Positions 1 to 64,000 of a DNA stretch of 64,000 bases are shown here, piece after piece (positions within the stretch are counted from its first letter, which is position 1; each line of letters begins with the position of its first letter). The DNA is taken from assembly GCA_032622095.1 (NCBI GenBank), contig CP136062.1, positions 143,238,351 to 143,302,350 on the forward strand, in the 5' to 3' direction. This stretch comes from Siphonodentalium dalli. Lineage: Eukaryota; Mollusca; Scaphopoda; Gadilida; Siphonodentaliidae. Position numbers and translations under genes: made by a program. The notes under the pieces are model-generated. The model had not been told where the DNA came from. It made no database searches and was given only the letters and a program-made list of their open reading frames with translations.

Positions 1-1199
1 AATCCTTAACCAAGTATGCATTCTTTTTAGGAAAGTCCACATTGAACTCTCAAATGTACATGTACGCATACCCTGATGAATTATATATTCCTATTCTTCA
101 CTATGTTATTATTTTCATTATTAGTTTGTACAGCGTGTCGATATTTTGCATGGCCAACTGTAAGCTGCGACATTCTGCATCATACAGATGGTAGTTATAC
201 TAATTCACTCCGTGTGATGTACGATGTAGCACTTCCATTTGACTATGCATAATATCAAACTTATTGCACGCCGCAGACATGACAATGTTCTCATGTTCTG
301 TCGGCTACACATGTATAGCGATATAAATTATATTGATTATATTATACAATTATATAAGCTTATATATATGTATGCTGTTGATGGTGCTCATTCAAACTGT
401 GTCAATTAGCAGGAGATGATATAACTCAACTCTGCGCAGAACAAGCCCGCAAATTGGTCAGACAAAACCAGCACCCACCCACCACACTAGATTTAATAAG
501 TAACCGTTAATTAGTATATATAGAATTATCCGGCGATATAATCAAAATTGAAGGTCATTCTGATACAAGTTGCATGTTATATACCAACTCAGTAATTTGT
601 GGCGGCATGTTCAGGTGATGAACTCAATAAGCGAACATATAGGATGTTTGTTGAGATCATTTTCCGAACATTCCCAGTGTAAATCAAACTTCAGCAGTCC
701 ACAGTTCAGGTCAGTGATACTGATAGTAATATCTATTTTCCGTTACAAACATCGACAATCTTCGTTATTAGATTACCTGTTTACTTTCCACACAATCAGC
801 GACATTCCGCTTACACGTGCTTCTGTTTTCATTAGGTTAGATAAAAAAAGAAAAAACGTACCTGACATCTTCGTACACCAAGATAAAACGATTAACCCAT
901 GACGGGTGAAATATTTCCTCATTGCACCGGAGACATGTATATAATATGTATATACCCTATCATAATATTTATATTATCTTCTGTAAATAACTCTTTGTAA
1001 TTCTCTATATATTCATATGAATTCGAGAATAAATCATCAACAATCAGTTCATCCGGTTGTAAAGAGTATAGAAAATCCTGTCAGATTTTACAAAATTTCT
1101 GGAAATTATTGACTGTTATCACAACAAGTAGTGATATAAAACTGTTAAGTATTTATTCCCTGCATGAGTTATACTATAATGCTTGTGTTTATATTGTAG
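1..1199. other. No gene recognised
   Basis: AT-rich sequence upstream of the first host exon. I see no exon with protein similarity, no RNA gene and no complete transposon here. It may be an upstream intron or the 5' flank of the plus-strand gene that follows. Confidence 0.4.
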
Positions 1200-1232
1200 G
1201 ATGGCAACATTGGTACAAGAGGCTTAGAAAGT

Positions 1233-4200
1233 ATGTCAGATCAACAAACATTTGTCATGAGTTTGCCAAAGAAGCTACGGCACAAATACGAGATCATATA
1301 CCAACCAGTTCATCTGGATGTGAGTATGCAATATTTAATATATCTTTCTATACTTAATGGATTCTCCCATTGGTTATAAAAGTATACATTGGAATGGTCT
1401 ATTATTCAGCTGGAGGGATGTTCAGGAAAAATAAGCAGACAATAGATAATATTAAAAGTGCAGAAGGACTCCTATTTATTGGAGGGAAATGTTCAGGTAA
1501 TAAGTTCAACAAACGATCTATGGTTGTTTGTTGAACTTATTATCTAAACATTTCCTAAGGGATAACTACTCATCAATGAGTAGTTGGCTGGTCAGCATTT
1601 ATAAAGGGAACTCTGAAATTAGTGCCCCTGAACCAGTGTATCTCGTTGTTTGTAACTGTATGATGTTCCAGAATTGTGTATGATAATAGTATTTCTGCCT
1701 TTGGATGAAGTTAGTTTTGGGTTTTCATGATCATCCCGTTTAATATTTCCATTGAAAAATTACCAAAATGACAACGGCCCAGCAGATGACGTCTTGACGT
1801 CCTAAAGCAGTGAAGATGTTAATAGGGTTTCAAGTTCTATATCACATGTAAAATATTATTAAAAATAAAAGCTAACAGTAAGACCATTTAAATTAAATTA
1901 AATTGTGCTCCTGGTAATTTTTACTTATAACTATGATGTGAGTAGCTTGATTTTTTTGTTTCTATTGCCATGGGTTGGCGTCCGTCATCCGTGCATGTGT
2001 ACATCAACAATTTTCTTTTGCTCACCCTACAGGCCGCATCCCTCATCCAATCATCACCAAACTTCATACTCTAAACCAATACAAAGAGGCAGTTCCTTGG
2101 AACGAAGGTCAATATGGACTCCCGGTGTAACAGGATATCTCCCCCCAGAGATATTCTTCCATCCCCCTTCATATAGATCTTCGGGGTGACCTCTAGATGG
2201 GAGCCATAATTTTTTTTCTAAATTCGTTAAAAAAAACGGCAGCCATTTTGGATTTTAAATTTGATTCCATTGGCACACGCTGCAGCCCGCATTTTTTGAA
2301 GAAATGTTTTGAAAATTACAGGCATGTTTAGGATCACCTCTAGATGGGAGCTATCGAAATTTAGCGATTTTCTTGAATTTGACTCTTTGCATAACTAAAT
2401 ACTTTGGCTCACTCTACAGACCACATCCCTCATCTGATCGGCACCAAACTTCTAATGGGTCTTCGGGGTGACCTCTAGATGGGAGTCATCAATTATTTTC
2501 GAAATTCGTAGAAAACATGGCTGCCAGTGGCCATTTTGGATTTTTCTCTTTGCCTGACTAAATCCTTCGGCACACCCTACAGGCCACATTCCTTATCCAA
2601 TCATCACCAAACTTAATATGGATCTTCGGGGGTGTCCTCCAGATTGGAGCCATCAATTATTTCTGAAATTTGTTATAAAACATGGCTGCCAGAAGCCATC
2701 TTGGATTTCAAATTTGAATCCATCCGCACACCCTACAGCCCACATTTATTGGTGAAATGTTTGAAATGAAAATAATTTCATCTACACAATACAAGACTTT
2801 TACTTTAACTTTTTGCCTTTCCTTCTTCTTTATCATTCTATTCATTGCTCAGCAAAAAATAAACTCCTTCCCAAGTTGAGCTGCAGTGACATTGACACTT
2901 TCATTTTTTTTTTCTCAACCCAAAACACTTATATGATTTTCTGAACATCCCATCAAATTAATGATGTCAGTCTATAAGCTGTTTCTCTATAAACCATTCC
3001 AATGTATAATTTAAAACTGAGTGGGAGGATCCATTTAGGAATTAACCCTTTCATGTCGGGAGCTGCGCTGGTGCAGCATTAAAGATCCTGTTCCAATGCA
3101 TTCTCTTAAATAGGGAGCCTCGCATATATAAGAGAATGCACTGGCTTACAAGATCAAGGTAAATATTGTTAGTCCAATGTATTCTCTTATATATGCGAGG
3201 CTCCCTATGGGAGACTCACATATATATATATATATGAGAATGCATTGGCACAGGGTTTTCGCAAAATTTCAGGAAGCTCCAGTCATGGAAGGGTTAATGA
3301 TGTCAGTCTATAAGCTGTTTCTCTATAGACCATTTCAATGTATAATTTAGAACTGATTGAGGGAATCCATTTAGAAATTAATTCATCTATTGTGAACAGT
3401 AAACAATGAAAACATTTTAATTTGCACTTTGCAGGCAGCTCAGAGTTCCACTAGAATGGAGGAAGGCAGACAATTATCAGGAAAACTTACAGAAAAAACC
3501 ATCGACGCCTACAGAACAGCCAACAGATTCTTTCAAGCTTTTGTTGATCATGTAAGTTTATTTCCTGATTAAACGGACATGGCTCATTCTAACCTCAAAA
3601 TTTTATCTACGATAGGTTGATAAATACACAAGATATTTATACACCGGCTTCATATGCTCTGAACAACACTTGCCAAAGTCACAGCCAGTTTCCAGCCGTT
3701 TTAAATTTTTTGTCAGAAATCAGACAAACCTCTTTATTTCTACCATTTCAGGAATAGACCAACACGGAACAGTCTTTTCTGTTCCGTGTCGTGCAATTGG
3801 CTGTTTTATTTGTTTGGGACCCAAACACCATGTTCATAGAACTTTGTATTTTTCATTACTTCAATTTGTCTTTTTGGGTTACAGAATGCTCGTAGAAAAA
3901 TTCAGGAAAGGTGGTTCGCATATTTATTGACCTATTTCGAAAAATTCGAAAGCGAATAATATTACCGTATGTGTATTTTGGAGCGCAAACTGCCATGTGG
4001 CTTTAAGATGTGGAGTTATGTCACAAGCCAAAAACTAATATTATGCATCAGGTAGTCTGGTCGGTCTTGTTATTTAATAACTTCATTGATACTCTATTTG
4101 TAGTTCATGCATACTACTTGATTATAACAATTAGTCAGTTGATTACACACATTATGTCGCAGTTAGTTTCAATGCATAGAGCACCATGTCCAGAAGCTCA

Positions 4201-7200
4201 AGTTCAATCAACTGACTCAAATATTATTTATCTGTTGACATTTTCGCATGACTTCCTCAAGAACAACAAAACAACACTGATGTTGTCTTGCAACACAAAG
4301 AATTTAAATTGCATCAATTACAGAAATTATTGTTCATATTCATGCCCCCCTCTGGTCTCTCAGTTGGTAAGGTGCATTGTGCTTTAGGCCCACATATGCT
4401 GTCCAGCTATGGCGAACCTGGTTCATTTTCCACCATGTGCAGATTTGTGATTCAAACAAATAATCATAATAATGACAGTTTTTTATAACGATTAACCAAT
4501 TACTTGCTTTAACACGCTTTTTATTGACCACTCGTCATTTTTCCATCTTGTCTGTATGACCATCTGTATGTCCGTAGACACTTTATGCATGGTGTAATAA
4601 CTCAAACATTTTCTATTCGATCGGAATTTTGTATATGAATTTCTCAGCCCAAAACACAGATCGAGTTCAAATATGGGTTTGATCTGATTTTTTTTAATGG
4701 AGTTATGGCCCTTTTTCGAGAAAAAAAAATGTTATATATTTTTGATTAAATATTAATTTAAAAAAAAATAAAAAATATGTTATTATGTACATTTGTCTAT
4801 AAGAGTACATAACAGTATATACTCTATAATTTAACATCAAAACTCTAAATTATGATTCCGATCATAGTAATTTATTATCGCCAAGGTATGGGTTAAACAT
4901 CTGCCGATCATGATCAGCCTCTCGTTTAAACATTACAATATTACCCCAGTCATTTGCACAAACCAACCAATGAACCGGCTGCAGCCATTGCAGGTGCTGC
5001 TCTAGTCTGATCAGAACATGCTCTGATACTTAACAGTATGACAAGCTGACTGGTACTCGTTTAACGCATGAGTGGCGTAAAGCTGACACAGTACGAGCAA
5101 CCTTGCTCAAGGGTCACAACTTGGCACGGGATTTGAAACAGCGAACATTCTGACAATTGCACATCGTTCAAAGCGGCCAAGCCACTGCTGTGTGAAGACT
5201 CACAATTAACCAATGTTGTGTATACAGCAAATACAAGTCTGTTATGCTAATCACTGGACCACGGGGCAAAGGGAAGGTAACCTGGTTTAGTGTATCTGGG
5301 CAAGATTGTCAGATTGTTCAGGGATTAACCCTTCCATGATGGGAGCGTGCTGGTGCAGCATTAAAAATCCTGTGCCAGTGCATTCGCTTACTAGTATATA
5401 TGTGAGTCTCCCATAGGGAGCCTCACATATATAGGGGATACTCTGGCTTACAAGGTCAAGGCAACTATTGTCAGGCCAATGTGTTCTCTTCTATATGCAA
5501 GGCTCCCTGTAGGAAACTCAAATATATAAGAGAATGAATTGACACAGGGTTTTCAGGAAGCTCCAGTCATGAAAGGGTTAATTGTTTCTACGTGCAGCAA
5601 AGTGATTTCCAGGTGAAATTAACCCTCTGCATGGTCTTTCCTCCACCTTTAAAACTGGTGTTGTGATATTCCTAGCAGTTGAAACAATGATAAACTCCAT
5701 TAAAGCTAAACTGATGGTACAGAGACTGACATGGTTTTCTGAGTGGATTGTGTGATCGTCAAATTTCATATATTTTCTCTTATGTATTTTCTAGTCCTAC
5801 AAAGACATTGATTATGTAATCAAGGACAGGAACTTCCTCGAAGGGATTCTGGACACCGAGTTCTTTGATCCGACGGAACAGAAAGGAATATTCTACAAAG
5901 GTATATACCATACTTCAAGCTTCTTACTAGACACAGTACTCAGTGCCAAAAATATTAGTTTTTCACAAGTTGAAACCAAGAATTACAATCCATAACCACA
6001 ATAATTTCCAAATCAGGCAATCCATGTTATGGGGCTTTAATATATTCCAGTTTTGTACCAAACATTCACATTAATGTAATGTGAAACACTCCGGTAGGGT
6101 GATGAAATAGAAATAGAGAATATTCTTACTCAAAGTTGTTATTTTATGAATATTAATCCAAATTGACCATACACACCGCCACTGTAATGTAATTATTAAA
6201 TGCAATGGCTCTAGATGATGAAATCATTTGTGTTAGTTTATTTTGCAGACAGATAGTTGCGTCCCAAAACGAGATGTAAATATTTACAATTGAGCGTAGT
6301 TCAGACGATGTTTTCTATGGAGTGGTATGGTCGATTTCTATGAAATTATCGGCGATGTTAGTAGAATGCTATAAGCTAGTTAGTAGAATGATAAGCTGTT
6401 TTGTTGAATATTTTATATGAACATTTGCCACCAATAATTAGGATTCCTTTTGCACTTGTATTATCTGTTCATCTGTCTGTCATCTGCTTATATTTCCTTT
6501 GCATCCCTCTAAGTGATAAATAGACCATTCCCATGTGTACTTTTATAACTGATGGGACAAGCCATTCAGTAAAGAAATGTTTAACTATGAGGTTGTGTCA
6601 TGGTTGATTTGATTATCTGCATGTTCCCTACACAATAGTCTTTTACATTGCCTTCATTATTTTATTACTCAGATAATGGCTATGGATTTGGAGAGTGTTT
6701 GTTTTACGGCAACGAGATGATCCTGATCATATTTGATATTATGTTCTTCTGTACTGTGGATCTGTTAGCAGCAGATTTTGTCCTGGCAGGGTGTCTGACC
6801 TTTCTCATGGATGAGGTACGTGGATATATATGATTGTTCAGCCGAGGGCTGAGAGGATTAGGGGGGATTTTTGATGATAAAGACAATAAATTTTCTAAAT
6901 TAACAAACTGTGATCATATGAGGTTTGACTGGTATAGGGATATATTTCATTCTTTTACTTTAGTTTCATGTCCTAAAGCTCGCTGCGCACCTGAGCATTA
7001 TTGCTGAAGACTATGCCTTGCGAGACAAAATTCTGGCGAGGCGTGTTAAGCAATAGTGCTAAACTCCCAGAGACCTTTCTCGGAAAAATATTTTGAACTG
7101 AAAATAATTTCATCTACACAATAAAATCCCTTTACTGAAGCTTTTTAACTTTCCTTCTTCTTTATCATTCCATTGACTGCTCAGTATAAAATTAACGCCT

Positions 7201-7327
7201 CTCCAAGTTGAACTACAGTTTCATTTCACACTTTCATCTTTTTCAGTTCCTGTATCACATTCGTAACGTTAGAGGGAGGAAGAATCTGGCGACAAAGACA
7301 CTTGTCGACGAGAGGTTCCTGATTTAA
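1233..7327 (+). CDS. Host gene of unrecognised function, five coding exons
   Basis: Five exons join in one open frame with GT-AG introns: 1200-1319 (first Met at 1233), 3435-3551, 5795-5900, 6673-6815 and 7247-7327, which ends in TAA. Acceptors are preceded by pyrimidine tracts and donors are gtgagt, gtaagt, gtatat and gtacgt. From the first visible Met the product is 177 aa. The frame is open to the 5' edge of exon 1, so upstream coding exons are possible. The N-terminal half is charged and helical (for example KKLRHKYEIIYQP); exon 4 encodes a strongly hydrophobic stretch of about 30 residues (MILIIFDIMFFC onward) that could be a membrane or buried helix; the C-terminus is basic and ends ERFLI. 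I do not recognise the family. Coding potential rests on four consistent splice junctions with matching phases. Confidence 0.6.
1350..1584 (+). mobile_element. TTAA-type MITE, family B, copy 1 (degenerate ends)
   Basis: Copy of a dispersed repeat with the conserved start AATGGATTCTCCCATT and an internal block around GGGAAATGTTCAGATAATAAG. Other copies are at 16640-16863, 16992-17164, 18958-19192 and 26159-26426. Complete copies are bounded by TTAACCCTTT and AAAGGGTTAA, the pattern of piggyBac-like non-autonomous elements. The ends are eroded in this copy. Confidence 0.6.
2017..2770 (+). repeat. Degenerate ~150-bp tandem repeat
   Basis: At least three diverged units recur, each carrying phrases such as CACCCTACAGGCC, GGGGTGACCTCTAGATGGG and GCCATTTTGGAT. 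A related sequence lies in the opposite orientation at about 18225-18615 inside an NDUFV2 intron. The reading frames here are repeat-derived and I do not consider them genes. Confidence 0.6.
3042..3297 (+). mobile_element. TTAA-type MITE, family A, copy 1
   Basis: Bounded by TTAACCCTTTCATG and CATGGAAGGGTTAA, so TTAA target plus CCCTTTCATGAC-like terminal inverted repeats (piggyBac-like). The interior is a self-complementary series of blocks (CAGTGCATTCTCTTA / TAAGAGAATGCACTG). It is flanked by two copies of an 88-bp direct repeat (2958-3045 and 3294-3381), itself an end fragment of family B. Confidence 0.75.
3552..5324. other. Intron sequence, no gene seen
   Basis: Intron of the plus-strand host gene. 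Short open frames at 3670-3930 and 4010-4488 show no recognisable protein and are probably chance. Nothing else identified. Confidence 0.4.
5325..5581 (+). mobile_element. TTAA-type MITE, family A, copy 2
   Basis: TTAACCCTTCCATGATGGGAGC at the left and CAGTCATGAAAGGGTTAA at the right, with the same self-complementary blocks as copy 1. It lies in the intron just upstream of the exon at 5795. Confidence 0.75.
6062..6380 (-). mobile_element. Family E repeat (AGTGATGTGAAACACTC type), partial
   Basis: Starts AATGTGAAACACTCCGGTAGGG. It is the reverse of the repeats at 28021-28398 and 30553-30937, with shared blocks around TCTATGGAGTGGTATGGTCGA and AATTGAGCGTAGTTCAGACG. Non-coding intronic insertion. 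Confidence 0.5.
6419..6575 (-). mobile_element. Family B MITE fragment
   Basis: Reverse-orientation remnant of family B (ATAGACCATTCCCATGTG, TTATAACTGATGGGACAAGCC) in the intron before the exon at 6673. Confidence 0.4.
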
Positions 7328-7431
7328 ACACAAAGTGCTTTTAAGAGAGATATCAAACACTCATTGCTTCATGGCGAAATGTTGACAGCAGAAAACTTGT
7401 GATTACCTGCAGTCATACTGAAATGTCTAAA

Positions 7432-7640
7432 GTAATGCCCTAAATAATCGACTCCTTAATCACAGCAGAATTATGGGTAATTTTTCAGGATTTAGTCAGA
7501 AATATGGCTCGTTGCCATTCATCGGAAAGCTCTCACTGAGAGTTTTCCGATGAATGGCAACAAGCCATATCTCCGACTAAATCCTGAAAAATTACCCATA
7601 ATTCTGTGTGGTTAAGGAGTCGATTATTTAGGGCATTACT
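7432..7640. mobile_element. Palindromic foldback MITE (family D)
   Basis: A nearly perfect ~208-bp palindrome running from GTAATGCCCTAAATAATCGA to its reverse complement, with its centre near 7535 (CTCTCACTGAGAG). Partial single-arm copies occur at about 14908-15010 and 20908-21020. It lies about 100 bp downstream of the host gene stop codon, so it may sit in the 3' UTR. Confidence 0.75.
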
Positions 7641-9882
7641 GTACATTAAATCTGATCAATCAAGTGTTAAAAAATGGCAAACAATGACTTTAATATATGT
7701 CTGTATACCCAATTGTACCTTACAAGTTTATTGATATTTTTTGAATGGAGGAAATTATTTTAATGAGGTGAACATGAAAAAAACATTAACAAGTCAGTTT
7801 ATTCAACATTTTAGTTTCAGCGATTTCCACAGCTTACACTCGCAGCAACCTATCTGCACAATGCTTAAATTTGTCCTATCCTACTGGTGACCATTCCAAA
7901 TATATGACACACAACATTGTAAACTATTGGAATAAAGATCATGAGAGATTCCGATATGGCTTGTAGATTATGATTTTTCTTTAAAAAAACATTTATGCTG
8001 TAGCATTCAATACCTGTATATTTTATGGACTCATGGACTCGTATGAACAACATGGTTGCTCTGGTATGAACAACATTGTTGAAGCCCATGCACTGACAAT
8101 CCGTCCTCAAATTATTACCTATTCAATATAATTCAATTACATTGATACAATTACTTTATGCTGACAAAATTTAGCGGAGAGAGTCTTTGTTCACTATTTC
8201 ATGGCCTTAAAATGTTTGCCTATTTTTTGTCATTGCCAAAAGTTGATTCGAGGTAATAACTGCCAGAAATGTTCCTACAGGGTTTCCTCTAGGGGTTGGG
8301 AGAATGGAAACTCTATAGCTTGGGGGGGGGGACCATGTTATGTCATCTATTGATTGATTGACTATTGAAAAAGCTAATTGTTACAAAGTCTGAACTAAAT
8401 AGGGATTTCCATTACTGCTGCTACAAAAAGCTTTCACTGACAATCCCCTCAGTATGATATCACTGCACACATTTCTCATTATAAATAGGTATACAATTGA
8501 CAGATATCTGCTTTCGGTTTTGTTTTCAGGAATAACAAATAAGGTGCTAACTGTTGAAGTTCTTGTAAATTCTTATTTCTATTCTCCTTGCTAGGTATTA
8601 TTGGTCAATTCTAGACTCTTCATGGAAACTTTTTTGTATTTAATTAGTTGTCTTAATCTCAAAATTTGTAAACGCTGCGTGACATTAGCAATGCTATTTT
8701 AGCTATATGGCGAGGTTTACTGGAATGACGGTTGCTGTATAGGAATTCTGACAAACTTCTGATTGGTTTCATTGTTTACCGTGTAGTGTTGTGATTGGCT
8801 TATACTGGCTTAATGCTTCTTGGAAGTAATCAGATTCCCTGTTATTTGCTACAGACTCTGGAACAGATAGCTTGTTCTATAGTCTGTATTTTCAAAATGT
8901 GGGGCCTCATCGTCAAGATATTTTGTACACAATTGGGATAGTGCTCAGCATGTGTTATTAGAATAAGATTGTTTGCAAACCAATAATTGCCTATATAAAA
9001 TTTTCTCTTGAAGAGAATTATTTTTCTTGAAATTAAGTTAACGGTTCACTGGTATTATTCAGCTGGCAAATTAAGTTACCAGTATTCATCCCCTGTTGGT
9101 GTTATTTATTGGGATATGTGTACTCAGCTGTATGATACAGACATCACCCAATGATTGGGTAGGGAAATGCGTCTGGTGGGAATATGGGATGGAGATCGGA
9201 CATTAAAAGGACCCACTATCCCTCTAGCGGAAGCCCTGCCTATGTTGTATGCATAACTTACTGTTCAGAGAGGCTGAGATCTGTTGTATTGTATTGTATT
9301 GTATATCGTTATTTATTTTTTTAACATTTCACTGCTCCGTCCTGAATATTTTTATTTCATCAATAAGCTGCATCTCCAACTACAGGTATTTATCCCACAA
9401 GGTGTATCTCAAATATTTTGTTCACAATCATAATCAAAATTCATAGATCTGAATATATCTCATTATATTTATGACATTCCAGTTCACTGATTTTCGTTGT
9501 ATAAATCTTGTGTCATAATTCATTATTTCCCATAATTCTGCTCCCTAGCCATTTGTGATTTCATTATTAAGGACTTTGCAGATGGCGTCGATAGTGCATC
9601 ATCTACATTTGAATTAGAAGGAACATCATTGAGGCTTTCACATGGTGTTGCAATGAAAACATCATCAAGACACAAGAATAGTACTGTAATTGGGCGTTTG
9701 ATGAACAATTTCTGTCATTATGACTGAAGACTGACGGAAATGGATCAATCATGTCAAGGCTGTATGAGTAGACATTGTTCTGGTTCAAATTTCACTTCTA
9801 ATTAAGCAGCGCCCTACATGGTCAATACATTCAAGTAATACAAACATAACACGTGCACCAAAGTATAAATTGAATAATTAGT
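7641..9882. other. Intergenic, no gene seen
   Basis: AT-rich sequence with no supported exon. Short segments (for example TAGGTATTATTGGTCAAT near 8595) recur near 27637 and mark further old repeats. A possible pair of CAGGG-type ends near 8280 and 9238 has no matching target duplication. Confidence 0.35.
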
Positions 9883-11231
9883 AGAGACCTTTCGCATCCT
9901 CACGTTTACGATTACGAATACGGATAGCTATTCGTAGTCGTAAGTTTATCCGTAGGGGCAAAGAGACCTTTCGCAAAACGACTACGCATAAGAGTTTTGA
10001 CGAACACGTACCATAATTATATCGTACCACTTTTAGAACTCAAAGCGTGTGTTTGGTATACAGTCCCTTAATACTTCACTTATCTTCTCATTTGCAACAA
10101 TGCGATAATCATGACCTATTTATTGTCATTAATTCGACCAGTCACAACCTACGACCTGGGATTCTCGTGATATATTGTGACAATACAGGTATAAATGTCT
10201 AGTCATATGTGGTGGAAATTCAGTTCGTTGTTATCATGGATGACCTGATAGGCGTTATGCTGATGGGGGAAGAGGGGTTCCTGAATTTGGACCTCACATC
10301 AATCACGACTCCACCACTTCAAGACCCTTCCAGTCCGCAATTTGATGTCAATGCGATTTCGGCTTCACGGGCCCATCACCTCTTGGGTTTAGGAAATCCT
10401 ACATAAGGTGGATGTGCTCGCTGATGGGCATCAATTTGAAACAAAGTCGACACTGTAGAAGCGATGTGCATCAAGAGGCTTTTTTTTGTGTCAGATATTT
10501 GACAAACCGGCAAAATTTCGTTGAACAAAATATTGATAAATAACAGGTTTTGGGCAATTTTATACTATAGTTGACTGTGGTTAGCATTAATTTTGGGCAA
10601 TTACTCGATTCTGATAACAGAAGCGGCATTTCAAAAAAACAAATTGTTTGGATCTGATGATTGGGACATCTAATCGGATTGAGTACCTTTTAAATGATGC
10701 ATTTGTGCGAGTTGTGTTTTTTAAATTTAAAATAAATGCAAAGAACAAACATAACAGAGACTGCTGAGCTCTGGTGATGTCGGTGTGTGTGCCAAATATT
10801 CTTTTAGTAACCCCAAATCCATGTCCGCTGTGTATTTTTTGGCGACTGGTTTCATAGTGCACTTCTATTACTGCAAAGTTTTGTATCGCAGCCAGCGATG
10901 ACTATCCGTTGCGAATAGCGATCTTATTTCACGGGAAGCTCGAGATTCACGACGACGAATAGAGTGATTGCCAATCTTAACAGCACACCGAGGTCGCAGC
11001 TCAATACAACTGGGTGGTTTACATGATATACATATACAGTCTCGAACGGAGTAAAGTAATATATTGCAGAAAATAAATTTCAGGTGTTATTTGAGCTTAT
11101 TAGAAACCATGAAATCGTACCGTTGTTACGGATAGTAAAATACGACAACGGTTAGAAAGTACACAACTGTTGGTGATGTAGTACCCTATCCGTATCCGTA
11201 ATCGTAAACGTGAGTTTTGCGAAAGGTCTCT
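9883..11231. mobile_element. Non-autonomous DNA transposon with ~46-bp TIRs, 3-bp TSD
   Basis: Left end AGAGACCTTTCGCA followed by CTCACGTTTACGATTACG; the right end is the inverse, finishing TTTTGCGAAAGGTCTCT. It is flanked by AGT on both sides, a 3-bp duplication compatible with the PIF/Harbinger superfamily (a TA duplication is an alternative reading). A second GAGACCTTTCGCAAAACGAC block lies inside at 9969. An internal frame at 10209-10406 (65 aa) is too short to assign. The internal segment 10485-10690 recurs in reverse near 41277-41490. Confidence 0.6.
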
Positions 11232-11232
11232 A

Positions 11233-11946
11233 GTGATAAACTTATGTTTTTATGCTGATAAAGCAAATATTTAAGAAAATATGACATTGTGTGTAAGGAC
11301 CTTTATATGGCTGGAAGACCTAAGGTGACTGAATATATGCTGAAGCTTGATTTCCACTATATATTGTGCCATTTCAAAATTTCATCAGAATGTGGTTATC
11401 TTGCCCATGATGGAGTTGCACACGTTATAATCATTATCTTTGGGGATCCAATCCAACAGCTTCAGTGTATCTCAGCAGCTGATTTTAATTTAAAAGTCAA
11501 CTCTGATTGAAATTGGGCTTCTAATTGAAAACCATTTTGGAAGTTAATGTGGTTTAGGTGTAACACCATAACGGTAGTGGAATTGGTCAGCAAACAAACA
11601 GTATCAAATGTTAATGTATGCCACCAAAGCATTTTGATATAAAAGTTGTCTCAAGTGGATGAAATGGTTTATGACAGAGTTTTAGTCTGCATTAGTTTAA
11701 ACTCAAATCACTATACTTTACACAACAATGGGTTGAGTTGGTATGAATTGTGCTATGGATGATACACTGTTTGAATGTTCTTGAATCAATTATTTATAAA
11801 GATCATGTTTTGAATACATATTTTATATAATGCTCACCATATTAAATTTATATAAAAATATTTTTTTGTTAAAAGTACGTTTATCCCATAAATATAAATT
11901 TGGGCTATTATTAGGTAAAATTTTACTATTGGTATATTGTGTATAA
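11233..11946. other. Intergenic, no gene seen
   Basis: No supported exon, RNA gene or transposon end recognised in this AT-rich stretch. Confidence 0.35.
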
Positions 11947-12084
11947 TTAACCCTTTCATGAACGGAGCAGCATTAAATATCCTGTGCCAGTGCATTCTCA
12001 TATATGCGAGTCTCCAATATAAGAGAATGCATTGGCACAGGGTTTTTGCAAAATTTCAGGAAGCTCCAGTCATGGAACGGTTAA
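11947..12084 (+). mobile_element. TTAA-type MITE, family A, short copy 3
   Basis: TTAACCCTTTCATGAACGGAGC to CAGTCATGGAACGGTTAA, only 138 bp: an internally deleted copy that keeps both ends. Confidence 0.7.
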
Positions 12085-12236
12085 AGACCCACGGTGCGAT
12101 TTGACACCAAATAAGTCGAAGTTCCCTTGATAATTTACATCTCACCAGGCAAAAGAAAAAGACAGTTATTCCGAGGTCAGAGTACCAATGATCATACTTG
12201 AGGATGATCTTATAGATCTACATTCATGGATGCTCT

Positions 12237-13880
12237 TCAGCAGAGATAATCATTAGAAATTTTGCAGGTCTGACAAATTTCTAATCTTCCCCTTCTGTCT
12301 GTCCGTCCGTTAACATTTTTGGTTTCCGACTGATAACTCCAGTTTGGATTATTTGATCTGAACCAAAGTTTTATGTGTATTTCCCAGCTAAAGATACAGG
12401 CCAAGTTCGAATATGGGTTTCGTCCAATTATTTTTACATGAGTTACGGCCCTTTTTGTCCGCCGACCCAACGGGTTCGGAGGACTATTATAATCAGTCCG
12501 TGCGTGCGAGGTTTCCGGATGATAACTTTAGTTAGAGTGAACCAAATTAAATTATATTTGGTATGTGGGTTTACTAGCAGAAAAGACAGGTCAAGTTCAA
12601 ATTCTGGTTCCGTCCGCCAATTTTCACCAGAGTTATGCCCCTTTTTCGACTTAGAATTTTACTGTCTGTAAACATTTTTGGTTTCCGACCGATAACTCCA
12701 GTTTGGATTATTTGATCTGAACCAAAGTTGGTATGTGTATTTCCCAGCTAAAGATACAGGCCAAGTTCAAATATGAGTTCCGTCCAATTATTTTTACATG
12801 AGTTACGGCCCTTTTTTTTCGACTTAGAATTTGACTGTCTGTTAACATTATTGGTTTCCGACCGATAACTCCAGTTTGGATTATTTGATCTGAACCAAAG
12901 TTGGTATGTGTATTTCCCAGCTAAAGATACAGGCCAAGTTCGAATATGGATTCCGTCCAATTATTTTTACATGAGTTACGGCCCTTTTTCGACTTAGAAT
13001 TTGACCGTCTGTTAACATTTTTGGTTTCCGACCGATAACTCCAGTTTGGATTATTTGATCTGAACCAAAGTTGGTATGTGTCTTTCTCCCAGCAAAACAC
13101 AAGTCAAGTTCGAATTCGGGTTCCGCCCGCCAATTTTCACCAGAGTTATGTCCCTTTTTTACTTAGAATTTTTGCCAATTTGATGTTTCCGGATGATAAC
13201 TTTAGTAAATGTGTACTGAATGAAATTAAATTTGGTATGTAGGTTTACTAGCACTAAAGACAGGTTTTTATGCGCAAACAACGGTCGTATCAAGCCGACA
13301 CTTAGAGGCGGACATGAGGTCTACCGACCTTTTATTCAACTTAGAATTTGACCAATTTCATAACATTTTGGTTTCCGACCGATAACTCCAGTTTTGATTA
13401 TTTGAGCTGAACCAAAGCTGGTATGTGTATTTCCCAGCTAAAACTTTGAATATAGGTTCTGTCTAATTATTTTTACATGAGTTATGGCCATTTTTCGACT
13501 TAGAATTTGACCACATTTTGGCATTGAAATTAGGGGTAAATGTGTACTGAATGAAATTAAATTTGGTATATGTAGGTTTACTAGCACAAAAGACAGATCA
13601 AATTCGATTTAGTGTTCCGCCATGCCAATTTTTATGTGCAAACAACGGTCGTATCAAGCTGACGCTTAGAGGCGGACATGAGGTCTACCGACCTTTTATT
13701 CGCCTTAGAATTTGACCGCATTTTGGCATTGAAATTAGGGGTATTAGGGGTATATCAGATATTCTTCAAATGTAAGCGCAAAGTATTATTTTATTTTGCG
13801 GTAGTACAATTCGAAATAGCTAAAGGGCGTATTTTGCCACGCCCTAGCGATGCTCTTGTTTCTGGTATAGAAAACGCACC
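12237..13880 (+). repeat. Array of ~180-bp repeats (family F)
   Basis: Successive units share GGTTTCCGACCGATAACTCC, TTTGATCTGAACCAAAG, GTATTTCCCAGCTAAAGATA and ACATGAGTTACGGCCCTTTT. The array ends with the block AAAGGGCGTATTTTGCCACG. A second array of the same family lies in reverse at about 22160-23640 within NDUFV2, so the two form very long inverted arms 9-10 kb apart. Open frames in the array are repeat artefacts. Confidence 0.75.
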
Positions 13881-14059
13881 AGTTGTAGTTTTATGAAGTC
13901 AAATCGGAGTTTATTGAACTGGATCTTCAAACAAGTGCATTGCCAAGCATGGCATATGCCCTGATGTTGAGTTCAGAGAGTGAGTAATATTTTGCTATTT
14001 TCTGAGTTGACTGTACCAAAAGATATTCAAATTCAACTGCTGATACTTGAGTAACAATG

Positions 14060-14830
14060 CTAAAGGTATGGCAGAGATGGAAATCTTGCGATTTTCAGGT
14101 CCAAATATGGCAAATAACTGACAATAATCTATGAATAAAACCAGACTTAAGCCATTTGTTTCTATTTATAGAAATCTTATGTGTTAGCGCGATAACTTAA
14201 ACAAACAAAGAATATTTTGAACAAGTACGAAAAACACGATTTGTCCGATCCTTTTTACCTGAGTTACAGCCCCTAGTTTGTTTATTTATTTTTTTTTTAG
14301 TAATTTTAGGAGAATTTGTATCCCTTAGCATGATAGCTTGAACAAATGTCAACCAATTTCATTCATATTTGGTATATGGATCTTTCACAACAATAATTTG
14401 AAAGAGTTCGAAAACCAGATTTATCTGATCCTTTTTACCTCTGCTTAAATTCAATTACTTGTTCGAGATATTTTTGTGAAAGATCCACATATCAAATTTG
14501 AATTTAATTGGTTGACATTTGCTCATATGGAACTTTCACAACAAAATCTCGAACAAGGTCGAAAACAAGGTTTATCCGATTTTTCTTACCTGATGCAATT
14601 TTATGACTGTTAGCGCGAAATGTCAAAGTATTACATTCAAATTTGATATGTGGACCTTTCACAATATCACAATCGAGTTTGTAAACCAGGTTTGTCCAAT
14701 TTATTTTACCAGAGTTATGGCCCTAAGTCTATGTTTAGCAATTTTATGATCGTTAGTGAGAAAACTTGAACAAATTGTCAACCGATTCCATTCATATTGG
14801 GTAAATGCATCTTTCACAACAATATCCACT
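14060..14830 (+). repeat. Degenerate ~150-bp repeats around a CTTTCACAACA motif
   Basis: Three to four diverged units carry phrases such as GAACAAATGTCAACC, ATATGGATCTTTCACAAC and TTTTACCTGAGTTA. The general pattern resembles family F but the sequence differs. No gene. Confidence 0.45.
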
Positions 14831-14907
14831 TCTGATTAAAATCATACTCAGATGCTTCAGGTACTTAGTCTTACAAAATTGGTAGGGGTTCCATTACTAC
14901 AAGCAGG

Positions 14908-15010
14908 ATTAAGTAATCGACTTCTTAACCACAGCAGAATTATGGGTAACTTTTCAGGATTTAGTCGGAAATATGGCTTGTTGCCATTCGTCAGAAAGCT
15001 CTCATAATTG
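14908..15010 (+). mobile_element. Family D foldback MITE, single-arm fragment
   Basis: About 100 bp matching one arm of the palindrome at 7432-7640 (ACCACAGCAGAATTATGGGT, ATATGGCTTGTTGCCATTCG). The opposite arm is missing. Confidence 0.5.
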
Positions 15011-15814
15011 CCAGCCAATCGCAATATCACCAGTAAAGCGATGTAACCAATAAGGCGATAGTCACATGGAATACCCAAGACTAGGGGAATTACTTCAGCC
15101 AGTGCGATTCCAGTAAACCCCACCCATTAGCTAAAAATAGCGCAAGAACTTTTCTGCCACATGGCTAATTCCAGTGTTTACAAATTCAGAGTTTATGACA
15201 TCCAATTAAACACTAGTCTAGCTGAAAGGCGTATATAAAGAGTCCAGAATTGACCAATATTGCTAGCTAAGATGTTCAATAGAATTGAATATTATCAAGA
15301 ATTTCAACATTTAGTGCTGAGCAATCTCTCTATTTCTTTTGTGAAAAGGAAGTCGTTTGCGGAAATGAAACTGAAAGTACATTATGTCGATCAAAGCTAT
15401 TTTAAAGAAAAATGTGGGCAGTGACGTCATACTGTAGGTGTTGTTTGTGGAAGTTATTTATAGCGACAAATAGCAGATTTCATCAGACTCGGTACCTGAA
15501 GCGGCTGAGTATGATTTTAAACAGAACTGCACAATATTTTGATTGTGTTCAAAAACCAGGTTTGTCTGATTTATTTTCTCACATGAGTTATGGCCCTTAG
15601 TTCTCAATTATGGTTCTTATTTCGTCCATTTTTAGTGATTCTCGGTAAGACAGATTCACTCTTATCGGCACAAAAAACTCAACTGGAGCCATCTTTGGTG
15701 AGCAACCCTTGTTTATATATTTTGTTGGGGATAGAATGAAGTCGTATTTTTTTTTTTTAAAAACAACATTATTTTCATTTTCTCTATAAATAACAATCAC
15801 ATTCAAACAATACA

Positions 15815-31566
<15,752 letters not shown>

Positions 31567-32326
31567 CTATAATAAAAAAAAATATCAGTTATTAAAGTAT
31601 ACATGTACAGTGTATAGTATAATATGCCGATGCGCCATTTATTTATTTCTTTTGTAATTTGACTGCATACAATACATGTATTCATGATAACAGATATTGT
31701 CGAAATTCTAATAACTGCTACAGGATGTACTAGTACATCTTTTGGTTTCAGAAACCTAAACTACTAGTTCATTGTTTTAGGTCTCAATTTATTCCACATA
31801 TATTAAAGACCAGATGCGTGTAGCTTATTTCTGTTATCACTGACCATTAGCTACTCCATGTCTCTTCTGTCAGTATATATCGGTACCTAGCATGATTTTA
31901 ACGAATTAGCCTGTGGTTTAGAATTATGAGGATTCTGATGTGTGAAATTTCTGAAATAACAGGTGATCAATAAATTGCACCTATAGTACATGTACCTGAC
32001 ATATCTTATTATTTTCATCTGTGAAATCATTTTGAAGTGATTTCTAAAGTATATTTCCATAACAAGATAAAACAATCATCATTGCACCCGTTTGAGGTTT
32101 GTGTATCATGGATGACATCAGATCTGAATCAGGCAGCCCTCGTAAATTTACATTTTTCTTCTATGGCAGACTCGACAGTACTTTGCCATAGAATATCTTG
32201 ACATCTAGGGCACATCTACCACATTTTCCAGAAATGATATATCAGTACTTGTACACTTATATTTGACAATAAAGTAACTATTAATTCATCTTGAATTATA
32301 CTGTGCAAATTTTGTACCTTCTTCTT
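31567..32326. other. No gene seen
   Basis: Expected to hold or lead to the first exon of NDUFV2, but I could not find a convincing ATG with a phase-0 donor here. Confidence 0.35.
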
Positions 32327-32380
32327 CTTCATGTAACAGCTAGCTGTCATTTACTGACAATTATGAGCCGCCTGGAGGAG
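32327..32380 (-). mobile_element. SINE 3'-end fragment
   Basis: Reverse complement reads GCGGCTCATAATTGTCAGTA, ATGACAGC and a GAAGAAGAAG tail. It matches the 3' end of the SINE at 38816-39238, so it is a 5'-truncated copy. Confidence 0.65.
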
Positions 32381-32575
32381 AGTTTAAATTCCAAGACAAT
32401 GTACGTAGGACTCAATGGTGTTAGTTTGAGTCGAAAGATGTGCTGATGGTGACATTGATTTTTGAGCACCTAAATTTTGGTGGTCGATATATTATAATTT
32501 TTGTTTTTATGATTTTTTTGGTCATTTCATGATATTAAAAGAATAAAATTATTTACAGCTGTCAGTGTCTATTTC

Positions 32576-34272
32576 TCAGTATTGTTGCGACGTTTTCTTT
32601 TGGCCATTATGGACTAATGAGAGCTGTGACTTGAATGTTTTGTTGTCTTCAATTATGCTTGTGGAGGGTGGTAATAGGTTAAATTCTGCTATGGTACGAG
32701 GATAGAATGAATAGAAATAGGAATCTTTATTAGCTCTGAGGGTGTGGAATGTTAGTTTATTTTTCTTGTTGTATCTTGATGTACAGTAATCTAGGATGGG
32801 TCTTACGAGAGATTGATATGCCCTCTCTTTGATTGTTCGGTTGGTGACCTTTAGGTTTCGCTTGAGGAAGCCAAGAATTCGGTTAGCTTTGCCCGTGATG
32901 TTATCAATATGTTCGTCCCACTTGAGATCATGCTGAATTGTTATACCCAAATATTTGGCAGAAGTAACTTTTTCAAGTGGATGGCTATTTAGATTGTAGT
33001 TGTTTCCTATTGGTTCCTCTTTTCTGCTAATGGTCAGTAGGTTACATTTACTTCATTAATGGATGGAATGCCATTAGCCAATCTCTCTCCAAACGTGCTG
33101 CAATTATTGAGATCGTTTTGCAATTTAGCGGTGTCAGACTGGTCATGAATCCTATGGTAAATGATGCTATCGTCGGCAAACAGTCTTAGAGAGCTATGTT
33201 TCAGATAAGTGTGGAAGTCGTTGATATAGAGCAAGAAGAGTATAGGACCAAGGACACAGCCCTGGGGAACCCCAGAGGTTACTGGAATATGAGAGGAAGA
33301 GTGTCCTTCGAGAAGTAGAGATTGGGTCCTACCATGTAGGAAACTGGAGATCCAATCACAGACTTGAGAGTTAATGCCGTAATAATTTAACTTGTAGATG
33401 AGGCGTCGGTGAGGAACTTTATCAAATGCTTTTGCAAAGTCCATTATGATTATGTCGGTTTGTATGGATTTATTATCATTTTCAGAGATTTCTTGTAGAA
33501 AGTCAATAAGTTGAGATTCGCAGGAATGTTTTCATCGGAAGCCATGTTGTTTATTGTAGAGAATATTATTTGTTTCAAGGAAAGTCATTGTTTTGCTACT
33601 GATGATGTGTTCAAGGATTTTGCATGAAATGCAGGTGAGGATATTGGGCGGTAATTAATGGGGTCATGTTTGTTGCCCTTTTTGAAGATGGGGCTGACAT
33701 TTGCGGTCTTCCAGTCTAGGGGGACTGTTCCAGTTGTCAGAGAAAGATTATATATGTGGGTCATATATATTTTGAAAATGTCCTTTCCTGAACATGGCTT
33801 TTTCTGAAATTTTCTCATTACCAGCCACCTTAACAAGGAAAGTAAATTTTAATAATGGTATTAGATGGCATGACAGACATAACTTTCAGAAAGTTTAGTA
33901 TGTAACACACTAGTAATGTCAAAAAGTTGATTTATCATTGTTTAAAAAAATGTCCTTTCCTGAACGATTTTTTACAATATGCATTGAGGTCATATATCGG
34001 AGGAAAAACACCTGTAATCACCAGTGCAATATATATCACTTGGGAACACATATCAAATTTCTCAAAAACCTTTCAAGTATTTTTTATAATTTTGTGGATT
34101 TTTAATTTGTAGAAGGCACACAAAAGTAGTTTAAGATTTAAGATCCAATTTGGAGACTAATATGTTGTGATCTGCAGCACCAATGGGTGGCTGATTTTTC
34201 AAGGTCAGATAGTAAGGATGGTTTATTAGTTAGGACCAAGTCCAGGATTTTATTACCTCCGCTCTTCTCTTT
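32576..34272 (-). pseudogene. Degenerate non-LTR retrotransposon (endonuclease and reverse transcriptase)
   Basis: Pieces of one jockey/CR1-like ORF2 lie in 5' to 3' order on the minus strand. About 34264-34133 holds the end of an AP-endonuclease-like domain (ILDLVLTNKP and, in another frame, PPIGAADHN). 33836-33585 holds the start of the reverse transcriptase (VSPIFKKGNKHDPINYRPIS). 33444-33034 holds the core (MDFAKAFDKVPH, SGVPQGCVLGPILF and the catalytic LRLFADDSI). 32950-32576 holds the thumb region (GITIQHDLKWDEHI). Frame changes, an in-frame TGA near 33534 and a gap between the endonuclease and the reverse transcriptase show that it is dead. The 5' half is missing. Confidence 0.85.
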
Positions 34273-34404
34273 GTCATGACCATGCAGGGATGACAATTTT
34301 TTTACATTAGGTTGGGCACATCGTCGAATCAGGAGCCGATGCTAAAGGCTGTCCTGTGAGTCATGACCATGTGCAACAATTTATGGTCTGGATCTGGTTA
34401 ATGG

Positions 34405-36521
34405 TAGTGCTGGGTGGTATTTCGGTTAGGGGTGCCACGATTAATCGTATAATCGATGAACCGTTGATAAAGCCGATAATCGATTACCATTTCCGTCGTC
34501 GATTAATCTGCGTTATTTATTTCGGACGTTGGAAAATGCCGGTTATTGTTGAATACCCTGATAAGAGATTCCGACAACTTGAGTACTACTAGTATATGTT
34601 GCAAACAGCCGGCAGTTCATTTGATGACATGGTTACTCTTCGAGTCATTGTATATTCTTCAAATTGCATGGCGCCATGATGGCGGCACTGCAGCTTTGAA
34701 CTTATGCCGACATCATTGTATATTTCTACAAGAAAGGCGGCACTACGTCTTTGAAATGGACTGACTGTCAGTGAACTGAATGCCCTCGCCCTTGAATCTC
34801 ATTGGACCAAAGGGGAGTTGATTGACATTCTCTCGATATCAGGGAACCTACGGCATTTTAATCAGCGATATTCTCGGCGGTGTCATTTGCAGCAATTAGT
34901 ATACTTTGTTTGTATAAGTATACTTAGATGTTACTAGTACAGGCTATCGCTTATAGTGTGGTGACTGCTAAATGAAATTAACTATTACCAAATACTTATT
35001 TTTGTATGTGTCCTGAAATTTGCGGGCAGAGGCCCACCTTTGTTATCCATGCTCTGGAAGTTCGCTGAAACGTATAGTTTCCGTAACATTAGATTCCTTT
35101 TTTTTAGGAACCACCGTCGGTCCGTCGTGCATTCCTACTTTTATATTGCTTGTATGTTTGGCTGTTAAATTAATCGCTACGTTCGTTCCAATGAACTCAC
35201 AAATATTATAACCATGACATCGCCGAGAACTGTGCTTGTATTGAACACATTGTGCTCATTAGTCATTACCGGTGGTTTATGATGCACTTTATTAACACAA
35301 AAATTACATCAGCCGAAGCCTCAAACATGCAGCGAAAGCAGTTAACCAGCATCCAGCCAATATGGCAATAGGCCATATTACGGAATACTTCTAGTGATGT
35401 TTTTATTATTATGTACGATTAATCGATTATAGTCGATTATTGACGACCGATTATCGATTATCAAAATAAATAATCGTGGCACCTCTAATTTCGGTATACC
35501 GATTATAATCAGTAAGATTTTCAATACCGTTACCGTCATTTTGTTCCATAATCGGTAAACCTTGAAGACGGTATTATCATGGTTACAGGTCATACCGGCC
35601 CATTACTGGGTACATGTGGCTTACTACCTTTATCGGAATACAAAGAAACTACTTGGTTTCTTTTTACACCATAGTTATCTTTCAGTTGAAAGAAACTGTT
35701 CATTCTTCACTTTTGTCACTTTGCTGATGACATTTGCCAAAAAAATGCATTCCTTTGCTACCGGGAACAAAATCCAGCCCAATATTATATTGCAAGTTAT
35801 GATTGCATCATTCATAATTGGCTACGGCAATCAGCAATGCTGAAGCCATTTGCTGAAACAAATCGGGTCATGGCAAATGGTTGCCGTAGCAGATTGCCGA
35901 AGCGAAACTATCTAAATTAAGAGGGCTGCTGAATGCGTGGGGCAGCTCATTATTTTCTGGGGTGTTACCGAGTATGAATGATTGGTCACTTTCATAAACG
36001 TGGATTTATATGTATGATTTATAATATTCAACCGGGAAGTGAATAACAGTCTATAAGTTAAATACTTTGAAAATAATACACCTTATTTCCCGGCATTTAA
36101 TAAAAACATTATACATATTCACACCCGGCGGAACATTCCAATATCAACTTAACAGCACGTGCTCATGCTCTGTGAGAATCAGCGGGGATTATTTCAAAGC
36201 TTATGGATGTATCCGCTGAATGATGCTTCCATAACTCGCAATTATTACCTGCATTTGAGATCAGCGTACCTTCATGTCATACATGAATCCATGCATGATG
36301 CATGCAAACAAATGATACAATGCTGTGTTTCCTTATTTATTGTAAGCTGTTTAGCTATTCGATTTCCTCCAAAAACAGTTGAGTTGTGAAGTTGTGTACC
36401 AAATGATGACTACTCAATTGAGGTTTTAACAGATTAGTTGAAATAATCGGTAATACCGTATACCACGGTATGGTTTTAAGATTACCGCAGTATTTTTATG
36501 CTTAAATACCGCCCAGCACTA
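34405..36521. mobile_element. hAT-type element (outer), 2,117 bp with nested insertion
   Basis: TAGTGCTGGGTGGTATTT at the left and AAATACCGCCCAGCACTA at the right are terminal inverted repeats. Perfect 8-bp target duplications GTTAATGG flank it (34397-34404 and 36522-36529), as expected for hAT. Without the inner element it is about 1.05 kb and has no transposase frame, so it is non-autonomous. Confidence 0.85.
34427..35487. mobile_element. hAT-type element (inner), 1,061 bp
   Basis: Starts TAGGGGTGCCACGATTAATCG-like and ends TAATCGTGGCACCTCTA. Perfect 8-bp duplications ATTTCGGT lie at 34419-34426 and 35488-35495. It inserted 22 bp inside the left end of the outer hAT, so it is the younger of the two. 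No transposase frame. Confidence 0.85.
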
Positions 36522-36529
36522 GTTAATGG

Positions 36530-37470
36530 GTATGTTGTAGTATAATTTAAGTCTTAAGTTAGGCCCAAAAAAAAAGATTGTATGTTTCCGATAACGGAGT
36601 GAAAAAATTAGGGAAGGTAGGTAAGGAATTTTTTTTTTTTATTTTGATATTTTTTATCCAGCTGCAGAAATATTGAATTGCCCTGACCGAAGTGACATAA
36701 AATTCCAACTTGTGTTGTGGGGAAAGTATTACTTGATAAACACAGTGGAAATATACATTAAGATTGATGAAAGATCAAACTTACCAGTACTTCATGCTTA
36801 AGTATGTTTTTTATTATTCACATACATGTACCACATTTTCATAAATTTGGCTTTAAACTTGGTACGAAATTGATGTCACTAACTTTTTATAAGAATTTTA
36901 CCCATAATGCCCCATTATTCCGTACTTGTATTGTGACGACTGTCACGACTACATCCCATTGTCTGGAGGTAGCCAGCACACCAAACCTAGCATGCCTGGT
37001 TTTTGGAAACAGTAGCTGTACCCCTAACATATGTGGTGATACCGGTACCTCTATACATGTATACTAGTATATACAGATACACACCCACCATGTCTGTAGT
37101 CTCGGGCTCCAATTAAAGTGTAGGGGGGGGGGGGGATTCGAAAGTTAATAACAGTGCAGATCCAAATAATAGCACAGGGGAAACTCTGAGAAAAACATCA
37201 ACTATAGTTAAAAAAATATTTTTATAACTAGTACATGTAGGTCAAGCAATCACACATAGAAATCAACATAGTATGTGTCATGTGGTGTTTATTCAATATT
37301 TAAATGTTCACATGTATGCAATATACTTGAAGATGTACATGCATAAAGTTATAAGCTCATCAATTTGGTATCAGAATCATACGGTATACAAAATTTACAA
37401 ATCTTGAGTTAGTGCTGATTTCAATTTACATAAACATGTAGCTTCAAAATTAATAAACTTGCAGACCCAC
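36530..37470. other. No gene seen
   Basis: AT-rich, with a short poly-G run near 37124. The open frame at 36804-37067 (87 aa) has no recognisable features. Confidence 0.35.
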
Positions 37471-38271
37471 CAGACCTGTTAACCCTCCCGGATTGTGCGG
37501 GAGACTCCCGGATTTGAGCACGATCTCCCGCACTCCCGGACAGGCATGACAATCTCCCGGATTCAGCTACTGCAGAAAATCGCAAAAAATAATCTCTTTA
37601 TTTTATCTATTTGACCAGTAGACAGGCTATCAACAAATCCCTGATATCGGATTGCGACATCATTGTGGCAATTAACACCCATGATTAATCTGGGGTCATA
37701 AAATCAACATTGTTCGCACAGCAGGGGCACCGGACAATAAAACAACAAACACCTTCTAAGTTCTATTGAACAGGATCACCAGACAGAACAAAGGTGACCT
37801 GTTCTCAATTGGCAACCCACTAGAGATAAGCCCTGAGGTTATATGAAACTACCATTAAAGTTTATTGGTCTGATAAAATTCAAAAGAAGCACATGTTCTG
37901 GCTTTAAACTTTCGGAATCCGTTCCTGAGTTGTACTTTTTAATGTGACATTTGAAATCTCACGAGATATAAATCAAATCGAAAGTGGTTTACAGTTTAAT
38001 ATTGATATACGTAATCAAGTAGCTTACGATATTTCCTCTATAAATTAGACAATAAAAGTAAAAACTACACAGTAAATGTTTTTCTTAAGAATACTTGTTA
38101 ATTTGCCTGTTAATATGTGTTATAGCTGATCATATATATTATTTTTTTTGGTCAAAATTATGAAAATGCAAAAGGAATAAATTTTTTTAAAATCTCCCGG
38201 ATGATGACCACGATCTCACGGAAAATCGTGACCAATCTCCCGGAAAATATTTTGTGAGGTTAACAGGTCTG
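37471..38271. mobile_element. hAT-type non-autonomous element, 801 bp
   Basis: CAGACCTGTTAACC at the left and GGTTAACAGGTCTG at the right, with perfect 8-bp duplications AGACCCAC (37463-37470 and 38272-38279). Both ends continue into CTCCCGGA-rich subterminal repeats in opposite orientation, possibly transposase-binding sites. Confidence 0.85.
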
Positions 38272-38815
38272 AGACCCACCTGCAGTGGCAAACTTCCCAA
38301 TAAAATAATAAATGTGCATGCTTGCATGTTTATTTGGAACCCAACACTGGCCAACAGTATGTTCCATAAGTCCCAAACAAGGCATACCGGTACATGCAAA
38401 GCAGGCATGAGATCCACTCTCATGAAATTAAAATTGCTAAATTCATGCCCATCAATCCACAACCCATCACACACCTGGGGATTTTGAGACAACTGTCACT
38501 TCATGGTCACTTTTCAAAGGGATATATTAATAGAAGCCATGTGTTTTGCACACTAATGATTTAATATCAATATTTATGAGCATTAGTGGTAAAAACAGTA
38601 AAAAAAAGGGTCGGTCGATGTATGAAAACATAGCATCTTTGTTTTTTGGCCTTAACCAATGATGCCATTGCTGGTGTTTTCACATGTTCACACGTTATTC
38701 GGCTAAAAAGATCCTTGACAAATTGGGCAAATTTGGGAGGTGGACCTGCTTGATCAGAGTGCGACTGGCCACCATTGCCTCATGCACTGAAAACGCTACA
38801 GATACTGAGATAGCC

Positions 38816-39238
38816 CTGGGGAAGTCTGTAGCCGAGAGGTAGCATACTGGTCTCTCGAGCTAGCGGACCGGGGATCGCAACCTGGTCAGAGTATTCTGAC
38901 AAAAATCAGAACTCTGTCAGATACCAAGTTTGTCAGGCTGAAAAGTCTCATTCGAGATCACTGAATAAAGATCCGAATGCAAAAGTGCCGACTTCCCCCA
39001 TTACATTTGTCAGGTATGTTGTTGTGGTGTAGTACGCTGTCCGATCGGGCGCAGACTTTAAATTAATGCCATAATGGCTGACCCGTGTACACGCCTCGGT
39101 GTGTGCACGTTAAAGAACGTACGCTACTGGAGTCACCACAGGGTTATAAAGTTACTCGACCGTGGTAGCAACTGGACCGGCTCATAATTGTCAGTAAATG
39201 ACAGCGAGCTGCAATATGAAGAAGAAGAAGAAGATACC
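38816..39238 (+). mobile_element. tRNA-derived SINE
   Basis: A tRNA-like head with box-A-like TGTAGCCGAGAGGTAGC and box-B-like GGGATCGCAACC, a body containing TGTGCACGTTAAAGAAC, and a 3' tail of GAA repeats. Its 3' end recurs in reverse at 32327-32380, which defines the family. Confidence 0.65.
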
Positions 39239-39888
39239 ACCACCACTGGCACCAGCGTCAAAATAATGGTAGGCCTACATAAATTCCAAATGCTCTTGAT
39301 TTTAATAATAAACAAAAAAAAAAAAAAAAATTATTTTACCCATGTAATTATATTTTATTCATGCGCCCCCTAATCCTCAGTTCATTGAGGGTATGGGGTA
39401 TACTGTAGATGTAGATGAAGATATAAAAGTCACAGACAAGTTCAAGTTGAAGTGACCACCTGCCGAAAATAGGAAACTTCAAAATTAGAAAACAGAATCT
39501 GTATTAAAAATAAGAATAAAATAAACGCACAACGGCATTCGTCGTATTCTTGAATATAGTTCTCAACATCGTTTGCGTTTAAACAATGCTAATGATCGAT
39601 TCTTGGTCAATAATTAGCTTTGAAATGTGCACGATTATTTTTCATTCAAGGTTGAACATCCGGGACATTGCGAGGCAAAGTAAAAATATCAATAACGCTG
39701 TAGTTCATTACTTTTGAGGTCAAGGTCACAACTACACCGCATCGGCAATCTCCGCACGCGCAGTGTTTAAATATCTCTATTGATGACTCGATCAAACAGG
39801 AACTATGACTGGTGTTCTCTGTCAGATATTGCAGAATCAGGTAGGCCTACTCTGCAATTCTAAAGAAACTTATTATTCTATTTATAGA

Positions 39889-40478
39889 CTTACTTACTTA
39901 CTTACTTCTTTTTCTTTACGCCCACATATGGGCAACCTCCTTTAGGAGTAACCAGGTAATCCCATGTAGTCCACCACCACATCACATCAACATCTGAAAT
40001 GTCCTTTTCAACCTCACCATCGCATATATAGGGCCTACACTATATACATACCACAGCTGAATGTGTTCCACCACCAACACCGAAGCGAGATAACTCTATT
40101 ACACCATCACCTGAAATGTCTACCAACTTGCGCCCCGAAGGGAGGAATTTTGACAGGAAATTTTGCCATTAACCCGTGGATCGTTGCCCATGGTAGGGTT
40201 CTTTATCGTGCACACATGGTTGTACACGGGACAGCCATTTACGTCCCCACCCGATAGGACGACGTGATCAAACCAGTGTCACCCCTGTACATGACACGGG
40301 CGGGAGATGATTACCGCTTCACGACACATCAGCGAGGCATTCACGGTACTTTATATAGGAACGCTCGGAGCTCCCGACGTTTTTTTTGTCGAGGATCGGG
40401 GTGAATCGATCCGGGGTCCAAGCGAAACCTCTGGCCGGTAGTAGAACACGCTAACCACTCGGCCATCACACTCCCTAA
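39889..40478 (-). mobile_element. tRNA-derived SINE, reverse orientation
   Basis: On the minus strand the head reads TGGCCGAGTGGTTAGCG (box A, near 40466) and GATCGATTCACCCC (box B-like, near 40412), typical of a leucine/serine-type tRNA ancestor. The body contains GTGCACGATAAAGAACCCTA, related to the CACGTTAAAGAAC block of the SINE at 38816. It ends in AAAGAAAAAG and a short GTAA/ACTT microsatellite. Confidence 0.65.
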
Positions 40479-40530
40479 GACAAACTTACGAAACACTGCG
40501 GGCTTACATGTTCATGTTAATACCCATATT

Positions 40531-42648
40531 TGAGGGTGACGACCCCCTCCCCATGGCATCCGGCTTAAAATGGACCCCGGCATCCGGAATACGCCATAAC
40601 AGAGAGGCGGCATCCGGAATACTATTTGATTAAATTTATTGAAAACAGACTCGGGAACGAAGTGAACGTTGGCATGAGGTATTGGAATTGGTCTCCGTAT
40701 TGGCTATAGTAATGATTTGATTTAGCAGCTTTACGGAAAGATTAAACTTTTTACTAAAATACTAAATGTATGATCTCGATATCATACATATATATGCCCT
40801 GTCTAACTTACTTGCGGCCATATTGGATCCACCAGGTCCGGTTCCGTGGTTTTAGTGCTACAGTTCAAAGTTTTGGAGTAGAATTTCCATATATGACATA
40901 AATGGAAGACATGAATATTCAAAAGCTCCATATATGGAAATGCTACTCCATGCAGTACTTTGATATGTAGCAATAAAACAACCGGGGCTGCATGGAAGAA
41001 TCTCTGATACCACGGAACCGGACCTGCATGGTGGATCTAATATGACTGCGAATTAATGACATATGATATGGCGTATTGGGTGGGGGTGAAAGGCATAGAC
41101 CATGTTCCAAATGACAGGAGTGGTATAATATACTGAATGAGGAGAAGTTGAAGTGGCATGTGCGGAAACCACCTAGCTAATCTTGGTTGACCGTTCATGG
41201 TCGTACACGGTAGTATTGAACACCAGGGACACGCAAATAGAAAACTAACATCTTTTTAATATTTAATATTTCAAATTAAAGGTACTCAATCAGAGGGTCT
41301 CCATATCATCACATTCCAACAAGAACGACAACATGTTTTGAAATGCAGCTTCAGTTATCAGAATCTAATAATTGCCCAAATATAACGAAAAGCACAATCA
41401 ACTATAGTATAAAATTCCACAAAACCTGTTATTTATCAACATTTTGTTCAACGAAATTTTGCCGGTTTGTCAAATATCTAACACAAAAAGCCACTTGATT
41501 TTAGAGTTATCAATCTTTACCCGCAATTTGGTCAATGCAATTCTTCTCGTTGACTGTCTATTGGGCCACTAAAATAATAGATTTCAAACATCGATATTTG
41601 ATCACTCTGAGCTGTGATGGATGGGTTTCTCGACTCGAATCAAATATGTTTACCCCCCCCCCCCAGTGTAGTTCGAGACTCCGAGTCTTAACCCAATCGC
41701 CATTCGCCAAGGGCATATTCTTTTGTCAACACCGCCCTGATTGTACTACTTAGATTGTCTTCTCCGTTGAAGTTTAGTCCAACACTTCGAGTTTCAAACT
41801 TGTTAATGGTGTTATTAAAGGTACGGTTGGCCTTGGCGGTGGGTATCCTGTGAAAATATTTCCACCCGTCAAAAACCGCCACAAACAGAATGAACATCAA
41901 AATGTAGACAGACTTTGTCCGTATATAAATAAGAAATATCGCATAAACAGTATGTTATTCTCATATGTTTAACCATTGTTATGTAAACAAAAGCATAAAA
42001 AGTTACTTTTCTGGTGTTTGTTTATATTATGATGGTAAACATAAAGAGCGTTCTTTGTTGGTGGATTCCTGATATGGAACTAATAAAGAGCGTTTATGCC
42101 ATTTGTGTGTGATTAGCCAGTAGCATTGTGCTGTCCTCTGTAACCCAATCAGGCTCTTGCTTAGGTAAAATATAGTAGGTATTTATGATAACATGCGTTT
42201 ACGCGATGGTCATGGTATATATGAACGAAACTGTATGCGTTTTAATGTTTTTCTGTCTACGGTGTTTGGAACAAATATGAATATTTTCGACAATTAAGGC
42301 CTCACGTGCCTTTAAATTGAAGTCGCATGCAGGCTTCTAAATACATTATTCAAAATTTAATAAAAATTAATTACATATTCAAAATTATTGCCAAGCAGAC
42401 ATCAGATGGGCGACAACTCTATCGGATAATATTATCTAACACACCGATATCGCAGATCAGCATTGCGTATATTTAGATATGTCAGATGTGATAACGAGAC
42501 GTATAATTAGCTAAATTGTGGAAAATAGAGTGTCCGAGCAAAGAAATATAAATTAGCGGACGTAATTTCGTTGCGTTTTTGCTGTTTAACGTCAAGAAAA
42601 TTATCAATGGAAGCATCCGGCATCCGATATATGTGCCCGACGTCATCC
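40531..42648. mobile_element. Left part of an older repeat interrupted by the Polinton
   Basis: Starts TGAGGGTGACGACCCCC at 40531. The inverse, GGGGGTCGTCACCCTCA, ends at 60228 beyond the Polinton, and TATT flanks both ends. CATCCGG-rich segments (for example GCATCCGGAATACGCCATAA) occur on both sides. This suggests one transposon of about 2.2 kb that the Polinton entered. A foldback (about 40811-41055) and a segment related to the 61171-61642 element (about 41277-41720) lie inside. No gene. Confidence 0.5.
40811..41055. mobile_element. Foldback element
   Basis: Left GGATCCACCAGGTCCGGTTC with CGTGGT, right ACCACGGAACCGGACCTGCA with GGTGGATC: imperfect arms of about 110 bp around the TTCCATATATG centre. 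Confidence 0.6.
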
Positions 42649-42654
42649 GGCGTA
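42649..42654. repeat. Polinton target-site duplication, left
   Basis: GGCGTA, identical to 60149-60154. A 6-bp duplication is the hallmark of Polinton/Maverick integration. Confidence 0.9.
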
Positions 42655-43040
42655 AGTAGTAATGGGGGGCACTATGGCCCAGTACCCCCCAGTGGGGGGC
42701 ACTATGGCCCAGTACCCCCCAGTGGGGGGCACTATGGCCCAGTACCCCCCAGTGGGGGGCACTATGGCCCAGTACCCCCCAGTGGGGGGCACTATGGCCC
42801 AGTATCGAATACTGGACGATCTATGGTCCAGTATTCGATACTGGGCCATAGTGCCCCCCACTGGGGGGTACTGGGCCATAGTGCCCCCCCACTGGGGGGT
42901 ACTGGGCCATAGTGCCCCCACTGGGGGGTACTGGGCCATAGTGCCCCCCACTGATGGGTACTGGGCCATAGTTCCCCCCCTGAGGATAGATATTCCTGTC
43001 ATTGATGTGATATTTCTGATCGGAAAAAATGAAAATGGTC
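42655..43040 (+). repeat. Left terminal inverted repeat, outer copy
   Basis: After AGTAGTAAT come five 30-bp units (TGGGGGGCACTATGGCCCAG...), then the core CAGTATCGAATACTGGAC-GATCTATG-GTCCAGTATTCGATACTG (about 42811-42854), then about five units in inverted orientation, the last ones degenerate (CTGATGGG), and a unique stretch GAGGATAGATATTCCTG to about 43040. The whole repeat is therefore itself a palindrome. It matches the right terminus read inward, including the orientation of the 8-base core loop. Confidence 0.9.
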
Positions 43041-43420
43041 GTAATGGGGGGCACTATGGCCCAGTACCCCCCAGTGGGGGGCACTATGGCCCAGTACCCC
43101 CCAGTGGGGGGCACTATGGCCCAGTACCCCCCAGTGGGGGGCACTATGGCCCAGTACCCCCCAGTGGGGGGCACTATGGCCCAGTATCGAATACTGGACC
43201 ATAGATCGTCCAGTATTCGATACTGGGCCATAGTGCCCCCCACTGGGGAGTACTGGGCCATAGTGCCCCCCACTGGGGGGTACTGGGCCATAGTGCCCCC
43301 ACTGGGGGGTACTGGGCCATAGTGCCCCCAACTGATGGGTACTGGGCCATAGTTCCCCCCTGAGGATAGATATTCCTGTCATTGATGTGATATTTCTGAT
43401 CGGAAAAAATGAAAATGGAC
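43041..43420 (+). repeat. Left terminal inverted repeat, inner duplicate with inverted core
   Basis: A second full copy of the terminal repeat, joined at GTAATGGGGGGC without the AGTAGT terminus. The 8-base loop reads CATAGATC instead of GATCTATG, the exact reverse complement, while flanking units keep their order. It then runs into the unique GGAAAAAATGAAAATGGAC sequence also found next to the right TIR. Confidence 0.9.
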
Positions 43421-43505
43421 TTAGAATTATTTTTTTTCAAAAGGAAAATCTCACTTTGGAAAATATCAATTAGCAATCAAGAGTTTTTCTTTTCGAATAT
43501 TTGGT

Positions 43506-43521
43506 GGCCCTGAAAAGGGCC
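43506..43521 (-). terminator. Histone-type 3' stem-loop after the OTU-like gene
   Basis: Minus strand: AAAAC, GGCCCTTTTCAGGGCC, ACCAAA. Six-base-pair stem, UUUC loop, 19 nt after the stop codon. A purine-rich GAAAAGAAAAAC follows, in the place of a histone downstream element. Confidence 0.8.
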
Positions 43522-43540
43522 GTTTTATTTTTGTTATAGT

Positions 43541-44008
43541 TTAGAATCCGCCACATTGAACTTCTTTGTTCGCCAAAACTTCAATTGATTTGTCTCCTCG
43601 CCTCATCCATATTTCGCATTCACAATAATGCTCGTGGCAAACGTGTGGGATCCACACTAGAGTTATTGATGACTTGAATCTTGGTGTTGATTTGTAGCCG
43701 CCTTTGGTAGCATCAAACATGACGATAGGTCGCTGTATAACAGTCGCCGCTAATTCAACCATCAATCTTGATTCAGCCAAAAGTGGTGTGCGCCGTAAAT
43801 CTTGTGCCGACGCACCAAGTTCGTCACTCTCTGCGTAGTACAGGTCAACTGCCGCATCTCTCAGAACCATCCATCCATCGGTCGTCCCGTAAACCGCAAC
43901 GCTGAGTGCCCTCCAAAACAGAGATATTTCTTCGCCGCCGCACACTGCTTTACAGTATACCCCCTGTACCATTATCTCGTCAAGATCTGTTATGTTTACA
44001 GCAGTCAT
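43541..44008 (-). CDS. OTU-like protein lacking the catalytic cysteine (155 aa)
   Basis: OTU proteins are cysteine proteases that cut ubiquitin conjugates. Here the pattern GGEEISLFWRALSVAVYG (residues 24-41) sits where OTU domains have D-G-x-C-L-[FY]-R-A-[LI]; Ser29 is in the cysteine position and the preceding Asp-Gly is absent. Further matches are VLRDAAV (48-54), QRPIVMFD (92-99) and a late HEHYCE (125-130), whose His127-Tyr128 fits the catalytic His region. So this may be a ubiquitin-binding pseudoenzyme or a false resemblance; no search was possible. I place the start at 44008 because the sequence TTCAAAG-ATG at this point is conserved in the duplicated cassette (45615), whereas upstream codons lie in the leader. 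It shares a divergent promoter with the gene at 44632 and ends in a histone-type stem-loop. Cytosolic or nuclear; no signal peptide. Confidence 0.6.
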   Translation of the reverse strand: MTAVNITDLDEIMVQGVYCKAVCGGEEISLFWRALSVAVYGTTDGWMVLRDAAVDLYYAESDELGASAQDLRRTPLLAESRLMVELAATVIQRPIVMFDATKGGYKSTPRFKSSITLVWIPHVCHEHYCECEIWMRRGDKSIEVLANKEVQCGGF

Positions 44009-44041
44009 CTTTGAATGTAGAATAAGTCTGAAGATCCGTCT

Positions 44042-44595
44042 TGAACATATATTACGATTGTGCGGGCGGTAGAGAAAGCACATAATACTTTGACGTTAAA
44101 AATGACAAATGCTTCCTGACGTTGTGTTTCTTTACAGTGCATTATCTGTAGTTTTCACTATTTCGATATGTTATAGATTAAATTCATGATAGTATATGCA
44201 ATTAATTAAGATGTTTTAACATATGAATTCATCTTCGTTCATAAACGATGACCAAGTAAAGTTATCGATTGTAATGATGAAGAAAAATGTTCAGTATGTT
44301 TTCTTGTGTTCAGTTTTATGTATAAAATATGTACATCTCCAAAAACAAAACTAGAAAAACATTCCATATTTTCCTAACGAGGTAACAAATATATCAATCA
44401 TGTGTACCAAATAATAGATAATGATCTAACGAAATAAAAAACATTTGTTTGATCGCTATGCAATAATGATCAAGAAAAATATGAATGCTGATCCGTCTCT
44501 GAAAAAACACAATGCCAGGAAACATTTGTCAATTTTAACGTCAATGCGACATGTGATTTCATTGACGCCCGTGTCAAATGTATAAAAATATTTTC
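44042..44595. promoter_or_regulatory. Divergent promoter, copy 1
   Basis: A ~554-bp intergenic block nearly identical to 45652-46206. The plus-side TATA box TATAAAAA is at 44580-44587, 45 nt before the ATG at 44632. The minus-side TATA-like element (TAATATATG) is near 44053-44045. Each edge carries, in inverted orientation, versions of the motif GTCAA...CATGTG.TTTCTCTACCGCCCG; in this copy the two edges have diverged. Confidence 0.75.
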
Positions 44596-44631
44596 GAATT
44601 TGATCAACGTTACATTGCATTGCTATCAAAG

Positions 44632-45120
44632 ATGGATCCGTTAACAGAATTTCTTCAGAGTGAGATATACAGTAATCCTGTTGTACAGAATACATATGCG
44701 GCACCACAGTCAACAGGCCAAGCTAATACGACAATGACTATAGGTGGAGATACACTCATTTTAAAAGCGATTTTAGATGAACTGAGATGTCTTCGCAGGG
44801 ATATTGACGTGAAAACACAAGTAACGCATCAAGAAGTAAAAGTGAATCTTCGTTTCGTTGCAGAAGAGATAGATATACCAATCAGGGTTCATGATGTTCA
44901 GAGATCGAAAGAACAGAAACAGATCAAAAAAGAAAAAATATTATCGGCGAAAGAAAAAGAACCTAAAAGTATCATGAAGCCTTCTACTGAGACAAAAGTC
45001 AGATTTCGTCTTCCTTGTAAAGAATCTAAAGATACAGAGAAAAGTGATGAATTCGCAAAAGCTATTGGTTCTCATGGGAAAGATATGTCAAGATATAAGA
45101 AAAACACAAAACGATGTTAA
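44632..45120 (+). CDS. Lysine-rich protein of unknown function (162 aa)
   Basis: Starts MDPLTEFLQSEIYS. The frame is open further upstream to an ATG at 44578, but that codon overlaps the TATA box, so 44632 is the better start. The N-terminal third is polar; residues 37-60 (GGDTLILKAILDELRCLRRDID) suggest a short amphipathic helix; the C-terminal half is rich in Lys/Glu (KEQKQIKKEKILSAKEKEPK) and looks disordered and nucleic-acid-binding. No family recognised. It is transcribed from the right side of divergent promoter copy 1 and followed 22 nt after its stop by a histone-type stem-loop. Confidence 0.7.
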   Translation: MDPLTEFLQSEIYSNPVVQNTYAAPQSTGQANTTMTIGGDTLILKAILDELRCLRRDIDVKTQVTHQEVKVNLRFVAEEIDIPIRVHDVQRSKEQKQIKKEKILSAKEKEPKSIMKPSTETKVRFRLPCKESKDTEKSDEFAKAIGSHGKDMSRYKKNTKRC

Positions 45121-45142
45121 AGTCAGATGATAATTTTAAAAC

Positions 45143-45158
45143 GGCCCTTTTCAGGGCC
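45143..45158 (+). terminator. Histone-type 3' stem-loop after the 162-aa gene
   Basis: AAAAC, GGCCCTTTTCAGGGCC, ACACACA, then AAAAGGTTACTCTTTC. The stem, loop and flanks fit the metazoan histone consensus. Confidence 0.8.
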
Positions 45159-45369
45159 ACACACATTTCCCAAAAGGTTACTCTTTCATTGCTGAAAAAA
45201 TCAAAAACACGATTGTTCAATTTATATTTTATTCAACAACAAATATTTGCAAGTATATTTTGTTTTAAATTATTCGTGGCGTGATTTTTTCAAAACAAAA
45301 CATAGGGTACAAAGAACATTATTAGTTATTAAGCAATGCTAAAAGTTTTTCTTTTTGAAAAAATTGGTT

Positions 45370-45413
45370 GGTCCTGAAAAGGACCGTTTTTGTTTTTGGC
45401 CCTGAAAAGGGCC
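45370..45413 (-). terminator. Tandem pair of histone-type stem-loops
   Basis: Minus strand, proximal (45413-45398): AAAAC-GGCCCTTTTCAGGGCC. Distal (45385-45370): AAAAAC-GGTCCTTTTCAGGACC-AACCAA. The C-G pair of the first has become T-A in the second, so pairing is kept. AAAAAGAAAAAC follows the distal loop, as after the OTU-like gene. The first loop begins 14 nt after the stop codon at 45427. Confidence 0.8.
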
Positions 45414-45426
45414 GTTTTGTATGGCA

Positions 45427-45615
45427 TCAAAGTTCACGCCACGATTTTCTTTTGAGACTTTTGCTTTTGTTCCAACGCTGTTGTTTTTTGCATATTTGCA
45501 TAACCAGTTTTGCACTGGCGGTTACTTCTTTTGCGTGTTCGCCCCGCATTATCTGGGGTGTTAGCCCTATCGTTCCTCTTAGTATAGACATCAACGGTTC
45601 GGGGGTTTCGGACAT
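45427..45615 (-). CDS. Small basic protein (62 aa), unknown
   Basis: Occupies the same place in cassette 2 as the OTU-like gene in cassette 1. The leader and the TTCAAAG-ATG context are homologous, but the protein (MSETPEPLMSILRG start, KSKSLKRKSWREL end) is unrelated and much shorter. Predicted mainly helical with a basic tail. It is followed by two histone-type stem-loops. No family recognised; it may be a decayed or replaced cargo gene. Confidence 0.5.
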   Translation of the reverse strand: MSETPEPLMSILRGTIGLTPQIMRGEHAKEVTASAKLVMQICKKQQRWNKSKSLKRKSWREL

Positions 45616-45651
45616 CTTTGAATGCAGAATAAAAATTGTTCACGGCCGTGT

Positions 45652-46206
45652 TTGAACATATATTACGATTGCGCGGGCGGTAGAGAAAGCACATGTCGCA
45701 TTGACTTTAAAAATGACAAATGCTTCCTGACGTTGTGTTTCTTTACAGTGCATTATCTGTAGTTTTCACTATTTCGATATGTTATAGATTAAATTCATGA
45801 TAGTATATGCAATTAATTAAGATGTTTTAACATATGAATTCATCTTCGTTCATAAACGATGACCAAGTAAAGTTATCGATTGTAATGATGAAGAAAAATG
45901 TTCAGTATGTTTTCTTGTGTTCAGTTTTATGTATAAAATATGTACATCTCCAAAAACAAAACTAGAAAAACATTCCATATTTTCCTAACGAGGTAACAAA
46001 TATATCAATCATGTGTACCAAATAATAGATAATGATCTAACGAAATAAAAAACATTTGTTTGATCGCTATGCAATAATGATCAAGAAAAATATGAATGCT
46101 GATCCGTCTCTGAAAAAACACAACGCCAGGAAACATTTGTCAATTTTAACGTCAATGCGACATGTGATTTCTCTACCGCCCGTGTCAAATGTATAAAAAT
46201 ATTTTC
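45652..46206. promoter_or_regulatory. Divergent promoter, copy 2
   Basis: Nearly identical to 44042-44595. The plus-side TATAAAAA is at 46192-46199, 33 nt upstream of the ATG at 46232. Both edges carry the same motif facing outward: GTCAATGCGACATGTG followed by TTTCTCTACCGCCCG (plus side about 46152-46182, minus side about 45705-45675). The core promoter is thus mirror-symmetric. A CATGTG E-box is embedded. Confidence 0.75.
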
Positions 46207-46231
46207 ACTTTTTCAGTGAACTTCATTCATT

Positions 46232-46582
46232 ATGCCGTCTCTAAAGAAATTTTTCAAGAAGCTATGGAGGAAGAGAGATTCGTCAGAGGAGACGAAAATC
46301 AGAACCTATAGGAAATGGCAGGATTCTCCTAAACAAAAGGTGGTGCAGAAACAGATGTTAACAGATTTTCTGGCTCGGCGACGACCATCGGCTGAAGTAT
46401 GTGATCAAGAACCAAGCAATCTTGATCTCGTGGAGATCTTGTCACAGATCTCGAAGAAAGATCTGTGCAATGCAGCAATTGACAGCTTCGCTCAGGCTGC
46501 TGCGGCGCACAGATCAAACCCTACTTGGTCTGTGACAATTAATCCCAACGGGATATATCCTGATTTGGCAGAATTTTTATGA
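46232..46582 (+). CDS. Basic protein of unknown function (116 aa)
   Basis: Starts MPSLKKFFKKLWRKRDSSEE, a strongly basic amphipathic N-terminus, then QKQMLTDFLARRRPS and a helical, Ala-rich segment (LCNAAIDSFAQAAAA). It ends NPNGIYPDLAEFL. The N-terminus could bind nucleic acid or membranes. No family recognised. TATA box 33 nt upstream; a histone-type stem-loop begins 19 nt after the stop. Confidence 0.7.
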   Translation: MPSLKKFFKKLWRKRDSSEETKIRTYRKWQDSPKQKVVQKQMLTDFLARRRPSAEVCDQEPSNLDLVEILSQISKKDLCNAAIDSFAQAAAAHRSNPTWSVTINPNGIYPDLAEFL

Positions 46583-46600
46583 ATTCTGGAAAAGAAAAAC

Positions 46601-46616
46601 GGCCCTTTTCAGGGCC
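46601..46616 (+). terminator. Histone-type 3' stem-loop after the 116-aa gene
   Basis: GAAAAAC, GGCCCTTTTCAGGGCC, ACCCACA, then CAAAAAGGTTACTCTTTC. This is the closest of the five to the canonical AAAAC/ACCCA flanks. Confidence 0.85.
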
Positions 46617-46690
46617 ACCCACATTCCCCAAAAAGGTTACTCTTTCATAGCTGAAAAAAACAAAACAAAACACGATTGTTCAATTCATAA

Positions 46691-46696
46691 TTTATT
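46691..46696 (-). terminator. Poly(A) signal of the CCHC gene
   Basis: AATAAA on the minus strand 32 nt after the stop codon of the gene at 46728-47312, and no histone-type loop on that strand. So neighbouring genes appear to use different 3'-end modes. Confidence 0.55.
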
Positions 46697-46727
46697 CACA
46701 ATATAATTTTCAAATGTTTGTATCGAT

Positions 46728-47312
46728 TCATTTATCTGTTTTTGGAATGTAGAATTGTCTCAGCTTCTTTTTCTTGGAAGTTTTCTTGGAATTTTCAAAA
46801 TCTGGATGCTTATCTTCAGATTTGTTCTGTGAATCATTCGTAGGATCAACAGGTCGGGGTTGTTTGAAAACATCTGATGTTGTAGACATCTCTTCAGTTT
46901 TGATAACTGCATTTTGTTCTTGTATTGTTACTGCTTGTAGACTTTTTTGTATAGTTTTCACATTTTTTTTGTCGTCGAAATCTGTTTTACATTGGAAGGA
47001 CCAATGGGAGTCTTGTCCGCATTTGTAACAGTAACCATATGGTGGTTTCCAATTTTTATCAGCTTTGTTTTTCTCTTTTTTCTCTTGCCATTGCATTTTG
47101 TTACAAAATTTAAACAAATCAGTAGAGATCTGTCTCAATTCGACAAGATTATCTTGAATTTTTCTAGTCTGTAGTAGTGTAGATTTTTTTGATTCTTCTT
47201 TATGCAGCTCAATATAGCTCTCTTCAATAACTGCAGGCCTTGGTCTTTTTCTAACAATATCTTCTTCGCTGGCGGAGTCGTCTGAAACAGGTCTTTTGAT
47301 TCTCTTAAACAT
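46728..47312 (-). CDS. CCHC zinc-knuckle protein (194 aa), divergent partner of the polymerase
   Basis: Residues 95-108 (CYKCGQDSHWSFQC) form a C-x2-C-x4-H-x4-C zinc knuckle, a single-stranded nucleic-acid-binding module. The first 32 residues (MFKRIKRPVSDD... VIEES) are identical to those of the DNA polymerase encoded on the other strand, because the start of both genes lies in the arms of an inverted repeat. This shared part has KRIKRP and RKRPRP basic clusters and probably targets both proteins to the nucleus. The middle is helical and Lys/Gln-rich; the C-terminus is basic (KKTSKKKKLRQF). A single-strand binding or replication accessory role is an inference from the motif and the shared promoter. 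Confidence 0.75.
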   Translation of the reverse strand: MFKRIKRPVSDDSASEEDIVRKRPRPAVIEESYIELHKEESKKSTLLQTRKIQDNLVELRQISTDLFKFCNKMQWQEKKEKNKADKNWKPPYGYCYKCGQDSHWSFQCKTDFDDKKNVKTIQKSLQAVTIQEQNAVIKTEEMSTTSDVFKQPRPVDPTNDSQNKSEDKHPDFENSKKTSKKKKLRQFYIPKTDK

Positions 47313-47632
47313 TTTTGTCTTGAGTTTTTGTCAGCAAAAAATATTGCGACTGGCTTCTTCGGAGTTGAAGTGTAAAGTGTATAATTACACAATTTTAACA
47401 CCTGCTTTTATAGCAGTCACGATGAAAAATGCTATAAAAGCAAGTGTAAAATTGTGTAATTATACACTTTACACTTCAACTCCGAAGAAGCCAGTCGCAA
47501 TATTTTTTGCTGACAAAAACTCAAGACAAAAATGTTTAAGAGAATCAAAAGACCTGTTTCAGACGACTCCGCCAGCGAAGAAGATATTGTTAGAAAAAGA
47601 CCAAGGCCTGCAGTTATTGAAGAGAGCGATAT
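47213..47632. promoter_or_regulatory. Mirror-image divergent promoter shared by polymerase and CCHC genes
   Basis: Two arms of about 200 bp (47213-47414 and 47431-47632) are near-perfect inverted repeats around a 16-bp spacer. Each arm holds a TATAAAAG box (47412-47405 on minus, 47433-47440 on plus), a leader of about 90 nt and the first 32 codons. The main visible difference is near the centre (TTTTAACACCTGC versus TTTTACACTTGC). Both mRNAs would have essentially the same 5' end. Confidence 0.9.
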
Positions 47633-50600
47633 GGAAACTAATGAGGCAGAAAGTGAAGAGAGCGATATGGAAACTGATGAGGCAGAAAGGGAAGAGAGCG
47701 ATATGGAAACTGATGGGGGAGAAAGTGAAGAGAGCGATATGGAAACTGATGGAGGCGAAAGTGAAGAAAGTTCTAGTGATGGTCAGATTGGACGCGGTCG
47801 AAGACAGAATAGAGAAATTGGTGGGAAGAGAAAGAGAAGTCTGGCTAGAGAGCGTGTTGTGTTCAATCCAACAAAATATTTCAAATTGGAGCTGAACTCG
47901 GAGAAATTTTCCAGAAAATTTAAATCAGCATCACGACAATTTGGTGTGAAATTCGAGAAATTTACAGATCCAATCGAAAACATTCCAGAGATATTTGAGA
48001 AGTTGACAGAAGAATTGAAACAGAAATGTTCAGCAAATGAGAAGACAAGAATCAGAGTTACGATAAATCATCCAGGACTTGATATGAACATTTTCATTCC
48101 ATTCACAAAAGCCAGTGAATTGAATGGTGAGACACTCATGGATAATATTCAAAATGTGGTTCAATCAAATGCAGACTTTACAATTCATGACGGTGCACTC
48201 AATTTCGAAATCTTCGTTACAGATATTCCGGAAGGTGGTACACGACACTCACTACATTATGGACCATTTGCAGACAAGAACAAGCTTACAAAAGTGAAAA
48301 GAAGTATTGTCCGGATTGAAAATGCTGATGATGTTATGTGTATGGCAAGATCTATTGTCGTCGGAATGTGTAAGGCAGATAGTGATGGATCTGCGTGCTG
48401 GTCAAAGAAATGGAAAAGAATAAGACAATCAATATACACAGCACAAACAGATGCAGCAAAAAATCTACTCAACCGTGCTGGTATTCCACACGATACAGTT
48501 TGCAGTATCAATGAGTTCCACAAGATTCAAGAAATATTGTATCCAGAATATGTTGTGAAAATTCACAATGAATTTGCTGGCGCTGGATTTCTATTTGAAC
48601 CTGCAGAAATGTGTTCGGAGAGCAAATGTGTACACATCTACTACAACAACAATCACTTCGACACCATAACATCAATCAAAGGATTTCTAGGCACCAGCTA
48701 CTACTGCGAATTCTGTGACATTGGATTCAAAAGTCGTGGCGATCATCGATGCAGATTTGTTTGTGCATGCTGGTCATTGACACAGTGTAATTTCACAAAT
48801 TTGGTGAAGTGTAGAACGTGTCGACGATCATTCAGAAGTAAATCTTGTTTCGACAACCATTTGAAGACGGAAGGAAAACAGAAAAGAAAAATATGTGATT
48901 TGGTTCAACTATGCAACAATTGTGATGAAGAATTTCTCATCAATAAATCAAACAGACATATATGTGCGGGGTTGAAGAAATGCAAACATTGCAAAGAAAT
49001 CGTTGAAGCAGATCACAGGTGCTACATTCCAAAATATGAATCACCGGAAAAGAAACCTGCAAAGATTCCATATGTATTCTTTGACTTTGAATGCAGACAA
49101 GACACAGGTGTTCATATTCCAAACTTCTGTGTTGCACATACCGCTTGTGGAGATTGCATGTGCAAACCAATCGAAGAAAAATGTGAAACATGCGGACCGG
49201 ATTCCAGAGAATTTGTATTCAAGGGTGACAACGTTTTAACAGACTTCACAAACTGGTTATTCCATCAAGATCACAAAGGATGTGTTGCAATAGCACATAA
49301 TGCTCAGGGATACGATGCACAGTTTCTACTTCAAGCACTCATACAAAGTGGAATTCATAAACCAGAACTGATCATGAATGGAAACAAAATTCTCAGTTTA
49401 AAATGCAACAGCGTGAAAGTTATTGATTCTCTGAGTTTTCTGATGATGCCGCTTTCAAAATTTCCACAAACTTTTCAGCTGAATGAGATGGCAAAAGGAC
49501 ACTTTCCACATTGGGCGAATTCACCAAAGTTTCAAAATTACATTGGACCTTACTTGGCTTGTGATTACTACAAACCAGATATGATGAGCGTGGAAAATCG
49601 AGAGAAATTCTTTGAATGGTACAATGAGAAAATAGAAAATTATGCGATATTCAACTTCCAAGAAGAGATAGAGAAGTACTGCAAATCAGACGTGGATATT
49701 CTTCGCCGTGGATGTGGAAAATTCAGGAAATACATATTGGAAACAGAACAGATTGACCCGTTCATTGAGTCAATAACATTGGCACAAGTTTGCAATTTGG
49801 CATGGAGGAAGAATTCAATGCCAGAGAAAACAATTGGAATCATTCCAGATGGTGGATACCCATGTGCTAAAAACTATTCCATGAAAGCGATACGTTGGCT
49901 TCAACATATATCATTGTCACGTATGATAACAATCAAGCATGCTTTGAATGGAGGAGAAATCAAGATTGGTGGACACTACGTCGATGGATATGAGGAAGCC
50001 ACAAGAACAGTTTTTGAGATGAATGGATGTCTGTTTCATGGATGTCCAAAATGTTACAACAACAGACAATACAAGAATCCCTATACGATGCTCACCATGG
50101 AAGAATTATATACAAGAACCCAACAGAAGAAAGATGAACTGGAAAGTCTTGGTTACAGAGTTGAATCAATTTGGGAGCATCAGATCGACGAAAGAATGAA
50201 ATCGGATGTGAAATTCAAACAACAAATGGAATCTTTCTACAAACATCGAGACCCCATTTTGCCAAGAGAAGCATTGTTTGGTGGACGTACAAATGCCATC
50301 AAATTGTACGAGGAAATTGATCAAGATTCCACAAAAGAAATCAAGTTCATCGATGTGTGTTCGTTGTATCCATTTTGCAACAAATATAAATTCTACCCTG
50401 TTGGACATCCAGAAATTTTGAGCCAAGAGCAGATCGATCAAGAACACATTAGAGACTATGCGGGGCTTGTTAAATGTACAATTTTACCACCATCGAAATT
50501 GTATATTCCAGTTCTACCGATTCATTGTAACAAGAAAATGGTTTTTACTCTGTGCAACACTTGTGCCATCAATGAGAACGAGGCATGTAACCATTCAGAA

Positions 50601-51605
50601 GAAGATCGAGCTATAACCGGAGTGTGGACCACGCCAGAATTATTCAAAGCAATGGATGTTGGCTACAAAATACTTGATGTGTACCAAATTTGGCATTGGA
50701 CAGATTGGACAGATGAAATATACAAATCCTATATCGATAAACATCTAAAGATCAAACAGGAATGTAGTGGTTATCCATTTGGTGTTGAGACAGAAGAACA
50801 GAAACAAAAGTTTGTACAGGATTATTATGCAGCTGAGGGTATAAAATTGGAGAACATCGAGAAGAATCCAGGAAAACGTCAAATATCTAAAATTATGATT
50901 AATTGTATATGGGGTAAGAATGCACAAAGAAATCTTATGTCAAAAACAGAGTATGTGGATAAACCATCACGTTATTTTGAATTGCTTACTAGTAACAATA
51001 TAATTGTTCAAAATGTTACACTTCTTGATGGTGACAAATTCATTCTGGTAAATTATGTTGATATCTTAGATAATATTGAACCTCATCATTCAGCAAATGT
51101 TGTTGTTGCTTCTTTTGTTACAGCGTATGCAAGATTACAATTGTATAAAGTTTTAGAAAAACTTGGAGATAGAGTGCTGTATTTTGATACAGACAGCTGT
51201 ATGTATGTCAGTGATCCATCAAAGAAGAACATCAAAACTATCGAAGGAAGATTGGGAAAATGGAGCGACGAACATCCAGATGCAAAGATTGTCAAATTTG
51301 TTGGACTTGGGCCAAAGAACTACGGATATGAATACATCAAAGATGGGAGAAGATACACCAAATGTAAGGTAAAAGGTATCACTCTTGATTACAGCACAAG
51401 TCAAAAAGTTAATTTTGAAACAATGGTACAATGTGTTAATGATCGTGAAAATTTCAAAACTGTTGTTGAGTATCCTTCCAGAATTAAAAGACAAAAGAAC
51501 CATCAATTGATTAGTGAGTGTCAAACCAAAACTTTCAGATCGGTGTACACAAAACGAAAACTCGTCAATGGTATTCATACATACCCATACGGATGGAGAT
51601 GTTGA
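47532..51605 (+). CDS. Protein-primed family B DNA polymerase (1357 aa)
   Basis: pPolB replicates Polinton DNA from a protein primer bound to the ends. Exonuclease motifs: ExoI D518-F-E520, ExoII HN590..YD595, ExoIII Y716-C-K-S-D720. Polymerase motifs: A DVCSLYP (941-947), B KIMINCIWG (ending G1128), C YFDTDS (1217-1222, Asp1219 and Asp1221), and the KxY-type PKNYGY (Lys1262, Tyr1264). All key residues are present and the frame is intact. N-terminal extension: basic shared segment (1-32), four acidic repeats of EESDMETD-type (about 32-80) and a basic RGRRQNREIGGKRKR stretch. Residues about 390-500 are rich in paired Cys/His (CEFC, CRTC, CNNC, CKHC), likely zinc-binding. Length suits animal Polinton polymerases. 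Start chosen because it is the first ATG after the TATA box. Confidence 0.97.
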   Translation: MFKRIKRPVSDDSASEEDIVRKRPRPAVIEESDMETNEAESEESDMETDEAEREESDMETDGGESEESDMETDGGESEESSSDGQIGRGRRQNREIGGKRKRSLARERVVFNPTKYFKLELNSEKFSRKFKSASRQFGVKFEKFTDPIENIPEIFEKLTEELKQKCSANEKTRIRVTINHPGLDMNIFIPFTKASELNGETLMDNIQNVVQSNADFTIHDGALNFEIFVTDIPEGGTRHSLHYGPFADKNKLTKVKRSIVRIENADDVMCMARSIVVGMCKADSDGSACWSKKWKRIRQSIYTAQTDAAKNLLNRAGIPHDTVCSINEFHKIQEILYPEYVVKIHNEFAGAGFLFEPAEMCSESKCVHIYYNNNHFDTITSIKGFLGTSYYCEFCDIGFKSRGDHRCRFVCACWSLTQCNFTNLVKCRTCRRSFRSKSCFDNHLKTEGKQKRKICDLVQLCNNCDEEFLINKSNRHICAGLKKCKHCKEIVEADHRCYIPKYESPEKKPAKIPYVFFDFECRQDTGVHIPNFCVAHTACGDCMCKPIEEKCETCGPDSREFVFKGDNVLTDFTNWLFHQDHKGCVAIAHNAQGYDAQFLLQALIQSGIHKPELIMNGNKILSLKCNSVKVIDSLSFLMMPLSKFPQTFQLNEMAKGHFPHWANSPKFQNYIGPYLACDYYKPDMMSVENREKFFEWYNEKIENYAIFNFQEEIEKYCKSDVDILRRGCGKFRKYILETEQIDPFIESITLAQVCNLAWRKNSMPEKTIGIIPDGGYPCAKNYSMKAIRWLQHISLSRMITIKHALNGGEIKIGGHYVDGYEEATRTVFEMNGCLFHGCPKCYNNRQYKNPYTMLTMEELYTRTQQKKDELESLGYRVESIWEHQIDERMKSDVKFKQQMESFYKHRDPILPREALFGGRTNAIKLYEEIDQDSTKEIKFIDVCSLYPFCNKYKFYPVGHPEILSQEQIDQEHIRDYAGLVKCTILPPSKLYIPVLPIHCNKKMVFTLCNTCAINENEACNHSEEDRAITGVWTTPELFKAMDVGYKILDVYQIWHWTDWTDEIYKSYIDKHLKIKQECSGYPFGVETEEQKQKFVQDYYAAEGIKLENIEKNPGKRQISKIMINCIWGKNAQRNLMSKTEYVDKPSRYFELLTSNNIIVQNVTLLDGDKFILVNYVDILDNIEPHHSANVVVASFVTAYARLQLYKVLEKLGDRVLYFDTDSCMYVSDPSKKNIKTIEGRLGKWSDEHPDAKIVKFVGLGPKNYGYEYIKDGRRYTKCKVKGITLDYSTSQKVNFETMVQCVNDRENFKTVVEYPSRIKRQKNHQLISECQTKTFRSVYTKRKLVNGIHTYPYGWRC

Positions 51606-51621
51606 GTCATTTCATGTCAAG

Positions 51622-52209
51622 ATGTTGGCAGGAGTAGTACCTCCAGAAATTGCTGAGAAGATTTATGGATATTTGGTGGCACAGTCAACGCTTATTCCAG
51701 AGATAAAGAAGGAATTACAAGAAGTCTGGTTTGAAAGAGAAAAGAAAGCAATACTACGATGCTGTGATGTCGGCGAATGTTTACAGAGATTGGCCTATCT
51801 TGAGTCAAGTATATCTTCTCATTTCTCTCAAAAATATATTGAATCATTTATTAAATTCAAAACATTTTTTCTCATTGAAAAAATATCTGATTTTTGGGTA
51901 TTTGGTGGTGATCAACACCATTTAGATTTAGAAACTTTTGATGAACATGACTATATTCATTATACAAAGTATGAAGATCATTATCCTCTTGCTGGGGGAA
52001 CCTTTAAATCAGTTCCTAGGATCGATGGGTATTTGTTAACAAAAAAAATGTCAACATATGCAAAAATTCAAAACATTATAGGGGATGATTTTTTTATTTT
52101 CAGAACAAACAGAAGCATAGAAGAGTATAATAATTGGATTATTGAAATGTATGGAAATATTTACAGCTTTGGAGATTTCGGTTTAAAAACTAAATTCACA
52201 CGTCGTTAA
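51622..52209 (+). CDS. Unknown protein (195 aa) with F-box-like N-terminus
   Basis: Start placed at MLAGVVPPEIAEKIYGYL, 17 nt after the polymerase stop; the frame is open upstream but only across polymerase codons. The N-terminal VPPEIAEKIYGYL resembles the start of short F-box motifs, which would recruit an SCF ubiquitin ligase, but the rest of an F-box is not convincing. The remainder is acidic and aromatic (HHLDLETFDEHDYIHYTKYEDHY) with no family I recognise. First gene of the plus-strand cluster. Confidence 0.6.
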   Translation: MLAGVVPPEIAEKIYGYLVAQSTLIPEIKKELQEVWFEREKKAILRCCDVGECLQRLAYLESSISSHFSQKYIESFIKFKTFFLIEKISDFWVFGGDQHHLDLETFDEHDYIHYTKYEDHYPLAGGTFKSVPRIDGYLLTKKMSTYAKIQNIIGDDFFIFRTNRSIEEYNNWIIEMYGNIYSFGDFGLKTKFTRR

Positions 52210-52242
52210 GTTCACTCTCTGATTAGACATCAAAGTGACAAC

Positions 52243-52893
52243 ATGGAAGAATCTTTACTTTTCCAACATCCGTGTAATTTCTTTATCAGCGGACCTAGTG
52301 GATCAGGTAAAACAGAATTTGTTAAAAAAGTTATTGAATTTAAACACGATTTATTCCAAACACCACCAAAGAAAATAGTTTGGTGTTACAAAGAATGGCA
52401 AGACACATACAATCGTATAAAAGAAATTGATAACGTTAAGTTTATCGATGGTATTCCAGACGATGATGAGGAAATTGTATCAGATAAATCATTTCCTCAT
52501 CTTGTTGTTTTCGATGACATGATGGGGGAACAAGATGAAGACAAAATAATGCTTTGGTTTACTAGAAAAGGTCATCATCGAAATGCTTCAATAATTTACA
52601 TTACTCAAAACATGTTCCAAAAATCAAAAAGTAGCAGAACTATAAGTTTGAATGCACACTACATGGTTTTATTTCAAAGCGTTCGAGATAAAAATCAAAT
52701 AAAAGTTTTGGCTCATCAAATGCAAACCAATCATTTGAAACAAGCATACGAAGATGCAACTTCAATAAATCATGGATATATTTTAGTAGATTTTCATCCT
52801 AGAACAGAAAATTATTTGCGAATTAGAACTGATATTTTCCATAAATGGTTGACAGCTAATGACCGAGGTCCTGTCATATATTCAAAAGTATAA
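52243..52893 (+). CDS. FtsK/A32-like genome-packaging ATPase (216 aa)
   Basis: P-loop ATPase that pumps viral DNA into preformed capsids. Walker A GPSGSGKT at residues 17-24, Walker B HLVVFDD at 86-92 with acidic Asp91-Asp92, and a polar sensor-like TQN at 121-123. Length and motif spacing suit the HerA/FtsK-type ATPases of Polintons and adintoviruses. The frame is intact. Confidence 0.93.
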   Translation: MEESLLFQHPCNFFISGPSGSGKTEFVKKVIEFKHDLFQTPPKKIVWCYKEWQDTYNRIKEIDNVKFIDGIPDDDEEIVSDKSFPHLVVFDDMMGEQDEDKIMLWFTRKGHHRNASIIYITQNMFQKSKSSRTISLNAHYMVLFQSVRDKNQIKVLAHQMQTNHLKQAYEDATSINHGYILVDFHPRTENYLRIRTDIFHKWLTANDRGPVIYSKV

Positions 52894-52927
52894 ATTCAGT
52901 TGTTGTTATTTTTTTCATTTTAGAACC

Positions 52928-53515
52928 ATGTCGTCCACCGAGATGTTTAGTCGTGATGAACTGTCACAAATTATAAATTTCTTCACTTTTGCAGCTGAAT
53001 TATTTCTTGAAAATGATTGGAAATTACCATCACAGACAAAAAAGTTTTTTCAGAGAAATAAAAATGTTCTTAAAAAAATCTCTGATCGATCAACTGATAT
53101 GGAAACAAAACGCAAATTAATTTTACAACGAGGTGGTAGTGGGTTTCTTGGAGGAGTTTTAATTAGAAGTCTTTTGAAAAATTCATTTGAACAAACTGGT
53201 AGACAATCTAAAAGTAAATCAAAGGTTTCTCCAAAACGTTCAAAGATTACTCGGAAGCAAACACAACAAAGAGGTAATCAAAAAGAATCTAAACGTAAAA
53301 CAAAGCTTTCTCTAAATCATTCAAAGTTTACACCGATGCAAACTCAACAAAATCAACATTCTAAATTTACACCTATACCTTCTCAGCAGAACCCTCAACA
53401 TCAACCGTTACAAAAAAAACCAGTTATTGATCTTGAATTTTCTAAATTTATGCCGTTGTCTGATGCATCGAAATCTGCATTCGAAGCTTTAGAATGGTTC
53501 AATCCGAAAAGATAA
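52928..53515 (+). CDS. Basic core-type protein with QRGG motif (195 aa)
   Basis: Start at MSSTEMFSRDEL; an upstream in-frame ATG at 52859 overlaps the ATPase gene. Residues 1-65 are helical and hydrophobic in part. QRGG (67-70) is followed by a hydrophobic GFLGGVLIRSLL, then a long Lys/Ser/Gln-rich region (KSKSKVSPKRSK, QTQQ repeats). This layout, a Gly-Gly site before a hydrophobic helix and a basic tail, recalls maturation-cleaved core or membrane-lytic proteins of adenovirus-like viruses. That role is inferred. A TTTTTTTCATTTTAG stretch just before the ATG resembles a splice acceptor. Confidence 0.65.
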   Translation: MSSTEMFSRDELSQIINFFTFAAELFLENDWKLPSQTKKFFQRNKNVLKKISDRSTDMETKRKLILQRGGSGFLGGVLIRSLLKNSFEQTGRQSKSKSKVSPKRSKITRKQTQQRGNQKESKRKTKLSLNHSKFTPMQTQQNQHSKFTPIPSQQNPQHQPLQKKPVIDLEFSKFMPLSDASKSAFEALEWFNPKR

Positions 53516-53571
53516 AAGATGAAACATATAATTTTTCTGCTCATTTTGAGACAACTACTTAGACTGTGAAG

Positions 53572-53934
53572 ATGCCTTCAAAAACTAAGAGCCGGAAAGC
53601 ACCGCTGATAAAAAAATATGGTGAGTTGATTGTTGCAATGAGTAAAGTTCCATCTGCATATAAAAAGAAAATGATCAACGATGCTCCGAAACAAGTGATG
53701 GATTGCATTTCAGAATGTTGTCAAAATCTTTTAAAAGGTAATGTAAAACTGAATGAAGCTCAGAACCGCAAGTTACATTCGAAGCGTAAACATATCAGAT
53801 ATCTTGCAGACAAGAACAAACCTTTGCAACAAAAGAAGAAAATTTTGAATCAAAAAGGTGGCTTTTTACCATTATTATTTCTTGCTCCATTGATTAGCAA
53901 AACATTAGGTGCAGTTGTTAAAAATATTTTGTAA
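53572..53934 (+). CDS. Small basic protein with QKGG motif and hydrophobic tail (120 aa)
   Basis: The first 90 residues are highly basic (MPSKTKSRKAPL, KRKHIRYLADKNK). QKGG at residues 94-97 is followed by a hydrophobic C-terminal segment (FLPLLFLAPLISKTLGAVV). It has the same Gly-Gly-then-hydrophobic layout as the preceding gene, so the two may be related minor virion components, for example pX/mu-like, cleaved by the protease at 58900. Assignment is tentative. The first ATG is at 53572. Confidence 0.65.
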   Translation: MPSKTKSRKAPLIKKYGELIVAMSKVPSAYKKKMINDAPKQVMDCISECCQNLLKGNVKLNEAQNRKLHSKRKHIRYLADKNKPLQQKKKILNQKGGFLPLLFLAPLISKTLGAVVKNIL

Positions 53935-53954
53935 AAACTAAATCTCAAATAAAT

Positions 53955-54564
53955 ATGAAGAAAATGGTTATTGTACCATTCAGAATGTTGGAAGATTTCA
54001 AACAATGGGAAATGTCAGAAATGAATAAACCTCAATTACCTCCTGATCCTGCAATTTCAAATGTTTCAGATTCTTACAAAGAATTGAAATCAGTTTATGA
54101 TAAAAATATTTCTGAATCAGAAAAGTCACAGTTATTTGGAGAAAATTTGTACAAATTGAAAACTTCACAAAAATCTTTAAATTCAAAATTCAGATTACCT
54201 GAACAAAAGTTATCTGAAAACTTTGGGAAAATGAGTGACCATATATTGGAAAGTGTGCCATCTAAATTTCGTGGTAAAGCACAACAAATTTTATCATTGT
54301 TGTCAACTAATCCGAAAAGGTTTTAACCCAGTTGGTTATGAAACATTCCTACGTGGATTGGGGGAACTTAATATACCACAAGATTATGTAGGTAACAGGG
54401 ATCGATGGCTGTGGATGCAAAGACATTTAAAAGGTCACACTGGTGATGAGTTTCATACACCTCATGCAACTCCTATCAGTGGCAAGTCAAGAAAACGTTC
54501 AGTTGATATTTTAACACCAGAAACCAGAAAAACTATTTTGAAAGGATGGTCCTCACTTACATAA
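53955..54564 (+). pseudogene. Conserved Polinton protein before the integrase, broken by a +1 frame change
   Basis: The first part (53955-54326) starts MKKMVIVPFRMLEDFKQW and contains VPSKFRGKAQQILSLL, a helical segment common before the integrase in Polintons. It ends at a TAA (54324-54326) preceded by a T run. The next frame (+1) is open from before 54235 to 54564 and carries GFNPVGYETFLRGLGELNIP, which reads as the continuation of the same domain. So one gene appears split by a +1 shift at or just before 54,320. It could be a point indel, with or without loss of intervening codons, or programmed +1 frameshifting. Function unknown. The second frame overlaps the integrase start by 19 nt. Confidence 0.7.
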
Positions 54565-55640
54565 AATTTGACAAACTTCTAACTGAAATTTACTACAATC
54601 CAAAAGAAGTTGGTGGTTTCAGTGGAGCAAATCAACTTTTTAAAAATGCAAAAGAAACAAATAACAAAATTAAACTTTCAGATGTTAAAAAATGGTTACA
54701 ATGGCAAAAAACATATACTTTGCACAAACCAATTGTTCGGAAATTTCGCAGACGTAAAACTATTGTTGCAGGAATTGATATTCAGTGGCAAGCTGATCTG
54801 GCAGATTTGCAAACTTTGCAAAAGCACAATGACAATTACAGATATTTACTTTGTGTTATTGATGTGTTCTCAAAATTTGCATGGGTTGAAAAAATTAAAG
54901 ATAAAACTGGTAAAACTTTAGTTAAAACATTTCAGAAAATTCTAAAATCATCAAAACGAAAACCAGCTTCATTTCAATCTGACAAAGGTTCAGAATTCAA
55001 AAATAAATTATTTTTACAATTTTTGAAATCTAAGAAAATTCATTTTTTCACAACAGAGAATCCAGAGACAAAAGCAAGTATAGTTGAACGTTTTCAACGG
55101 ACATTGAAAACAAAGATGTGGAAATATTTTACACATAATCAAACTTTGAAATACGTTGATGTTTTGCACGATTTTGTGAATTCTTACAACAAAAGTTTTC
55201 ATAGAAGTATTAAGATGGCACCAGTTTTAGTAACTCGAGAAAATGAAATTGAAGTTTCCAGAAATCTTTATGGAAAGTTAAAAACGAAAAAAGATAAGAT
55301 GTTGAAAGTTGGAGATTTTGTTAGAATAAATAAAACAAAGAGAACTTTTGATAAAGGATATCTTCCAAATTGGACAAAAGAAATTTTCAAAATTAGTAGA
55401 GTTTGTAAAAGTACACCATTAACTTACAAATTAGTAGATTTAGATGGTGAAAACATCGCAGGATCATTTTATGGTAAAGAAATTCAACATATAAAAGATA
55501 ATAAAGTTTACGAAATTGAATCAGTTGTTGGTAAACGTTCAAGAAAAGTTGCTGGTAAATCAGTTAGAGAAATTAAAGTTCATTGGGCTGGTTATCCTAA
55601 AAAATTTGACAGTTGGATACCTGCCACAAATTTGGTATAA
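54546..55640 (+). CDS. Retroviral-type DDE integrase with chromodomain (364 aa)
   Basis: Joins the element ends to host DNA; the observed 6-bp duplication is the footprint of this enzyme class. Catalytic triad: Asp84 (WQADLADL), Asp146 (QSDKGSEF) and Glu181 (SIVERFQRT), giving D-x61-D-x34-E. Residues about 50-75 are basic. The C-terminal region has an SH3-like segment (VGDFVRINK) and ends in a chromodomain (about 320-364: VYEIESVVGKR ... IKVHWAGYP ... DSWIPATNLV), which in related elements can direct insertion to particular chromatin. The frame is intact, starting at the ATG that overlaps the preceding gene. Confidence 0.95.
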   Translation: MVLTYIKFDKLLTEIYYNPKEVGGFSGANQLFKNAKETNNKIKLSDVKKWLQWQKTYTLHKPIVRKFRRRKTIVAGIDIQWQADLADLQTLQKHNDNYRYLLCVIDVFSKFAWVEKIKDKTGKTLVKTFQKILKSSKRKPASFQSDKGSEFKNKLFLQFLKSKKIHFFTTENPETKASIVERFQRTLKTKMWKYFTHNQTLKYVDVLHDFVNSYNKSFHRSIKMAPVLVTRENEIEVSRNLYGKLKTKKDKMLKVGDFVRINKTKRTFDKGYLPNWTKEIFKISRVCKSTPLTYKLVDLDGENIAGSFYGKEIQHIKDNKVYEIESVVGKRSRKVAGKSVREIKVHWAGYPKKFDSWIPATNLV

Positions 55641-55650
55641 AACTTTTAAC

Positions 55651-55914
55651 ATGTCTCAAAATGGTTCAGTTGGTCTCGATGCTCCATCACAATTTCAAAT
55701 CTGTGGAGAAAAAATTGCAAAAAATCAAGTAACATATTTTACACAAATTATTATAATTGTTGGTATAATCGCTACAGCAATTGTTCATTTAAGTTTACAA
55801 AGTGAAAATAACGAACTGTGGTTAATTTTACTCAGTAGTTCTTTGGGGTACATTTTACCAACACCGCGTTTGAAATATTTGAAAAATCAGTCGGCAGAAA
55901 TTTTGAAAGTATGA
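55651..55914 (+). CDS. Small two-TM membrane protein (87 aa)
   Basis: Start MSQNGSVGLDAPSQF, 10 nt after the integrase stop. Hydrophobic segments at about residues 29-49 (YFTQIIIIVGIIATAIVHLSL) and 56-70 (LWLILLSSSLGYILP). A short two-pass protein at this position, just before the minor capsid gene, is usual in Polintons. Its function is unknown; it could act in assembly at membranes or in virion structure. Its stop codon overlaps the next ATG (ATGA). Confidence 0.75.
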   Translation: MSQNGSVGLDAPSQFQICGEKIAKNQVTYFTQIIIIVGIIATAIVHLSLQSENNELWLILLSSSLGYILPTPRLKYLKNQSAEILKV

Positions 55915-56762
55915 ATCCTTTCTACATTACAATTCCGAGCGACAGTTCGATGGTAATGTATCCAAACAATACTCAATGTTGTTTTACTGTACAATTACCA
56001 AAACCAGTTCAAATTGATAAAGAAAAATGGGAAGTTGCATTAGCCGAACTGATAACACCTTCAGAAACATACAATGTTACAGGGGATTCGTGTAAATTCA
56101 ATTTGATTACAACTGATGCAATATTACTGTCTGTTCTTCAAAATCGTTTTGAAGAAAAGATATTTAGGAGACCTGATGGCGTTCATGCACTTGAAATACA
56201 GATACAAAATGGTTCGTATACCTCTGCGACAGATTTAGTTGATACAATGCAAGATGTAATTGATGAAACACTTGGAGAAGCAATGCAAAACGAATACGGA
56301 TTTCACATCGGGTACTCAAAAGGTACAAAACGTGTGAAAATTATTCGCAAGAGTTTAAGTAACACAAAACTAGGAATTGAATTACCACAATGTCTTTTGC
56401 ACAAGTTGGGTTACAAAACTGAAAACGCTTCTGAAGATTTTTATTCAAATAATAGATTTCCGTTTGGTGTAGATTTGAATGTTGGTCATAATCTAATGTT
56501 TGTTTATTCTGATATTGCCGATTACACATTTGTTGGAAATGTTGAAGTACAAATTTTACGAGTTGTTTCTTTCAGAAGTAAAAGAGATATCGACGGATTA
56601 CATGTAAAACATGAATTTTTAAATTTACATTATGTTCCAGTTTCAAAGTCATACTTTGACAAAATTAGTGTAAATATAAGTGGCGACACAGGAAAATCAA
56701 TTCAGTTTATCGGTGGTAAGTCTTTGGTGAAGCTACATTTCAGAAAACGAGAGGAGTTCTAA
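55911..56762 (+). CDS. Penton-like minor capsid protein, single jelly-roll (283 aa)
   Basis: Forms the vertex (penton) in the predicted Polinton virion. Recognised from the N-terminal FYITIPSDSSMVMYPNN, EKWEVALAELITP, and the C-terminal LHYVPVSKSYFD, ISGDTGKSIQF and VKLHFRKREEF, which are the conserved blocks of this family. Length is typical and the frame intact. It overlaps the upstream gene by 4 nt (ATGA). Confidence 0.9.
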   Translation: MNPFYITIPSDSSMVMYPNNTQCCFTVQLPKPVQIDKEKWEVALAELITPSETYNVTGDSCKFNLITTDAILLSVLQNRFEEKIFRRPDGVHALEIQIQNGSYTSATDLVDTMQDVIDETLGEAMQNEYGFHIGYSKGTKRVKIIRKSLSNTKLGIELPQCLLHKLGYKTENASEDFYSNNRFPFGVDLNVGHNLMFVYSDIADYTFVGNVEVQILRVVSFRSKRDIDGLHVKHEFLNLHYVPVSKSYFDKISVNISGDTGKSIQFIGGKSLVKLHFRKREEF

Positions 56763-56767
56763 AAACA

Positions 56768-57142
56768 ATGTTCCCCGTGTATAGAGGCGTACCACGGCAA
56801 TATGGTAATGGTATTGGTTCAATTTTCAAATCAGTTATGAGATCTGCTATACCATTTCTAAAACCGCTTGGTCGGACAGCTTTACAACTTGCGAAAAAAC
56901 ACACTTTTGGTGTTGCAGATGAAATTATTAATCAAGGTAAAAGTCCGAAAGAAGCGTTGATGTCTGAAGGTAAAAAAGCTTTAAAATCTTTTGGCACACA
57001 AGCTAAAAATCAAATTTTGAACTCGAGAAAAAAACCTAGAAAAAGAGTAGCGACTTCAAAAATGAATCATTCAGCTGTCAAACGCCGAAAAAGTCAGTCG
57101 AAAAATCATCCTAGCAGTCGAGCTCTTGATATTTTTGATTAA
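56768..57142 (+). CDS. pVI-like minor virion protein (124 aa)
   Basis: A short basic protein lying between the minor and major capsid genes, its usual place in Polintons. Residues 12-17 (YGNGIG) form a Gly-rich motif followed by an amphipathic helix (SIFKSVMRSAIPFLKPLGRTALQLAKK), a pattern compared with the membrane-active pVI of adenoviruses; the YGNGIG segment might be a protease site. The C-terminal half is very basic with KKPRKR and KRRKSQSK clusters. Role inferred. Confidence 0.7.
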   Translation: MFPVYRGVPRQYGNGIGSIFKSVMRSAIPFLKPLGRTALQLAKKHTFGVADEIINQGKSPKEALMSEGKKALKSFGTQAKNQILNSRKKPRKRVATSKMNHSAVKRRKSQSKNHPSSRALDIFD

Positions 57143-57144
57143 TC

Positions 57145-58453
57145 ATGGCACAAATGGTAAATGGATCATGCGAATGCAATAAATCGGAACTTGATATAAC
57201 ACATGTTCCACCAACGGTGGCTACAATGTCAGAATCGCAGTGGATCGAAAATCATCCTATTGCACCGCTGAATAATTCTGCTCCGATAGAGTTTGTCATA
57301 CCATCTCAAACCGAAAAGTGGACAGATATTAATCAATCTTATCTTTATGTGAAATTCAAAATTACAAAAAAAGATGGAACTAATTTGGTAGCTGCTACGG
57401 AATTAGCACCTGTTAACAATTTCTTTCATAGCATGTTCAGCAGTATCGATGTTTACTTGAACAACAAATTGATAACTTCGAATTCTGACACTTACCCATA
57501 CCGAGCATATTTCGAAAATCTGTTGGGATACTCTCAAGAATATAAAGATAATCAATTAGCAAATTTAGAAATGTGGTATGGCGATATATACAGCAGAACA
57601 ATTTGAAGAGAGCACCAAAGGTGGTGCTAATGCTGGATTAACTTCTAGAGAAAGTTTGATCACTGGTAGTAAATTTGTTGAACTATGCGGACGCTTACAC
57701 ACCGATCTGTTTCTTCAAGAAAAATATTTACCAAATGGAATTGAAATTCGTATCAGATTAAACAGATCACCATCAAAATTTTGCCTCATTGGCTCCGAGG
57801 ATGGACAAATTGTTTTCGAATCAGCAGTGTTCCATGTCAGAACAGTTAGTCTCTTTCCAGCGGTCTCAAATAAATTAAATCAAGAAATTGCCCAGTCAAA
57901 AATGAAACTACCTATCAGACGAGTAGAAATAAAAACTTTCACAATTAGTACTGGACTTAGATCAAAAATTGAAGACCACTTATTTCAAGGACAATTACCA
58001 AAGAGACTTTTTATTGCGTTGGTCGAAAATAAAGATATGAATGGAGATTTGGGTACCAATCCATTCCACTTCAAACATTTCAGTTTGAATAAATTGGAAG
58101 TTAGTCAAGACGGTCATACAATACATAACCGTCCATTTGAACCAAACTTCGCAACAAAACAATGTCTCAGATCATATTTATCTTTGTATCAATCTTTAGG
58201 AATGTTTGGTGTTAACAAATCAATTGGCATTAATTTAAAAGAATATATGAATGGTTATTGTTTGTGGGGTTTCGACTTGACACCGGACCAAGGAAGCGAC
58301 GAGGGACATCTACATCCTATAAAGACAGGGAACCTGCGTTTGGAGCTTCAGTTCTTGACAGCTCTCACTACAGCCGTCAACGTTTTGGTGTATGCTGAAT
58401 TCGACAGTGAAATAGAGATCACAGCTTTGAGAGAAGTGCTTACTGACTATTAG
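57145..58453 (+). CDS. Major capsid protein, double jelly-roll; reading frame broken once
   Basis: The hexon-like major capsid protein. Frame 1 (57145-57606) starts MAQMVNGSCECNK and holds the first conserved blocks (PIEFVIPSQTEKWTDI, PVNNFFHSMFSSIDVYLN, YPYRAYFENLLGY). The +1 frame, open at 57578-58453, holds the rest (LTSRESLITGSKF, LCGRLHTDLFLQEKYLPNG, ILVYAEFDS-like end). The two frames overlap between 57578 and 57606, where the shift must lie. Combined length, about 435 codons, fits the family, so little is lost. The break inactivates this copy unless it is a sequencing error or programmed shift. Confidence 0.9.
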
Positions 58454-58454
58454 G

Positions 58455-58913
58455 ATGGAGTTCACAACACAGCTATGGAACTACTATGAAGAATACCGAC
58501 GTTCACAACACGTTGCTCCGAGATTAAAACTGATCTTGGACACACTCAACAACGCTACGATTGAAGAACTACAAGAAATTATTCGCAAGGAAGTGTCAGC
58601 AAACTGTGAAGGATGTAAAATAGAACATCCTAGTCAACGTGAACATGTTCTGTGTTTGTTCTCTACAACTGATGATTGGACAAACCAGTTTATCGACTTA
58701 GCGCTGATTAAAATTGACATATACAATGTTATGGAAAGATGGTTCCCGAAGCTGATGGAGTTAAACCCACACTGCAAGGAGAAGTTCGAAGCATACCTTA
58801 TGTGGGATCATCTGAGAAACAGTTTGGAGCTCAACCGCAAAAAATTCGATGCAGAGTGGACTCTGATGTGGTCACAGCGAGTCAAAGAGAATTACAACGA
58901 TGCAGACAGCTGA
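58455..58913 (+). CDS. Conserved Cys/His protein of unknown function (152 aa)
   Basis: Starts one base after the capsid stop. Residues 51-67 (CEGCKIEHPSQREHVLC) give Cys51, Cys54, His58, His64 and Cys67, a likely zinc site. The N-terminus is helical (LWNYYEEYRRSQ) and the C-terminus rich in Trp/Glu/Lys. A gene of this kind between capsid and protease genes recurs in Polintons; its role is not known to me. It overlaps the protease start by 14 nt. Confidence 0.7.
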   Translation: MEFTTQLWNYYEEYRRSQHVAPRLKLILDTLNNATIEELQEIIRKEVSANCEGCKIEHPSQREHVLCLFSTTDDWTNQFIDLALIKIDIYNVMERWFPKLMELNPHCKEKFEAYLMWDHLRNSLELNRKKFDAEWTLMWSQRVKENYNDADS

Positions 58914-59373
58914 ACTTCAATATATTCTGGACAATTCCTGGTTGTGTAAACTTAACACACATGTTTGTGCTAGAGATCTGTTACCAGAGAAGAAACCACA
59001 GCATATTCAAGCATATATTGTGAACACGCACTCATCGGATCAGCCAGGAGAACACTGGACATTGATGTTATTCAAGGGAAGATCAGCTGTATACTTCGAC
59101 TCATTTGGACTACCACCACCGAGACGATATATGTTACCATTCATAAAAAGGAACTCATCAGCATGGACTATGAATACAACACGATATCAACATCGTGCGA
59201 CAAATGTGTGTGGATTATATTGTATATTCGCACTCCACCACATGATGAAAGGAAAGAGGATGAAAATATTATTCAATTCTCGGGATTTCTTCAAGAATGA
59301 CAGAACAATAGTTCGATGGTTTGGAAAGCACTATGGTCGATTATACAGAAAAGCAAATTTGCTGTTGAATTAA
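58900..59373 (+). CDS. Adenain-like cysteine protease (157 aa)
   Basis: Maturation protease (peptidase family C5) that cleaves virion precursor proteins after capsid assembly. Catalytic residues in order: His52 (GEHWTLMLF), Asp67 (VYFDSFGLPPP), Gln97 (RYQHRATN) and Cys104 (NVCGLYCIF). Length is shorter than the ~200-aa adenovirus enzyme but usual for Polintons. Intact frame, last gene of the plus cluster. Confidence 0.93.
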   Translation: MQTAELQYILDNSWLCKLNTHVCARDLLPEKKPQHIQAYIVNTHSSDQPGEHWTLMLFKGRSAVYFDSFGLPPPRRYMLPFIKRNSSAWTMNTTRYQHRATNVCGLYCIFALHHMMKGKRMKILFNSRDFFKNDRTIVRWFGKHYGRLYRKANLLLN

Positions 59374-59754
59374 ACTTCACCAGGACATCGACGGCTGATA
59401 TACATACAACGCAAAGAAGACGACGACCAGATAACAACGAATGTGTCAACAACTCCACAAAATAGACTCTTTTGTTATTGATTCAGCGTAGGATGTTGTA
59501 GGATGTTGTAGGATGTTCAATTAAGTTTCTTCAAATCTGAGACCTTGTTTTGTACATAAATTATTGTTCTTTGTTAATATTATTGATGTATAATAATATA
59601 TTATTGTTCATTGTTCTTGTTCTTGTTTTTGAAAAATAAATGATAAATTTCAACAAAATCGTTTTCACTGTAGGATCCCCACCAATTGATTCTGTTCGTG
59701 TCGATGTGTCATCTCTGGTCAGAATTATACAAACTTTAAAATTAGTAATGAAAA
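59374..59754. other. 3' region of the plus-strand gene cluster
   Basis: Non-coding. Contains three TAGGATGTTG repeats (59488-59517) and a likely poly(A) signal AATAAA at 59635-59640, about 260 nt after the protease stop. No histone-type stem-loop is present here. Confidence 0.6.
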
Positions 59755-60148
59755 AATGTCTAAGTCCATTTTCATTTTTTCCGATCAGAAATATCACATC
59801 AATGACAGGAATATCTATCCTCAGGGGGGGAACTATGGCCCAGTACCCATCAGTGGGGGGCACTATGGCCCAGTACCCCCCAGTGGGGGCACTATGGCCC
59901 AGTACCCCCCAGTGGGGGGCACTATGGCCCAGTACCCCCCAGTGGGGGGCACTATGGCCCAGTATCGAATACTGGACCATAGATCGTCCAGTATTCGATA
60001 CTGGGCCATAGTGCCCCCCACTGGGGGGTACTGGGCCATAGTGCCCCCCACTGGGGGGTACTGGGCCATAGTGCCCCCCACTGGGGGGTACTGGGCCATA
60101 GTGCCCCCCACTGGGGGGTACTGGGCCATAGTGCCCCCCATTACTACT
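59755..60148 (-). repeat. Right terminal inverted repeat
   Basis: The inverse of the left terminus: unique CATTTTTTCCGATCAGAAAT and CAGGAATATCTATCCTC, five 30-bp units, the core with loop CATAGATC on the plus strand (GATCTATG read inward, as in the outer left copy), five inverted units, then CCATTACTACT. Present once only, unlike the left side. Confidence 0.92.
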
Positions 60149-60154
60149 GGCGTA
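60149..60154. repeat. Polinton target-site duplication, right
   Basis: GGCGTA, matching 42649-42654. Confidence 0.9.
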
Positions 60155-60228
60155 CGGTGGTCTGGCATCCGGAATACGCCATAACAGACCCCGCATCCGG
60201 CGTACGAAAAGGGGGGTCGTCACCCTCA
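60155..60228. mobile_element. Right end of the repeat that hosts the Polinton
   Basis: CATCCGG-rich sequence ending GGGGGTCGTCACCCTCA, inverse of the end at 40531; followed by TATT, which also precedes 40531. Confidence 0.5.
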
Positions 60229-60232
60229 TATT

Positions 60233-61170
60233 TATATAATATTGCTGATTATATAGTCTATCCCGGAAACACAATATATTTTGGACAGAGGCCTACCATA
60301 ATTAGGCTAGCTATATATTAAACTATATATAGGACTAGCATATGGAGAGGACTATTAATTGAACGGAATCCTATTTCGATCTGACATACATATACGTACA
60401 TGGTCATTTTGATAAGAAGTAAGAATTTGTTCACGCTCACGGAAGCAATCACAATCAAGCAATGAACACTCAGGCTTTGCATGGTTGAAAGGGTAATTGC
60501 ATGTCGCCATAATTATTTTGGTGTGATGTGTATCCAGCTTTATAAATGAAAAGATGTTTTGGGGAGGCCTATATATAGCTATATATAGGCCTACATGTAG
60601 CTATATATAGCTTGACTTTTGCGTTTGTTTTGGATCCACGATTTTTGAAGAAATATCGCACGCTATGATATATCGAATGGCGCATGGGTAATACTTCAAC
60701 TGTGAATTAAAGTGCCAATTGATGGGCGCAACTTTTGGCACTTCGCGTGGCGTCAAAAGATGCGGACTATATAGAAAGGTACAATTGTACGCGCTTAGAC
60801 TATAATAATAACTTTCTGTGGGCCAAACCACCCCAACCCCGAAAATGCCGATTAGCCTATATGAATGCCACTTTTGATGGTCTCCACGTACGTACAAGGC
60901 ATATATATAGAGAGAGAATGAGAGATGCAATTTTGTTTTTGTCTTTTAATATAACTTTCAGCATCAATAACATCAACGTCATTGCCACTGTCAGCACGCT
61001 CACCTACTCTCCGATTGTCATCGTAACCATCCCCATCATATTCTATTATTCTTAAACTTAATCAACATCCTTGTCATAATTTTATATCCAAGTCATCGTC
61101 ATCATTATCGTCGTCATCGTCAGGATTGTCGTCGCGGCCTACATGTATAATATCGGCATGATTGTGCAGA
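60233..61170. other. No gene seen
   Basis: AT-rich with TATATA-rich blocks (near 60310 and 60570-60610). Open frames at 60601-61055 show nothing recognisable. Confidence 0.35.
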
Positions 61171-61642
61171 TAAAGGTACTCAATCCGATCAGAGGGTCCT
61201 ATATTACTATTTCTTTGGCTTTGGGGATAAAAAATATTTGATTCGAGTCGAGGAACCCACCAATCAAAACTCAGAGTGATTAGATATCGATTTTTGAAGT
61301 TTGTTAATTGGAGATTTGTCCCACAAGTTAGCAGAACCACGTGCTCAAAACGGACAAATTGCGGGTGTAAGATGGATAACTCTAAAACCAAGTGCTTACT
61401 ATTAACAATAATAACCACTTGATTTTAGAGTTATCCATCTTACACCCGCAATTTATCCATTTTGATCACGTGGTTCTGCCAACTTATGGGCTACATCTCC
61501 GAAAATTAATAGATTTCAATAATCGATATCTAATCACTCTGAGCTTTGATGGGTGGGTTCCTCGACTCGAATCAAATATTTTTTACCCCCAAAGCCAAAT
61601 AAATAGTAATATAGGACCCTCTGATCGGATTGAGTACCTTTA
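61171..61642. mobile_element. Long foldback element, 472 bp
   Basis: TAAAGGTACTCAATCCGATC at the left and the inverse GATCGGATTGAGTACCTTTA at the right. Arms of about 225 bp run almost to the centre (near 61407). A diverged relative lies at about 41277-41720 and a half-arm near 10670-10690. Open frames over the arms are artefacts. Confidence 0.75.
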
Positions 61643-64000
61643 ATTAAATCATGTTGAGTGAACTGTTTTTTCCATGTATCGTCATATACATGTACTTGTA
61701 GGGCTTCGCCTTTTAACAGCTATACCCTCCACGAAGTCCGCCCGTATCTTTAAATATATAGCTCTCCATTCTGCTCCATTGGCCCAACTTATGTACATGT
61801 ATATCTGCATAATTATGTGGCATCTACATTGAATTGTTGAAGATATACTAATTTGGATCCGTATACGTGTATATGATATTCAACACGTAAGTCTATAATA
61901 CGACAGTTAATTCCAATACACCCCTGACGTAAATGAAATGATGGTGATTAGAGTAACGTACATTGACCTAATATATACAGTTATCAGTTTTTGACTTTCC
62001 ATTTAATTTATAAAAAGGCATGGACACAAGCAATGAAGTCGAATGCATTAACTGTTTGCAAAATCATTCTTTGTGGAAAATACTTATATCCCACCATTAA
62101 TATAGTGTACATTAATACATATAGTCGTCAGTTTTTTACTTTCCATTTAAAGGGGTACTGTACACTAAATCCAGTCATTTATGAGACCATCTCCTTTTAT
62201 TCTCAACAGAATATATGCAATAAATTAATGAATTTGAGCCATGGATTACGGACAAATTCATTTGTGTGCTCTATGACAGATGCAAACAAAATGGCAATTA
62301 TAATTAAAATGAATTTATGACTCCAGTCATAAATTCATTTTCATTATAATTACAATATTGCTTGCAACATTCATAAAATAAATGACACAGTACTTATGAT
62401 TATCCAGTCAAAGGGCTTTCACATTGTGTGCAGTTGTTCCAGAGACCCTGTGCATTGGGCCATTATGAAATAAGCCATTTGGTTTACGAAATAGTCCCCC
62501 TGGTGAATTACTGATATCAAACAACACATTAATATAAAATTATTTATTACAAGTGTAAAATGTAAAAAAAATGACAATTTCTTAACATATGATATAACAT
62601 TATCAAGTAACAACAGTGTAAGTTCATAAAAAGAAGGAAGAAAGGTCCATCTTATATAAATAATTACATAGCAGTGACATGGTCAGAGGGGCTTCATTTG
62701 GGGTGGTAGGTTTTCAAATTTCCACGTACTTGCCCCCTTGTGGACCAAATTCAAAACTCAGAGGAACTTAAATTTCCACACCTCCCAGCTTTTGAGTTGG
62801 AATGTTTCAATTGATATCTCAAACTGGTTAGAAATTTCAAACGTAACATCCCCCTGTTGTCAATCAATTTTTATGACCATTTAAGTCTAAATTTTCCCCA
62901 AAAGTGTAAAAAATATTTGAATCGTGGTCTAATTATGACATATTGTACACTGGAAATTGGTTGAAAACTCAAACTATTGGAACAATCTCCACATATTTGT
63001 GGTCTGAAATTTACATCTGCCAATGACTCAGGGCTGATATTTCCAACCTTTGAAAATTTAGATCAGAGTATGTCATCAACTTAACATGCTCAGTGCGACT
63101 TAAGTCTCAGGACAGGAGAAATTGTCACAGCAAATGTTGGTTCTAGTTTTAAAGATATGCTCTGTTCAAACACTGTTACAACCAAATCCAAAATGTTGCA
63201 GTTGAGTTTTGATGGAAAAAGAACTAGTTGTATTTTAATCAAAACATAAAATTGTAATCAAAATGAGATTTTTGCCATACACATAAAAATAAAACGGCTT
63301 AGTTTCTGGATTACTAAATAAATTTCATATAAATTTTTAATGTGAAATATTTATTTCATTTGTTCCTGGTTTATTATTTTGCCCTGTTAAAGGGCTACCA
63401 CATTTTTAATTGGAAGGAAATGTGATGGATACTTTACTTCTCAGACCAGATTAGACTGGAAAATATGGAGAAGTTTGCTGAAGAAGGGACACTATTTCTC
63501 CGCAGAAAGGCTTGATACCAGTTAACCCATTCAACCCAAGAGACTGGAACACAAGTCCAATCATTATATTCCTATACCCAGGAGACCGGAATACCGGTCA
63601 CAAGTGGAGAGGCGACTAGTGAGAAACACTTTTTATTGTTGGCAAAGGAGAAGAATTTCCCAGAAAAAGTTAAAAATAGTTATTAGAATACCCAGGTCAC
63701 ATGTTTCTCATTGAGCAATAAAAAATTTCCGATAGAAACACTATTTAAACAATTTATTGCATATAGATATCTTATATGGTTAATTGTAACTCTGTCTGCA
63801 TTTACAGGTGATGGCCAACATGTACTTGAAATAGACTACAGCATATTTTTGTTCACTTAGTACTGCATGTTACTGGTGGAATGCGGCTAGTGAAAACTAT
63901 CCAATTACGATCTACTTATATTATAATATACGTACCCCAAATAATGCAAACAGCCGGAACATATTATAGCTCTACATGCTTGCTAATGAACAACATATGT
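61643..64000. other. No gene seen; one hairpin
   Basis: AT-rich flank. A ~52-bp hairpin lies at 62299-62350 (AATGAATTTATGACT / AGTCATAAATTCATT). No supported exon or transposon end otherwise. Confidence 0.4.

Follow-up and report, generated by a model that had tools for sequence, protein, structure and literature searches.

Background

Metazoan replication-dependent histone mRNAs have a stem-loop 3' end (Rfam RF00032) that is the substrate of SLBP and the U7 snRNP, and 3' ends of this type are generally held to be found on hardly any genes other than replication-dependent histone genes. The Polinton described here has gene ends that resemble them in stem, loop, flanks and downstream purine-rich stretch. 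A short distance between stop codon and stem-loop and an arrangement in divergent pairs are also shared with these genes, the A/B and C/D pairs of the Polinton mirroring the host H2A/H2B pair. Conversely, the Polinton stem-loop genes have no recognisable histone domain, one of them carries tandem stem-loops and another has an AATAAA beside its stem-loop.

In the available part of PMC9756948, human H2AC18 recruits either 3'-end machinery and its polyadenylation signal overlaps the downstream element, whereas in human H4 the signal lies upstream of the stem-loop. Gene A of the Polinton likewise has a polyadenylation signal near its stem-loop, as do H2AC18 and the other dual-mode histone genes covered there; the signal of gene A lies ahead of the stem-loop, like that of human H4.

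Polinton/Maverick elements and adintoviruses share with the present element polymerase B, a chromodomain integrase, a packaging ATPase, an adenain-like protease and inverted terminal repeat arrays, and differ from it in the histone-type 3' ends; no report of such ends in Polintons was found by a literature text search. The definition of adintoviruses, as worded in the accessible portion of PMC11071296, includes a chromodomain integrase and a polymerase with an N-terminal OTU-like domain. A Histone3 match in a virus genome is described for SARS-CoV-2 in the sections consulted of PMC7786107, where it is weak (14.7 bits) and located within a coding region; the Polinton matches above the cut-off score 34.8-44.2 bits and lie at gene ends.

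The viral_contigs collection was searched for stem-loops with a strict pattern, which proved too strict for canonical flanks and gave 0 matches, and with a looser one, which gave 2 contigs, neither matching Histone3 at E = 0.1 or below. These two look like bacterial phages (tRNA match, bacterial sRNA-type match). Neither polymerase search nor polymerase alignment found a relative of the Polinton polymerase in the collection, so the absence of the stem-loop from it does not show that animal Polintons lack it.

Identity of the element

The window (the whole stretch of 64,000 nucleotides of Siphonodentalium dalli DNA that was analysed) contains an element which, judged by its sequence, is a Polinton (adintovirus-like element), with the following features:

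47532..51605, plus strand: family B DNA polymerase (PF03175, 134.3 bits; relatives up to 59% identical, with a set at 51-59%)
52243..52893, plus strand: packaging-type ATPase of the Pox_A32 family (35.1 bits, cut-off 22.8)
54546..55640, plus strand: integrase of retrovirus type (rve 48.3 bits) that ends in a C-terminal chromodomain (Chromo 25.1 bits, at the cut-off of 25.1, residues 322-363 of 364)
58900..59373, plus strand: adenain-like protease (Peptidase_C5 20.2 bits, just under the cut-off of 21.3)
43038-43360 and 59825-60147: terminal inverted repeats, 98% complementary

The Pfam scan returned no match for the frame 57578-58453, in which a double-jelly-roll major capsid protein was sought, and no N-terminal OTU-like domain on the polymerase.

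Genes of the left arm

The left arm comprises genes A to D, with gene E as their neighbour, and a duplicated promoter on which A/B and C/D form divergent pairs:

43541..44083, minus strand: gene A, 180 aa (155 aa from an inner ATG at 44008), under purifying selection, no domain recognised
44041..44595, no strand assigned: promoter region common to divergent genes A/B, first copy of the duplication (D3, first 300 nt 98%)
44578..45120, plus strand: gene B, 180 aa (162 aa if translated from the ATG at 44632), with LPCKE (LxCxE), purifying selection
45427..45615, minus strand: gene C, 62 aa, frame present in all 10 copies read
45652..46206, no strand assigned: promoter region common to divergent genes C/D, second copy of the duplication
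46232..46582, plus strand: gene D, 116 aa, under purifying selection, no domain recognised
46728..47312, minus strand: gene E, zinc-knuckle-like, no stem-loop, AATAAA 31 nt past the stop

For gene C, the Polinton copies favour the 62-aa frame over an overlapping 86-aa frame, from which the stop-to-stem distance would be 20 nt. Purifying selection was seen on A, B and D; it was not clear for gene C. A Pfam search with A, B, D and the 86-aa C frame gave no match up to E = 10, hence no histone domain was recognised in them. With A and D as queries, no homologues were found among 5.8 billion proteins, the collection that yielded the polymerase relatives. Gene B gave just two matches in PHROGs (E 0.37 and 0.44), and gene D none among PDB sequences up to E = 10. 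Among PDB sequences gene A matched ribosomal protein uL3 at E 0.063 or worse, which was discarded, and the single-sequence structure models of A (pLDDT 39.9) and D (50.6) were too poor for use. By eye, gene A may be OTU-protease-like with its catalytic Cys replaced. The LxCxE of gene B is the only one in the reading frames of the element; DNA tumour viruses use this short motif to bind the retinoblastoma protein. Gene B also matched a poxvirus chemokine inhibitor among PDB sequences (E 0.0092), over a charged stretch.

Stem-loops at the gene ends

Between positions 43,506 and 46,616, five 16-nt stem-loops, all sense to their own gene, serve four small non-histone genes. Each was scored with the Rfam RF00032 Histone3 covariance model, using a cut-off of 34 bits:

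43506..43521, minus strand: stem-loop of gene A, 19 nt past the stop; 41.8 bits at 43526-43480
43479..43502, minus strand: purine-rich stretch 3' of the gene A stem-loop, AAATATTCGAAAAGAAAAACTCTT, candidate U7-pairing site
45143..45158, plus strand: stem-loop of gene B, 22 nt past the stop; 40.1 bits at 45138-45182
45159..45182, plus strand: flank 3' of the gene B stem-loop with purine-rich stretch CCCAAAAGG, read from the sequence
45398..45413, minus strand: first stem-loop of gene C, 13 nt past the stop; 22.2 bits (45393-45418), below the cut-off
45370..45385, minus strand: second stem-loop of gene C, a variant (GGTCC..GGACC) in which pairing is preserved; 37.1 bits at 45390-45344
46601..46616, plus strand: stem-loop of gene D, 18 nt past the stop; 42.6 bits at 46596-46641

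Four copies are the exact 16-mer GGCCCTTTTCAGGGCC. The fifth, the second of the tandem pair of gene C (12 nt apart), is the variant GGTCCTTTTCAGGACC, in which C3-G14 is changed to U3-A14 with the pairing kept. Allowing at most 3 mismatches, five matches to the 16-mer were found against 0.18 expected, a number reached in 0 of 100 shuffles, and a search of the whole element recovered no sixth copy elsewhere. The Histone3 alignments give a 6-bp stem and a 4-nt loop, with an A-rich flank upstream and an ACC-type flank downstream.

The preliminary description had reported four genes ending in five copies of the element, one of them variant; this stands, gene C having two of the five, but the distance to the stop codon, given there as 14-22 nt, is corrected to 13 nt (C), 18 nt (D), 19 nt (A) and 22 nt (B). 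The copies were said to lie on both strands, always in the sense of the gene, as is the case for all five. A histone-type stem, loop and upstream flank were likewise found throughout, the UUUC loop and the A-rich flank matching the sense of the gene in 5/5, whereas a downstream flank (ACC/ACA/AACC) and a purine-rich stretch follow four of the five: the first stem-loop of gene C has no ACC/ACA and no purine-rich stretch downstream. The latter stretch, noted earlier for at least the minus-strand copies, lies 3' of the second gene C stem-loop and also follows the plus-strand copies. Finally, in the covariance search, where sub-threshold scores would have spoken against a histone-type end, four of the five copies exceed the Histone3 cut-off (42.6, 41.8, 40.1 and 37.1 bits).

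Host histone genes and processing machinery

A comparison with host histone genes, also proposed in the preliminary description, was drawn from one genome of 2.23 Gb: the 16-mer is identical, the flanks are similar and the scores cover a like range. The 16-mer ends the H2A, H2B and H4 genes of the host arrays and is present in all 72 stem-loops read from these arrays, at 29 loci of which some overlap; nine host histone matches score 40.8-42.4 bits. Of the 75 genome matches scored, 63 were assigned by position to regions of histone arrays, and the other 12 belong to copies of this Polinton. The flanks 3' of the A, B, second C and D stem-loops are like the host H2B flank (p about 0.0005-0.001, 2000 shuffles), the 36-nt downstream flank of gene A aligning to it better than 2000 of 2000 shuffles. 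Against the host H4 flank, B and D showed no resemblance beyond shuffles (p 0.08 and 0.67), and in one further copy of the element (L032) the A flank is closer to H4 (p 0.0015) than to H2B (0.03) or H2A (0.08).

The host has SLBP, detected as PF15247 in two exons that score 60.6 and 31.4 bits against a cut-off of 27, with its RNA-binding domain read. The genome search for U7 snRNA gave none above the cut-off of 34 (best 26.8 bits); five sub-threshold candidates were read and none was convincing, one having an Sm-type site, AATTTTTCTAG, with no obvious upstream complement by eye. A single 11-mer, GAAAATATGGA, is common to the Polinton promoter and the host H2B-H2A intergenic region; we do not take it as a sign of promoter homology.

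We place at roughly 0.8 the probability of our best explanation, in which the stem-loops are real 3'-end signals of the replication-dependent histone type belonging to the Polinton and genes A-D are processed as set out in the next section. The likeliest origin is capture from a host histone gene followed by duplication inside the element.

Proposed mechanism

Our best reading is that genes A-D would produce SLBP/U7-processed, non-polyadenylated, S-phase-limited mRNAs; we infer the processing, the lack of poly(A) and the timing from the stem-loops, their flanks and the match to the host. In cells making SLBP, the host protein would bind the stem-loops on the A-D pre-mRNAs, the U7 snRNP would base-pair about 10-20 nt further on, at the purine-rich stretch, and the pre-mRNA would be cut 4-5 nt past the stem, leaving mRNAs without poly(A). 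Their synthesis, translation and destruction would follow those of histone mRNA, so that the four left-arm proteins would be present only during host DNA replication. The element thus seems to tie genes A-D to host DNA replication. Should this be true, the SLBP/U7 pathway would be open to takeover by a virus-like mobile element, the Polinton genes would offer a natural non-histone test of what the histone 3'-end signal requires, and there would be a hint as to how an integrated element restricts expression to cells where it can replicate.

Polyadenylation signals

Gene E is a control within the element, with an AATAAA in place of a stem-loop. Gene A has an AATAAA at +11, ending 2 nt before its stem-loop, and gene C has one about 190 nt past its stop; polyadenylation of both is possible because of these signals, and gene A could be polyadenylated at nearly the same site as that of stem-loop processing. 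The four genes might thus have dual-mode ends, processed by the histone machinery in S phase and giving AATAAA-driven polyadenylated mRNA outside it, with an S-phase boost in place of a strict limit. This alternative, which overlaps with our best reading, is a credible though less probable one: it has a precedent in human H2AC18 and in the upstream signal of human H4, within what the available part of PMC9756948 reports, but neither AATAAA nor ATTAAA occurs in the 400 nt that follow the stops of genes B and D.

An extension of the S-phase-limited reading is more doubtful. Left-arm regulators with histone-type ends would be confined to S phase, gene E (perhaps together with the right arm) would yield poly(A) mRNAs, and with the LxCxE of gene B the Polinton would not only sense host DNA replication but also promote it. 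If so, it would be, to our knowledge, the first mobile element using the SLBP pathway as a cell-cycle clock.

Conservation and duplication among Polinton copies

Copies of one Polinton family in one genome were compared. All 11 other copies scored have at least one Histone3 match above threshold. The consensus is followed by 82 of 89 stem-loops (14-19 copies per gene), and a pair is broken in 3 of the 89. Differing cells amount to 0.49% in the stem-loops versus 2.05% in the flanks; counted by columns, the difference is not significant (6/80 versus 45/321, p = 0.08).

The 3' ends of B and D have about 115-120 nt in common at 86-90%, so the module spread by duplication. A histone 3' end captured once, copied with its module and now functionless in the element would account for this, and for stem-loop conservation that does not exceed that of the flanks significantly by columns, many copies being so young that absence of change tells little. 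We nevertheless consider such passive hitchhiking improbable: a similar distance and the sense orientation are kept after unrelated coding sequences, the gene C variant keeps its pairing through a double change, both gene C stem-loops persist in three copies whose C coding sequence clearly differs, and purifying selection acts on genes A, B and D. Still less probable is a palindrome that works at the DNA level, in protein binding or recombination or as a terminator-like hairpin, or that is a generic hairpin for RNA stability, unconnected with the histone pathway. The inverted repeat, perfect over 6 bp and set in an element rich in repeats, would suit this, but the loop and upstream flank follow gene sense in every copy, the downstream features recur in four of five as at host histone ends, and the rest of the element has no further copy.

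The element is present in tens of copies, many of them near-identical, which suggests that it was active recently.

Histone-type 3' ends in the left arm of the Polinton

A pattern search of the window detected five copies of a 16-nt hairpin, all located in the left arm of the Polinton. With up to three mismatches allowed, these 5 matches compare with 0.18 expected, and none of 100 dinucleotide shuffles gave five. When the entire window was scanned with 4227 Rfam families, the sole matches over the curated cut-offs were four to Histone3 (RF00032, the histone 3' UTR stem-loop), at 42.6, 41.8, 40.1 and 37.1 bits for a cut-off of 34. The remaining hairpin, C1, is without downstream flank and reached 22.2 bits. 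No additional Histone3 match was found in 42,900-60,200, even at E = 1.

Genes and stem-loops of the left arm (position, strand, description)
43506 (-): hairpin GGCCCTTTTCAGGGCC, exact, behind gene A
43541-44083 (-): gene A, stop 19 nt ahead of its stem-loop
44578-45120 (+): gene B, stop 22 nt ahead of its stem-loop
45143 (+): hairpin GGCCCTTTTCAGGGCC, exact, behind gene B
45370 (-): variant hairpin GGTCCTTTTCAGGACC, C2, second of the gene C tandem pair
45398 (-): hairpin GGCCCTTTTCAGGGCC, exact, C1, first of the tandem pair
45427-45615 (-): gene C, 62-aa frame, stop 13 nt ahead of the first stem-loop
46232-46582 (+): gene D, stop 18 nt ahead of its stem-loop
46601 (+): hairpin GGCCCTTTTCAGGGCC, exact, behind gene D
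46728-47312 (-): gene E, adjoining D; zinc knuckle at 22.5 bits, below the cut-off of 27

The preliminary description had reported histone-type stem-loops in this Polinton and proposed a covariance-model search; the five hairpins, four of them above the Histone3 cut-off and C1 below, bear it out. Its stop-to-stem spacing of 14-22 nt holds for A, B and D but not for C. Gene C can alternatively be read as an overlapping 86-aa frame, 20 nt from the stem-loop; the copies keep the 62-aa frame. A Pfam scan gave no family match for A, B, D or the 86-aa C frame, and histones are not recognisable among these predicted proteins. Gene E, which has no stem-loop and carries AATAAA 31 nt past its stop, serves as a control inside the Polinton itself.

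Comparison with the host histone genes

In the host genome (2.23 Gb, 9 contigs), 75 of 409,530 first-look Histone3 candidates were scored, so that the counts are lower bounds. All 75 were above the cut-off, the window's own four being absent from them. By position, 63 fell into three clusters and 12 elsewhere.

Clusters of Histone3 matches
C5:111.42-111.74 Mb: histone cluster, 40 matches; the loci examined encode H2A, H2B and H4
C8:156.30-156.34 Mb: histone cluster, 10 matches; the loci examined encode H2A, H2B and H4
C8:156.88-156.93 Mb: 13 matches, assigned to histone because they are regularly spaced at 4 kb and score identically

The 12 other matches all lie inside 11 further copies of this Polinton. 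The 16-mer of the host histone arrays is that of the Polinton in 72 of 72 stem-loops (29 loci, some overlapping); the array loci examined showed neither H3 nor H1. Scoring of 13 loci yielded 39 matches above the cut-off, 9 from the host at 40.8-42.4 bits and 30 from the Polinton at 34.8-44.2 bits; each of the 11 Polinton loci had one or more. C1 and altered stem-loops in four copies (L001, L033, L034 and L036) fell below it. With an identical 16-mer and overlapping score ranges, the comparison with host histone genes that had been suggested strengthens the observation. The gene arrangement is also alike: host H2B and H2A are divergent and both end in stem-loops, as in the Polinton pairs A/B and C/D. 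The host encodes an SLBP (stem-loop binding protein) RNA-binding domain, in two exons.

A dispersed repeat of the window (28022-28397, 30556-30936 and 6070-6373) also occurs inside units of the C5 histone array, with 76-84% identity over 305-383 nt in the array locus L031.

The downstream element reads ACCCAAATTTTCCAAAAAGATAAAC in host H2A/H2B and ACCAAATTATTTTAAAGAGATACTTT in H4; in the Polinton it reads ACCAAATATTCGAAAAGAAAAACTC behind A, AACCAATTTTTTCAAAAAGAAAAACT behind C2, ACACACATTTCCCAAAAGGTTACTC behind B and ACCCACATTCCCCAAAAAGGTTACTC behind D. The 36-nt downstream flanks were compared with those of the host, using 2000 dinucleotide shuffles.

Similarity of Polinton flanks to host flanks (p against H2B; H4; H2A)
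A: about 0.0005; 0.006; 0.005
B: about 0.0005; 0.08; 0.002
C2: about 0.0005; 0.0045; 0.0005
D: about 0.001; 0.67; 0.001
A of the Polinton copy L032: 0.03; 0.0015; 0.08

Among 2244 real 36-mers from the same region, the flanks themselves included, 12 (A), 32 (B), 1 (C2) and 32 (D) scored as high against H2B. This likeness fits a U7 shared with the host, an origin in a host histone gene, or the two combined. No U7 gene was found in the host genome, the best candidate reaching 26.8 bits for a cut-off of 34.

Persistence across copies and selection

The genome gave 40 scored places for the 3.16-kb stretch 43480-46640, a lower bound given 895 candidates. At full length, at least 20 of them, window included, have a rounded identity of 100%, on many contigs; the family has therefore spread very recently. 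The window was compared with 19 copies, namely the 11 bearing Histone3 matches and the eight lowest-ranking full-length ones. Copies were left out where the locus ended short, the piece was deleted, or the match had less than 75% coverage or 87% identity, leaving 14, 19, 19 and 18 rows for A, B, C and D, window included. The family consensus was matched by 82 of 89 stem-loops (A 14/14, B 18/19, C pair 17/19 and 16/19, D 17/18); four of the seven variants, representing three distinct changes, retain U-G pairing, whereas the other three disrupt a pair. Stem-loops had 7/1424 differing cells against 116/5664 in flanks, and 6/80 variable columns against 45/321. Since the column-wise Fisher test gave p = 0.08, the lower variation in stem-loops is suggestive only. 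Two similar copies, L033 and L034 (C9:52.18 and 52.40 Mb), are separated by about 210 kb and oppositely oriented, and have one internal deletion in common, which runs from gene D almost to the polymerase gene's end.

dN/dS was computed for each copy against the window copy. The ratio was 0.33-0.41 in all five copies of A, 0.13-0.46 in four of five copies of B (the fifth, with an ORF cut to 111 codons, gave 0.79) and 0.14-0.40 in eight of nine copies of D (dS 0 in the ninth). Because of these low values, A, B and D look like working genes. Gene E gave 0.44-1.40 in six of seven copies, with dS 0 in the seventh. For the 62-aa C frame, six of ten copies gave about 0.45-0.8, one was identical and three had dN 0.029 with dS 0, so these values do not demonstrate constraint on C. 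Its coding sequence diverges most in L032, L033 and L034, with dS of 0.51-0.64, an upper estimate from an ungapped comparison of 45 codons, the last few perhaps misaligned; all three keep both C stem-loops, two with a U-G pair.

Proposed use of the histone pathway

In metazoans the histone stem-loop is bound by SLBP, the U7 snRNP pairs downstream, and cleavage yields an mRNA without poly(A), present in S phase only. Genes A-D probably use this pathway as histone genes do: SLBP would bind the stem-loop of their transcripts, the U7 snRNP would pair downstream of it, and cleavage would leave non-polyadenylated mRNAs lasting during S phase only. AATAAA ends 2 nt ahead of the stem-loop of A and stands about 190 nt past the stop of C, so polyadenylation of these two genes outside S phase is possible; neither AATAAA nor ATTAAA was found within 400 nt past the stops of B and D. 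Dual use of histone 3' ends is described in PMC9756948. Up to the RNA level, the interpretation as histone-type ends is well supported. The Polinton would be making unexpected use of a known signal, on the basis of one Polinton family in one genome.

Such ends had been put forward as not known to be described for Polintons, and our search of the open-access literature agreed, finding no report of histone stem-loops in them among the papers listed. As most subscription papers and preprints lie outside this coverage, novelty is only likely. Histone-like proteins are reported from other viruses in PMC11071296, which is a separate question from histone-type mRNA ends, and a SARS-CoV-2 Histone3 match reported in PMC7786107 has 14.7 bits and lies within a coding region.

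Protein B (44632-45120, +) contains an LxCxE motif (LPCKE, LPCKESKDTEKSDE) followed by an acidic stretch. LxCxE binds the retinoblastoma protein in DNA tumour viruses. It is the sole one among reading frames of at least 60 residues in 42,901-59,600, and is kept in all five full-length B proteins examined, window included; shuffled proteins contain one by chance in 1.6% of cases for B and 6.7% for any of A-D. The motif would fit promotion of S phase, as weak evidence. Nothing on LxCxE in adintoviruses was found in the open-access literature. By eye, protein A (43541-44083, -) may resemble OTU cysteine proteases, with Ser in place of the catalytic Cys, a likeness that none of the searches or models supported.

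Organisation of the element

By its sequence the element is a Polinton. It encodes a family B polymerase (PF03175, 134.3 bits), a Pox_A32-type ATPase (35.1 bits), an rve integrase (48.3 bits; C-terminal chromodomain exactly at its cut-off of 25.1 bits) and an adenain-like protease (20.2 bits, slightly under the cut-off of 21.3). The inverted arrays at its termini show 98% complementarity across 323 nt. Of 360 polymerase relatives detected in public metagenomes and genomes, 120 were listed, and the first 18 of these have 51-59% identity; farther ones, among the matches listed, occur in named animals, e.g. Tubulanus, Ruditapes, Mytilus, beetles and fishes.

The promoter regions of the divergent pairs A/B and C/D are 98% identical over 300 nt, and both ends of them carry similar blocks of about 70 nt in inverted orientation (81-96%, other copies against the window). 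The 3' ends of B and D have about 115-120 nt in common (86-90%) while their proteins look dissimilar, hence duplication inside the element seems to have spread the 3' module.

An inverted repeat of 189 nt (47209-47397 and 47447-47635, 99% complementary) gives gene E and the polymerase identical first 32 residues on opposite strands. Two overlapping frames (57145-57606 and 57578-58453) sit where one might look for a single capsid-type gene, which may be broken in the window copy. A small basic protein at 53572-53934 (+) matches Adeno_PX weakly, at 13.4 bits for a cut-off of 25, and is perhaps core-protein-like. The terminal arrays (42626-43360 and 59751-60148, two at the left end) are formed by a 30-nt repeat, and their palindromic parts give sub-threshold microRNA-family matches.
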